Of a stretch of DNA of 45,554 nt, positions 1-45,554 are shown piece by piece. The number at the start of each line of letters is the position of its first letter. Position 1 is the first letter of the stretch. The notes below the pieces were generated by a model, which was given only the letters and a program-made list of their open reading frames with translations, made no database searches and was not told the origin of the DNA. Source of the stretch: Desulfobacterales bacterium (lineage in GTDB: Bacteria > Desulfobacterota > Desulfobacteria > Desulfobacterales > UBA2156); the NCBI GenBank assembly GCA_011049715.1, contig DRHF01000335.1:1-45554 (forward strand). Direction: 5' to 3'. A program made the translations under genes and the position numbers.

Positions 1-204
1 AAACAACTTGAACAAGTTTTTGCGCTATCCGGAAAGATGCGGCTGGCAATCGCAACTTCTGTTTTCTGGCCGCTGTTGATGGCGGCTGTGATTCAACCAT
101 GGCAGAAAAATATGCCCCTGTTTCTTTATATCGGTTTTGGCCCGGTCGCATTCGGGTGGATCATAAACTGGGTTTCACACGGGTTTCGAAATTTTAAACG
201 TTGA
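1..204 (+). CDS. C-terminal part of an integral membrane protein (5' end outside window)
   Basis: The first frame is open from base 1 and ends at TGA 202-204, giving 67 residues. Two hydrophobic stretches are visible, around residues 15-31 and 39-58, and the tail is basic (HGFRNFKR), as expected for a cytosolic end after a membrane segment. The family is not recognised. The last bases overlap the end of a truncated opposite-strand gene tail (194-273), so this locus has been rearranged. Hydrophobic pattern and length without stops are the only support. Confidence 0.5.
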   Translation, partial: KQLEQVFALSGKMRLAIATSVFWPLLMAAVIQPWQKNMPLFLYIGFGPVAFGWIINWVSHGFRNFKR

Positions 205-273
205 TTACTTCTTCCATCCTTGCCTTTTCAAACAGATCGATTTCAACTTCTGTCATTTTATCCCCGGTTTTTT
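194..273 (-). pseudogene. truncated 3' tail of a membrane-protein gene paralogous to 14616-15164
   Basis: Read on the minus strand, this piece encodes KTGDKMTEVEIDLFEKARM followed by a short divergent end and TAA at 194-196. The same block, with one substitution (T to A), is the C-terminus of the intact membrane protein at 14616-15164. Only about 25 codons remain. Upstream homology stops at about 273, right where dispersed repeat R1 begins. This is a paralogue cut off by the repeat or by recombination. Confidence 0.7.
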
Positions 274-281
274 AAAAGGAT

Positions 282-611
282 AAAAGGATAAGAATTCGCT
301 TTTTGAAAACAGATCAACAGAAAAACAGAGTTGTGTGGCCACTGGAGATAAGTCACAGCATATTGTATTGCAACGATGCGACAGCAAGTCACAAACGACT
401 TCAGACAACCAAAATTCAAATACCGGATGAAGATCGTATTGTCAAGAAGCCATTTTGCTGCAAATTGTCTAAAAATACGTGATTTGGGCACAGGAAGCCT
501 GGGCTGCCCGAGTGTGTTTTTAAAAATAGGCCTCGACGGGGTAATGCGCCATAGGCGCACAAGTCCGGATAGGTGATCCTCCAAGGCGGACAAGTGTAAT
601 CATCAATACTG
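282..611 (+). repeat. dispersed direct repeat R1 (~320 bp; copy 2 at 14146-14456)
   Basis: Starting at AAAAGGATAAGAATTCGC, this segment is nearly collinear with 14146-14456: same orientation, a few dozen substitutions, and about 20 bp extra near the right end (578-602). Both copies end in TCAATACTG. No terminal inverted repeats, target duplication or convincing protein is seen; open frames on both strands are low-complexity by-products. It may be a non-autonomous mobile element or the footprint of one. Together the two copies bracket the 13.5-kb catabolic region. Confidence 0.8.
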
Positions 612-729
612 GGTCCCGGCTGCTCGTCGTATGCGGGGAACACACCGATGGGCGGGGTCCTCCAGAGGCGGATAAACGTTGTCTATCGGGAGCGGCTTGC
701 GCTTGATCTCCCATCCGCTTCAGGCGGAT
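545..729. repeat. cluster of small GC palindromes (REP-like)
   Basis: Four short imperfect palindromes of one style occur within 185 bp: TGCGCC-ATA-GGCGCA (545-559), TCCTCC-AA-GGCGGA (577-590), TCCTCC-AGA-GGCGGA (658-672) and ATCCGC-TTCAG-GCGGAT (713-729). A fifth, TGCGCC-AGA-GGCGCA, is inside R2 at 14408-14422. They resemble REP/RAYT-type or transcript-folding repeats. No transposase partner is visible. Confidence 0.5.
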
Positions 730-890
730 CTGAAACCAAAATATGAAAGTGGGGATGAAATCCCTGTGGAAAATCCCCGAATGTCTGAATGGCGACAACC
801 GCACCCGGCACCGCCTTTGTTGGATAGATTAAATGCTATGGTGGTTTTACCGACACCGCCTTTTTGATTAGCGACCGCTATTGTGATCAT
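720..890 (-). pseudogene. ParA/MinD-type ATPase N-terminal remnant
   Basis: From ATG 888-890 the minus strand encodes 56 residues ending at TGA 720-722. The first ~24 match the start of ParA/Soj ATPases: a beta strand, then the deviant Walker A box ANQKGGVGKTT and a following helix start (IAFNLS). After about residue 24 the sequence becomes unrelated (GGAGCGCRHS...), where a ParA of 250 or more residues would continue. No ParB or parS is nearby. It reads as a broken plasmid- or phage-derived partition gene, next to repeat R1. No ribosome-binding site is in place. Confidence 0.65.
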
Positions 891-1066
891 TTTTGTAGAT
901 AATGGATCGTGTGGGGTATTATCTCCTTGTTATATATAAATTTTGCGTACTTACACACGAGTGCGGAGATGGTTTTGTGCAAACAATCCAAGTCCATATT
1001 TTTAATGTATATAGGATCTTATTTCATTCATTATAATTCATAATAAGCTTGGCAATAAAAAAAGAT

Positions 1067-1114
1067 TTGACAATGAATTCAAGGTGGTGATAGTGTGAAT
1101 TCAACTTGAATTCA
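1067..1114 (+). promoter_or_regulatory. promoter with three phased TGAATTCA operators upstream of the GntR cassette
   Basis: The 342-bp gene-free stretch 891-1232 holds one clear signal. A TTGACA -35 box (1067-1072) is followed after 16 bp by GATAGT (1089-1094). The perfect 8-bp palindrome TGAATTCA occurs at 1074-1081, 1096-1103 and 1107-1114, with centres 22 and 11 bp apart, so on the same face of the helix. The first lies between -35 and -10 and the others cover the start region. This layout fits repression, most simply by the GntR-family protein encoded just downstream. The rest of the stretch is AT-rich with nothing else recognised. Confidence 0.6.
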
Positions 1115-1232
1115 TGTGGCAATAGCAATTAAAACGCTTGTATTGAGATGAAAATCTACACTTCTCTCATTTAAAGCTATTGGGTTATTTTGAGTTTCAG
1201 GTACAAATTGAAAAAAATAGGTGAATAAAAGA

Positions 1233-1850
1233 ATGGAACAAGAAAGAATTTATCACGCATTAAAAGAAAAAATAATTTGGTTGGATTTATCACCGACAAG
1301 CTTAATCAATGTCAGCGAATTAGCAAAATCCTTCAACATCAGTCGGTCTCCAGCCAAAGAAGCGCTAATCTACCTTGAATCCGAAGGATGGGTTTTACGA
1401 GATGGCGGACGATTTTTGGTAAGCCCACTGAGCATTGAAAGAATTAAAGAGATATCTGAAATTCGTTCAATAATGGAAGTCCAGGCTAATATTTGGGCTA
1501 TGTATCGCATCGATAAAGAAGAATTAAGTACCCTTAAGAAAATCAGTACAGAAATTGGAAATCTTTCTGAAATCCCAACAAATAGGCAACTTGTTGAATT
1601 GGATCTAAAATTTCACCGGACACTTTTTAAGGCATCAAAAAATTACGAACTTGCTCAAATACTTGAACGCATGCTCCAACATTTTATACGATTTTGGCTA
1701 TCTATACCGCTTAAAACCGGGGTCAAATTGGTATTCAAGGATACTATTGAAATGATCCAAGCCATCCAAATGAAGGATGAAGCTGGGCTTAAGCTAGCAA
1801 CTTTGGAACATATAAGGAAATCCGTAGATGAAATTATGGGTATGCATTAA
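1233..1850 (+). CDS. GntR-family transcriptional regulator, FCD subfamily
   Basis: A 205-residue DNA-binding regulator. The N-terminal winged helix-turn-helix (about residues 5-65) has the GntR layout: YHALKEKI, then VSELAKSFNISRSPAKEAL and LESEGWV. The C-terminal all-helical FCD domain (about 70-200) carries the metal/ligand signature LDLKFHRTLF and a late LEHIRKSV histidine. The ATG at 1233 is preferred over a GTG at 1221 because AGGTGA (1218-1223) sits 9 bases upstream. It is the first gene of the plus-strand cassette, 41 bp before the flavoprotein gene. FCD regulators usually repress a catabolic operon and are released by a carboxylate or amino acid ligand. The three TGAATTCA palindromes upstream are its probable operators (inference). 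Confidence 0.85.
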   Translation: MEQERIYHALKEKIIWLDLSPTSLINVSELAKSFNISRSPAKEALIYLESEGWVLRDGGRFLVSPLSIERIKEISEIRSIMEVQANIWAMYRIDKEELSTLKKISTEIGNLSEIPTNRQLVELDLKFHRTLFKASKNYELAQILERMLQHFIRFWLSIPLKTGVKLVFKDTIEMIQAIQMKDEAGLKLATLEHIRKSVDEIMGMH

Positions 1851-1891
1851 GAAAACCTCAACCAGCTAATCACGTCAATATAGGAAGAAAA

Positions 1892-4336
1892 ATGGTAGAA
1901 CAATTACCTAAACACGCGCAAGTAGTGGTCATTGGAGGGGGTGTTGTCGGATGTAGTGTAGCCTATCACTTAACAAAACATGGATGGCGGGATGTAGTAT
2001 TATTGGAAAGAAAACAGCTTACATCCGGTACGACATGGGCTGCAGCGGGTCTTATAGCACAGATGAGGACAACGGAAGCTTTAACAAAACTAGCAAAATA
2101 CAGTATCGAGCTTTATTCAAAACTGGAGGCAGAAACTGGACAGTCAACAGGGTTCATCAGCAGTGGTTCCATACTTTTAGCTAGAACAGAAGAGCGAGTG
2201 CATGAATACGCACGAGGGGCAGCTTTGGCTCGGTCTTTTGGTATAGAAATGGAGAAGATCAGTTTTGAAGAAGCTAGAAAAATTTGGCCAATAATGAGCA
2301 CTGAAGGACTAACAGTTGCCTACTATGTGCCGAAAGATGCCATTGTGAATCCTGTTGATACGACTCAGGCTCTGGCCAGAGGGGCACGTATGGGGAGGGC
2401 CAAAATTCTCGAAAATGTTAAAGTGACTGACATTGAGACAAAAAACGGGGAAGTTTGTGGAGTGGGCACAGACAAAGGTAATATTGTTTGTGAATATGTT
2501 GTTAACTGCGCCGGCATGTGGGCTCGTGAATTGGGAAAGAAGGTCGGTGTGAACCTTCCCTTGTATGCAGCTGAGCACATGCATATCGTGACAAAGCCGA
2601 TTGAAGGTCTCTATAAAGGAATGCCGTTTCTACGCGATTATGATGCCCAAATTTACTTTCGTGAGGAAGTAGGTGGCCTGTTGATGGGAGGCTTTGAGCC
2701 AAAAGCCAAACCTTGGGGAATGAATGGAATTCCGGAAGACTTCGAGTTCACTGAACTCAATGAGGACTGGGATCAGTTTGGAGTATTTATCGAAAAAGCC
2801 GTAGAACGCTGTCCTGCGCTTGGAGAAGCAGAAGTACGGCACTTAACAGTTGTGCCAGAGAGTTTCACTCCGGATAACGCATATATGCTTGGAGAAGCTC
2901 CAGGGATCAAGAATTATTTTGTTGCGGCAGGTATGAATTCTATTGGTGTTGCTAGCGCTGGAGGAGTGGGGAAGGCATTAGCCGAATGGATAGTTGAAGG
3001 TTCCCCCACCGAAGACTTATGGACGGTTGATGTCAGGCGCTGTCACAGCTGGGAGATAAATAAAAGCTTTTTGCATGATCGCACAGTAGAGACTGTTGGA
3101 AATCTCCTGGCTGCTCACTGGCCTTTCAAGCAGCCTTGGACGGCCAGACCTGTCCGCTGCTCACCGTTTCATGACCGATTAGCCAAACTGGGGGCGTGTT
3201 TTGGAGTCGGCAACGGTTGGGAAAGGCCTAACTGGTATGCTCAGGATGGTGTGGAACCGAAATACGAATATAGCTGGGGCAGGCAAAACTGGTTTCATTA
3301 TTCCGCGCAGGAGCACATGGCCGTCCGCAGGGGAGTTGGGGTATACGAACTGACCTGTGAGGCTAAGTTTCTGCTTCAGGGAAATGACGCTGAGCAAGTT
3401 CTGCAGCATATGTGCGCAAATAACGTTGCTGTGCCGATTGGCAAGATAGTCTACACTCAACTTTTAAATCATAGGGGGGGTATTGAGGCCGATCTCACCG
3501 CCACACGCCTTGCTGAGAAGACCTATTTAATAATCACTGGCGCTACCACCAAAACTCGTGATTTTGACTGGATCAGCCGGCACATCCCAGAGAGCGCGCA
3601 TGCTTTCATTACGAATATAACCTCCGGTTACGCTATGTTAGCTATCATGGGACCAAAATCTCGAGATTTGCTCTCAAGATTGAGTGATGCAGATCTTTCC
3701 AATGAAGCATTTCCTTTTGCCACCGCGCAAAGAATTGATGTGGCCTATGCCAGGCCCCTTGCACTCAGAATCTCATATGTGGGCGAATTAGGCTGGGAAC
3801 TTTATATACCGGTTGATTTTGCTACAGGAGTTTTTGATGCGCTCGTAAAAGAAGGAAAAAACTTCGACCTGAAATGGGTCGGTTTGCATGCATTGGATTC
3901 GCTTAGAATGGAAAAGGGGTTCCGAGAGTGGGGTTCTGATCTCAGACCGGATTTCACTCCTTATGAATCGGCTCTTACCCATACAGTCAAGCTGGAGAAA
4001 GAAAATTTCCTCGGTCGCAAAGCTTTAGTCCGGCAGTTGGAAGTTGGATTGACCCGCAAACTGGTGACCTTTGCGCTGGAGGATCCCAAGCCTTTACTCT
4101 ATAAGGGTGAGCCGATATACCGCAATGAGAAAATCATCGGATACCTTACCCACGGGGCCTATGGGCATTTCTTCGGCACAGCGGTGGGGATGGGGTATGT
4201 GGAGAACCCCGATGGAATAGATGATGAATGGATTGCGTCAGGAAATTATGAAATCGATGTAGAAGGCACGCGAATACCGGCCATAGTGCACCTCAAGGCA
4301 CCTTATGATCCGCAGGGCCAAAGAGTTCGAATGTGA
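1892..4336 (+). CDS. FAD-dependent dimethylglycine/sarcosine dehydrogenase-like protein with GcvT domain
   Basis: An 814-residue two-part enzyme of the DMGDH/SARDH family, which oxidatively demethylates N-methyl amino acids and passes the one-carbon unit to tetrahydrofolate. The N-terminal half is a DAO-type FAD domain with the GGGVVG dinucleotide motif (15-20), ERKQLTSGTTW (39-49) and a later SSGS segment. The C-terminal half (about 460-810) is an aminomethyltransferase (GcvT)-like folate domain starting at GVGVYELT. Length is normal for the family. Where relatives have the flavin-linking histidine of TWHAAG, this protein reads TWAAAG (residue 50 is Ala), so the FAD is probably not covalently bound through that residue. 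It lies between the GntR regulator and an aminotransferase gene. The substrate is not determined by sequence. Confidence 0.85.
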   Translation: MVEQLPKHAQVVVIGGGVVGCSVAYHLTKHGWRDVVLLERKQLTSGTTWAAAGLIAQMRTTEALTKLAKYSIELYSKLEAETGQSTGFISSGSILLARTEERVHEYARGAALARSFGIEMEKISFEEARKIWPIMSTEGLTVAYYVPKDAIVNPVDTTQALARGARMGRAKILENVKVTDIETKNGEVCGVGTDKGNIVCEYVVNCAGMWARELGKKVGVNLPLYAAEHMHIVTKPIEGLYKGMPFLRDYDAQIYFREEVGGLLMGGFEPKAKPWGMNGIPEDFEFTELNEDWDQFGVFIEKAVERCPALGEAEVRHLTVVPESFTPDNAYMLGEAPGIKNYFVAAGMNSIGVASAGGVGKALAEWIVEGSPTEDLWTVDVRRCHSWEINKSFLHDRTVETVGNLLAAHWPFKQPWTARPVRCSPFHDRLAKLGACFGVGNGWERPNWYAQDGVEPKYEYSWGRQNWFHYSAQEHMAVRRGVGVYELTCEAKFLLQGNDAEQVLQHMCANNVAVPIGKIVYTQLLNHRGGIEADLTATRLAEKTYLIITGATTKTRDFDWISRHIPESAHAFITNITSGYAMLAIMGPKSRDLLSRLSDADLSNEAFPFATAQRIDVAYARPLALRISYVGELGWELYIPVDFATGVFDALVKEGKNFDLKWVGLHALDSLRMEKGFREWGSDLRPDFTPYESALTHTVKLEKENFLGRKALVRQLEVGLTRKLVTFALEDPKPLLYKGEPIYRNEKIIGYLTHGAYGHFFGTAVGMGYVENPDGIDDEWIASGNYEIDVEGTRIPAIVHLKAPYDPQGQRVRM

Positions 4337-4418
4337 ATAAATGACTGCTGAAGGAGTCATTCGAGAATGTTAAAAATGGCATAATATACGATTCCTAACA
4401 AAGAAAGGAGTTATTGGG

Positions 4419-5735
4419 ATGCCTTATACAAAGTCAAAGCTCTTATATGAGAGGGCATTAAAAGTATATGTTGAAGGTGTAAATTCGCCCTCCAGAGGAG
4501 GTGCGTTTTATACCCCCCATCCGATATTTGTGGACTATGGAAAAGGTGGAAGGATCTATGACCTTGATGGAAATGAGTATGTTGATTTGATGTTAGGCTT
4601 TAGTGTATTGATTCTCGGTCATGCACACCCTGAAATTGTCAGAGCATACTGCCGCGCTGCAGAACAAGGGACACACTATGCAACGGGATCAGAGTTGGAA
4701 GTAAAAGTTGGGGAGAAACTGTGTCAGCAAATACCATGCGCTGAAAAAATCCGTTTCACAAATTCCGGAACAGAGGCAACTATGGCGGCTATCAGGCTGG
4801 CAAGAGGATACACAGGACGAAATAAATTTATAAAATTCGAGGGGCACTACCATGGCTGGTATGACGACTTTCTTGTTAACACCCATGCCAAACCGTTAGA
4901 TGCATGGGGCACTCGAAGAGGTCCGGTTTATATACCTGATTCCGCGGGTATTCCTCCGGAATCTTTATCAAATACGATTGTTTGTCCATGGAACGATATA
5001 GATTTAGTATCAGATAATATAAAAAGATATCAGGGTCAAATTGCAGCAATAATAACGGAGCCAATCGCAAGTAACATTGGTTGCATCCTGCCCAAACCAG
5101 GATTTCTTGAGGACTTGCGACAAATCTCAAAAGATAATGATATTCTTTTGATATTCGATGAAATTGTGACAGGTTTTAGATACGCACCGGGGGGCTGCCA
5201 GGAATATTATGGAGTTATTCCAGATATCGCAACTTTTGGTAAAGCCATGGGGGCGGGTATGCCGATTGGTTTGGTGGCCGGCAAGAATGACATTATGGAA
5301 GCATTCACATGGGGCGGAGTATTGCACTTCGGAACTTTTAACGCAACACGTTTGGCTATGGAAGTGGTAAATGCCAACGTTGATGTCCTAACTCGAAATG
5401 GCAACTCAGCCATTAAGCATCTATATGAGACTGGAGATAAGATAATTGCAGGTTACAAAGAAATATTCAAACACCGAAAGATTCCCGCTATAGTGCAAGG
5501 CTTTGGGCCGATGTTTCAAATTTATTTCACTGAAAAAGAAGAGATTATGGATTTTAGAGACTATTGCGGTCATGCTAACCAAGAGAAATACAACAGATTT
5601 GCCAACAAACTGCGTAATCAAGGTGTTTATATACCTGTTAGCAACGGGCTACACCAAATAACATGTATTGCTCATAATGAGGATGATATTGAAAAAATCC
5701 TCGTTGGTGTTGATGAGGTGCTGAAAAATTTTTAA
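4419..5735 (+). CDS. class III PLP aminotransferase, glutamate-1-semialdehyde aminomutase-like
   Basis: A 438-residue fold-type I PLP enzyme close to HemL in sequence. Visible hallmarks are NSGTEA (115-120, phosphate binding), EGHYHGWYDD (141-150), the FDEIVTGFR segment with cofactor aspartate 247, and FGKAMGAGMPIG with Schiff-base lysine 275. Aggggnear-consensus ribosome-binding site (AAAGGAG) precedes the ATG. The protein is longer at its C-terminus and lacks several segments typical of housekeeping HemL, and it sits in an amine-catabolic cassette rather than with haem genes. It therefore more likely transaminates or isomerises an amino acid derived from the cassette substrate. The exact substrate is unknown. 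Confidence 0.8.
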   Translation: MPYTKSKLLYERALKVYVEGVNSPSRGGAFYTPHPIFVDYGKGGRIYDLDGNEYVDLMLGFSVLILGHAHPEIVRAYCRAAEQGTHYATGSELEVKVGEKLCQQIPCAEKIRFTNSGTEATMAAIRLARGYTGRNKFIKFEGHYHGWYDDFLVNTHAKPLDAWGTRRGPVYIPDSAGIPPESLSNTIVCPWNDIDLVSDNIKRYQGQIAAIITEPIASNIGCILPKPGFLEDLRQISKDNDILLIFDEIVTGFRYAPGGCQEYYGVIPDIATFGKAMGAGMPIGLVAGKNDIMEAFTWGGVLHFGTFNATRLAMEVVNANVDVLTRNGNSAIKHLYETGDKIIAGYKEIFKHRKIPAIVQGFGPMFQIYFTEKEEIMDFRDYCGHANQEKYNRFANKLRNQGVYIPVSNGLHQITCIAHNEDDIEKILVGVDEVLKNF

Positions 5736-5901
5736 GTCTCAAAGCATGGCTTAAGTGTTTTGCTGCTGTTAGTTTATTCGGTAGACATAAAAGTTCCGTT
5801 TGTAAGGCATTGAATAATTATTTTGCCAGAATGATCTTACTTGTGAATATTCAGGCTAACTGGACCTTTACTATGATGTCAGAGTATGGAGGATTAATCT
5901 T

Positions 5902-7386
5902 ATGAAGAAAATGGTAGATCGACCTGCATCAATCCAACCGATGAAATCCAAAATCAGGCTAAGCATACTAGACGATAGCGATATTAGAATGATTGACCAA
6001 GCAGCTTTAACCATCCTTAATGAGGTTGGAGTTTACATGCCATCTGAAAAGGCACTCAAAGTAATGCACGAGACAGGATCTAAGGTTGATTTTGAGAATA
6101 AAAAAGTAAAAATTCCTTCAGATATAGTTAAAAAATTTACAGCCCAGGCACCAAGACACTTTACTTTACCTGCAAGAGAACGCTCTGAGCTTGATGTTAA
6201 ACTCGATGGGAAAAGTGGAACCTACTGTAATAATGGTGGAACTGCTGCCCTTGCAATTGATTTTGAAACAAATGCCGTTCGACCCTCCAGAAAGGAGGAC
6301 GTGATTAATGCTGCCAAAATCGTGGATTATATGCCCATCATTTCAATTTGTTGGCCAAATGTAGCAGCAGTTGCTCCTAAAAAGAATCCAATGCTACATG
6401 AGCTGGATGCTTGCTTCAATAACACTGAAAAACATGTCATGTCAGCCAGCATTCTGGGAGATGCAGGGGTCAAGTATGCCCTGGAAATGGCCTCAATCGT
6501 CGCGGGAGGCATGGAGAATCTCAAAGCGCGCCCCCTTCTTTCCGCTTTAACCTGTGATATCTCCCCTTTAGCCCATGATGAAGGAGGGTTGGAGGCGATT
6601 ATGGGTTTTGCCAATGCCGGTATGCCCACCGGCCACATGGCCATGCCGATCATGGGAACTACGGCACCTGCTTCACAGGCCGGAACCCTTGCACAAGGGT
6701 TGGCCGAAGTCCTCAGCACGATGGTGTTGGCGCAGATTATCAATCCAGGCTGTCCGTGCTTCATGTCCATTATTCCGGCTATCATCGATCCCCGCAGCGG
6801 TGACTACGTCTACAGTTCCACTTCTGCTCAGATTGCAAATGTTGCAGCTGTTCAGCTGGCACACTATTATGGAGTTCCAGCCTATCAAGGGGCATCATAT
6901 GGTGGGAGTTGTTATGAGCTGAACCGCTGGCAGGTCGGCAAAGAAAATGTTTATCTTCCATTGCTAGCAACGCTTGCAGGAGCCGATATGTGTTTCAGCA
7001 TCAGTCTAATAGGAGATGATAATATATGGCATCCTGCCAGAATCTGCTTTGATAGAGAAATTAATGAGGCCATTAATATTATTGGCCAAGGCGTTGAGGT
7101 GAATGGTGACACTCTTGCTTTTGACACAATCCGTAATGTTGGTCCTCGAGGTCACTATTTGGATAAAGAACACACAGCAAATAATCTACCTAAACTTTGG
7201 GACTTTTCCTTTCTTTTCCAAAAATCTGAAAATTCGGAGACAAAGTGGAAAGATCTTGAAGAGTTGGCCTGGGAAGAGATTAGATGGATCATTAATAATC
7301 ATCACGTTCCAGAATTAGAGCCAAAAGTTCAATCTGAATTGAAGCAAATTATCCAAGCCGGAGAAAAAGAGCTTCCCCTCAGTTAG
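5902..7386 (+). CDS. MttB-family (trimethylamine methyltransferase-like) corrinoid methyltransferase, non-pyrrolysine
   Basis: A 494-residue TIM-barrel methyltransferase of the MttB superfamily. It starts after GGAGG at an ATG and runs the full family length without an internal TAG, so it belongs to the large non-pyrrolysine group. Characterised members demethylate quaternary amines such as glycine betaine, proline betaine or carnitine, moving the methyl group to a cognate corrinoid protein. Conserved-looking stretches include NNGGTAALAID and the central QGLAEVLSTMVLAQ to GASYGGSCYELN region. No corrinoid protein or second methyltransferase gene is in the window, so partners must lie elsewhere. 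Together with the demethylating flavoprotein upstream, it points to use of a multiply N-methylated substrate. The terminal codon is TAG but only three sense codons follow it. Confidence 0.85.
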   Translation: MKKMVDRPASIQPMKSKIRLSILDDSDIRMIDQAALTILNEVGVYMPSEKALKVMHETGSKVDFENKKVKIPSDIVKKFTAQAPRHFTLPARERSELDVKLDGKSGTYCNNGGTAALAIDFETNAVRPSRKEDVINAAKIVDYMPIISICWPNVAAVAPKKNPMLHELDACFNNTEKHVMSASILGDAGVKYALEMASIVAGGMENLKARPLLSALTCDISPLAHDEGGLEAIMGFANAGMPTGHMAMPIMGTTAPASQAGTLAQGLAEVLSTMVLAQIINPGCPCFMSIIPAIIDPRSGDYVYSSTSAQIANVAAVQLAHYYGVPAYQGASYGGSCYELNRWQVGKENVYLPLLATLAGADMCFSISLIGDDNIWHPARICFDREINEAINIIGQGVEVNGDTLAFDTIRNVGPRGHYLDKEHTANNLPKLWDFSFLFQKSENSETKWKDLEELAWEEIRWIINNHHVPELEPKVQSELKQIIQAGEKELPLS

Positions 7387-7621
7387 GCGCTGAATTGAGA
7401 GTCTCCCCATTAAAAGGACTGTTGCACAACTTAAATTATTTAGGAGAGCGAGTGGCTAATGATAGTAATTGGGCTACTAAAAAATGCACCAAGACATTCT
7501 CCCCTGAGCGAGGAAGGCGGAGACACTGACGAAGCCTTACATGGAAATTGGAATTTCTCACCTCCAAGCCTTGATGACCGATTCATCCTTGGAATTATGA
7601 GACATAAGAAAGGATTACCCA

Positions 7622-8767
7622 ATGTTTGATTATGCGGATGTGATGGTGATTGGTATTGGAGATTTGGGTGGATGGGTTGTTGAGTTGTTAGCCCGTGCAC
7701 CTGGTATTGATCATAAAAAGATCCTGGTCGCGAGCAGAAGTGATGATCCCGGACGTAAGAGAGCCTATTCTGCGTGGGCGGGATCTTCCTTTATTGGTCG
7801 AGGACCAAAAGTTGTGTTCATTCAACTCGATTTATTTGACATCGACAAGACGGGTGAACTTCTAAGAAAGTATAAACCTAAGGTAATATGCAATTGCGCC
7901 ACCCTCCAGCCTTGGTGGATAGTCAGCGAAATTTCACCAGAAATTTGGACCAAAATAGAAAGCGCTGGATTCGGACCTTGGGGACCAATTCACTTGACTT
8001 TGATTTACAAGCTAATGCAAGCAATTGCCAAATATGAGATCGAAACTTTAGTAGTTAACTGTTGTTATCCAGATTTTACAAATGCGGTGCTGTGGAGAGC
8101 CGGTTTTACCCCCACCTGCGGCATAGGCAATGGTGAGTTATTGTTACCCGGTATAAAGAGAGGAATAGCAGAGAATCTCCTTATCCCCGCAAGTAATGTT
8201 GCAACCTACCTGGTGATGCATCATAGTCACGTTGCACAGTTTATGACGTATGGAAGGAGCGGGACGCCTTATTTTGTAAAAATGATGGTTGGGGATAGGG
8301 ATGTGACTAAACAATTTGATGCTGACAAATTGATTATGGATGGAATTAAAGATTGGTTACCTGGCCGGCACACACACCCTATTACAGCTTCCTCAGCGGT
8401 AAAAACCATTTATCATCTTCTTTTCGACACTGGAGAACTCTCTTTCGCTCCTGGTCCCAATGGAGAAGTGGGAGGGTATCCTGTAAGAATGTCCGGGAAA
8501 GGAGTGGAGATTGTTTTTCCTGATGGAATTACGATGGAGCGTGCTAAAAAGATCAACGAGAATGCTCAAAAGAAGGATGGTATTGAAAGAATTGAAGCTG
8601 ACGGTACGGTAGTATTTACGGATTCAGCGCGCGATATAATGAAAGAATTCTTGGATTATGATTGCAAACCTTTCAAAATTGAGGAAAGCGAGGAAAGATC
8701 TGTGGAACTTTTGTCGTGTTATGATCAATTGAAAAAGAAATATGGGCAGAAGAAAGCAAATTTCTAA
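7622..8767 (+). CDS. Rossmann-fold NAD(P)-binding protein, saccharopine dehydrogenase-like
   Basis: A 381-residue cytosolic protein. Residues 8-27 hold a Rossmann start (VIGIGDLGGWVVELLA), followed by a second strand ending ASRS and a third ending QLDLFD, the order seen in saccharopine dehydrogenase-like reductases. Beyond this N-terminal domain no clear catalytic motif is recognised; aromatic-rich segments such as LQPWWIVS and FGPWGPIH may line a substrate pocket. It is the last plus-strand gene of the cassette, separated from the mttB-like gene by 235 bp with no clear terminator, and it converges on the aminotransferase gene 21 bp away. A role in oxidising or reducing the demethylated amine is inference. 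Confidence 0.6.
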   Translation: MFDYADVMVIGIGDLGGWVVELLARAPGIDHKKILVASRSDDPGRKRAYSAWAGSSFIGRGPKVVFIQLDLFDIDKTGELLRKYKPKVICNCATLQPWWIVSEISPEIWTKIESAGFGPWGPIHLTLIYKLMQAIAKYEIETLVVNCCYPDFTNAVLWRAGFTPTCGIGNGELLLPGIKRGIAENLLIPASNVATYLVMHHSHVAQFMTYGRSGTPYFVKMMVGDRDVTKQFDADKLIMDGIKDWLPGRHTHPITASSAVKTIYHLLFDTGELSFAPGPNGEVGGYPVRMSGKGVEIVFPDGITMERAKKINENAQKKDGIERIEADGTVVFTDSARDIMKEFLDYDCKPFKIEESEERSVELLSCYDQLKKKYGQKKANF

Positions 8768-8788
8768 ACTCATTTTTTATTAACTGGT

Positions 8789-10027
8789 TCAAGCTAATTC
8801 TCCCAAGGCCTCAACCAGCCTGCTGACGTCCTGTTCGGTGTTGTAATGCACGAGACTTATCCTGACGACCCCATCTTCCGGGTCCTGGATGCCCAGAGCC
8901 TCCAGGCAGCGAAGTGCATAAAAGTCCCCGTTGCGGACCGCAATATCCCTTTCCACAAGCTTTTTGACGGCATCACCCGAAGACATGCCGTCTATGGTAA
9001 TGGAAATGGTTGCCGCGCGGGATCCAGTCAGGGCTTGATCCTGGCCGATGATTCTCGAACCGGGGATGGCCTTGACGGCCTCTAAAATCCGATTGGCCTG
9101 AGTGGTTTCGTGTTCGGCAAAAAGCTCGAATACCCTTACGGCTCTGGCGTGAAAGCCGGGTTGCGCTTCATCGAAATGGTGCCCGTACACGGCCTCGATG
9201 TACTCCCGGAGACCGTCCAGAGCGCCGATTTGAGCATGCAGGGGGCCGGCGGGGTTGAAATTGTAGTTGGGGATATCCCTGTTGAAATAGTGCCCCTGAG
9301 GCTCAACGGTGTCCAGAATCGCTGGTCTGCCCCACATGACCCCCAAATGAGTCCCGAAGGTCTTGTAAGTGCTGAACAGGTAAAAATCCAGGCCGCTGGC
9401 ATTTACGTCCAGCACGCGGTGAGGGGCAAACGACACCCCGTCGCCAATGGCTATAGCGCCCGCATCATGGGCCATGCTGCAGATGGTTTCAAAATCGTTC
9501 ATGGTTCCCACGATGTTAGAGCAGAGGGAAAAACAGACCAGGCGGGTGTTGCCGCTGATCAGACGCTCGAGATCTTCCAGGGAAAGCTCACCGGTTTGCG
9601 GATCGATACGCCACTCTTTCAGGACCGCCCCGAACTCCTCCATTCGGCGCCAGCACCCGATATTGGCCTCGTGGTCCTGGTTGGTGACGATGATCTCGTC
9701 CCCCGGCTTTAATGTTGGCCGAATAGCCTGGGCCAGCACATAAGTATTCATGGAAGTTGAAGGGCCCAGGGTCAGCTCGTCCGGATGACAGTTAAGTAGA
9801 CCGGCTATGGCCTGGTAGCCGGCATCCATGCTCTCGCCGGCGGCAATAGAAGGCTGGAAGAGACCGTAAGGCTGGACCTTGGTGAACTGGAAAAACTCGT
9901 GTAGGCGGTCGATGACCTGGTGCGGGACATAAGAGCCGCCTGCGTTTTCGAACATGGCCCAACGTGCGGTTTCGGGGTTGCTGAAAACAGGGTACTGGGC
10001 GCGGATAAATTCCAAATCTAATGCCAT
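8789..10027 (-). CDS. class V PLP aminotransferase (cysteine desulfurase-like)
   Basis: A 412-residue fold-type I PLP enzyme of the SufS/CsdA-like class V group, closest in feel to the cysteine desulfurase-like subfamily of unknown substrate. Motifs are the GPSTSMNT phosphate-binding segment (88-95), NQDHEAN (117-122), the cofactor-pairing IGDGVSFAPH (D196, H203) and FSTYKTFG with Schiff-base lysine 222. It lacks the usual C-terminal reactive-cysteine loop of SufS, and no SufE/SufBCD genes are near. It follows the ABC transporter ATPase gene by 83 bp on the same strand, so it probably acts on the amino acid that transporter brings in. Confidence 0.8.
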   Translation of the reverse strand: MALDLEFIRAQYPVFSNPETARWAMFENAGGSYVPHQVIDRLHEFFQFTKVQPYGLFQPSIAAGESMDAGYQAIAGLLNCHPDELTLGPSTSMNTYVLAQAIRPTLKPGDEIIVTNQDHEANIGCWRRMEEFGAVLKEWRIDPQTGELSLEDLERLISGNTRLVCFSLCSNIVGTMNDFETICSMAHDAGAIAIGDGVSFAPHRVLDVNASGLDFYLFSTYKTFGTHLGVMWGRPAILDTVEPQGHYFNRDIPNYNFNPAGPLHAQIGALDGLREYIEAVYGHHFDEAQPGFHARAVRVFELFAEHETTQANRILEAVKAIPGSRIIGQDQALTGSRAATISITIDGMSSGDAVKKLVERDIAVRNGDFYALRCLEALGIQDPEDGVVRISLVHYNTEQDVSRLVEALGELA

Positions 10028-10110
10028 ATTCTTTTTTCTTTCTGTGAAAGTTTTATCAAATTTTCTACAAGCCGTTTTCTATAAATACGTCAACAACCAT
10101 CCCTTCTGTT

Positions 10111-10872
10111 TTAAAGAATATGAGCCAAAAATTGCCTGCTGCGCTCCTCCTTGGGGTTAGTGAACATCTCTTCTGGCGTCCCCTCTTCCACCCAGTTACC
10201 GCCATCCATTATAAACACCCGACTGGAAACATCGCGGGCAAAATGCATCTCGTGGGTCACGGCAATAATGGTCATGCCCTCATTGGCTAGGCGCTCCATT
10301 ACATCCACAACCTCTCCGATCAGTTCAGGATCAAGGGCCGAGGTCGGTTCATCGAAAAGCATGATCTTGGGCTTCATGGCCAGGCTTCGGGCAATGGCCA
10401 CACGCTGTTGCTGACCGCCCGAGAGGCGTGCCGGGTATTCATCGCGTTTATCGGAAAGACCCACCCAATCGAGGAGTTCCTCGGCATAGGGGGTCGCCTC
10501 TTTCCTGGTCTGGCCCAATACCGTCACGGGCCCCTCCATGATATTTCCGATGGCGGTCATGTGGGGAAAGAGGTTAAACGACTGAAAACACATCCCGGTC
10601 TTTTTGCGGATATCAAGAATCTTGGCAACATGATCGCTGGATTTTTCGCCGGCTTTGATGACCACGCCATCCACTTCAATGGTCCCTGCGGTGGGCTCTT
10701 CCAAAAAATTGATACACCGCAGCAGGGTGCTTTTCCCCGATCCTGAAGGACCTAAGATTGATACAACCTCACCCACGTGCACATCCAGATCAATACCGTC
10801 CAGCACGTGAAGATCCTTGCCAAAAACCTTGTGAAGATTTCGAATTTTGACCATTGCTGTGCTGTTGTTCAT
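10111..10872 (-). CDS. polar amino acid ABC transporter, ATP-binding subunit
   Basis: A 253-residue GlnQ/HisP-type ATPase that powers uptake of polar amino acids at the inner membrane. It shows Walker A GPSGSGKST, the Q-loop segment MCFQSFNLFPHMT, signature LSGGQQQRVAIARSLA, Walker B IMLFDEPTSALDPE and the switch histidine in VTHEM. A start at 10872 is chosen because AGAGGGG precedes it and because its ATG overlaps the permease stop as ATGA (10869-10872), meaning translational coupling. A frame extending further upstream lies inside the permease gene and is ignored. Confidence 0.9.
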   Translation of the reverse strand: MNNSTAMVKIRNLHKVFGKDLHVLDGIDLDVHVGEVVSILGPSGSGKSTLLRCINFLEEPTAGTIEVDGVVIKAGEKSSDHVAKILDIRKKTGMCFQSFNLFPHMTAIGNIMEGPVTVLGQTRKEATPYAEELLDWVGLSDKRDEYPARLSGGQQQRVAIARSLAMKPKIMLFDEPTSALDPELIGEVVDVMERLANEGMTIIAVTHEMHFARDVSSRVFIMDGGNWVEEGTPEEMFTNPKEERSRQFLAHIL

Positions 10873-11735
10873 CCGTGTTCCCCTCTTTCTCCCCGGGCCA
10901 TATGTTTTTCGATTTTCTCCTGTATGGTCTGCAGGATAATGCACATCACCCAGTAGATCAACGCCACCACGATCAGCATCTCCAGGGACTGAAAATATCG
11001 TCTTCCGATTTTTATGGCCCGGAAGCTGAGCTCCCAGACTCCCATAAGAGATACCAGGGACGAATCCTTGACCATGGCGATAAATTCATTTGAGACCGGA
11101 GGAATAATGACCCGCAGGGCCTGGGGGAAGATGACCCTGCGCATGGTCTGTGTGGTGGTCATGCCCAGGGATCTGGCAGCTTCACTCTGGCCGATCTTTA
11201 TGGATTGAATTCCGGCTCTGACCGTTTCGGTCATGTAGGCACCGTAGCACACGGCAAGGGCCATGATACCGGCCGGTATGGCGGGCAGGGTCAAATATTT
11301 CTGGATCCCCACAAGGCCAAGCTTCTCAAGTGAGCCACCGATCTGGGGAAGGGCCAGGTACCACATGTAAATCTGCACCAGCAGCGGTGTGCCCCGAATC
11401 AACGACACGTAAAGGGTAGCCATGCCGTTAAAGATCGGGTTGCGCGAAAGTCTGCCCAGGGCGCCGATGACGGAAAAGACACATGCCAGGCTTATTGCCA
11501 GAGTGGAGACCAGCAGCGTAAACCCGATCCCCATAAGGATAAATCCAAGATACTTGCCCATGAATTTAAAATCGAGTCCCAGCACCACGAGTCCCAGAGC
11601 AAGCAACACCACCATACCTGCAAGGGAAATTTTTAAATTTCGACTGAAATGCCTCCGCCTGGCATCTATCCCCTTCATCACCTCAAGCGCTTCCGGGGGA
11701 ATTCCTCGCTTCGCAACACTGTTGGGTTGGTTCAT
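10869..11735 (-). CDS. polar amino acid ABC transporter, permease subunit
   Basis: A 288-residue inner-membrane permease of the HisM/GlnP family. After a charged N-terminal tail of about 40 residues come several membrane segments (LAGMVVLLALGLVVL, then LGFILMGIGFTLLVSTLAIS) and the EAA loop region EAARSLGMTTTQTMRRVIFPQALR, which docks on the ATPase. The start at 11735 has GGAGG five bases upstream; the frame stays open further upstream but without a better site. Only one permease gene is present, so the channel is probably a homodimer. A strong hairpin separates it from the binding-protein gene. Confidence 0.88.
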   Translation of the reverse strand: MNQPNSVAKRGIPPEALEVMKGIDARRRHFSRNLKISLAGMVVLLALGLVVLGLDFKFMGKYLGFILMGIGFTLLVSTLAISLACVFSVIGALGRLSRNPIFNGMATLYVSLIRGTPLLVQIYMWYLALPQIGGSLEKLGLVGIQKYLTLPAIPAGIMALAVCYGAYMTETVRAGIQSIKIGQSEAARSLGMTTTQTMRRVIFPQALRVIIPPVSNEFIAMVKDSSLVSLMGVWELSFRAIKIGRRYFQSLEMLIVVALIYWVMCIILQTIQEKIEKHMARGERGEHG

Positions 11736-11888
11736 TTCGCCTCCAAACTGCATCCCGTTTACAGAATCACGTTTTGCATATTGCCACGCCGGCCAAGGTT
11801 CTGTCCTGTGCTTAACTCTAAGCTTCGCCGGATAAACAACTAAAAGACAAATTCGCACCAGCCGGTCGAAATATTTTCCAAGTGAAAA

Positions 11889-11930
11889 TCCGGTTTCCCG
11901 CTAGGCAAAAAGCGGCAGAGGGAAACCGGA
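11889..11930 (-). terminator. intercistronic hairpin between binding-protein and permease genes
   Basis: Perfect 11-bp inverted repeat TCCGGTTTCCC (11889-11899) / GGGAAACCGGA (11920-11930) with a 20-base loop. It lies in the 218-bp gap downstream of the binding-protein gene and upstream of the permease gene. No long T run follows, so it more likely protects the upstream message or attenuates read-through, giving excess binding protein over permease as is usual for such transporters. Confidence 0.6.
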
Positions 11931-11953
11931 GATACAACAAATGCAACTATATG

Positions 11954-12802
11954 CTATAGCTTAGGAATGAGGTTCTGGCCGTAAAACTGCATGGAAAGAT
12001 CCACCAGTGTGCCGTCTTTGTACATGGAAGAGAGAATCTCGTTCAATTTTTTCAGTAGAGACTCACTATTTGGTCGGCTCCTGTCAAGGGCAAAACTCAG
12101 GTGCTCATAAAAGACAGGATCGCCCAGCATCTTCAAGGGGCAGTTGCCGCCGCAACCTGCATTTATGGCTTCAAAAAGGGTCGGCTTGGCGGTGATCAAA
12201 GCGTCAATCCGGACACCATCGCCCAGGGCCAGATTTTCTATAGCGTTGGCATCTGTCGGATAGGTCTCGATTTTACCCGCACTCCAATCCTGATACTCAA
12301 TCTTGACGCCCACAAGCACAAGGTCTCTATTAAGATATCGGTCATAGGTGGTTTCGGCTGCTAAACCGATGCGCTTGCCGGCCAGATCCTTGAGGCTTTT
12401 GATAGTGGTGTTGTCCTTGTGAATAGCAAACTGGGCGGGTGTGCTGTAGTAAGCCATGGTGAAATGAAGTGCCTTCAGGCGCTCCATGGTGGGGGTCATG
12501 GAGCCGATGGAAATATCCCAACGTTTACCCCACTTGCCGGCAGTGATAAGATCCCAGTCAGGCGTTACGAATTTAACCTTGACACCCAGGCGTTTGGCAA
12601 CTTCCTTGGCCACACTGATATCAAAACCCTCCAGTTCACCCTTGTCGTTGATAGAGCTCTGGGGCGCGTAGTTGGCATCTGTGGAGACCTTTATTACCCC
12701 GGCCGCCATGATCTCATCCAGAACCGAGCCTGCAAAAGCGCTACCGGCACCAACGAATACAAAACTGACGATCAACAATCCCACAAACAATAGTTTTTTC
12801 AT
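11954..12802 (-). CDS. polar amino acid ABC transporter, periplasmic substrate-binding protein
   Basis: A 282-residue SBP_bac_3-type protein. A signal peptide (MKKLLFVGLLIVSFVFVG, cleavage near AFAG-S) precedes the mature domain, which opens VLDEIMAAGVIKVSTDANYAPQS and continues GELEGFDISVAKEVAKRLG, the classic start of amino acid-binding proteins. The RBS AAGGAGG is close to consensus. A CGGNCP segment near residue 224 could form a disulfide. It is the first transporter gene transcribed, after the SDR gene 88 bp upstream. The ligand cannot be read from sequence. Confidence 0.88.
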   Translation of the reverse strand: MKKLLFVGLLIVSFVFVGAGSAFAGSVLDEIMAAGVIKVSTDANYAPQSSINDKGELEGFDISVAKEVAKRLGVKVKFVTPDWDLITAGKWGKRWDISIGSMTPTMERLKALHFTMAYYSTPAQFAIHKDNTTIKSLKDLAGKRIGLAAETTYDRYLNRDLVLVGVKIEYQDWSAGKIETYPTDANAIENLALGDGVRIDALITAKPTLFEAINAGCGGNCPLKMLGDPVFYEHLSFALDRSRPNSESLLKKLNEILSSMYKDGTLVDLSMQFYGQNLIPKL

Positions 12803-12890
12803 TTAACACCTCCTTTTGAAAAATTAATAATAATAACTCCCCCAGGCCGGAGCTAGTGTGGTTAATCGAGCCGCTGCCACGCTCGGCAAG

Positions 12891-13655
12891 CTACTCGTGG
12901 ACCCACTGGCTGCAGAGACCCCCGGTGGTTTCTGCGCCGTCCATGACATAGACGTGGCCAGTGGCAAACGCGGCGTCCTCGGAGGCCAGGAACGCGAACA
13001 GCGCGGCGATCTCCTCGGGTTTCGCGTGCCGCCCCAACGGGATCTTGCGGTTCACCGCGTCCAGCATCGGGTCCGTATACTCGGCGCGCTGCATCGGGGT
13101 GAGCACATACCCGGGAGAGATCGCGTTCACGCGGACAACGGGGGCCAGCTCCAGCGCCATGGACTGGGTCAACGCGATCACGCCTCCCTTGCTGGCGTTG
13201 TAGTCGGCGTAGTGTGGGTACCCGGTGGAACCGCCCGTGGAGGCGGTGTTAAGAATCACGCCGGAGCCCTTGTCCATCATGTGCCGCGCGGCGGTCTGTG
13301 CCGCGTAAAAGACCCCCTTGAGGTTGACGCCCAGCACCTCGTCCCACTCATCTGGCGTGATATCGAGGAAGTCGTGGCGGATGCTGATGCCGGCGTTGTT
13401 GATCAGCACGTCGACCGACCCCATGCGATCAATCGCCTCGGCGAATGCCGCCTGTACCTGTTCCAGGCTCGATACGTCGGCGTCGATCACCCCGGTCAAC
13501 CCCGGCAGCTCCTGGGCAACCCGAGCTTGCGCCTCGGCGCTGTGATCGAGGATGCAAACGGCGCAGCCCTCCTCCAGAAAGCGCGTCGCGGTGGCCTGGC
13601 CTATGCCACTGGCTCCACCGGTCACCAGCACGTTCTTGCCGTTCAAGCCGCGCAT
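12891..13655 (-). CDS. short-chain dehydrogenase/reductase (SDR)
   Basis: A 254-residue classical SDR. It has the TGGASGIG cofactor motif (residues ~11-18), LINNAGIS, the catalytic serine region ILNTAST, and YNASKG with the YxxxK pair. The aspartate after the second strand (ILDHS) suggests NAD preference. The start at 13655 follows GGGAGG; 19 further codons upstream are open but have no better signal. The gene is visibly richer in GC than its neighbours and lies beside an insertion-sequence remnant, so it may have been acquired. It heads the minus-strand transporter operon. The substrate is unknown. Confidence 0.85.
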   Translation of the reverse strand: MRGLNGKNVLVTGGASGIGQATATRFLEEGCAVCILDHSAEAQARVAQELPGLTGVIDADVSSLEQVQAAFAEAIDRMGSVDVLINNAGISIRHDFLDITPDEWDEVLGVNLKGVFYAAQTAARHMMDKGSGVILNTASTGGSTGYPHYADYNASKGGVIALTQSMALELAPVVRVNAISPGYVLTPMQRAEYTDPMLDAVNRKIPLGRHAKPEEIAALFAFLASEDAAFATGHVYVMDGAETTGGLCSQWVHE

Positions 13656-13743
13656 TGTTCGCCTCCCTTCACTCGCTTTCTTCTTGTCCTCATTTCGCAC
13701 CTCCCAGTGCAAATCCTATGAAAAGCAGATTACAAAATGAGTT

Positions 13744-14106
13744 AAAACCGGCTTTCAGGGCACGACCATCCACCGTGCGCTGGTGGAGCAGTTCGGTTTT
13801 ACCGGCAGTTATTCGTCAGTTCGTCGGCTCTTACAAAAAATCGAAAAAGCCAAACCTGACGCATCGTGCATGCTGGATTTTGCACCCGCAGAAGCCGCCC
13901 AGGTGAACTTTGGCAAGGGGCCTGACATTATCGACGCATTCAGCAGTGGCCATGAGATCAAAACTTGGGTTTTCGTCATGGCTCTGTGCTTCAGCCGGCA
14001 CATGTACGCCGAGATCATTATCGACCAGAAGGTACCCACCTGGTTGGCCTGTCATCGAAAAGCGTTCGAATTCTTCAACGGCATCCCCCAAATCCTAATA
14101 TCGTTC
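13744..14106 (+). pseudogene. istA: IS21-family IstA transposase fragment
   Basis: About 118 codons match the middle of IS21 IstA: FQGTTIHRALVEQFGFTG-SYSSVRRLLQKI, then a region corresponding to the RNase H-like core start and WVFVMALCFSRHMYAEI to KAFEFFNGIPQ. The N-terminal HTH and everything after the core's middle are gone, and no istB follows. The position usually reading AQVDFG, taken as the first catalytic aspartate, is AQVNFG here. The reading frame is cut by stop codons upstream (TGA 13738) and runs into repeat R2 downstream. It is a dead insertion sequence. Confidence 0.85.
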
Positions 14107-14145
14107 CCCCTTTTAAAATATAATATTATTTTTTCAGTAGCACAC

Positions 14146-14456
14146 AAAAGGATAAGAATTCGCTTTTTGAAAACAGATCAACAGAAAAACAGAGTTGTGT
14201 GGCCACTTGAGATGAGTCACAACATATTGTATTGCAACGATGCGGCCGCAAGTCCCAAGCGGCTTCAGACTACCAAAATTCAAATACCGGATGAAGATCG
14301 TATTGTCAAGAAGGCATTTTGCTGCAAATTGTCTAATAATACGTGAATTTGGGCACAGGAAGCCTGGGCTGCCGAGTGTGGTTTTAAAAATAGGCCTCTG
14401 CAGGGTATGCGCCAGAGGCGCACAAGTCCGGATCGGTGATGGTGTGGTCAATACTG
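14146..14456 (+). repeat. dispersed direct repeat R2 (copy of 282-611)
   Basis: Second copy of the ~320-bp repeat, same orientation as R1, starting AAAAGGATAAGAATTCGC and ending TCAATACTG. It lies about 40 bp after the IstA fragment and includes the small palindrome 14408-14422. The IstA frame reads on into it by chance for about 60 codons. Confidence 0.8.
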
Positions 14457-14474
14457 TGAATCATATTTTTTTCA

Positions 14475-14536
14475 ATGCGGTGCAAAAAAGAGCCATTATT
14501 TCGATTGTGAGCGAAGCGAACTCACTTGCACCGCAT
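14475..14536. repeat. long inverted repeat with nested hairpin
   Basis: Arms ATGCGGTGCAA (14475-14485) and TTGCACCGCAT (14526-14536) are perfect complements, with T-rich and A-rich flanks extending the pairing imperfectly. The 40-base loop contains a second GTGAG/CTCAC hairpin. It lies between R2 and the terminator of the next operon. It may be an element end or a folded RNA. Confidence 0.5.
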
Positions 14537-14537
14537 G

Positions 14538-14582
14538 AAAAAAGAAGGGGATGTCGTAGTCTCTTTGAACCCACATCCCCTT
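14538..14582 (-). terminator. intrinsic terminator of the VWA-PspA-membrane protein operon
   Basis: A perfect 10-bp stem AAGGGGATGT (14545-14554) / ACATCCCCTT (14573-14582) with an 18-base loop. Read on the minus strand it is followed by CTTTTTT. It lies 33 bp after the stop of the minus-strand gene 14616-15164, the expected place for its Rho-independent terminator. Confidence 0.75.
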
Positions 14583-14615
14583 TTATAGGCGAAATCTGAT
14601 TTGACGATGAGCCTG

Positions 14616-15164
14616 TCACGGGTTTGATAAAATCTTTTCCGCTCCCATCCTTGCCTTTTCAAACAGATCGATTTCAACTTCCGCCATTTTATCCCCGGTT
14701 TTTTCAAACCACACAAAATAGAGCGCTTGTACCAGAAAGAACAACCAGATACCCAATGCCCACGTAACCGCCGAAACAGGTGTTAGACCGGCTACAAGGG
14801 CGCCGCCACCAAGACTTAAAATGATTTCAGGAAAAAATCTTTTCGCTTGCATGGTTTGAAAACAGATGCCGCTGCGGATCCAGCTGAAAATTCCGAGTGC
14901 TATGAGTAAAAATATTGCAGTGGAGCTGGTTAAAAAGACAGCCGGAAAAAGAAACAGAAGGGACGGACAAATTCGCAATGGCGATTTTTTGCTTAAGCGG
15001 GTCAGAAAAAATCCGTAGGCCGCAACGTATAGGCAGAGGATCATCCAATACGCTTTGGGCCATGGGATAAAATAGCCCGAATAAAGACTCAAAGGGATGA
15101 AGGAAAGCCCACAGATAAGTCCAAAAAACATCGTCGTTCGCACGGGGTTTTGTGTGGTTTTCAT
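14616..15164 (-). CDS. polytopic membrane protein of unknown function, linked to PspA-like protein
   Basis: A 182-residue protein with about five or six hydrophobic segments (for example MFFGLICGLSFIPLSLYSGY, YWMILCLYVAAYGFFL, TSSTAIFLLIALGIFSWI, WALGIWLFFLVQALYFVW) and a short acidic/basic cytosolic tail (EVEIDLFEKARM). No family recognised. Its ATG overlaps the stop of the PspA-like gene as ATGA (15161-15164) and its RBS is inside that gene, so the two are made together. A truncated copy of its tail is at 194-273. It may be the membrane partner of the PspA-like protein (inference). Confidence 0.7.
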   Translation of the reverse strand: MKTTQNPVRTTMFFGLICGLSFIPLSLYSGYFIPWPKAYWMILCLYVAAYGFFLTRLSKKSPLRICPSLLFLFPAVFLTSSTAIFLLIALGIFSWIRSGICFQTMQAKRFFPEIILSLGGGALVAGLTPVSAVTWALGIWLFFLVQALYFVWFEKTGDKMAEVEIDLFEKARMGAEKILSNP

Positions 15165-15721
15165 GACACGGCACCTCCTTTAAGCATTTCCTTTCTCTGG
15201 AGGAGTTCCAGTTCCACTTCTTCTTCGCTAAGTTCCTGACAGATTCTATTTGGCCCCATGGTGGTAAACGTCTGTTCCAATCCGTCCTGCTCCTTCCTGT
15301 GGAAATAGGTATGGGCCTTCTGTTGAAGTTGTTCATATTGAAGATGCTGCTGTTCCAGAGCATGGTTGAAATGTGAAATCTCCTGATTCAGGATGTCGAT
15401 GTGATGTCGACGTTCCTCCTGGATTTTGGCAAGCGGTTTGAGTTTTTTTATGAGCACCCGCGCAATATCATCCCTTTCCTTTTTAATCGCCACTTCCAGA
15501 TTCTGCTCCAGGTTTTCGGTTTCTTTTTTTGATTTATCATGGTCTTGCTGTGCCAGATCGCGGGAAAGCAACATCTTTTTGAGCCTTGCTTCTTTCTGAC
15601 CCAGCGATTCCTCCATATCCCTGAGGTGTTGTTTGAGCAGAAGACCTTGGTCTTCTAGTTGATCCATAACACCATGGATATCCGCCTTAAATAATTTTAT
15701 CAATCTTGTTAAAATTGCCAT
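15161..15721 (-). CDS. PspA/IM30-like coiled-coil protein
   Basis: A 186-residue, almost wholly alpha-helical protein. The start (LIKLFKADIHGVMDQLEDQ) and the long charged coiled coil with regular hydrophobic spacing (about residues 20-155) match PspA/IM30 proteins, which bind and repair the inner membrane under stress; family members are usually about 220 residues, so this one is short. The start at 15721 follows GGAGG by five bases and is preferred over the ATG four codons upstream. It sits between the VWA-protein gene (21 bp upstream) and a membrane protein gene that overlaps its stop. No PspF or PspB/C genes are visible; the adjacent two-component system may control it. Confidence 0.75.
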   Translation of the reverse strand: MAILTRLIKLFKADIHGVMDQLEDQGLLLKQHLRDMEESLGQKEARLKKMLLSRDLAQQDHDKSKKETENLEQNLEVAIKKERDDIARVLIKKLKPLAKIQEERRHHIDILNQEISHFNHALEQQHLQYEQLQQKAHTYFHRKEQDGLEQTFTTMGPNRICQELSEEEVELELLQRKEMLKGGAVS

Positions 15722-15754
15722 GGTTGCCTCCATGTTGAATGATATAAGTGTTCA

Positions 15755-17191
15755 TCACTTTTGCCGCCGACCGCTGTATCCTTCGTATTGAAGGGCCTTG
15801 GAATTTGATTTTTGCTTCTGCAACACAATTGAAGGAGCACCCTGGAAAGTATCTTTTACGACCTGTCTTAATTCTTTAAGATCTCGATCCAGGTTTTTGT
15901 TGACTTCTTCCGAAGCGACCGTTTTATTTATCGAGGCTTTTTCCTTGTAGTAGTTTGTTATCCGGCGGAGCGCGTTACCTTTCTTTCCGGCTTTGATGTC
16001 ACCGGCTACTTCCTGTTTTAGTCTGTTGTAGTCTTCCTGGATAACTTTTTGCGTCCAGGCTGATTTATCGATGGAAGATAAAACTTTCCTTTGATCTTTT
16101 ACACAGGCGATCTTGAATGCTTCTTCAAGGCTTGCTTCAAAGGGCGTACCGTTATAGAGATACCGAACCTTGATCTTTCCGATTGTAAATTCTCCAACCC
16201 TTTCACTTGGCACTTTCAGCGTGAGAAACAGCTTGCGGGTTTGATTGGACCGAAGATCACCCGGGTGAAAAACTGCGTGATTGTTTTGAACTGTAATCGG
16301 ATAACCGGCGGCGTGAATCAGGGATATGCCGCTCGACAAAGATAAATGAACCGAAATGCCGTTGACTGCGGTGGTTTGGGTGTAGAAGAACTCTTTTTGA
16401 AATACCTCTGCAAAAGCTTCGGGATTTTCCAAATAGTAATAATTCCCGGCACCCTTATCGGCGATTTTGGTCATCAATAGCTCATTAAAATCGATTCCTA
16501 CGCCTACGGTGCTCACAGCGAATTCCTTTTCCACCGCAATACCAGCAATATTGCCCAGGACTTGGGGGCTGGTAATGCCTTTGTTGGCAAGACCGTCGGA
16601 AATGAGGATGACTTTTCCGCTGTTTCCATTTTGATTGGCGGATAAAAGCACGTTGATGCCTGTCTGGAGTCCGGCGCCAAGATTGGTCCCGCCACTCGCC
16701 CTCACGCCATGGATGAGCGCCTCCAATTGTTTGCGGTTGACATCTGATACATTGCGCAAGTTAGAGACCTGGCTTACACCATCTGAATAGGTGATCAGCG
16801 CAAAACGGTCTTTTGAAGATAAGGCTGATAGAAGGTTTAATACCGCCTGTTGGGCATTTTTGATCTTGCGACCCTTCATTGAACCGCTGCGATCCAATAC
16901 GATCACCATATCGACATTGCGGAAGTTTGCTTCGTTGGAATCGATGATGTCATCGGCTTTCAGGGTAAGTGCAAGGTTTACCGTACCCGCTGATCCCTGA
17001 AGGATTTTGTCTTGGATCAGTTGTCCGGAAATCTTCATAGGCCCGGATATGAGGCTGGGCGGATTGCTTGGCGTTGACATCCAACCCGGTAGAAATGCTT
17101 TCCCTCTATTGGATGAGTAAGCCATGGCTGCACTGGTGACAGCGATTAAAGAGACGAGAAAAATAAATAGGTTAAAACGTTTTTTCTTCAT
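15755..17191 (-). CDS. VWA-domain protein, membrane-anchored or exported
   Basis: A 478-residue protein with an N-terminal hydrophobic signal/anchor (FNLFIFLVSLIAVTSAAMA). A von Willebrand factor A domain spans about residues 94-275, with an intact metal-site motif DRSGS (100-104), the threonine of SGGTNLG and the aspartate of LISDGLANKG. Beyond this lie a beta-rich region and a lysine-rich helical C-terminus (about 360-478). Such 'marine proteobacterial' VWA proteins act outside the cytoplasm in metal-dependent protein binding. It is first in the operon with the PspA-like and membrane proteins and is divergent from the response-regulator gene, suggesting one envelope-stress unit. RBS AAAGGAG. 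Confidence 0.8.
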   Translation of the reverse strand: MKKKRFNLFIFLVSLIAVTSAAMAYSSNRGKAFLPGWMSTPSNPPSLISGPMKISGQLIQDKILQGSAGTVNLALTLKADDIIDSNEANFRNVDMVIVLDRSGSMKGRKIKNAQQAVLNLLSALSSKDRFALITYSDGVSQVSNLRNVSDVNRKQLEALIHGVRASGGTNLGAGLQTGINVLLSANQNGNSGKVILISDGLANKGITSPQVLGNIAGIAVEKEFAVSTVGVGIDFNELLMTKIADKGAGNYYYLENPEAFAEVFQKEFFYTQTTAVNGISVHLSLSSGISLIHAAGYPITVQNNHAVFHPGDLRSNQTRKLFLTLKVPSERVGEFTIGKIKVRYLYNGTPFEASLEEAFKIACVKDQRKVLSSIDKSAWTQKVIQEDYNRLKQEVAGDIKAGKKGNALRRITNYYKEKASINKTVASEEVNKNLDRDLKELRQVVKDTFQGAPSIVLQKQKSNSKALQYEGYSGRRQK

Positions 17192-17309
17192 GATGCACTC
17201 CTTTCTGTTGATCGGTTAAAAGAATGATAGGGTTTTCTCTTCGTGCCTTCATACTAATTCAAGCCTGCTGAAACGCAATTCAAAGAATTGTAAAAAATTG
17301 ACGAAAATA

Positions 17310-17353
17310 TTTTACATAAGTTTTACTTTGAAAATTAAAATATCTGTTATAAT
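17310..17353 (+). promoter_or_regulatory. response-regulator promoter with 11-bp direct repeats
   Basis: A perfect TATAAT -10 box (17348-17353) has no good -35 box. In its place lie two TTTTAC direct repeats starting 11 bp apart (17310-17315, 17321-17326), the spacing and position of a PhoB-type box bound by OmpR-family regulators. This fits autoregulation by the regulator encoded downstream; the divergent VWA operon could share the site. Confidence 0.5.
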
Positions 17354-17406
17354 GTCATGTGGGACGACTCTTCATTGAATTAATGGAACCGAAGGAGAAG
17401 AAGGTA

Positions 17407-18105
17407 ATGAAGCAAACCAAGGCACGTATTCTTGTAGTTGAAGATGACGCGGCCCTGTTGAGAGGCCTGCTCGATGTGCTGGTGTTCAACGGTTACGAGG
17501 TTAAAGGCTTGGAAGACGGCGGCCAGGGCCTGAAAGCCGGCCTTGAAGAACAATACGATTTGATCCTCTTGGACGTCATGCTTCCAACCCTCGATGGTTT
17601 TTCGATATGTAAGGCAATTCGCAACAAAAAGCCCAACCAGGGGATTATCCTGGTTACTGCCAAGGGTTCTGAAGATAATATAATAACAGGCTTTAAGGCC
17701 GGGGCGGATGATTATATCAGCAAGCCATTTTCACTTAGGGAAGTTATGGTGCGTATAGAAGCGGTATTGCGGCGAACGGGAAAAAGTTTAAATGATATTG
17801 AGATTCGCCTTCGCGATATTTTATTTGATGGGAAAAACCTGAAAGCGGCTTTTCAGGATCGAGTCATCGAACTAACCCGTAGAGAAATGGATATAATCGA
17901 TTATCTTTTTCGCCACCAGGATCGGATTGTTTCGAAAAAAGAGCTGCTCATCAGGGTGTGGCATTATGCAGATGCTAAAATTGAAACGCGAACGGTGGAT
18001 ATTCACATGCTTAAACTCCGAAAAAAAATCTCCCTGCTAATAGGAGATACCCCTTTTATCACCACAATTCGGGGCGAAGGTTATCGGTTGGAACTCGAGG
18101 AATGA
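17407..18105 (+). CDS. OmpR/PhoB-family response regulator
   Basis: A 232-residue two-domain regulator. The receiver domain (about 5-120) has the acidic pair in VVEDD, phospho-acceptor D56 in LLDVMLP and the conserved lysine in VTAKG. The C-terminal winged helix (about 140-230) has LTRREMDIIDYLF and the recognition helix region ETRTVDIHMLKLRKK. The ATG at 17407 is chosen by position relative to the domain start and nearby GAAGG; upstream in-frame GTG and ATG codons would add 8-16 residues. It overlaps the histidine kinase gene as ATGA (18102-18105). Confidence 0.88.
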   Translation: MKQTKARILVVEDDAALLRGLLDVLVFNGYEVKGLEDGGQGLKAGLEEQYDLILLDVMLPTLDGFSICKAIRNKKPNQGIILVTAKGSEDNIITGFKAGADDYISKPFSLREVMVRIEAVLRRTGKSLNDIEIRLRDILFDGKNLKAAFQDRVIELTRREMDIIDYLFRHQDRIVSKKELLIRVWHYADAKIETRTVDIHMLKLRKKISLLIGDTPFITTIRGEGYRLELEE

Positions 18106-20051
18106 AAAGACTAAAAATCCTGATTCTCATATTTTGGGTGACACTCTCCATTCCGCTTGCTTATTTTGTTTTGCGGACCTATCGGGGTCTGGAACAGGAA
18201 GAGGTGGCGACAATGAGCTATTTCGCCGATACCTTTTTTGACGAAATTGAACAGGCGCTTACGTCGATTGTCAAACTAGAGGAAGGGCGAGCGATTGACG
18301 AATACAATTATCATATTTTTCCGTCTAATCAATTTCAAGACTCAACCGGTAAAAGCCGTTCGCCCCTGTCCCGGTTACCGCGTGATGAGTATATCCTTGG
18401 ATATTTTCAGAACAATCCTGACGGATCTTTCCAAACGCCTATAGTGGTAGGTGATAAACCGATCCCGCTGGAGCACAAAAGCCTAGTCGCCAAATTAAAA
18501 CACGCAAACAACATATTTAACCGCAAACGCGTTACCAGGAATGACAGAATAATGACTCAGCCGGCAAAGGTTGTCGCTGACACCGATGAAAAACGGCAAA
18601 CCGGGTTTGCGGAAAAATATCTCGATCTATCTCGCTCCCGGCAGCCCAAAACCTATCTCGGTCAGAAAGAAAAAAGAGTCGAAAAAATAACACCGACGCA
18701 GGCTTTAAATATAGCGAAACGAGAACTACGAGAAACGACAAAAAGTTCCGAACCGGCAGCCGTGGCAAAAACCCGGAGCAGCGGTGGGTTGATTGGCGGA
18801 GATCGGGCGGTTATCGAATCAAAAGCGGGTAAACGATCCGGGTTAAGGAAGTCATATCCGGCGGAATCTGAAGGCTATCTGCAGCCTGCGCCCGCTTCAA
18901 ATGGGAGGGAGACCGAGGGCTTTCAAGTGGAAGTCGCTCCGTTGCAATCGGTTTTCATCAGTGCCGACCAAATTTTTATTTTTCGCAGGATCATGATCAA
19001 CCAGAAAATTTACCGGCAGGGTTTTATCCTGCGGGTTAGGGCTTTTCTCAGCCATTTGACTCAACAATATTTTGTAACTCAACCGATGGCAGGTTTTGCC
19101 AATCTTCGGCTCAGGGTAATCGATCAGGGAAATGAAATTGACAGGATAGAAGCCGGCGTTAGCACCAGGAATTCAAAATTTGTACTTAGCCGGATCTTTC
19201 CTTCGCCATTTGAATTTCTGAACGCGACACTGACTTCCGATCAGATTCCTCCAGCAGCCGGTCGCAACACCCTGAATATCATGGTGATTGTTCTGGCCGT
19301 AGTTCTCTTGATCGGGCTTTTCGTGATATATCAAAGCGCACGCACGATTGTGGATCTTTCCGAAAGGCGTTCGCAATTTGTTTCATCTGTAACTCATGAA
19401 TTGAAAACGCCATTGACCAATATCCGGATGTATATCGAAATGTTGGAACAGGGCATCGCTCGAGACCACGAAAAGGAACAGGAATATTTCCGCATAATAG
19501 ATTCCGAGAGCGCCCGTCTTTCCCGTCTGATTAATAATGTTTTGGATCTTTCAAAATTGGAAAAAAAACAGCGACAGATTGATTTGAAAACAGGGACATT
19601 TGAAGATGTCATCCATGAAGTTGAGGAGGTGATGCAAGAAAAATTCAGACAGGAAGGCTTTACACTAAAGGTGGGACAAAAAAAAATTCGGCCTTTCCAA
19701 TACGATCGTGAGGTGATGATTCAGGTTTTAATCAATCTGATCGAAAATAGTATGAAATTCGGCAAGACATCCACAAAAAAAGAGATCACTATTCGGCTTG
19801 GGCGAGACGGTGATTGGATGAAAATTTATGTCTCCGACCTCGGACCGGGCATTCCACACCAGGCGCTAAAAAAGGTTTTTGATGAATTTTATCGTGTGGA
19901 TAGTCGTCTTACCCGGACCACCCGGGGAACCGGCATCGGCCTTGCACTCGTAAAAAAATTTGTCAACCTAATGGGGGGAACCGTTACGGCAGCCAACAAC
20001 GATGGGGCCGGTTGCACCATCACCATTTCCCTCCCTTTATCAGCAGGTTGA
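18102..20051 (+). CDS. membrane-bound sensor histidine kinase with large extracytoplasmic domain
   Basis: A 649-residue kinase. Membrane segments at about 6-25 and 390-410 enclose an unusually large sensor region of about 360 residues with no recognised domain; its middle (about 140-280) is rich in Lys, Arg, Gly and Ser and may be disordered. The cytosolic part has the H box SSVTHELKTPL (phospho-acceptor H432), N box NLIENSMKFG, DLGPGIP, the F box FDEFYRV and GTGIGLALVK. It is cotranscribed and translationally coupled with the regulator gene. The signal sensed is unknown; the divergent VWA/PspA operon suggests envelope stress. Confidence 0.87.
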   Translation: MKRLKILILIFWVTLSIPLAYFVLRTYRGLEQEEVATMSYFADTFFDEIEQALTSIVKLEEGRAIDEYNYHIFPSNQFQDSTGKSRSPLSRLPRDEYILGYFQNNPDGSFQTPIVVGDKPIPLEHKSLVAKLKHANNIFNRKRVTRNDRIMTQPAKVVADTDEKRQTGFAEKYLDLSRSRQPKTYLGQKEKRVEKITPTQALNIAKRELRETTKSSEPAAVAKTRSSGGLIGGDRAVIESKAGKRSGLRKSYPAESEGYLQPAPASNGRETEGFQVEVAPLQSVFISADQIFIFRRIMINQKIYRQGFILRVRAFLSHLTQQYFVTQPMAGFANLRLRVIDQGNEIDRIEAGVSTRNSKFVLSRIFPSPFEFLNATLTSDQIPPAAGRNTLNIMVIVLAVVLLIGLFVIYQSARTIVDLSERRSQFVSSVTHELKTPLTNIRMYIEMLEQGIARDHEKEQEYFRIIDSESARLSRLINNVLDLSKLEKKQRQIDLKTGTFEDVIHEVEEVMQEKFRQEGFTLKVGQKKIRPFQYDREVMIQVLINLIENSMKFGKTSTKKEITIRLGRDGDWMKIYVSDLGPGIPHQALKKVFDEFYRVDSRLTRTTRGTGIGLALVKKFVNLMGGTVTAANNDGAGCTITISLPLSAG

Positions 20052-20080
20052 AGATCCGCTATATCCCCGACTTTAACGGT

Positions 20081-21097
20081 ATGGTTAATATTGTAAAACC
20101 TGGCTATAGAATTTGGGCGGTCGCATTGTTTGTTATTATGACCGTGTTCTTTTTGACGGTTTTTAAAATTCATCCTGTATATTCCGAAAATCCGGAGGAA
20201 TTAATGAAGGATATTCAGATGACCACAGAACGGTTGCAAGCACATCTCAGAGAGCTCACGGTAACCATCGGCGATCGTAGTGTTCATGTGCCAAAAAACC
20301 TAAAACGGGCCGCTGAATACATCGAGGCGTTTTATCAAAAGATCGGTCTGCGGGTCCATCGTGAAACCTATCAATTTCATAATTTAACGGTGGCCAATGT
20401 TGTAGCCGAGATTTCTTTTAGTGACAATCCCGGAAAGCGATTCATTCTGGGCGCCCATTATGACTCGGTAGCCGGTACAGTCGGCGCTGACGATAATGCC
20501 AGTGCCATTGCCGTTCAGCTAGAGACCGCCCGTCAGTTAAAGGCGATAGAAGGGCGTGAACAATTGGATTTGACAGTGAGATTTGTTTCCTTTGCCCTTG
20601 AGGAGCCGCCGGTTTACGGCACGCAGCACATGGGGAGCAGGGTTTATGCATTAAAGGCCTGGCAGACAAAAGAACAAATAGACGGTATGATTTGCCTGGA
20701 AATGGTGGGATATACGTGTCATGAACCGGGTTGCCAGCGGTATCCTTTTCCTTTGATGTTTTTCGGATATCCCAAGGAAGGTAACTTTATCGGTATTGTG
20801 GGGAATTTCAAATCCAGACCCTTTATGCGTTCGCTGTTTGAGGCTTTCAAGCAGAACCGGAATTTACCGGTGATTAAACAAACCGTTCCCTTGGGTGGAT
20901 ATATTTTGCCTTCGGTGAGGCTCAGCGACCATGCACCGTTTTGGGATAGGGGATATTCGGCCGTCATGGTCACGGATACGGCCTTTTACCGCAATCCCAA
21001 CTATCATTTGAGATCGGATACCATGGAAAAGCTGGATTATAGTTTTATGTCCGAGCTGGTAAAAAGCTTGCTGTTGTTCTTCCGCTCTCACCGATGA
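20081..21097 (+). CDS. M28-family zinc aminopeptidase, membrane-anchored
   Basis: A 338-residue peptidase with an N-terminal hydrophobic segment (IWAVALFVIMTVFFLTV) that anchors it at or exports it across the inner membrane. The M28 zinc ligands are visible: GAHYDSV (His), GADDNASA (bridging Asp), ALEEPP (catalytic Glu pair) and LRSDTMEKLDY, with SDHAPFW supplying another histidine/aspartate pair. The ATG at 20081 is taken because it lies just before the hydrophobic segment; an upstream start would overlap the kinase gene. It follows the kinase gene by 29 bp and may belong to the same transcript. Confidence 0.8.
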   Translation: MVNIVKPGYRIWAVALFVIMTVFFLTVFKIHPVYSENPEELMKDIQMTTERLQAHLRELTVTIGDRSVHVPKNLKRAAEYIEAFYQKIGLRVHRETYQFHNLTVANVVAEISFSDNPGKRFILGAHYDSVAGTVGADDNASAIAVQLETARQLKAIEGREQLDLTVRFVSFALEEPPVYGTQHMGSRVYALKAWQTKEQIDGMICLEMVGYTCHEPGCQRYPFPLMFFGYPKEGNFIGIVGNFKSRPFMRSLFEAFKQNRNLPVIKQTVPLGGYILPSVRLSDHAPFWDRGYSAVMVTDTAFYRNPNYHLRSDTMEKLDYSFMSELVKSLLLFFRSHR

Positions 21098-21235
21098 TGG
21101 TTTTGTAAGCACACCTCTTTGTGCGGTATTGACCCATGCCGGGCGCGGTATTATTTTAACCGAAGAAATGGATATTTTTTAAACCTCGTAAATATACGGA
21201 TTAAGGGTGGTTCGATTGGAGCAAAGGAACGTGAG

Positions 21236-21475
21236 ATGATACGAATGTCAAAAAAAACCAAGCTGGCACCGGCTGAAATTATAAAACGGGCATCGAATTA
21301 TTTTGGAACAGATATCGGCTTATCTGAAAAAAAGCGAAATCCATGCTGCATTTTTTTTGAAGGTACAGGTGGGTACGTATCTGTCAACCTTGTCGAAGAA
21401 GATATGCACCGGATTGTCGAGATCGAAGGCAGGGAGTGGGAGTATCAGGTGAAAGAGTTTATGGGTCGCCTCTGA
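21236..21475 (+). CDS. small conserved-looking cytosolic protein, unknown function
   Basis: A 79-residue protein starting at ATG 21236, seven bases after AAGGA. It is basic at the start and then mixed alpha/beta: AEIIKRASNYFG, CCIFFEGTGGYVSVNLVE and HRIVEIEGREWEYQVKEFMG. There are no membrane segments. The pattern resembles small uncharacterised deltaproteobacterial proteins, but no family name can be given. The upstream frame is open further but weak in coding character. Confidence 0.55.
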   Translation: MIRMSKKTKLAPAEIIKRASNYFGTDIGLSEKKRNPCCIFFEGTGGYVSVNLVEEDMHRIVEIEGREWEYQVKEFMGRL

Positions 21476-21576
21476 TCTGCCTGCCCGGTGGAATTTAAAG
21501 CTGGCTCACCGGGACAACATCCTCGGCCTTTGAACATCAGAACCGTGATATCATCATTGTTAAAAGGATTTTTGCA

Positions 21577-22113
21577 ATGAGGATCTATTGGAATACTTGT
21601 TTGGTTTTGTTTGCAACGCTGCTGACCTTTTCCTGTTCGGTTATCTCCAAGCAGACGCGAAAGGAAAGGTCGGTTTCTTTGCCGTTTGAAATACTGTTAA
21701 AAGAACCGGCCAAATATAAGGGTAATACTGTAATTCTGGGCGGTTATATCCTTGAAATTCGGAATCTTTCGGACAAAACGATGATAATTGTCTTGCAGTC
21801 ACCGCTTCAATTCGGAGACGAACCCGGCTCCAGAGATGACTCGAAGGGGAGATTCATAGTTACCCACAAAGGATTTCTTGATCCCGAAATCTACAGAAAA
21901 GATCGTAAAATTACCGTTGCAGGGATAATTGTCGGCTTGACATCGGAGCCGGTTGATCAGGGTACTTACACCTATATCACCCTTCAAAGCCGTGAAATAT
22001 ATCTTTGGACGGTTTACGACAACAATCGATACTGGCCTTACGATTACGATCCTTTTTATCCGTACTATTATTATCGGCGTCCCTATTACCATCGACATCC
22101 GTATTACTGGTGA
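21577..22113 (+). CDS. Slp-family outer membrane lipoprotein with Tyr-rich tail
   Basis: A 178-residue lipoprotein precursor: signal segment LVLFATLLTFSC gives lipidation at Cys20. The body resembles the Slp/YeaY family (carbon-starvation-inducible outer-membrane lipoproteins): PFEILLKEPAKYKGNTVILGGYILEI and GRFIVTHKGFLDPEIYRKDRKITVAGIIVG. The last ~35 residues are an odd Tyr/Pro/Arg/His-rich tail (YDPFYPYYYYRRPYYH). A paralogue follows 112 bp downstream. Its role in envelope function is by family only. Confidence 0.8.
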   Translation: MRIYWNTCLVLFATLLTFSCSVISKQTRKERSVSLPFEILLKEPAKYKGNTVILGGYILEIRNLSDKTMIIVLQSPLQFGDEPGSRDDSKGRFIVTHKGFLDPEIYRKDRKITVAGIIVGLTSEPVDQGTYTYITLQSREIYLWTVYDNNRYWPYDYDPFYPYYYYRRPYYHRHPYYW

Positions 22114-22225
22114 CCATGCGTGCTAAATTTTCCTAAAGTTGTCTAATGGCAAACTATCACTCAAAGCAAGTTTTGAAACGAGTTGTTAGAAACAACCCGA
22201 CAAATAAAGGGTAGGGGAGGGAGCC

Positions 22226-22720
22226 GTGAAAACAGCCGTCCAGTCGATAGTCATCTTTGTTGTTTTTTTCGTTCTGGGTTGTGCGAGCGGAATTTCTAAA
22301 CAAACACGCTCACAGGTGACCTTTTCCGATTCTTTTAAAGTCCTCCAGGCGGATCCCGACAAATACGCGGGGGAGACGGTTTTACTCGGCGGTAAAATCC
22401 TTGAAACCCTTGCCACGTCAGATTCATCCGAAATAACGGTTTTGGAATTGAGTCTTTCACAACAGGATCGGCCGGTTGATGGGGCGAAGTCCGAAGGACG
22501 ATATCTGGTGAGGTCCAATCAATTTTTGGACCCTGCGATCTACAAAAAAGATACCCTGCTGACGGTTGTCGGAAAAATAAGCGGCAAAGAGGATCGAAAG
22601 ATCGGGGACTTTGATTATATATATCCCATTGTGGAAGAAATCGAAATCAAACTTTGGCCACCCGAGTACCGGGCCGCTCCAAGGTTCCATTTTGGCTTCG
22701 GGATCGGCAAAACGTTTTAG
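22226..22720 (+). CDS. Slp-family outer membrane lipoprotein (second copy)
   Basis: A 164-residue lipoprotein precursor using a GTG start after GGGAGGGAG. The signal VIFVVFFVLGC gives lipidation at about Cys19. The body parallels the preceding gene (ISKQTRSQVTFSDSFKVLQADPDKYAGETVLLGG; GRYLVRSNQFLDPAIYKKDTLLTVVGKI), so this is a tandem duplication. The C-terminus ends in FHFGFGIGKTF and lacks the tyrosine-rich tail of its neighbour. Confidence 0.8.
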   Translation: MKTAVQSIVIFVVFFVLGCASGISKQTRSQVTFSDSFKVLQADPDKYAGETVLLGGKILETLATSDSSEITVLELSLSQQDRPVDGAKSEGRYLVRSNQFLDPAIYKKDTLLTVVGKISGKEDRKIGDFDYIYPIVEEIEIKLWPPEYRAAPRFHFGFGIGKTF

Positions 22721-22777
22721 AATTTCATTTTAAGCCTGCCCTGCACATTCCATTATGAGGGATATAAGGGATAAAAC

Positions 22778-23956
22778 TCATAGGAGTTTCACCATCAACG
22801 GTAGGGCTACCATGGTTCCCAGAGAACTTCCTATATTGGTGAAAATTACGACTAGAAGAATTCGCGTGACTTTATTTTTCCAAAATCCTTTTATGGAGAG
22901 GATATCTTCTGGTAGGTTTTCAAAGTCTTTGACCTTTGGTTTTCGGGTAATCGCCTCCACCAAACCAGAAACCCATCCGGCAGCGATCATCGGATTGATG
23001 GAGGTTAACGGCGCGGCTATGATCGATGACAAGATGGTTAACGGATGAGCAAAAGCGATAAGAGCACCAAGGCCGGCCAAAACGCCGTTTGCAATTATCC
23101 ACCATTTAATCATGTGGACACCGACACCAGCTCCGCCATAAAAGAATCCGAAAATCAAAAGCAGGAGTACCATCGTTGGAAAAATCCATTTTAACAGATC
23201 GGCCCCCTTTTTTTTTAGGGGAAGGGTTTCAAGGGCTTTTATGTCCGTATCCGTTTCCCAGTATATTTTGATACCCCGAATGTGACCCGCTCCCACAACC
23301 GCAACAATTTTTTCTCCGGGGGCAGACCGGATTTTGTGGGCAAGGTAACGGTCGCGCTCATCGATGAGAATTTTTTTCAGAATTGGCATCGATTTCCCAA
23401 CCTCCGATAGGAGGGACTCCAGCACATCCTGTTCTTTCATTTTTTCGATGTCATTCTCACTGATTTCATCTATCTCTCCTAGCGATAGAACAAGTTGAAA
23501 AAGAAGTTTAACCTTTTCCCACAAACCCATGACGCGCCACACTCTCCCAAGGGTGATCCGTATATCCCTGTCGACAAGATGAATTTTCGCCCCGATTGCT
23601 TCACCGGTTTCAATCGCCTTTATCATTTCTTCACCGGGCTTTATATCCAGTTTTTTCGCAATTTTTTTCTGAAACGAAGCAAGAAGGAGATTTGAAAGAA
23701 GGAGAAAAGCTTTTTTCTCCTTAACCACCTTAATAATATCCGTATCCTGCCATTTATTTTTTTGCCGGATCGCTTGATATCTGGAATCACACAGTTCAAC
23801 ACAAACCGTATCTGGTTTTTCCTCCCTGATAACGGAAACGACAAGATCGGCACTCTCCCTTGATACGTGGGCCGTACCGATAAGAAGTATCGTTTTATCT
23901 CCAAAACTGAGGCGGTGTAACGGATTATTGGTGCTTTTGTTATTCATCGGTTGCAT
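22778..23956 (-). CDS. TraB/PrgY-family membrane protein
   Basis: A 392-residue protein. The N-terminal soluble domain has the TraB hallmarks: LLIGTAHVSRESADLV near residue 25, CVELCDSRY near 52 and the later VGAGHIRGI near 225, which are shared with the Tiki/TraB putative metallo-hydrolase fold. The C-terminal part (about 255-392) has three or four membrane segments with a reentrant-looking AHPLTILSSIIAAPLTSINPMIAAGW stretch. PrgY is known for blocking peptide pheromone signalling; most bacterial and archaeal members have no known role. It converges on the second Slp gene. Confidence 0.8.
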   Translation of the reverse strand: MQPMNNKSTNNPLHRLSFGDKTILLIGTAHVSRESADLVVSVIREEKPDTVCVELCDSRYQAIRQKNKWQDTDIIKVVKEKKAFLLLSNLLLASFQKKIAKKLDIKPGEEMIKAIETGEAIGAKIHLVDRDIRITLGRVWRVMGLWEKVKLLFQLVLSLGEIDEISENDIEKMKEQDVLESLLSEVGKSMPILKKILIDERDRYLAHKIRSAPGEKIVAVVGAGHIRGIKIYWETDTDIKALETLPLKKKGADLLKWIFPTMVLLLLIFGFFYGGAGVGVHMIKWWIIANGVLAGLGALIAFAHPLTILSSIIAAPLTSINPMIAAGWVSGLVEAITRKPKVKDFENLPEDILSIKGFWKNKVTRILLVVIFTNIGSSLGTMVALPLMVKLL

Positions 23957-24037
23957 TTAAATTGACCCTTTTTTGTTTTACAAACCCGCGCGAAAATATT
24001 ACATTCATGGAGGGAACGCAAGGTATATTCTACTCCG

Positions 24038-24526
24038 GTGGGTTCAATTGAGACGCGAATCGGCAGTAATCGAGATGTGCTGGGAATGATCATTCAGGTG
24101 TCGGGTATGCGCATACACGACGATATATTCTTCTGGGAAGGATGGGGTGGACGGCTTCGGTTGGGAAACGGCAAGTGCTGGCTTCGTATATATGATCTAA
24201 AAAAAGAAAACAAAAATGACCTGACACATCTTAGGCCGACCATTGTGGTGGTTTCGGATGTACCGGAGAGCAAAATGTCTTTAAGGAGTTGTGCCGGACA
24301 TATCGCGACAAAGATCGTCGAAACATTCCGCATCGATCCTTATCGTACGCTATTTATTGAATTTTACCCTTCCTCAACATACGGAAGACATGATCAACAT
24401 GTAATTGCGGAACGGTATGATATCGTTGAATTTACATGGCACGAAAACCAGGCAATAAAGCCGAAATGGAGGTCATTGTTACCACCAATGTTAGATATTG
24501 TGAAGCGAATAATAGACGATGAATAA
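24038..24526 (+). CDS. hypothetical protein, unknown function
   Basis: Up to 162 residues, with the start uncertain: a GTG at 24038 gives the full frame, and in-frame ATG codons about 16-24 codons later are possible; none has a strong ribosome-binding site. The body looks like a genuine folded protein: FFWEGWGGRLRLGNGKCWLRIYDL, HLRPTIVVVSDVP, RTLFIEFYPSSTYGRHDQHVIAERYDIVEFTWH. No family is recognised. It ends 19 bp before the RidA start and may be cotranscribed with it. Confidence 0.5.
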   Translation: MGSIETRIGSNRDVLGMIIQVSGMRIHDDIFFWEGWGGRLRLGNGKCWLRIYDLKKENKNDLTHLRPTIVVVSDVPESKMSLRSCAGHIATKIVETFRIDPYRTLFIEFYPSSTYGRHDQHVIAERYDIVEFTWHENQAIKPKWRSLLPPMLDIVKRIIDDE

Positions 24527-24545
24527 TTTGAGGAGGGATTTTTTT

Positions 24546-24926
24546 ATGAAAGGAAAGGCAATCCAAACAGACAAAGCACCTGCTGCCATAGGGCCATATT
24601 CACAGGGGATCAAATTGGGTTCATTGCTCTTTGTAAGCGGACAGATTGGCATGCACCCTGAAACCGGCGAACTGGTCAGTCCGGATTTTTCGCCTCAAGT
24701 CCGTCAGACACTGGAAAACCTGCTGCATGTTGTTAAAGCCGGTGGGGGTGATCTGGATCAGGTGGTGGCTGTCGATGTGTACTTAACTGACATGGGAAAA
24801 TTTGTCGAATTCAATGGAATCTACCAGGAATACTTTGCCGAGCACCGACCGGCCCGTGCGGTGATAGAAGTGAGCGCACTCCCAAAAGGCGCGAGCGTGG
24901 AGATCAAGTGCATCGTAGGAATATGA
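24546..24926 (+). CDS. ridA: RidA-family enamine/imine deaminase
   Basis: A 126-residue cytosolic RidA (YjgF/YER057c/UK114) protein, which hydrolyses reactive enamines and imines released by PLP enzymes. Motifs are AIGPYSQGI (substrate pocket), FVSGQIGMHP, and the C-terminal RPARAVIEVSALPKGASVEIKCI with the conserved arginine. The ATG at 24546 follows GAGGAGG and fits the family start; an upstream ATG adds nine residues without support. It converges on the AA_synth gene (20 bp gap). Clearing enamines is apt beside a cluster that makes enamides from nicotinate, but the link is inference. Confidence 0.9.
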   Translation: MKGKAIQTDKAPAAIGPYSQGIKLGSLLFVSGQIGMHPETGELVSPDFSPQVRQTLENLLHVVKAGGGDLDQVVAVDVYLTDMGKFVEFNGIYQEYFAEHRPARAVIEVSALPKGASVEIKCIVGI

Positions 24927-24946
24927 GCCTGTTTCTCTGACCGGAT

Positions 24947-25525
24947 TTATCTTAGGCCGTCCTCCATTTTGGCTTCCTCCTTCTTGAGCCCGCCAATACG
25001 GGGATGGGGCCTTCCACAAACGGTGACGACCAGAGCGACCACAATTTCGTCTGCCATCGGAGCATCGTCGATTCTGATCGCCATTGCATCAAAATGAGAC
25101 CGGACAAATGCCGCGTCCTTAAAATTGATCGGCACATCAATCTCGGTTCCCATTCCGCCTATTTTCTTTGCTGAAGGAATCAGGGACTTTCCGCCACCGA
25201 CGGCGTCCCGAAAGGGTTTTCCCAGCTTTGGGTGGAGAATGGCTGCTGCATGTTCCCGCTCTCCGTTTTCCCCGACAATCGCCGCCTTTCCGTAACTTTC
25301 GGCCTTTTCAGGCAAAATACCCAATGCATCCACCGCTCTTTTACCGAGGATGCCCCCCAATACATCTCCGATATCGATCAACGGTGTCAAATCCTCAACA
25401 AATTTTCCTGCACATGGATTTTTTACCACGGCGATGGCGGCTGCTCTTTTGCCTGGGGGCTTCATTTGACGGCCCCCATCCGAGTGGATCTCCTCCAATA
25501 TGGTCACATATTTTCTGATTTCCAT
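24947..25525 (-). CDS. AA_synth ('amino acid synthesis') family protein
   Basis: A 192-residue cytosolic protein matching the family named 'amino acid synthesis' (PF06684), which has no established biochemistry. Recognisable stretches are IRKYVTILEEIHSDGG at the start, AAIAVVKNPCAGKF, the middle AIVGENGEREHAAAILHPKLG and the C-terminal VALVVTVCGRPHPRIGG. The ATG at 25525 is eight bases after GGAGAG. It is the last gene of the pncA-like/ena/hnr operon, 26 bp after the UPF0280 gene. Its repeated placement beside such genes in other bacteria is my recollection and not shown here. Confidence 0.75.
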   Translation of the reverse strand: MEIRKYVTILEEIHSDGGRQMKPPGKRAAAIAVVKNPCAGKFVEDLTPLIDIGDVLGGILGKRAVDALGILPEKAESYGKAAIVGENGEREHAAAILHPKLGKPFRDAVGGGKSLIPSAKKIGGMGTEIDVPINFKDAAFVRSHFDAMAIRIDDAPMADEIVVALVVTVCGRPHPRIGGLKKEEAKMEDGLR

Positions 25526-25551
25526 CAATTATCTCTCCTTTCCGAAATTGG

Positions 25552-26403
25552 TTATTCCACGAGACATTTATGAAAAAAGTCAGTCATGGCGACTTTTCCT
25601 TGAACAGCGACCAATGCCCCGAGAATAATGCCTTTGTTTGTCAACTCTTCTGCCCTTTTGATTGCCCTGGAAATAGACAAAGATTTTTTATCTTCATTTA
25701 AAGGCCCTACTTTTATCGTTACATTGAGTCCGGGAATGTCTGTGTTGGGATCGATCTCCTCTGATGGAACCTGGATTACATGGGGATCCTCTATATAGCT
25801 TGCATTAGCAACGTCTGTGGCCGCCGCATCCGCTAAAGAGGCGTTTCGGGCAATAACAGTGGCTGCCGAAGCGATACCCCTGGTAAGACTCCGGCCCCCC
25901 AAACCGCTCGTGGTCACCCCCCAGGAGGAGGAACGAGAATCGAGGGATAGGACATTGGATATCTCTTGTTTGTCGATTTCCTGTCGTATCCCGACTGTTA
26001 CGGATGCCTCTCTTTCAAGCCTCACAGCCACATCACCGCCATTGTCGACTACCACTTTGGTCATCCCGCGGTTGTAAAGAAAATCAGCAACCGCATCTGC
26101 AATCGTTCCGGCAACCGCAGCCATGGGCGTGAGATTCTGATTTCCAACAGCCTGTACGCTCCGGATCATTTTAATGGCGATCGGATCTTTCAAATCAGCC
26201 GGCATCCTTGGAAACCTTTTACCTAAAAACCGTTTCAGCCGGGCGAGCCGTTCCAGATACGTAAAGGATTCCTCGGCAGCACGGACACTCATCTGTTGCT
26301 GCGGAACCTTCCCCACAAAGGCGGAGATAACCAGCCTCATGGGGCCAAACTCAGCTACAACATCGCCGCCCTCAAGTCGGCTGATCGATTGTTGGTATGG
26401 CAT
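25552..26403 (-). CDS. UPF0280-family (ApbE-like) protein
   Basis: A 283-residue protein of the UPF0280 family, related in fold to ApbE FAD:protein FMN transferases. Seen are KVVVDNGGDVAVRL (about 123-136), the TTSGLGGRS-TRGIASAATVIA region and ADAAATDVANASY, which parallel ApbE's nucleotide/metal site. It lacks a lipoprotein signal, so it is cytosolic. ATG 26403 is the likely start; a TTG at 26412 directly abuts the stop of the reductase gene. Gene position suggests it modifies or assembles the reductase just upstream, for example by placing a flavin. That is inference. Confidence 0.8.
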   Translation of the reverse strand: MPYQQSISRLEGGDVVAEFGPMRLVISAFVGKVPQQQMSVRAAEESFTYLERLARLKRFLGKRFPRMPADLKDPIAIKMIRSVQAVGNQNLTPMAAVAGTIADAVADFLYNRGMTKVVVDNGGDVAVRLEREASVTVGIRQEIDKQEISNVLSLDSRSSSWGVTTSGLGGRSLTRGIASAATVIARNASLADAAATDVANASYIEDPHVIQVPSEEIDPNTDIPGLNVTIKVGPLNEDKKSLSISRAIKRAEELTNKGIILGALVAVQGKVAMTDFFHKCLVE

Positions 26404-26412
26404 CTTTTTCAA

Positions 26413-27933
26413 TCAGTCAACCGCTGCGAGCGGCTCTTTTGCAGTAAACGGCCTCATGGCATGGAGGTGTCCCCCCATTTGCTTGTAATCCTTCAGCTTC
26501 ATGGTGTATTCGATCGGACAAATGGTCGCCGGAGTCGGTGTCCAGTAAAACGCATTAGCCTTGACCCGGCCAACATCGACCATAAAATTGATTCCACCGC
26601 CGGGCAGCACAAAGGTCGGCGCACCACCTACGCTTAGATGGGCGGTCCCCCGATGAACGGCATGGGTCAGTTTTAACGGATAACGTACCACACCGGCCCG
26701 GGCGCTTCCGCCCGTACCTCCGGTATATATACCTGAAACAAGAGAGGGCTCACAGCTGGCGGAGATGGTACTCAACGCCTTTTTGGCCTGATTCGAAAGC
26801 GGTATTTTGCGGAGACTGAAATCCTCGACAATTTCAAACAGGCCGGCGTTTTGACCTGTTGTCTCGGTGATCAGGATGCGCATACCGATTCGGGCGGTAT
26901 TTCGGTCGATTTCAGATATCACATCTAAGGGTTGGATGATGGATGTTCCCCCCCAACCTTCCCCATGGTCGCCAAAGTAGCGGCCCGGGGTGCTCTGCCG
27001 GAATTTCAATTTGATTCCCGAGGGTTTTGCGCCGACAAATCGGCCGGTCGCATGCTCGCTCATCAAACCTGTAAAGTGAGAATCCAGGATAATGACCTCA
27101 TCCGCCGACTCCTGCAAAAGAGGTGCAAAGAGGCCCAAGGTGGCGCTCCCACAGCCCACCCTCATGTTATCCGGTGTTTGACCGTTGATGATCGGCGCCT
27201 GGCCCACTTTCACCTCAATCATACCGCCTTGATCTATTTTCAATCTAACCTCTTTTTTATTGGCGATATCGGTGATAGTTCTGGCCACCAGTAGACCGTC
27301 TTTCCCGGTTAAAAGGTTCACACCGCCGATGGAGATCATCTTGGAGCCGTATTGCTCGGTCACCAGCATTCCAACCTTTCTTTTGCCTACCCGTACAGGC
27401 GCCCCCTCATCTCCAATTCGGATATCTGTATCGATCTTCACCGTAATGCCGCTGTAACTCAGCGGAGCCTCCGTCACCACTGTAACCACATCCACATCCA
27501 TCTGTTTCCCCTTGACGATGACGGGGGCAGGTTTGGCGTCCGGATAAGTCGTTCCGGCGCCTATGGCTGTGATCAGAGGCCGTCGGATTGCTTCCGAAGG
27601 ATCATCCGGCCCCACCACATCCGCCACATCGGTATAGGTGTGAAGCGGGGTGATCCTTTCGAGGCTTTCATTGACATTTTTGTACCGATGGCATGATCCG
27701 ATAAACCCAGGTTTAATCCGGCATCCGATGGGACACGCCTCGCACTGGATTGCCCCGGCGGTGGGTGTTGTTTCACATACCAGAGCTTCCGCTTCGCACA
27801 CCATGATGCATGCACCGCAGTCCGTACATTTTTCATCGATAACCGCTTTTTTCTTGACCAGGCGAACGGCTGCAACCGGACAATCCCTGACGCAAAAGGC
27901 GCAACCGGTACATTTTTTCAGATCAACTTTCAT
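26413..27933 (-). CDS. hnr: 6-hydroxynicotinate reductase-like iron-sulfur protein
   Basis: A 506-residue cytosolic protein. The N-terminus is a two-cluster ferredoxin domain: C8-x2-C11-x2-C14-x3-C18 and C36-x2-C39-x2-C42-x3-C46. A further C63-x2-C66-x3-C70-x9-C80 set may bind another cluster. The remaining ~400 residues match, from memory of the family, 6-hydroxynicotinate reductase of Eubacterium barkeri, which reduces 6-hydroxynicotinate to 1,4,5,6-tetrahydro-6-oxonicotinate with ferredoxin. The enamidase gene 53 bp upstream encodes the next enzyme in that pathway, which strongly supports the call. The reaction in this organism is not proven, and relatives may reduce other N-heterocycles. 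Confidence 0.8.
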   Translation of the reverse strand: MKVDLKKCTGCAFCVRDCPVAAVRLVKKKAVIDEKCTDCGACIMVCEAEALVCETTPTAGAIQCEACPIGCRIKPGFIGSCHRYKNVNESLERITPLHTYTDVADVVGPDDPSEAIRRPLITAIGAGTTYPDAKPAPVIVKGKQMDVDVVTVVTEAPLSYSGITVKIDTDIRIGDEGAPVRVGKRKVGMLVTEQYGSKMISIGGVNLLTGKDGLLVARTITDIANKKEVRLKIDQGGMIEVKVGQAPIINGQTPDNMRVGCGSATLGLFAPLLQESADEVIILDSHFTGLMSEHATGRFVGAKPSGIKLKFRQSTPGRYFGDHGEGWGGTSIIQPLDVISEIDRNTARIGMRILITETTGQNAGLFEIVEDFSLRKIPLSNQAKKALSTISASCEPSLVSGIYTGGTGGSARAGVVRYPLKLTHAVHRGTAHLSVGGAPTFVLPGGGINFMVDVGRVKANAFYWTPTPATICPIEYTMKLKDYKQMGGHLHAMRPFTAKEPLAAVD

Positions 27934-27986
27934 TTAAAGCTTTCTCAAAAAAAAATCGGTTCGTATAACAATCACTAGCACGTTCA

Positions 27987-29153
27987 CTAATTTTTATACA
28001 CAACTGGTGCGGTCTTGGGTGGCGGCGTATTTCTGCTTTTGGAAACCACGATTTCTCCATCCACCAGGACCACGGCAACCGCAGGGACATCTCCTGCTTC
28101 AATTGCCGCCAGCGCGTCTCTTCCCACAGACCCCATGGGCGTATCCATGATCACCACATCCGCTTCGGATCCTGTCCGGATAAAACCCCGATTGAGTTTA
28201 TACACTCGTGCGGTGTTGCCTGTGGCCATGCAGACGGCCTGTTCCGGTTTGATCGGTGTCAGACCGGCAAGAAGATTCATCACCCGAAGCACCCCCAAAG
28301 GTACAACTCCGGTACCTGAAGGGGCGTCATTTCCAATGATAACCCGATATAATGCCCCATGCTCAGCAATAAGTCGAGCAGCTTCAACCATTATCTTGGG
28401 ATTCCCGCAGTGAACCATTTCAAGAACGATATTCGTTTCAGTGACCAGTTTATTTACTTCTTCAATGGAGACCGCTGTGGGGCCGCCATTGATATGAGAT
28501 GCAATGTCCGGGGCCATTTTGATGACTTCTACCGCCGTGACCGTGCTGGATCCGGGAATTGAAGTTCCCCCGGTGTGCATCATGACCGTCATGCCATATT
28601 TTTTTGCCCATCTAACCATAGGTCCGGCTTCCTCGACCGTCTTGGCGGATCCCAGTCCAATTTCACCCACAATTCTGACACCTTCGGCTGCCATTTCCTG
28701 AAAATCTTCCTCCACCAACCCCTTTTCGAGGATCACAGCGCCCCCTTCCACCTTGGCACCCCCCGGTCTGAAGTTGGCATAAGATTTTGATGCTAAAATG
28801 GCAAGGGCCTTTGTGCCGGCAGGATCTTTGGGTCTTCCCTGAAGGTGAACCTCCCCAGCGGATATGAAGGTCGTGACACCGCCATGAAGTTCGCTTTCGA
28901 GAAATCCGGTTTGATTCTGCCTGGGGGTAAAGTCTCCCAATAATGGATGACAATGGGAATCGATCAGTCCGGGCGTTACAGTTGTTCCCTTGCAATCGAT
29001 GATTACCTGGGCCTTTTTTTCATCCATTTCAACCAAATGTCCCACTTTTTGGATCATACCTTCCTCAATCCATAGCGCATCTGCCTGAAGGATGGGTTCT
29101 TCAATGTTGCCACTCACCAGTCTACCGATGTTTTTGAGTAGCACTTTTGGCAT
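27987..29153 (-). CDS. ena: enamidase-type amidohydrolase
   Basis: A 388-residue amidohydrolase-superfamily enzyme close to E. barkeri enamidase, which opens 1,4,5,6-tetrahydro-6-oxonicotinate to 2-formylglutarate and ammonia. It has the HxH metal pair H67/H69 in GLIDSHCHPLLGDF, the family-typical ELHGGVTTFISAGE segment, MMHTGG and SHINGGP histidines, and IGNDAPSG for the catalytic aspartate. A short beta-sandwich is formed by both termini (LLKNIGRLVSGN; ADVVIMDTP). ATG 29153 is eight bases after AAGGAGG. The genes for nicotinamidase (15 bp gap) and 6-hydroxynicotinate reductase flank it, giving consecutive pathway steps. Confidence 0.85.
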   Translation of the reverse strand: MPKVLLKNIGRLVSGNIEEPILQADALWIEEGMIQKVGHLVEMDEKKAQVIIDCKGTTVTPGLIDSHCHPLLGDFTPRQNQTGFLESELHGGVTTFISAGEVHLQGRPKDPAGTKALAILASKSYANFRPGGAKVEGGAVILEKGLVEEDFQEMAAEGVRIVGEIGLGSAKTVEEAGPMVRWAKKYGMTVMMHTGGTSIPGSSTVTAVEVIKMAPDIASHINGGPTAVSIEEVNKLVTETNIVLEMVHCGNPKIMVEAARLIAEHGALYRVIIGNDAPSGTGVVPLGVLRVMNLLAGLTPIKPEQAVCMATGNTARVYKLNRGFIRTGSEADVVIMDTPMGSVGRDALAAIEAGDVPAVAVVLVDGEIVVSKSRNTPPPKTAPVVYKN

Positions 29154-29171
29154 CACTATACCTCCTTATTC

Positions 29172-29810
29172 TTATCCTTTCGAGATTGTAACGCCCTTTG
29201 ACTCCATTTCCCGGATGGCACTATCGGATGTCTCAGGACTTAAGCCACGACAAAGATCCGCAAGAAGCTCAACCTGATACCCATGCTCTACAGCATGAAA
29301 AACAGTGGCTTTCACGCAGTAATCAGTTGCCAGACCGTAAATGATTAACTTCCTAATTCCATCCCGCCGCAAGAGGCGATCAAGGTCGGTTTTGTTGCCG
29401 CCATCATCAAGAAAACCGGAGTATGAATCAAATTTTGGATTTGTTCCTGTCTCAACTGTCTCAACGGGTCCTTTGATGTTAATCAGAATCTCAGCGCCAG
29501 GGGTGTTCTGGACACAGTGCGGAGGCCACATGACTTGGGTTCGTCCCTCTTCTATCTCAATTTCCTGAAAGGGTTTTGTGCCCGGATTGTTGGTGAAAAA
29601 GCTAACATGGTCCGCTGGATGCCAATCCTTAGTAAAATAAATCGGGAGTCCCTGCTCTTGAAACCGCCGGGTTGCCTTTCCGACCTCGTCAATATATTGA
29701 GCGTCCGCCCCGGGAACAGCCAAAGCGCCGGACTTCAATTCCGTGAAATCCGCCTGAACATCAACGACAATAACGCCGGTATTTTCAATTGAAAACGATT
29801 GTTCTGCCAT
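29172..29810 (-). CDS. nicotinamidase-like isochorismatase-superfamily hydrolase
   Basis: A 212-residue protein, collinear with E. coli-type PncA, which makes nicotinate from nicotinamide. Present are the catalytic aspartate (VVDVQADF), the metal ligands in KDWHPADH, the PPHCVQNT segment and the nucleophile cysteine in GLATDYCVKATV. The catalytic lysine, which in PncA precedes glycine in HKGxNPxxDSYSxF, is replaced by threonine: ETGTNPKFDSYSGF. Activity on nicotinamide is therefore uncertain; a changed substrate or mechanism is possible. ATG 29810 is chosen because GGAGG lies six bases before it, while the ATG two codons upstream touches the GGAGG. It is the first gene of the five-gene operon. 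Confidence 0.82.
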   Translation of the reverse strand: MAEQSFSIENTGVIVVDVQADFTELKSGALAVPGADAQYIDEVGKATRRFQEQGLPIYFTKDWHPADHVSFFTNNPGTKPFQEIEIEEGRTQVMWPPHCVQNTPGAEILINIKGPVETVETGTNPKFDSYSGFLDDGGNKTDLDRLLRRDGIRKLIIYGLATDYCVKATVFHAVEHGYQVELLADLCRGLSPETSDSAIREMESKGVTISKG

Positions 29811-29844
29811 GGGCATCCTCCGTTGTTTTATTACTAAAGTAACG

Positions 29845-29901
29845 TGATAAAAATTCCCTTTGTCGGCTGGAAAGTATAGGGTAACGTGCCTTTTGTGTCA
29901 A
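29845..29901 (-). promoter_or_regulatory. promoter and candidate operator of the nicotinate operon
   Basis: On the minus strand, TTGACA (29901-29896), a 17-bp spacer ending in CCC, then TATACT (29878-29873). About ten bases later, where transcription should begin, lies AAAGGGAATTTTTATCA (29861-29845). The same arrangement and box occur before the Liv operon at 39139-39085. The leader to the ATG would be about 56 nt. Confidence 0.7.
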
Positions 29902-29926
29902 GCGAGAATAGCGTCGCCTCGTGTGG

Positions 29927-30010
29927 TTGACAAACGAGACAAAGAAATTTAAAGTCATTGTTAAAAAAGAAGGGATAACAGAAACGATAGGTTCGATATC
30001 GTTTGTTATT
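29927..30010 (+). promoter_or_regulatory. divergent promoter and inverted-repeat operator for the iron-sulfur/cupredoxin operon
   Basis: TTGACA (29927-29932), a 17-bp spacer and TAAAGT (29950-29955) form a good promoter reading away from the nicotinamidase gene. Downstream lies a perfect inverted repeat AAACGATA (29982-29989) - 7 bp - TATCGTTT (29997-30004), flanked on both sides by ATAAC/GTTAT with a one-to-two base offset. It looks like a repressor site in the leader. Confidence 0.6.
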
Positions 30011-30068
30011 TGAGATAGATTGTTCCAATATTTAATACTGCGACTGTTAAGGAAGGGGAAGATAGGTG

Positions 30069-31586
30069 ATGAGTACTCTAATGATTCCGGGTGTACCGAC
30101 CTATCTCTATTATATTTCCGTATTTTTTGTAATGATCATCTCCTTTTTCCTGTTTGTAAAATTTCCTTCGAGTAAAAGAAACCCTTCGCATTATAGAACC
30201 CTCGATTTGTTACAATGGCGATGGATTGAACGATGGGCTAAATCAGGGATATTTCAGGCTATTGTGAGGCTTCTGGTCGCTTTCTTGTTTGTGATGGTAA
30301 TTCTCACCGGCCTATTCGGTATTCAGGATTCAGGAAAAAATCTCTCCACTATTTTGACCTGGGTTATATGGTGGATAGTTCTTGTATTGTTCATCCTTTT
30401 CGCCGGCAAACTATGGTGTTATCTCTGTCCCTGGGATGCGATAGCCACCTGGATTGATAAACTGCATTTATGGAAAGTAAAGAAGAGTATATTTTCGCTG
30501 GAGAAGAGGTGGCCTAGGAAATTGCGGAATATCTACTTGGCCACGTTTTTGTTTTTGGTGTTAACCTGGCTGGAATTGGGGTGGGGCGTGACCACAAAAC
30601 CGGCCATCACCGCATATTTGGCTTTGCTCATGTTGTTTTTGACTATCTTTTCCATTGTGGTATTTGACCGGAAATCTTTTTGCCGTTACGGCTGTCTGAT
30701 TGGGAGAATAAGTGGTCTGTATGCACTTATTGCCCCCATAGAGGTTCGCTCTCGAGCAAAGAGCGTTTGTGCCTCATGCAAAACAAAAGATTGTTTTAAG
30801 GGTAATGCAAAGGGCTATGGTTGCCCCACTTATGAATATTTGGGGAAGATGGAGAAAAACACTTACTGCATCATGTGTATGGAATGTATAAGGTCTTGCG
30901 AAAAAGAGAATGTAGCCATTAATATTCGCCCCTTTGGCGTCGACCTCTTAAAAGTACACCAGGCTCAAGAAGATGAAGCTGCGCTTTTGCTTGTTATGCT
31001 GGCGATGACCTCTTTTCACGGATTGACTATGACACCGCTCTGGTTTGCTTGGACAGGGTGGTTGGAAGAATGGTTTGGTGTCGGGTATATGGCTGCTTTT
31101 ACTATTGGGATGATTGCTTCTCTAATTGTTGTGCCGCTTTTTTATTTTCTAGTGATGGTGGTCACATGGATAGTCCTGGAGAAAACGATTTCTTTTATGG
31201 AACTGATTCTAAAAACCGCCTATGTTTTCCTTCCGATTGCGCTCTTTTACCACTTGGCACACAATGTTATGCACTTTGCTATGGAAGGGGAAAAAATTGT
31301 TTCAGTCGTTTCTGATCCCTTTAATTGGGGGTGGAATCTGTTCGGCACTGCTCTCAGACCTGTTGGACCATTGATGTCCATTTATACTGTATGGTATCTA
31401 CAAGTGTTCTTCATAATCATCGGACATGTTTGGTCGTTATATATCGGTCATCGTGTCGCCATACACCTTTATGAATCCAAAAAATCTTTAAAGGCTGAAT
31501 TCCCCATGGTGGTGGCCGTGATTGTATATTCTCTAATCAGCCTTTATCTTGTTGCTCAACCAATGGAAATGAGATCGAGCATGTAA
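30069..31586 (+). CDS. membrane polyferredoxin (NapH/NosR/CcoG-like iron-sulfur protein)
   Basis: A 505-residue inner-membrane protein with about ten hydrophobic segments. Cysteine sites are LWCYLCPWD (C117, C120), FCRYGCLIG (C205, C209), C234-x2-C237-x4-C242-x9-CP252 and a classical C267-x2-C270-x2-C273-x3-C277 between membrane segments. This pattern is that of NapH/NosR-type proteins, which pass electrons across or along the membrane via two [4Fe-4S] clusters. The N-terminal ~110 and C-terminal ~200 residues go beyond the usual NapH length. C-terminal YHLAHN and IGHVWSLYIGHR histidines could bind haem or metal. It heads an operon with a FixH-like protein and a cupredoxin-like lipoprotein. 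It is homologous along its length to the protein at 32594-34126. Confidence 0.78.
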   Translation: MSTLMIPGVPTYLYYISVFFVMIISFFLFVKFPSSKRNPSHYRTLDLLQWRWIERWAKSGIFQAIVRLLVAFLFVMVILTGLFGIQDSGKNLSTILTWVIWWIVLVLFILFAGKLWCYLCPWDAIATWIDKLHLWKVKKSIFSLEKRWPRKLRNIYLATFLFLVLTWLELGWGVTTKPAITAYLALLMLFLTIFSIVVFDRKSFCRYGCLIGRISGLYALIAPIEVRSRAKSVCASCKTKDCFKGNAKGYGCPTYEYLGKMEKNTYCIMCMECIRSCEKENVAINIRPFGVDLLKVHQAQEDEAALLLVMLAMTSFHGLTMTPLWFAWTGWLEEWFGVGYMAAFTIGMIASLIVVPLFYFLVMVVTWIVLEKTISFMELILKTAYVFLPIALFYHLAHNVMHFAMEGEKIVSVVSDPFNWGWNLFGTALRPVGPLMSIYTVWYLQVFFIIIGHVWSLYIGHRVAIHLYESKKSLKAEFPMVVAVIVYSLISLYLVAQPMEMRSSM

Positions 31587-31595
31587 GAGGATGGA

Positions 31596-32147
31596 ATGAA
31601 AGGATTGAAAGAGATATGGGGCCTTGTGCTCCCCTATTTTTTGGTAATATCTGTCCCTTGGGTTTTTTCTCATACCGACCCACCGGTGATGACACTTAAG
31701 ATCTATCCTGGCATGCCGACGGTAAGTGAAGAGGCAAAAATAAAGATAAATTTAAGAGGCTCCAATGCCGGCGTTCCTGTCCTAGGTGCTAAAATAAAAA
31801 TCGTTCTAACCGATCGTGATGGCAATCGACTCTATTTTAAGGTAAAACCTGGAGATAATGGGGGAGACTATTTGAGTACAATGGATTTGCCCAGGCCGGG
31901 TATGTGGAAGATGAGGATAGAAGTGAAACATCAAAATGAGTTGGATTTCCGCCACTACATGATACGTGTCATATCGTCTGATTCCGGACCTCAAAAGGTC
32001 ATGAAAGATGAAACCTTTCTCGCAATGGACAAAAAAGATGCGCATCAGCCAATTCCACCTCTATTGGTGGTAGAGGGATATGTCTTCCTCATACTTTTAC
32101 TTCTAGCGACGGTTAGCATTATAAAAAGAATTCAAGTTGGAAAGTAG
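31596..32147 (+). CDS. FixH/YtkA-like membrane-anchored extracytoplasmic protein
   Basis: A 183-residue protein with an N-terminal signal or anchor (LVLPYFLVISVPWVFS), an Ig-like beta domain (about 30-130: PPVMTLKIYPGMPTVSEEAKIKI, LGAKIKIVLTDRDGN, RPGMWKMRIEVKHQ) and a C-terminal membrane helix (VEGYVFLILLLLATVSII). This layout resembles YtkA/FixH-type proteins associated with metal delivery or oxidase assembly. The gene follows the polyferredoxin gene by 9 bp and precedes the cupredoxin-like gene by about 20 bp. A role in metal loading of that complex is inference. Confidence 0.6.
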   Translation: MKGLKEIWGLVLPYFLVISVPWVFSHTDPPVMTLKIYPGMPTVSEEAKIKINLRGSNAGVPVLGAKIKIVLTDRDGNRLYFKVKPGDNGGDYLSTMDLPRPGMWKMRIEVKHQNELDFRHYMIRVISSDSGPQKVMKDETFLAMDKKDAHQPIPPLLVVEGYVFLILLLLATVSIIKRIQVGK

Positions 32148-32167
32148 GTGAAATGGAGGTTTTGTCA

Positions 32168-32542
32168 ATGGCTTCGCGAAAGTTAGGTATGTACACACTG
32201 GTCCTTTCTGTGTTGTTAATGAGCTATCATGGGTGCCGCTTCAAAGAAAAGACCTTTAACATAGAAATCGAAAACCGCAAAGCCAAAGGCGGAATGGAAG
32301 TTATCCAAGTAAAGCAGGGAGAAATGGTAACTCTCTGGTGCACCACCGATGAGACAGCTATAATTCATCTCCATGGTTATAATATTGAGCACGTTGTCAA
32401 ACCGGGGAAATCCACGGTGTTCACTTTTAAAGCTTACGCCACCGGACGGTATCCCATTACCGCGCATAGTTTTGGCGAACCCATCCCCGGGAAACCACAG
32501 GAAGAAACGCCGCTTGTGTATTTGGAAGTGCTGCCACAGTGA
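32168..32542 (+). CDS. cupredoxin-like lipoprotein
   Basis: A 124-residue exported protein. The start at 32168 follows GGAGG by nine bases; an ATG 15 bases earlier is less good. The signal segment ends in a lipobox-like MSYHGC. The mature part has a cupredoxin-like beta fold: MEVIQVKQGEMVTLWCTTDE, IIHLHGYNIEHVVKPGKSTVFTF and GRYPITAHSFGEP. Histidines in HLHGY and TAHSF plus the cysteine in LWC could ligate copper, though the usual C-x-H-x-M loop is not evident. It probably exchanges electrons or metal with the membrane iron-sulfur protein of the same operon (inference). Confidence 0.65.
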   Translation: MASRKLGMYTLVLSVLLMSYHGCRFKEKTFNIEIENRKAKGGMEVIQVKQGEMVTLWCTTDETAIIHLHGYNIEHVVKPGKSTVFTFKAYATGRYPITAHSFGEPIPGKPQEETPLVYLEVLPQ

Positions 32543-32593
32543 GGAAGGTCACATGTAGGGGATCAACAAAGGGACGAAGGGAGGAATTACGAC

Positions 32594-34126
32594 CTATCCC
32601 ACGGCAGGGGCGGATAGAAGCCAAAGGCCGAACAGTGTGTATCCTACCATGAGTGCGGTCAGCGGGGCCTGACCGATAATTGTGCTCTTGGTACGCGGTG
32701 CCAGTCGGAGGGCCAAGGAATGGGCGATGTAGATTCCCGCTACATGGGCGCCGACGATGATGGTCATCTGAGCATACCAGATCGCTATGACCTGGGATCG
32801 AGCCGAGAGGAAGGAAGTGATGATCGGAATGTCGGCAGTGCCAAACAAATCCCAGCCACGGGCCAGAGGGTCGGAGACCGCTTTCAGGGCATACTGGATG
32901 TCAACAAGGAAGATCGGCAGATAGTGTGCGAAGTGGTAGCCAAAGGCGATGGGCACGACGGAGAGCGCAAACACGCCGAAAACCCGGGCTCCGGCGCCGC
33001 CGATGTCGGAAAGAATTTTTGCTACAGACAGGACCGCCATATACGCAACTGCCAAGGCGGCGAAGACACCGAGCAGTCCTGCTGTATTCGCGATCATCAG
33101 CGTGGTCCTCCCTGGATACTCCAGTGGATTCTCTCCGATCAGCGCCATCCAAAAGAATGTCTTGGACAACCCATCGAACGAGACCGATGATAGAACCAGC
33201 AGGATGAAGACGACACTGCTCAGGGAGCGGGGGCGGACCGACAGGAGGTTCAACCCAGGGAGGGTAATTTCGACCACCCATGAATTCTTATCGCTTGGAG
33301 ATGGGCTGCATTCCGGCTCGCAATGTTTGCGAAGACACCTCGGATTCCGCACCGAAAATGGCGAGAGCCACGAGATAACCCGGAAGAATACAGAAAAAGC
33401 TTCCGCGTATTTAAGCCAGGACCGTTCTCCGAAGAAGAGGATTCCACAGAAGTTGAATACGAGGTAGGAGGAGACCAGATTGGCCAGCACTGCAGGGTCA
33501 GCGGGCGAAGGGTAGATCAGCTCGATCCAGACGAAGACGAGGAAGGCAATCACGGCCGGCCAGTAGGCGGCCCGGCGAGGATATCGGAATGGTGGCTGTT
33601 CCACCCATCGTTTCACACCTGGGAAACGGGCGGCCGCACGGCAGAGACCGCTCCAGGGATTGAGGTACGCCCAGAGATTCCCAAAGAGCAGGTGCAGGTA
33701 GGTAAAACCGATCCACCACACAGTCCAGACGAAGAGGGGGAGGGGGTTGGATAATGGATCGCGGCTTCCCCATTTGCCCGCGAAAATCAGAAACAGGCAC
33801 ACGAAAAGAGAAAGAAAGCTCGGACAGCTCAAGGCCAGCCGACCCTTCCTTCCGAAAGCGCCCAACACGATCAGACGTCGTTGAAGCTGCTCTATCTTAA
33901 CGAACATCGTAGAAGGGATTAGAGATATCAATAGGAACGAGGCCGCCACCACAACGGCCCCTGCGGCCATGTAGAGTTCGGAAGGAAGAAGGAGGATAAA
34001 CCCCTGTCCGCCGGTGTGGGCGCCGGCGGGAGCCGCCATACCGACCAGAAACCCGAGAAGAAGTGGTAACCCCACCGTTGTGCGGGTACGGCCGGACCCA
34101 ATTGGTGAGGGCGTCCTTGCGCTCAC
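32594..34126 (-). CDS. polytopic membrane protein, FedB/'fenitrothion hydrolase'-like, cysteine-poor paralogue of the polyferredoxin
   Basis: A 510-residue membrane protein with a signal peptide (VGLPLLLGFLVGMAAPAGA-HT) and about ten further hydrophobic segments. The GTG at 34126 overlaps the livF stop as GTGA, so translation is coupled; longer frames upstream lie inside livF. From memory it fits the membrane family that includes FedB, reported as a fenitrothion hydrolase: AHTGGQGFILLLP, LWAYLNPW, WPAVIAFLVFVWIELIYP. It also aligns with the protein at 30069-31586: LWAYLNPW against LWCYLCPW, AVSDPLARGWDLFGTA against VVSDPFNWGWNLFGTA, YHFAH against YHLAH. Most cluster cysteines are lost, but C264, C269 and C273 remain where the partner's first soluble cluster site lies. 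Function unknown; linkage to the Liv transporter suggests a substrate-related role. Confidence 0.7.
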   Translation of the reverse strand: MSARTPSPIGSGRTRTTVGLPLLLGFLVGMAAPAGAHTGGQGFILLLPSELYMAAGAVVVAASFLLISLIPSTMFVKIEQLQRRLIVLGAFGRKGRLALSCPSFLSLFVCLFLIFAGKWGSRDPLSNPLPLFVWTVWWIGFTYLHLLFGNLWAYLNPWSGLCRAAARFPGVKRWVEQPPFRYPRRAAYWPAVIAFLVFVWIELIYPSPADPAVLANLVSSYLVFNFCGILFFGERSWLKYAEAFSVFFRVISWLSPFSVRNPRCLRKHCEPECSPSPSDKNSWVVEITLPGLNLLSVRPRSLSSVVFILLVLSSVSFDGLSKTFFWMALIGENPLEYPGRTTLMIANTAGLLGVFAALAVAYMAVLSVAKILSDIGGAGARVFGVFALSVVPIAFGYHFAHYLPIFLVDIQYALKAVSDPLARGWDLFGTADIPIITSFLSARSQVIAIWYAQMTIIVGAHVAGIYIAHSLALRLAPRTKSTIIGQAPLTALMVGYTLFGLWLLSAPAVG

Positions 34127-34827
34127 CGCCTGACTCCGACGTATTTGAACAGAATTTCGGGGGTCGAAGCGAGTTCTGCCGGGGTGGCTTGATGCCGTAT
34201 AGATCCGTTTTCCATCAACGCAACTCTGTCCGCGACTTTTAGGGCCGCATCGATTTTCTGTTCTACGAGAAGAACCCCAACATGACGGGCCTTCAGCGTG
34301 CTGATGGTTTCCAGGAGTTGTTTGACCAATGTCGGCATGAGGCCCTCGCCCGGCTCGTCCATCAACAGCAACCGCGGGGCCGAACAAAGCGCCCTGGCGA
34401 AGGCCAGCATCTGCTGCTCCCCTCCACTCAACGTCCCTGCCTGTTGCCGAAGTCGTTCTTTAAGCACCGGGAAGAGGTCGAGTACCCAGTCTAGGGTTTC
34501 ATTTCCGCTCCTCCTCAATAAGAGCCCAATCCGAAGATTTTCCTCAACGGTGCAGAAGGTGAACAGTCCCCGACCCTGGGGCACGTAGCCGATTCCAAGC
34601 TTGGGGATGTCGTGGGGTCGAAGGGTGGTCAACTCCTGTCCATCAAACTTGATGCTTCCCGATGTCGGTTTAACAAAGCCCATTAGTGTCCTGAGGGTGG
34701 TGGTCTTGCCCGCTCCGTTTCGGCCGAAGAGGCCGAGGATCTCGCCCGGCCTAAGGCTCAATGACACGTCCTTTAGAATGTGAACCTCACCATAGTAACA
34801 GTTGACTCGCTCCATCTCAAGCATCAC
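34123..34827 (-). CDS. livF: branched-chain-type ABC transporter ATP-binding protein LivF (system 1)
   Basis: A 234-residue LivF ATPase. Walker A is FGRNGAGKTT, then the Q-loop GYVPQGRGLF, signature LSGGEQQMLAFARAL, Walker B LLLMDEPGEGL and LLVEQK at the switch position, where LivF proteins carry Gln instead of His. Its ATG overlaps the livG stop (34824-34827) and its stop overlaps the start of the FedB-like gene. It works with LivG to drive import by the LivH/LivM channel. The ligand of such systems ranges from amino acids to amides, urea and aromatic acids. Confidence 0.9.
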   Translation of the reverse strand: MMLEMERVNCYYGEVHILKDVSLSLRPGEILGLFGRNGAGKTTTLRTLMGFVKPTSGSIKFDGQELTTLRPHDIPKLGIGYVPQGRGLFTFCTVEENLRIGLLLRRSGNETLDWVLDLFPVLKERLRQQAGTLSGGEQQMLAFARALCSAPRLLLMDEPGEGLMPTLVKQLLETISTLKARHVGVLLVEQKIDAALKVADRVALMENGSIRHQATPAELASTPEILFKYVGVRR

Positions 34828-35561
34828 AGACCCAAATATGCCTCCTGGACCCGGGCGTCGGCCTCGATTTCATCCGGCGTCCCTACCGCTATAATCGCAC
34901 CCTTGTCCATCACCGTGATCCCGGTTGCGAGTTCTAGCACCACGGGCATGTTGTGTTCGATAAGCAAAATGGTGACCTCCCTGGAGATCTTTCTGATGAG
35001 ATCACAAAAATTGATGATCTCCTCGGGTGCAAGCCCCTGTGTGGGCTCATCGAGGATCAACACCTCCGGTTTGAGGGCCAGTGCCATTGCAACTTCCAAA
35101 AGCCTCTGATGGCCGTATGGCAGCAGCCCCGCTAGCTGATTGCCGACCTGCCCCAGCCCAACCTCTGCCAGCGCCGCCTCGACACCGTCGGAAAGGATCG
35201 CCTCGCGAAGCGTAAGCCGGTCCAAGGCTCGCCGCATCAGCCTCCTTTGTACGGCCAGTGCCACATTTTCATAGACGGTCAGTTTTCGGAAAATGCTGGT
35301 AACCTGGAAGGTGTACACGATCCCGAGAGCCACCCGGTCCCAGGCACGCAGCCTGGTGATGTCCCGGTCTTTGAAGTGCACCTGCCCGGAAGTCGGACTG
35401 ACCCGGCCGCTGATCATACAGACCAGGGTGGTCTTTCCGGCGCCATTGGGTCCGATGATCGCCCTGATTTCCCCCTGATCGAGACGAAATTCCACCGGTT
35501 GAACCGCCTCTAAACCCCCGAACCTCTTGGACAGAGCCGTGGTCTGCAGCAATCGAGTCAT
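34824..35561 (-). CDS. livG: branched-chain-type ABC transporter ATP-binding protein LivG (system 1)
   Basis: A 245-residue LivG ATPase starting MTRLLQTTALSKRFGG. Motifs are Walker A GPNGAGKTT, the LivG-typical ALGIVYTFQVTSIF, a modified signature LLPYGHQRLLEVAMAL, Walker B VLILDEPTQGLAPEE and the switch histidine in LIEHNM. The ATG at 35561 forms an ATGA overlap with the livM stop (35558-35561), which decides the start over ATG codons three and six codons upstream. Normal length for the family. Confidence 0.9.
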   Translation of the reverse strand: MTRLLQTTALSKRFGGLEAVQPVEFRLDQGEIRAIIGPNGAGKTTLVCMISGRVSPTSGQVHFKDRDITRLRAWDRVALGIVYTFQVTSIFRKLTVYENVALAVQRRLMRRALDRLTLREAILSDGVEAALAEVGLGQVGNQLAGLLPYGHQRLLEVAMALALKPEVLILDEPTQGLAPEEIINFCDLIRKISREVTILLIEHNMPVVLELATGITVMDKGAIIAVGTPDEIEADARVQEAYLGL

Positions 35562-36520
35562 GGAAGCCATCTCACCCATCTGGACCGGATCCCTCCAATT
35601 ACCCCGCTTGGGAACCACAGGATCAGAATGATCAGCACGGCCCCCACCGCAAACAGATAACTCGAAGTTAGTCCGCTGGCAATATCGACCACGAAGGCCA
35701 TCACTGCGGTTCCCACGAAAGGGCCGATGGTGGTTCCTGCGCCCCCCAGAAGAGTCCACAAAAGCGGATAGATAGAATAGATGATCGAGGCGAAAGATGA
35801 CCCTACGTATGAAAACGTTAGGGCATACACAGAACCGGCGACGCCCGATAGGCTGCCCGAGATGATCAGGGAGAGCAGCTTGTAATTGAAAGTGTTGTAA
35901 CCGAGCAGGCGGGTACGCTCCTCATTCTCCCTCACCCCCACCAGAATCCTTCCGATCGGGGAGCCGATCAACCAGACGCTCATCATCAGGAATAGCGCGA
36001 ACAACACCAGGGCCAGGTTATACTTGAATACCGGATCGGAAAAGGCTAGCTCCACGGTTCCCAGCCGCAGCGGGCGCAGGCGCCCGGACAGAATGAACCC
36101 CTGATCGCCCATGGTGAATTTGTTGAAATAGAGGGTTGCCAGGTGGAATGCCTGTGAAAACATCATGGTGATGACAAGAAACGAGGCCCCGGTGGTCCGG
36201 AGTGTGATCAGGCCGGTCAGGGTCGACATGAGCACGCTGGCCAGGAGGCCCGCCACGAGGGCTGCCGGAGCGCCGAATCCCAGGTAAAACACGGTCAGCC
36301 CTGTTGTATACATTCCGGATGCGAAAAACATGGCGTGACCTAAGCTCATCAATCCGGTGTAACCTAGGAGCAGGTTGTATCCCATGGTGTAGGTGGTGAG
36401 GATCATGATGCGTGTTACCATGGTCCGATGGAATGGAGGTACGACAAACTGGGCGCCCAGCAGAAGGAGGATAAGCGCGAGATGAACCCCGACAATGGAG
36501 CGCCTGTGGTCGCGCCTCAT
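35558..36520 (-). CDS. livM: branched-chain-type ABC transporter permease LivM (system 1)
   Basis: A 320-residue inner-membrane permease with about nine hydrophobic segments. LivM hallmarks are YNLLLGYTGLMSLGHAMFFASGMY near the N-terminus, the cytoplasmic loop GRILVGVRENEERTRLLGYNTFNYKL that contacts the ATPases, and a late LLGGAGTTIGPFVGTAVM. Its start overlaps the livH stop as ATGA (36517-36520). Confidence 0.9.
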   Translation of the reverse strand: MRRDHRRSIVGVHLALILLLLGAQFVVPPFHRTMVTRIMILTTYTMGYNLLLGYTGLMSLGHAMFFASGMYTTGLTVFYLGFGAPAALVAGLLASVLMSTLTGLITLRTTGASFLVITMMFSQAFHLATLYFNKFTMGDQGFILSGRLRPLRLGTVELAFSDPVFKYNLALVLFALFLMMSVWLIGSPIGRILVGVRENEERTRLLGYNTFNYKLLSLIISGSLSGVAGSVYALTFSYVGSSFASIIYSIYPLLWTLLGGAGTTIGPFVGTAVMAFVVDIASGLTSSYLFAVGAVLIILILWFPSGVIGGIRSRWVRWLP

Positions 36521-37383
36521 GTCTCTTCCACCCCGAAGAGTCCGCCGGTCCTGAAGGATAGAACCAAGGCCACGAGGACCGTGGCAATAATCTTGGCAAG
36601 CGTAGGCGAAAAGAAGACGGACACCACCCCATCACTGATGCCCACCAAAAAGGCGGCGACCATCGTTCCCTTCAAGCTCCCGAGACCGCCGAGAACGACC
36701 ACGATGAAAGACATCAGGAGCGCGTCGAGGCCCATCAAGTAGTGGGCTTGCTGCACCGGGACCACCAAAGCCCCGGCAAGGGCGGTCAGTCCAGCGCCCA
36801 GTGCAAATACCAGCGGGTAGACTCGGTGCACCGGCACACCGAAGGCCTGGGCCATCTCTTGATTTTGCTGGGTGACACGCATGTAAAGGCCCGCTGTGGT
36901 TTTGGTCACCACGAGCCAAGTGGCTAGGAGGAGCATTGCCGAGATTCCGGCGACCACCAGTTTGTAGCCGGAATACCCGAACCAGGGGAAATCAACGCGG
37001 AAATAAAAGGGCGTGGTCACCGACCTCGCGTACGGGCCGTAGACGGTCAGCACCAGCTGCTGAATGATATACAAAAGACCGATTGTGGCGACAATGGTGC
37101 TCTCCGGACTATAATCGATTCGCCGGAGGACCAGGCGATCCGCGAGGTAAGCGATGCCTCCCACAATCAATGGTGCCGCAAGCAAGGCCACAAAATAGCC
37201 GCCGAACATCGTGGAGAAATACCATGCGATCACCGCACCCAGCATAAAGAACTCTCCATGGGCCACGTTTACAATACGCATCACCCCGAAGACCAGGGAG
37301 AGACCCAGGGCTGTGAGGGCCAGCACGAAGCTCGTGACGGTTCCTTCCAGCAGGGCAAGAAATAGATGTCCACCGAAACTCAT
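36517..37383 (-). CDS. livH: branched-chain-type ABC transporter permease LivH (system 1)
   Basis: A 288-residue permease with about eight membrane segments. LivH motifs are GLSLVFGVMRIVNVAHGEFFMLGA, the loop GLYMRVTQQNQEMAQAFGVPVHRVY and VVLGGLGSLKGTMVAAFLVG. It is normal length. The ribosome-binding site is weak, and a 184-bp gap separates it from the binding-protein gene; this gap holds GC-rich potential stems but no clear terminator. Confidence 0.9.
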   Translation of the reverse strand: MSFGGHLFLALLEGTVTSFVLALTALGLSLVFGVMRIVNVAHGEFFMLGAVIAWYFSTMFGGYFVALLAAPLIVGGIAYLADRLVLRRIDYSPESTIVATIGLLYIIQQLVLTVYGPYARSVTTPFYFRVDFPWFGYSGYKLVVAGISAMLLLATWLVVTKTTAGLYMRVTQQNQEMAQAFGVPVHRVYPLVFALGAGLTALAGALVVPVQQAHYLMGLDALLMSFIVVVLGGLGSLKGTMVAAFLVGISDGVVSVFFSPTLAKIIATVLVALVLSFRTGGLFGVEET

Positions 37384-37567
37384 TTGAGTACCCGATCGCC
37401 CGCTGATAGCAATGGAGCCAAAGATCCGGTCACCAAGTTGATCCTTCCACCGCTTGCGGGCGGGGAAGAGAAGCGGTTGGACGCGGGCACCGCCGTAGTG
37501 AAAGGCCGCGCGGCACGGTTCCGAACGGCCTGTAAGGGCCTGGTCATGGAAAAATCCAAATCAGTTC

Positions 37568-38905
37568 TTAGAAAGGCTGCGACCTGTAGTCCGCCTCGGG
37601 CTCGTATAGCGAATCCTCTATCTTGGTTCTGTGAATTACCTTTAGCCGCCGGTTTTCGACCTTCGATATGAACTGCTGGCCAAAGCTTTGATGGATCTGC
37701 CCGACGAATTTCTTGGGGCCCTGCGGATGCTGAATTCCCTCGTTGAATCCTTGAAAGTTTTCCAGGGTCTCGATGAGAGAACGGTAGTCCTTTGGGGTGG
37801 GATCCTTGTAACCGCTTTGTTCTACGGCCTCCTTGATGATAAACAAGGTTTCCCAGCATCCAAACATGTGCGAGTAAGTCGAGACGTCCTTTGGGTCCCC
37901 GAGACTCGCGCCGGCGTCGTTGACGCCCACCCGCTTTCGGTAAAACCGCTCATAGGGTGTGGGATAGCCATCGGCGTATCGCGGCAACGCCTCCCACAAA
38001 TAGGTACCTTCCAGGAACTCGAGCCCCGGGCTGGCGATATCCACCCCTTCCAAGGAGTCAATAAAACCGAAGATCTGGGGCTTCCTCGCGCCGAAGTATT
38101 CGCCCATCTCCTTGACGAAGGTGAGTACCCCAGGCCCTACCATCACATGGTACAACACATCCGTGTCAGCGGGCACCCGTGCGAAATATTTGGTGAAAGA
38201 AGTTTCAGTCGGCGGAATGGCGAGCCGGGCCCGGATGGTGCCGCCAAGCCTGGGAACCGCCTGCCCAAGGAAGTCCCGGTGGTCGTACCCGAAGGCATAG
38301 TCTGGAAAAATCATGGAGACCTTCTTTCCGAGGTTATTGACCATCCAGGATGAGATACCGGTGACTTGTGCGCGGACGTCTGTAATACCGGGCTGGAAAA
38401 CGTAGCGGTTTAGTTTGCCTGAGGCCACATGGTATCCCTCACTCACCACGAAATAGGGGATCTTCAACTCTCCCGCCCTAGGGGCCGACGCCATCACCAC
38501 ATGGGAGAAAAGCGTCCCATAGACAAAATCCACCTTGTGGTGAACGGCGAGTTTCTCCACGACCTCCGCTCCTCTCATCGGATCCGTGCCATCGTCCTCG
38601 GCAATGAGTTGGACGGGTCTTCCGGCGATTCCACCCGTCTCATTGATCAGCTTCACTGCAGCCGTCGTGGTTCGTTCATACCATCGCCCGTAGGCGGCTC
38701 CAATGCCTGTCCTGTGGACCTGGAACCCGATCTTTATCGGTCTCTTTCCCGATGCTGCCCAGGCCGAATTGGCGAGTCCACGGGAAGACTTTCCTAAAGG
38801 CAAAGAAAGGCCGGCAACACCGGCACCCAATAGCGCCCCTGCGGTCTTGAGGGCGCTCCTTCTGGTGATGTTTCGTGATCCCTTGGATTTTTTTCCGTTC
38901 TCCAT
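37568..38905 (-). CDS. Tat-exported periplasmic binding protein of Liv-type ABC transporter (system 1)
   Basis: A 445-residue Peripla_BP_6-type binding protein. The N-terminus carries a twin-arginine signal (NITRRSALKTAGALLGAG), ending near SAWA-ASG, so it is likely exported folded by the Tat system. The mature part begins PIKIGFQVHRTGIGAAYGRW and continues NETGGIAGRPVQLIAEDDGTDP, as in amide/urea/branched-chain binding proteins. First gene of the Liv operon, with a strong promoter about 200 bp upstream. The ligand is unknown; the promoter shared with the nicotinate operon makes a pyridine carboxylate or related amide a candidate (inference). Confidence 0.85.
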   Translation of the reverse strand: MENGKKSKGSRNITRRSALKTAGALLGAGVAGLSLPLGKSSRGLANSAWAASGKRPIKIGFQVHRTGIGAAYGRWYERTTTAAVKLINETGGIAGRPVQLIAEDDGTDPMRGAEVVEKLAVHHKVDFVYGTLFSHVVMASAPRAGELKIPYFVVSEGYHVASGKLNRYVFQPGITDVRAQVTGISSWMVNNLGKKVSMIFPDYAFGYDHRDFLGQAVPRLGGTIRARLAIPPTETSFTKYFARVPADTDVLYHVMVGPGVLTFVKEMGEYFGARKPQIFGFIDSLEGVDIASPGLEFLEGTYLWEALPRYADGYPTPYERFYRKRVGVNDAGASLGDPKDVSTYSHMFGCWETLFIIKEAVEQSGYKDPTPKDYRSLIETLENFQGFNEGIQHPQGPKKFVGQIHQSFGQQFISKVENRRLKVIHRTKIEDSLYEPEADYRSQPF

Positions 38906-39084
38906 GGCTGACCTCCTTTATGTGGGTGTGATAGGTTCCCGTCTTCGGCCCAGCCCTCGACGATACCTCTGTGGTGCGCCTATTATGGTTTCCATTGGGG
39001 GGCAGTGCGCCAGATCAAACGGACCTGAACAAGGCGCCGCCGGCATGACGTCGCGCAGCGAAGACGAATGATAATAACAGCAAA

Positions 39085-39139
39085 TGATAAGAATTCCCTT
39101 TTTTAAAGAAAGCATAGGGAAACCCGCTTTGTGTGTCAA
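39085..39139 (-). promoter_or_regulatory. Liv operon promoter sharing an operator with the nicotinate operon
   Basis: On the minus strand, TTGACA (39139-39134), a 17-bp spacer ending in CCC, TATGCT (39116-39111), then AAAGGGAATTCTTATCA (39101-39085) at the expected transcription start. Spacing, spacer (12 of 17 bases the same) and box match the promoter at 29901-29845. The leader to the binding-protein ATG is about 200 nt. Confidence 0.7.
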
Positions 39140-39143
39140 TACC

Positions 39144-39177
39144 AAAAAAAAGCCGTAAGCGCAGAAAGAATTGCTTA
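39144..39177 (-). terminator. weak candidate terminator after the mmsA-like gene
   Basis: Read on the minus strand just after the mmsA-like stop: a short TAAGC/GCTTA stem (39177-39156) followed by a run of eight T (39151-39144). The stem is only five base pairs, so the call is tentative. It would separate this gene from the Liv promoter. Confidence 0.3.
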
Positions 39178-39181
39178 AAAA

Positions 39182-40666
39182 CTACACCCAACGTGCCGTG
39201 ATGGTCTTTTCGTCCATGAACATCCTCATGGAGGCCATCCTTGATTTCGCGGTTCCAACAAACGATTCTCTTCTCGACCCCAGGGGAAAGAAAGCGTAGG
39301 GTTGTGCAACGCCCACATTGACTCCCACGTTTCCCACATTCACTTCCCTGATGAATCGGCGTGCATTTTTTCCATTACCGGTCATGATACACGCCGAGTG
39401 TCCCACATTGGTTTTGGTGTTGATCCAGTCGATGGCCTGTTTTAGGCTTTCGCCCCTGATCAACGCTGCCACCGGTCCAAATGCCTCCTCCTTGGCCATC
39501 GGCATGTCAACATTTACATCTTCAATAATGGTCGGCCCAAGGAAGTAGCCGTTCGGGTAGCCCTCCACCTTTACCGATCTGCCATCAAGCACCATCTTCG
39601 CGCCTTCCGACAGGGACCTGTCGATCCATTGTATCACCTTTTCCTTACCGGCCAAGGTGGCCATCGGACCGTTCTCCACGGTATCATCGAGACCATAACC
39701 AAGTTTCATTTTTGCGGAAGCTTCCTTAAATGAGGTTTTTATTTCTTCGTACCTGTCTCCAATAATGACCACATTATCCACGCCCAAACATCGCTGTCCG
39801 GCTAATCCAAAACACGATCTCATCAGCCATTCGGTTCCCATTTCCATATCTGCATCAGGCATAATGACGAGATGATTTTTTCCATTTCCATTGATCGAGG
39901 ATGTCTTCCCCAGTTTTCCGCACATTTCGAAAAGATCCTTGCCTGCTACATTGGACCCGATAAACCCAACTCCTTTGATGTCGGGGTGAGATAAAATTTC
40001 CCTGTTAATCTGTCTGCCCCCGTGGACCAGATTGATTACACCCGGCGGGAAGCCCACTTCCAATGCGACCTTGCAAATGGCTTCTGCAGCCACCGGGTCC
40101 TGCCGGCTTGGGCTGACGACAACCGTACACCCGGCAGCCAGAGCATAGGGAACAAAGGATGACCAGGCATGCATCGGAATGTTCCCGGGTGTGACAATGA
40201 GAAAAGCGCCCAACGGTTCCCAGATGAGATATTGATCGATGCCGCCGGCGAGTTGATCCATATGTTCGTTCTGTTTTGCCAGCCCATACAAAGCCGTGCA
40301 TGCGGATTCAATGTTCTCGATGACCCGCCTGACCGAACCGATGGCTTCTCCGATGGTCCTGCCATGGTCCTGGGATAGAATGCGGGTAAGTTCATCAAAG
40401 TTGTTTTCGAACACGGCGCGCATGTCAAAAAGCATCCGGGCCCTTTCCCGCATCGGCACATTCCGCCATTCCTGAAAGGCCCGGTGTGCTGCTTCGGCTG
40501 CTGCAAGAGCCTCTTTTTTTGTGGCAGAGGGAAATTCTGCGATCACCTCATCTGTCGCCGGATTCGTATCCTGTTGGATGTCGGTCGATTGCGAAACAAT
40601 CCACTCCCCGTCAATAAGGATTTTCAGCTTTCCGTAATGCTTTTTCACTTCAGGTAACAACGGCAT
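39182..40666 (-). CDS. mmsA: methylmalonate-semialdehyde dehydrogenase-type (MmsA-like) CoA-acylating aldehyde dehydrogenase
   Basis: A 494-residue ALDH-superfamily enzyme. MmsA enzymes convert 2-substituted 3-oxopropanoates plus CoA and NAD to acyl-CoA and CO2. Seen are TPGNIPMHAW with the catalytic asparagine, INGNGKNHLVIMPDAD, FGLAGQRCLGV with nucleophile cysteine near 287, and EEAFGPV. The arginine in GSVRRVIENIE and the one before the cysteine match MmsA-specific positions. The lysine of the usual KPSE cofactor motif is replaced: VVVSPSRQDP. That suggests altered NAD binding or CoA specificity. It is monocistronic or at the head of a transcript. Besides malonate or methylmalonate semialdehyde, 2-formylglutarate is a chemically suitable substrate. 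Confidence 0.82.
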   Translation of the reverse strand: MPLLPEVKKHYGKLKILIDGEWIVSQSTDIQQDTNPATDEVIAEFPSATKKEALAAAEAAHRAFQEWRNVPMRERARMLFDMRAVFENNFDELTRILSQDHGRTIGEAIGSVRRVIENIESACTALYGLAKQNEHMDQLAGGIDQYLIWEPLGAFLIVTPGNIPMHAWSSFVPYALAAGCTVVVSPSRQDPVAAEAICKVALEVGFPPGVINLVHGGRQINREILSHPDIKGVGFIGSNVAGKDLFEMCGKLGKTSSINGNGKNHLVIMPDADMEMGTEWLMRSCFGLAGQRCLGVDNVVIIGDRYEEIKTSFKEASAKMKLGYGLDDTVENGPMATLAGKEKVIQWIDRSLSEGAKMVLDGRSVKVEGYPNGYFLGPTIIEDVNVDMPMAKEEAFGPVAALIRGESLKQAIDWINTKTNVGHSACIMTGNGKNARRFIREVNVGNVGVNVGVAQPYAFFPLGSRRESFVGTAKSRMASMRMFMDEKTITARWV

Positions 40667-40973
40667 GATATTCTCCTTTGTTCATTCTTTATTTTCAATT
40701 GAATATGGCTTTCGGCGATCTGTCCTGCACAGAAATCCGGCTTGTTCAGGCGTTAAAAAGAGAAAAAGACCTGGCATTTATATTCTGTTCCATGCATTTA
40801 ATGATTTTGGTCTGCAATAAACCATTCATCTTGTCAAGGGAAGAATAAAGCGGGGAAAAAGATATTTTTCAGGATACTTTTTGCTTGGACTTCAACCACA
40901 TCACCTTTATGGTCTCTATTTTAACAAAATTAGGTTCAAAATTGGTGATTTCAGGAATGCGCACATATTTTTC

Positions 40974-41002
40974 TTGACCTTGAAAACGGATCAAATTATA
41001 TC
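40974..41002 (+). promoter_or_regulatory. promoter of the second Liv-type binding-protein gene (in 382-bp gene-free stretch)
   Basis: The divergent intergenic stretch 40667-41048 contains TTGACC (40974-40979), a 17-bp spacer and TATATC (40997-41002), 47 bp before the ATG at 41049. A TTGACA is also present on the minus strand (40837-40832) toward the mmsA-like gene, but without a good -10 box. No operator is recognised. Confidence 0.55.
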
Positions 41003-41048
41003 TTTCTATCCAGATCTTAAGTTTTAACCATAAAATGAAGGAGGAGTT

Positions 41049-42242
41049 ATGAAGAAACGACTTGTTTTAGCCAGTATTTTGGTGTTCTCATTCGCCTTTA
41101 TTTCCGGCGCATTAGCTGCGGAGATCAAAATAGGGATCATCCTCGGCTTCACGGGGCCGATTGAATCGCTGACGCCGGACATGGCCACTTCCGCGGAACT
41201 GGCCATAAAAGAAGCCTCCGATTCCGGTCAGCTTCTAGGCGGGCGGAAGATCGTGGCAATTCGTGCCGACTCGACCTGCGTCGATGCAGGGGCCGCAACG
41301 ACAGCGGCCGAAAGGCTGATAACCTCGGACAAGGTGGCAGCCATCGTGGGCGCTGACTGTTCCGGTGTGACCACCGCCATCGTCAACAACGTCGCGGTTC
41401 CGAACGGCGTGCCGATTATTTCCCCCTCGGCCACCTCGCCGGCGCTGACGACGATTGCCGACAACGGCTACTTTTTCCGCACTGCCCCTTCGGACGCGCG
41501 CCAAGGTCAGGTGATCGCCCAGATCACTATCGATAAAGGGATCAAGGAAGTCGCGGTGACCTTCACCAAAAACGATTACGGCCAGGGTCTGGCAGATTCT
41601 TTTGTCGGCGCCTTCAAGGCTCTTGGCGGCAAGGTTACTGCCGTGGTGCCCCATGAAGACGGCAAGGCGGACTATTCCGCTGAAGTTGGCACTCTGAATG
41701 CTGCAGGAGCCGATGTTCTCGCCGTTTTCGGGTATGTGGACCAGGGTGGTCGGCACATGATCCAGACTTCCCTGGACAGTGGTGCTTTCGACAAGTTCAT
41801 CCTGGCAGACGGCATGTATGGCGATTCCCTGATGAAGAACATCGACGGGGATATCACCGGTACTTTCGGTACGGTTCCAGGTACCGATTCGAAAGGTTCG
41901 CAAAGCTTTGGGGTGATGTCAAAATCTGCCGGGATCAAGGTCGGCGGACCCTTCACCGCGGAATCCTATGACGCGGCGGCTCTGCTGATCCTGGCCATAC
42001 AGTCCGCGGGTTCCACCGACGGTGCGGCGATTGCCTCGAATGTCATGGCGGTGGCCAATGCTCCCGGCGAGAAGATCATGCCCGGCGAACTGGCCAAGGG
42101 GCTCAAAATCCTAGCCAAGGGCGGCGCCGTGGACTACGTCGGCGCCTCCAACGTGGAATTCACCGGGGTCGGTGAAGCTTCCGGTTCCTACAAGGAATAC
42201 GAAATCCGGAACAAGACGTTCCAGACAGTCAAGTTCCATTAA
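41049..42242 (+). CDS. Liv-type ABC transporter substrate-binding protein (system 2)
   Basis: A 397-residue periplasmic binding protein. A Sec signal peptide (LVLASILVFSFAFISGALA-AE) precedes a Peripla_BP_6 domain: EIKIGIILGFTGPIESLTPDMATSA, IVGADCSGVTTAI, GVPIISPSATSPALT, FRTAPSDARQGQ. Two cysteines (in STCVD and ADCSG) could pair. RBS AAGGAGG. Unusually, it is on the plus strand and converges on its presumed permease genes, with a shared terminator between them. The ligand is probably a small amino acid or similar, not specified by sequence. Confidence 0.87.
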   Translation: MKKRLVLASILVFSFAFISGALAAEIKIGIILGFTGPIESLTPDMATSAELAIKEASDSGQLLGGRKIVAIRADSTCVDAGAATTAAERLITSDKVAAIVGADCSGVTTAIVNNVAVPNGVPIISPSATSPALTTIADNGYFFRTAPSDARQGQVIAQITIDKGIKEVAVTFTKNDYGQGLADSFVGAFKALGGKVTAVVPHEDGKADYSAEVGTLNAAGADVLAVFGYVDQGGRHMIQTSLDSGAFDKFILADGMYGDSLMKNIDGDITGTFGTVPGTDSKGSQSFGVMSKSAGIKVGGPFTAESYDAAALLILAIQSAGSTDGAAIASNVMAVANAPGEKIMPGELAKGLKILAKGGAVDYVGASNVEFTGVGEASGSYKEYEIRNKTFQTVKFH

Positions 42243-42257
42243 ATTCTTTCCTCTATA

Positions 42258-42292
42258 AACCCTGGCCCGGTTCCCCGAACCGGACCAGGGTT
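42258..42292. terminator. bidirectional intrinsic terminator between binding-protein and livM genes
   Basis: A 15-bp stem with one mismatch, AACCCTGG-C-CCGGTT (42258-42272) / AACCGG-A-CCAGGGTT (42278-42292), and a five-base loop, lies between convergent genes. T-rich flanks on the plus strand (TTCTTTCTGT) and A-rich flanks upstream allow use in both directions. Confidence 0.8.
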
Positions 42293-42306
42293 CTTTCTGT
42301 CACTTT

Positions 42307-43671
42307 TCAGCTTCTCTTTGGAGCCTGTTCCGGCAACACTCCCCTGGGGCTGAATCTCAGCACCAGCACCAGGATCAGTCCCATCAACACCATTCTCATG
42401 TGCGGAGCGACCTCCAGCAGGTGCTGACGCAGCGGGTTGGTTTCGGCAAGCATGGAGTTGACGAGCCCCACCAGCCAGAGGGCGGCGGGTTCCGCTTCGA
42501 TCCAGAGAAACCAGGTGATGAACGCTCCGATCACGGAGCCCAGATTGTTGCCGCTGCCACCAATGACGACCATGACCCAGATCAGAAAAGTGAAGCGCAG
42601 CGGAATGTAGGATCCTGGAGTAAACTGTCCATCCAGGGTGGTCAGCATCGCACCGGCGATACCGATTACCGCCGAACCGATGATGAACACCTGGCGGTGG
42701 CGGTTTGTCACGTCTTTGCCAAGCGCGGCGGCGGCCACCTCATTGTCGCGGATCGCGCGCAACATCCTGCCCCAGGGAGAGTTCAGCGCGAGCATCGCCA
42801 AAGCCAGAATCATCAGAAGCACGGCAAGAAAAAGGGCTGAGTAACAGAGTTTGACAAAAATTCCCGAGCTTAGACGAATTACCTCGCGGAGGGCATCCGA
42901 GCCCGCACCGCTTTCCACGAGGCTGCTTTCGTGAAACCACTTGACCAGGGAGACGAACCATTCGGTCTGCTGCAGTTCGACCTCGTAGGGAACCGGGCGC
43001 TCGAGTCCCGTCACGTTTTTCACCCCGCGGGTCAGCCAGTCCTCGTTCTTGAGGACGGAAATCATGATTTCGGAAATACCGAGGGTGGCGATGGCAAAAT
43101 AATCGGAACGCAACCCGAGGGCGATCCGACCCACCAGCCAGGCCAATCCGGCAGCCGCCAATCCACCGGCTGCCCAGGAGAATAGCACCGGCAGACCAAG
43201 ACCTCCGAGAAACCCGGTTTTGGCGGTTTCCACGGCTTCGATGCTCGATGAGGCTTCTTCGTAAAAAAAACGTATAAAACCGTATCCCACCAGTACCACG
43301 GCCGTCAGGCTCAGTGAGCGGGCGCGTCCAGGGCGCATCCGTTTCCAGACCAGCAGCCCCAGGACGATGGTCATGACGAGGGCGGCGAATGCGATGCCAA
43401 GTTCCGTGCCTCCCGCGTCCCAGGCTTTCCTGACCGGAGAATAAGAGATCAGCACCGCTGCCAGTCCTCCCACCGCAGTGGAGGCCATCACCCCGGCATT
43501 GAACAGCCCGGCATAACCCCACTGCATGTTGAGCCCCATCGACATGATCGCCGAGATCAGGCAGAGATTGAAGATCGCCAGCATCACGTTCCAGGACTGG
43601 CCGAACCCCACCGCCAACAGCAGCACGGCCATGATTGAAAAGCAGATGGTTGCCCTAACAGTCTGGTTCAC
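42307..43671 (-). CDS. livM: Liv-type ABC transporter permease LivM (system 2, long form)
   Basis: A 454-residue permease, longer than the ~320 of system 1. Extra length comes from an insert of about 80 residues with additional membrane segments (about 80-160) and an extracytoplasmic loop around 225-265. LivM hallmarks are MGLNMQWGYAGLFNAGVMAS, GLRSDYFAIATLGISEI, the coupling loop GRMLRAIRDNEVAAAALGKDV and VVIGGSGNNLGSVIGAF. Its ATG overlaps the livH stop (43668-43671). This long form is typical of some proteobacterial Liv systems. Confidence 0.88.
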   Translation of the reverse strand: MNQTVRATICFSIMAVLLLAVGFGQSWNVMLAIFNLCLISAIMSMGLNMQWGYAGLFNAGVMASTAVGGLAAVLISYSPVRKAWDAGGTELGIAFAALVMTIVLGLLVWKRMRPGRARSLSLTAVVLVGYGFIRFFYEEASSSIEAVETAKTGFLGGLGLPVLFSWAAGGLAAAGLAWLVGRIALGLRSDYFAIATLGISEIMISVLKNEDWLTRGVKNVTGLERPVPYEVELQQTEWFVSLVKWFHESSLVESGAGSDALREVIRLSSGIFVKLCYSALFLAVLLMILALAMLALNSPWGRMLRAIRDNEVAAAALGKDVTNRHRQVFIIGSAVIGIAGAMLTTLDGQFTPGSYIPLRFTFLIWVMVVIGGSGNNLGSVIGAFITWFLWIEAEPAALWLVGLVNSMLAETNPLRQHLLEVAPHMRMVLMGLILVLVLRFSPRGVLPEQAPKRS

Positions 43672-44690
43672 AGCACTCTCCCGCGCAGAATCCCGGTCGG
43701 TCTTACTAAAAGGACCAGGACGAGGATCAGAAAGGACACCGCGAATTTGTAGTCCGTGCCCAGAAACTGTATCAGTCCGTCCGGCGCCATGTCGGAGGGC
43801 AGGAGGTATTTCAGAAATTTCTTGAACGCATAGGTCGCGGTCACCTCCGAGAAGGCGATGATGTACCCGCCAATAATCGCTCCGACGGGCTGACCGATGC
43901 CGCCAACGATGGCGGCGGCAAATATTGGCAGAAGCAGGTGAAAGTAGACCATCGGTTTGAAACTCTTGTCCAGCCCGTAGAGCACCCCGGCCAAAGTCGC
44001 CAAGGTTGCCGTGATGACCCAGGTCACCATCACAATGCGTTCCGGATTGATGCCCGAAAGAAGGGCCAGATCTTCATTGTCGGAAAAAGCGCGCATCGCC
44101 TTGCCCGTTCGGGTGCGCTGGAGAAACCAGAACAGCAGCAGCACTGCCAGAACCGCCAGAATGACGGTCAGCACCTGGGTCTGTTTCAGCGCCAGGCCCT
44201 CGCTCAAGCCCGTCATTTTTTTGAAAGCCCCGGCCTTGATCAGGAATTTCTGTCCGTCCCTGAATAGAATTTCATCGGGGCCGATGATCATCCGGATGAT
44301 GCCGTTCAGCATGAACATCACCCCCACCGATGCGATGACGAAGATCACCGGGCGGCTCTTGCGCAGGCGGTAAAAACGGAAGACGGAACGCTCGGTGGCA
44401 AGGGCCAGCAACATGGTTATCAGAATCGCCAGGGGCAGAGCCAGCAGTGCCGTGGGGAAGAAACCGGCGGTGAAGCCCATGGACTGGAACCACCAGGTGA
44501 TGAAAATGGTGCACATGGTCCCGAAGGCCATCATCTCCCCATGGTAAAAGTTGGCGAAGCGCAGGATGCCGAAAATCAGCGTAACCCCCACCGCGCCGAG
44601 AGCCAGCTGGGATCCATAAGATAAGGAGGGGATCAGCACATAGTTCGAGAGTAAAACCAGGGCATTCAGCAGATCTGTCGTGTATTCCAA
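43668..44690 (-). CDS. livH: Liv-type ABC transporter permease LivH (system 2)
   Basis: A 340-residue permease with about eight membrane segments. Motifs are GAVGVTLIFGILRFANFYHGEMMA, the ATPase-coupling loop GKAMRAFSDNEDLALLSGINPERIV and AAAIVGGIGQPVGAIIGGY. It starts 26 bp after the livF stop and overlaps livM, so the three genes form one minus-strand transcript. Confidence 0.88.
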   Translation of the reverse strand: MEYTTDLLNALVLLSNYVLIPSLSYGSQLALGAVGVTLIFGILRFANFYHGEMMAFGTMCTIFITWWFQSMGFTAGFFPTALLALPLAILITMLLALATERSVFRFYRLRKSRPVIFVIASVGVMFMLNGIIRMIIGPDEILFRDGQKFLIKAGAFKKMTGLSEGLALKQTQVLTVILAVLAVLLLFWFLQRTRTGKAMRAFSDNEDLALLSGINPERIVMVTWVITATLATLAGVLYGLDKSFKPMVYFHLLLPIFAAAIVGGIGQPVGAIIGGYIIAFSEVTATYAFKKFLKYLLPSDMAPDGLIQFLGTDYKFAVSFLILVLVLLVRPTGILRGRVL

Positions 44691-44716
44691 ATCCTTGTCC
44701 TCAACTATATCGGGGG

Positions 44717-45421
44717 TCAGCCCCCCAGAAAGGAGCGGCGCACTTCGGCATTGGCCAGCAGTGCCTCGCCGGTGTCGGTGAAGCGGTTTTCTCCGGTGAC
44801 CAGCACGAACCCGTGATCGGCAATACTCAGTGCCTGACGGGCATTCTGTTCGACCATCAGCACGGCAATGCCGGTGCGTTTCACTTCAAGGATGCGTTCA
44901 AACAGTTCATCCATCACAATCGGTGAAACTCCCGCAGTCGGTTCGTCAAGCATCAGCACACTCGGCAGGGTCATCAGCGCGCGTCCGACCGCCACCTGCT
45001 GACGCTGGCCTCCGGAAAGTTCTCCGGCCGCCTGCCTGCGCCTGTCCTTGAGCACAGGAAATAGCTCGAAGACCCTCTCCATGGTCCCTGAGATGTCGTC
45101 CCGGCGCAGGTAGGCGCCCATCTCCAGGTTTTCCTCGACGGTGAGGGTGACGAAGACGTTGTGAGTCTGGGGCACGAAGGCCATCCCGCGTTGCACCCGC
45201 TGCTGGGGTGAAAGTCCGGTGATGTCTTCGCCTTTGAGAAGCACTTTCCCCTCCCGTGGCTTGAGCAGTCCGAGCATGGCCCTCATGGCGGTGGATTTCC
45301 CCGCGCCGTTGGGACCCACCACCACCGCGATTTCACCACGGTCCACGGAAATTGTGCAGTCCTTGAGAATGTCCGCACCTCCGTAACCGCCGGTCATGCG
45401 TTCGCCGATCAGGTAGCTCAT
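44717..45421 (-). CDS. livF: Liv-type ABC transporter ATP-binding protein LivF (system 2)
   Basis: A 234-residue ATPase. Walker A is GPNGAGKST, then AFVPQTHNVF, signature LSGGQRQQVAVGRAL, Walker B VLMLDEPTAGVSP and LMVEQNA. The RBS GGGGAGG precedes ATG 45421 and is part of a C-rich stretch on the plus strand. The partner livG is expected just upstream (to the right) but the window ends in an inverted copy of part of this gene instead. Confidence 0.88.
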   Translation of the reverse strand: MSYLIGERMTGGYGGADILKDCTISVDRGEIAVVVGPNGAGKSTAMRAMLGLLKPREGKVLLKGEDITGLSPQQRVQRGMAFVPQTHNVFVTLTVEENLEMGAYLRRDDISGTMERVFELFPVLKDRRRQAAGELSGGQRQQVAVGRALMTLPSVLMLDEPTAGVSPIVMDELFERILEVKRTGIAVLMVEQNARQALSIADHGFVLVTGENRFTDTGEALLANAEVRRSFLGG

Positions 45422-45554
45422 GAAACCTCCCCCCCCTTTTCCAAAGAGGCGTTAGGGGGTGGTTGTTTCCGCACTCCGTGGCCCGTGGTGAAATCGCGGT
45501 GGTGGTGGGTCCCAACGGCGCGGGGAAATCCACCGCCATGAGGGCCATGCTCGG
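45270..45554. repeat. inverted fold-back: 80-bp arm of livF copied in reverse at the window end
   Basis: Bases 45475-45554 are the reverse complement of 45270-45349 with a single mismatch (45482 against 45342). The right arm therefore encodes, on the plus strand, the livF residues 25-51 including Walker A GPNGAGKST, without a start codon. The 125-bp spacer holds the livF start and a C-run/G-run imperfect palindrome (45426-45464). A template-switch artefact at a contig end or a true inverted duplication are both possible. Confidence 0.85.

Follow-up and report, generated by a model that had tools for sequence, protein, structure and literature searches.

Nicotinate supports the growth of some anaerobes, sulfate reducers among them, and two described ways of degrading it come close to the locus analysed here. 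One is the fermentation of nicotinate by Eubacterium barkeri, in which, as Alhapel reportedly set out in 2006, the enzymes Ndh, Hnr, Ena, Hgd, Hmd, Mgm, Mii and Dmd lead to pyruvate and propionate. The other is the aerobic reductive nicotinate pathway of Azorhizobium caulinodans, which is said to go back to work by Kitts in 1992. A reductive route through glutarate is known in Azorhizobium (PMC3511419, PMC9304392). A third system concerns the enzyme itself: the MmsA/IolA/ALDH6A1 group of methylmalonate-semialdehyde dehydrogenases (MMSDHs), represented by the model TIGR01722.

The locus lies in a stretch of 45,554 nucleotides from a Desulfobacterales bacterium, called the window below. It shares its first steps with E. 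barkeri, namely those of a hydroxylase, 6-hydroxynicotinate reductase (Hnr) and enamidase (Ena), and differs in what follows: there a longer branch leads to pyruvate and propionate, whereas here we propose a single CoA-acylating, decarboxylating oxidation to glutaryl-CoA. With Azorhizobium caulinodans and the Bradyrhizobiaceae it has in common the reduction, the hydrolytic ring opening, an exit through glutarate or glutaryl-CoA, and two conserved proteins of unknown function. Their clusters are described for the first three steps only, and the downstream steps run through free glutarate, with no gene assigned to them in that description (PMC3511419). The dehydrogenase of our locus resembles MmsA, IolA and ALDH6A1 in its fold, its catalytic Cys, its two Arg residues and its missing hydrolytic Glu, and the same chemistry would be expected of it. 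It departs from them in scoring below the TIGR01722 cut-off, in tunnel residues that are altered in every member of its clade, and in sitting with nicotinate genes.

No paper joining MmsA to nicotinate was found in the open-licence literature, and for this reason the proposal counts as new; what it offers is a known enzyme chemistry placed at a new point of a known pathway. The same literature yielded no assignment of genes acting after ring opening outside E. barkeri. In the plasmid stretches L177-L179, the aerobic Ena/Hnr cluster of Sulfitobacter carries an acyl-CoA ligase and beta-oxidation genes, and Ena homologues of Mesorhizobium and Mariluticola have SSADH-type dehydrogenases nearby. 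There is no MmsA annotation in these stretches.

The dehydrogenase and its surroundings in the window

A preliminary description of this DNA had placed an MmsA-type dehydrogenase at 39182-40666. The interval holds a real and single long ORF, read on the minus strand (which that description left unstated) from 40666 to 39182, with an ATG start and 494 amino acids. A profile search assigns the protein to the aldehyde dehydrogenase family (PF00171, 377.6 bits), and its best specific NCBIfam model is TIGR01722 (MMSDH), at 385.8 bits and thus short of the cut-off of 448.5. Ten further members of its clade, called clade A, were scored with the same model; nine gave 338.6-399.6 bits and one had no row at E 1e-100. 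The cut-off was passed by 3/5 of the sequences scored from clade B, a second MmsA lineage, and by 4/4 of the MmsA sequences scored that are unlinked to nicotinate genes.

MMSDHs rank first in a PDB sequence search (5tjr, 8xxq, 1t90), and when the AlphaFold model of the dehydrogenase (pLDDT 90.2) was compared with known structures in Foldseek, all of the top 24 matches were MMSDH/ALDH6A1 entries. The closest structures, 9q0d, 1t90 and 8xxq, have a TM score of about 0.95 and an identity of 31-34%. The modelled fold of the dehydrogenase is the ALDH6-like CoA-acylating one, with MMSDHs as its nearest structures. The source genome (5.38 Mb in 461 contigs, 94.8% complete) was found to hold no second MmsA, since the next best match to the dehydrogenase is only 27% identical.

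The protein reads SPSR where common MMSDHs have KPSx, and the preliminary description had taken the missing lysine of the KPSE motif as a difference from housekeeping MmsA. The motif was read correctly, but it is not a defining mark of the group. Of 81 clade-A sequences, 67 have Ser at this position, 8 keep Lys and 6 have Ala, so loss of the lysine is frequent in the clade without defining it.

Features of the window, with their coordinates and the evidence for each
Feature	Position	Strand	Evidence
Divergent MmsA-like (ALDH6-like, clade A) dehydrogenase; putative 2-formylglutarate dehydrogenase (CoA-acylating, decarboxylating)	39182..40666	-	domain, fold, tree, residues, linkage
Nicotinamidase-like (pncA), gene 1 of the nicotinate operon	29172..29816	-	NF008623, 173.8 bits against a cut-off of 174
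Enamidase (ena)	27987..29156	-	only PDB sequence match at 1e-5 is the enamidase 2vun, 502.9 bits
6-hydroxynicotinate reductase-like (hnr)	26413..27933	-	N-terminal ferredoxin domain; gene order Hnr-UPF0280-AA_synth as in annotated plasmid records
UPF0280 (ApbE-like), conserved behind hnr	25552..26412	-	profile matches; neighbourhoods
AA_synth (PF06684) protein, a conserved member of the nicotinate cluster	24947..25528	-	profile match; neighbourhoods
Sigma70-like promoter element upstream of pncA-ena-hnr	29870..29901	-	one of two genome matches
Same promoter element upstream of livK, just downstream of the dehydrogenase gene	39108..39139	-	the other genome match
Liv-type ABC transporter operon (livK, H, M, G, F), candidate uptake system	34123..38905	-	ORFs; promoter element

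The dehydrogenase gene had been described as lying directly upstream of the Liv operon, and it does: 276 bp separate its end from the livK start, on the same strand. The nicotinate-type promoter said to be shared by that operon was also recovered. The pattern TTGACAC-N13-CCCTATRCTTTC has exactly two matches in the 5.38-Mb genome, one preceding pncA-ena-hnr and the other preceding livK, and the reversed pattern, used as a control, has 0. The dehydrogenase was said to have no such promoter of its own, and none was found upstream of it in 40667-41048. Within the window, then, two facts count against a role in the pathway: the dehydrogenase stands 9.4 kb from pncA-ena-hnr, on the same strand, and it is without that operon's promoter. 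The Liv genes of the window are not close to the Liv genes of other nicotinate clusters. By eye, an imperfect CCCT/AGGG inverted repeat can be seen across the -10 region of the promoter element, and it may be an operator.

Several neighbours of these genes deserve mention. On plasmids of Comamonadaceae and Sulfitobacter, 6-hydroxynicotinate reductase, UPF0280, an amino acid synthesis family protein and an amidohydrolase are annotated adjacently. UPF0280, a weak ApbE-like match, is found behind hnr in most of the clusters seen; because the Hnr of E. barkeri reportedly carries a covalent flavin, UPF0280 may be the flavin transferase of Hnr. The AA_synth protein is among the best conserved cluster members, with up to 87% identity, and has a solved, uncharacterised relative (2qtp). 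Divergent from the nicotinate operon are NapH/YtkA-like membrane Fe-S genes (30066-32542, plus strand), and a 597-aa ORF with a TTG start and no family match occupies 32594-34387 on the minus strand. These genes and this ORF could possibly serve electron transfer in the nicotinate pathway.

Linkage to nicotinate genes in relatives

When 84,980 species genomes were scanned, 262 relatives of the dehydrogenase came to light. The best 80 of 262, which are 57 to 80% identical to it, were analysed with their neighbourhoods, so the sample of loci leans to near relatives. Hosts of these best 80 include Desulfobacterota, Bacillota and one Armatimonadota record; NaphS2, Desulfocarbo indianensis and Dethiosulfatarculus sandiegensis are culturable clade-A strains. 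The recurrent neighbours are a regulator, TRAP or Liv transporters, three hydroxylase subunits, Ena, Hnr, UPF0280, AA_synth and PncA. One or more nicotinate genes were found at 68/80 of the loci, and the nearest of them is on the same strand in all 68. Ena is present at 56 of the best 80 loci, Hnr at 48 and the hydroxylase large subunit at 55. The other 12/80 loci show none, and each of them is cut by a contig end no more than 3 kb away on one side or both. Where at least 5 kb could be seen on each side, nicotinate genes are present in 37/37 and Ena or Hnr in 35/37. As a control, a few kilobases were fetched around each of 20 unlinked MmsA genes, and nicotinate genes were found in 0/20. In Bacillota clusters L019, L024, L025, L030 and L040 the hydroxylase large subunit is split into two ORFs, like the nicotinate dehydrogenase of E. 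barkeri (3hrd).

The same association was seen in genome content. Among 395 genomes sampled evenly from the phylum, Ena (called at E <=1e-60) is present in 60. Scores of the dehydrogenase over these genomes are bimodal, with 38 genomes at 58% identity or more, which are clade A, and the next at 44% or less. Both clade A and Ena occur in 37 genomes, clade A only in 1, Ena only in 23 and neither in 334 (Fisher P = 5.5e-35, a value that overstates independence because the genomes are related, although the pattern still covers many families). The sole clade-A genome with no Ena match, G200, has the gene on a 6.8-kb contig where it adjoins an AA_synth gene.

The preliminary description had drawn the link to nicotinate from weak local signs. 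Its suggestion that the phylogeny be set against the presence of hnr and ena was borne out by the 37/38 clade-A genomes with enamidase, and the decisive evidence is operon membership in relatives, which makes the link much stronger there than in the window.

Two MmsA lineages in one operon slot

The 23 genomes with Ena and no clade A turned out to be informative. In 11 of them another MmsA, 34 to 40% identical, lies within 20 kb of Ena, and these are linked clade-B genes. Two more were assigned to clade B by other evidence: in G140 a clade-B MmsA adjoins the hydroxylase, and in G094 one adjoins the regulator and DctM. Altogether 13 genomes without clade A have a clade-B MmsA in the nicotinate operon slot. 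Among the 10 others, G035 and G198 have only ENA-like proteins of 45-49%, the loci of G113, G319, G355 and G358 are cut at contig ends, and in G115 a 5.4-kb contig shows no MmsA. G114, G175 and G241, where the neighbourhood is in view and Ena has no linked MmsA, are true exceptions. None of the 395 genomes has clade A together with a linked clade B.

The usual gene order is the same for both lineages: DctP-Q-M, MmsA, hydroxylase S-F-L, Ena, Hnr, UPF0280 and AA_synth. In an MmsA tree built with 22 of the 80 clade-A loci and the window sequence, A (SH-aLRT 100) and B (99) are separate clades, and B is nearer to the unlinked MmsAs (88). The preliminary description had named clustering with MmsAs of genomes lacking these genes as an outcome that would speak against it; clade A instead stands apart from the unlinked sequences. 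In an Ena tree of 53 A-type and 12 B-type operons, 7 changes are needed to place the B label, well-supported branches force no fewer than 6 of them, and a single clade of B-operon Enas is rejected (p-AU 1.3e-74). The pair L007 (A) and L111 (B) illustrates this: identity is 85% for DctP, 87% for DctM, 79% for XDHS, 82% for Ena, 80% for Hnr and 89% for AA_synth, and 39% for MmsA.

The Ena phylogeny shows that A and B were swapped repeatedly. That two lineages have traded places in one slot strongly indicates that the pathway requires an MmsA-type reaction. Repeated swaps of two non-orthologous versions in one slot also amount to a clean natural experiment on enzyme recruitment.

Upstream hydroxylase and probable fate of the product

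The nicotinate hydroxylase of the source genome was found on a separate contig, C324. The best PDB match of its large subunit is nicotinate dehydrogenase (3hrd), and the subunit is up to 68% identical to hydroxylases of the nicotinate operons found in relatives. The C324 operon (locus L110, positions 7182-13362) holds together the hydroxylase, a gene like glutaryl-CoA dehydrogenase (GCDH) and a CaiB-type CoA-transferase. The GCDH-like gene, an acyl-CoA dehydrogenase, follows the hydroxylase genes; its best PDB match is the GCDH 3mpi at 338 bits, with the next at 285, and it is under the family cut-off (406 against 470). Its close homologues in 12 other genomes are not beside a hydroxylase. Because of this and of its score, the gene is taken as support and not as proof. 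The best PDB match of the transferase is 9br6, a succinate-hydroxymethylglutarate CoA-transferase. The gene content of the genome points to glutaryl-CoA as the probable exit of the pathway, and the C324 transferase would equally suit free glutarate.

A full-scoring GCDH is present elsewhere in the source genome, on contig C94 (NF045552, 752 bits against a cut-off of 470), as the preliminary description had suggested looking for. Feeding of the product into respiration may not be a trait of all hosts. A GCDH above the NF045552 cut-off was found in 20/60 Ena genomes against 66/335 of the others, a weak difference (P = 0.017). At a loose threshold, which admits other acyl-CoA dehydrogenases, the counts are 37/60 and 86/335 (P = 1e-7). 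With a full-scoring GCDH in only 20/60, other Ena hosts may use different acyl-CoA dehydrogenases or excrete a product.

Active site and alternative explanations

Cys293, Asn162, Arg114 and Arg292 are invariant in 81/81 clade-A, 12/12 clade-B and 18/18 unlinked (C) sequences. Position 259, the counterpart of the hydrolytic Glu of ALDH2 (E268), carries Asn in 81/81 of A and Gln in 12/12 of B; the unlinked sequences have Gln or Leu there. R114 and R292 correspond to the two Arg residues that, as work on B. subtilis MSDH reportedly showed, bind the departing carboxylate in MMSDH. Given the retained Cys and Arg pair and the absent hydrolytic Glu, the MMSDH mechanism with CoA as acceptor would be expected for the dehydrogenase.

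Tunnel positions were assigned through the Asn, Cys and PFGG anchors, which we assume map onto the ALDH2 substrate tunnel. Where the unlinked set has F163, M166, W170 and F462, 81/81 of clade A have I, H, S and L, respectively, and position 283 of clade A is R in 71 and Q in 10. Clade B has Y170 and V462 where the unlinked set has W170 and F462. Common to A and B and unlike the unlinked set are H423, C285 (79/81 of A) and a residue at 465 that is basic. The residue counts leave out L149 and L150, two divergent members of the unlinked set that were checked separately: in both of them 423 is N and 465 is neither Arg nor Lys, L150 has C285 and L149 has K114. At 90% conservation, 2 columns unite A with B and set them apart from the unlinked set, against 6 that unite A with the unlinked set and 10 that unite B with it; with so few such columns, the agreement of A and B at 423, 465 and 285 suggests convergence and is not statistically special. 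The tunnel changes in both clades fit a pocket that takes up a longer side chain with a negative charge, which is compatibility and not proof.

The main alternative is a route through free glutarate as in Azorhizobium. Here 2-formylglutarate would lose CO2, spontaneously or by another enzyme, to give glutarate semialdehyde, which a dehydrogenase would oxidise to glutarate before a CoA-transferase made glutaryl-CoA. A. caulinodans is described as going via glutarate (PMC3511419), a CaiB-type transferase with 9br6 as its best PDB match stands in the C324 hydroxylase operon, and Mesorhizobium and Mariluticola have ALDHs of the SSADH type close to their ENA homologues. On the succinate-glutarate model, however, the C324 transferase reaches 249.7 against a cut-off of 750, and the replaced Glu with both Arg invariant is the pattern of an MMSDH and not of a hydrolytic enzyme. 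Four comparison ALDHs, two SSADHs near aerobic Ena homologues and two from the source genome, all carry the hydrolytic Glu (4/4), and none of the 4 has both Arg of the R114/R292 pair, which disfavours a hydrolytic SSADH-type enzyme at this step. We regard the free-glutarate route as unlikely, while giving it more weight than the readings that follow.

Beta-aldehydo acids decarboxylate readily, and 2-formylglutarate is one. Glutarate semialdehyde formed in this way, without an enzyme, might be the true substrate, in which case the dehydrogenase would still be CoA-acylating and would still give glutaryl-CoA. Against this, none of the 93 sequences linked to nicotinate (81 A, 12 B) departs from R114 and R292, and this substrate seems quite improbable.

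Family resemblance, and a place outside the nicotinate operon in the window, could suggest a housekeeping MmsA of valine, inositol or beta-alanine catabolism that neighbours nicotinate genes by chance. The separate clade, the near-obligate co-occurrence and linkage with ENA, and the empty unlinked control loci rule this out on grounds of phylogeny and linkage, and little chance is left to it. That the E. barkeri branch through hydroxymethylglutarate, methyleneglutarate and dimethylmalate is in use, with the MmsA-like enzyme detoxifying aldehydes, has in its favour that the window Ena belongs to the same type as that of E. barkeri, but it is hardly credible: PF04303 (PrpF/methylitaconate isomerase, Mii), the branch member searched for, has 0 matches in the source genome and is absent from 52/60 Ena genomes, and none of the recurrent families around the 80 clade-A loci (best 80 of 262) was recognised as a branch enzyme.

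Proposed pathway and its meaning

The dehydrogenase probably catalyses the fourth step of a reductive nicotinate pathway in anaerobes, where it would convert 2-formylglutarate, CoA and NAD(P)+ to glutaryl-CoA and CO2. What the analysis shows is the fold, the residues, the linkage of the genes, the replacement by a second MmsA clade and the content of the genome, while the substrate, product, cofactor and step order are inferred. The molybdenum hydroxylase of C324 would hydroxylate nicotinate, Hnr would reduce the product, and Ena would open the ring to 2-formylglutarate. On the MmsA-like enzyme a thiohemiacetal would form on Cys293 and pass its hydride to NAD(P)+. The original nicotinate carboxyl, held by Arg114 and Arg292, would be lost as CO2, and the acyl group would be handed to CoA. 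Glutaryl-CoA dehydrogenase and beta-oxidation would take the resulting glutaryl-CoA to acetyl-CoA. A single MmsA-type step would in this way stand in for the Hgd-Hmd-Mgm-Mii-Dmd branch of Eubacterium barkeri. The preliminary description had reasoned that MmsA chemistry with R = CH2CH2COOH gives glutaryl-CoA, which is correct as written, and its reading of a shortcut from 2-formylglutarate to glutaryl-CoA is supported here, with the reaction itself still put forward conditionally.

A wider reading is held with somewhat less confidence, though we lean towards it. It describes an uncharacterised anaerobic nicotinate pathway whose fourth step belongs to a dedicated 2-formylglutarate dehydrogenase (CoA-acylating, decarboxylating), recruited from MmsA twice, as A and as B. 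The two recruits would now be alike in H423, in having a basic side chain at 465 and in their widened tunnel, would have replaced each other several times in conserved operons, and would deliver the carbon of nicotinate as an activated thioester.

If this is true, the clusters of Desulfobacterota, Bacillota and Armatimonadota would be explained together, and the thioester exit would save the CoA-activation step of the aerobic nicotinate route. Annotators could swap the label 'methylmalonate-semialdehyde dehydrogenase' for a testable function. A single CoA-acylating enzyme would connect nicotinate to the glutaryl-CoA/benzoyl-CoA trunk pathway.
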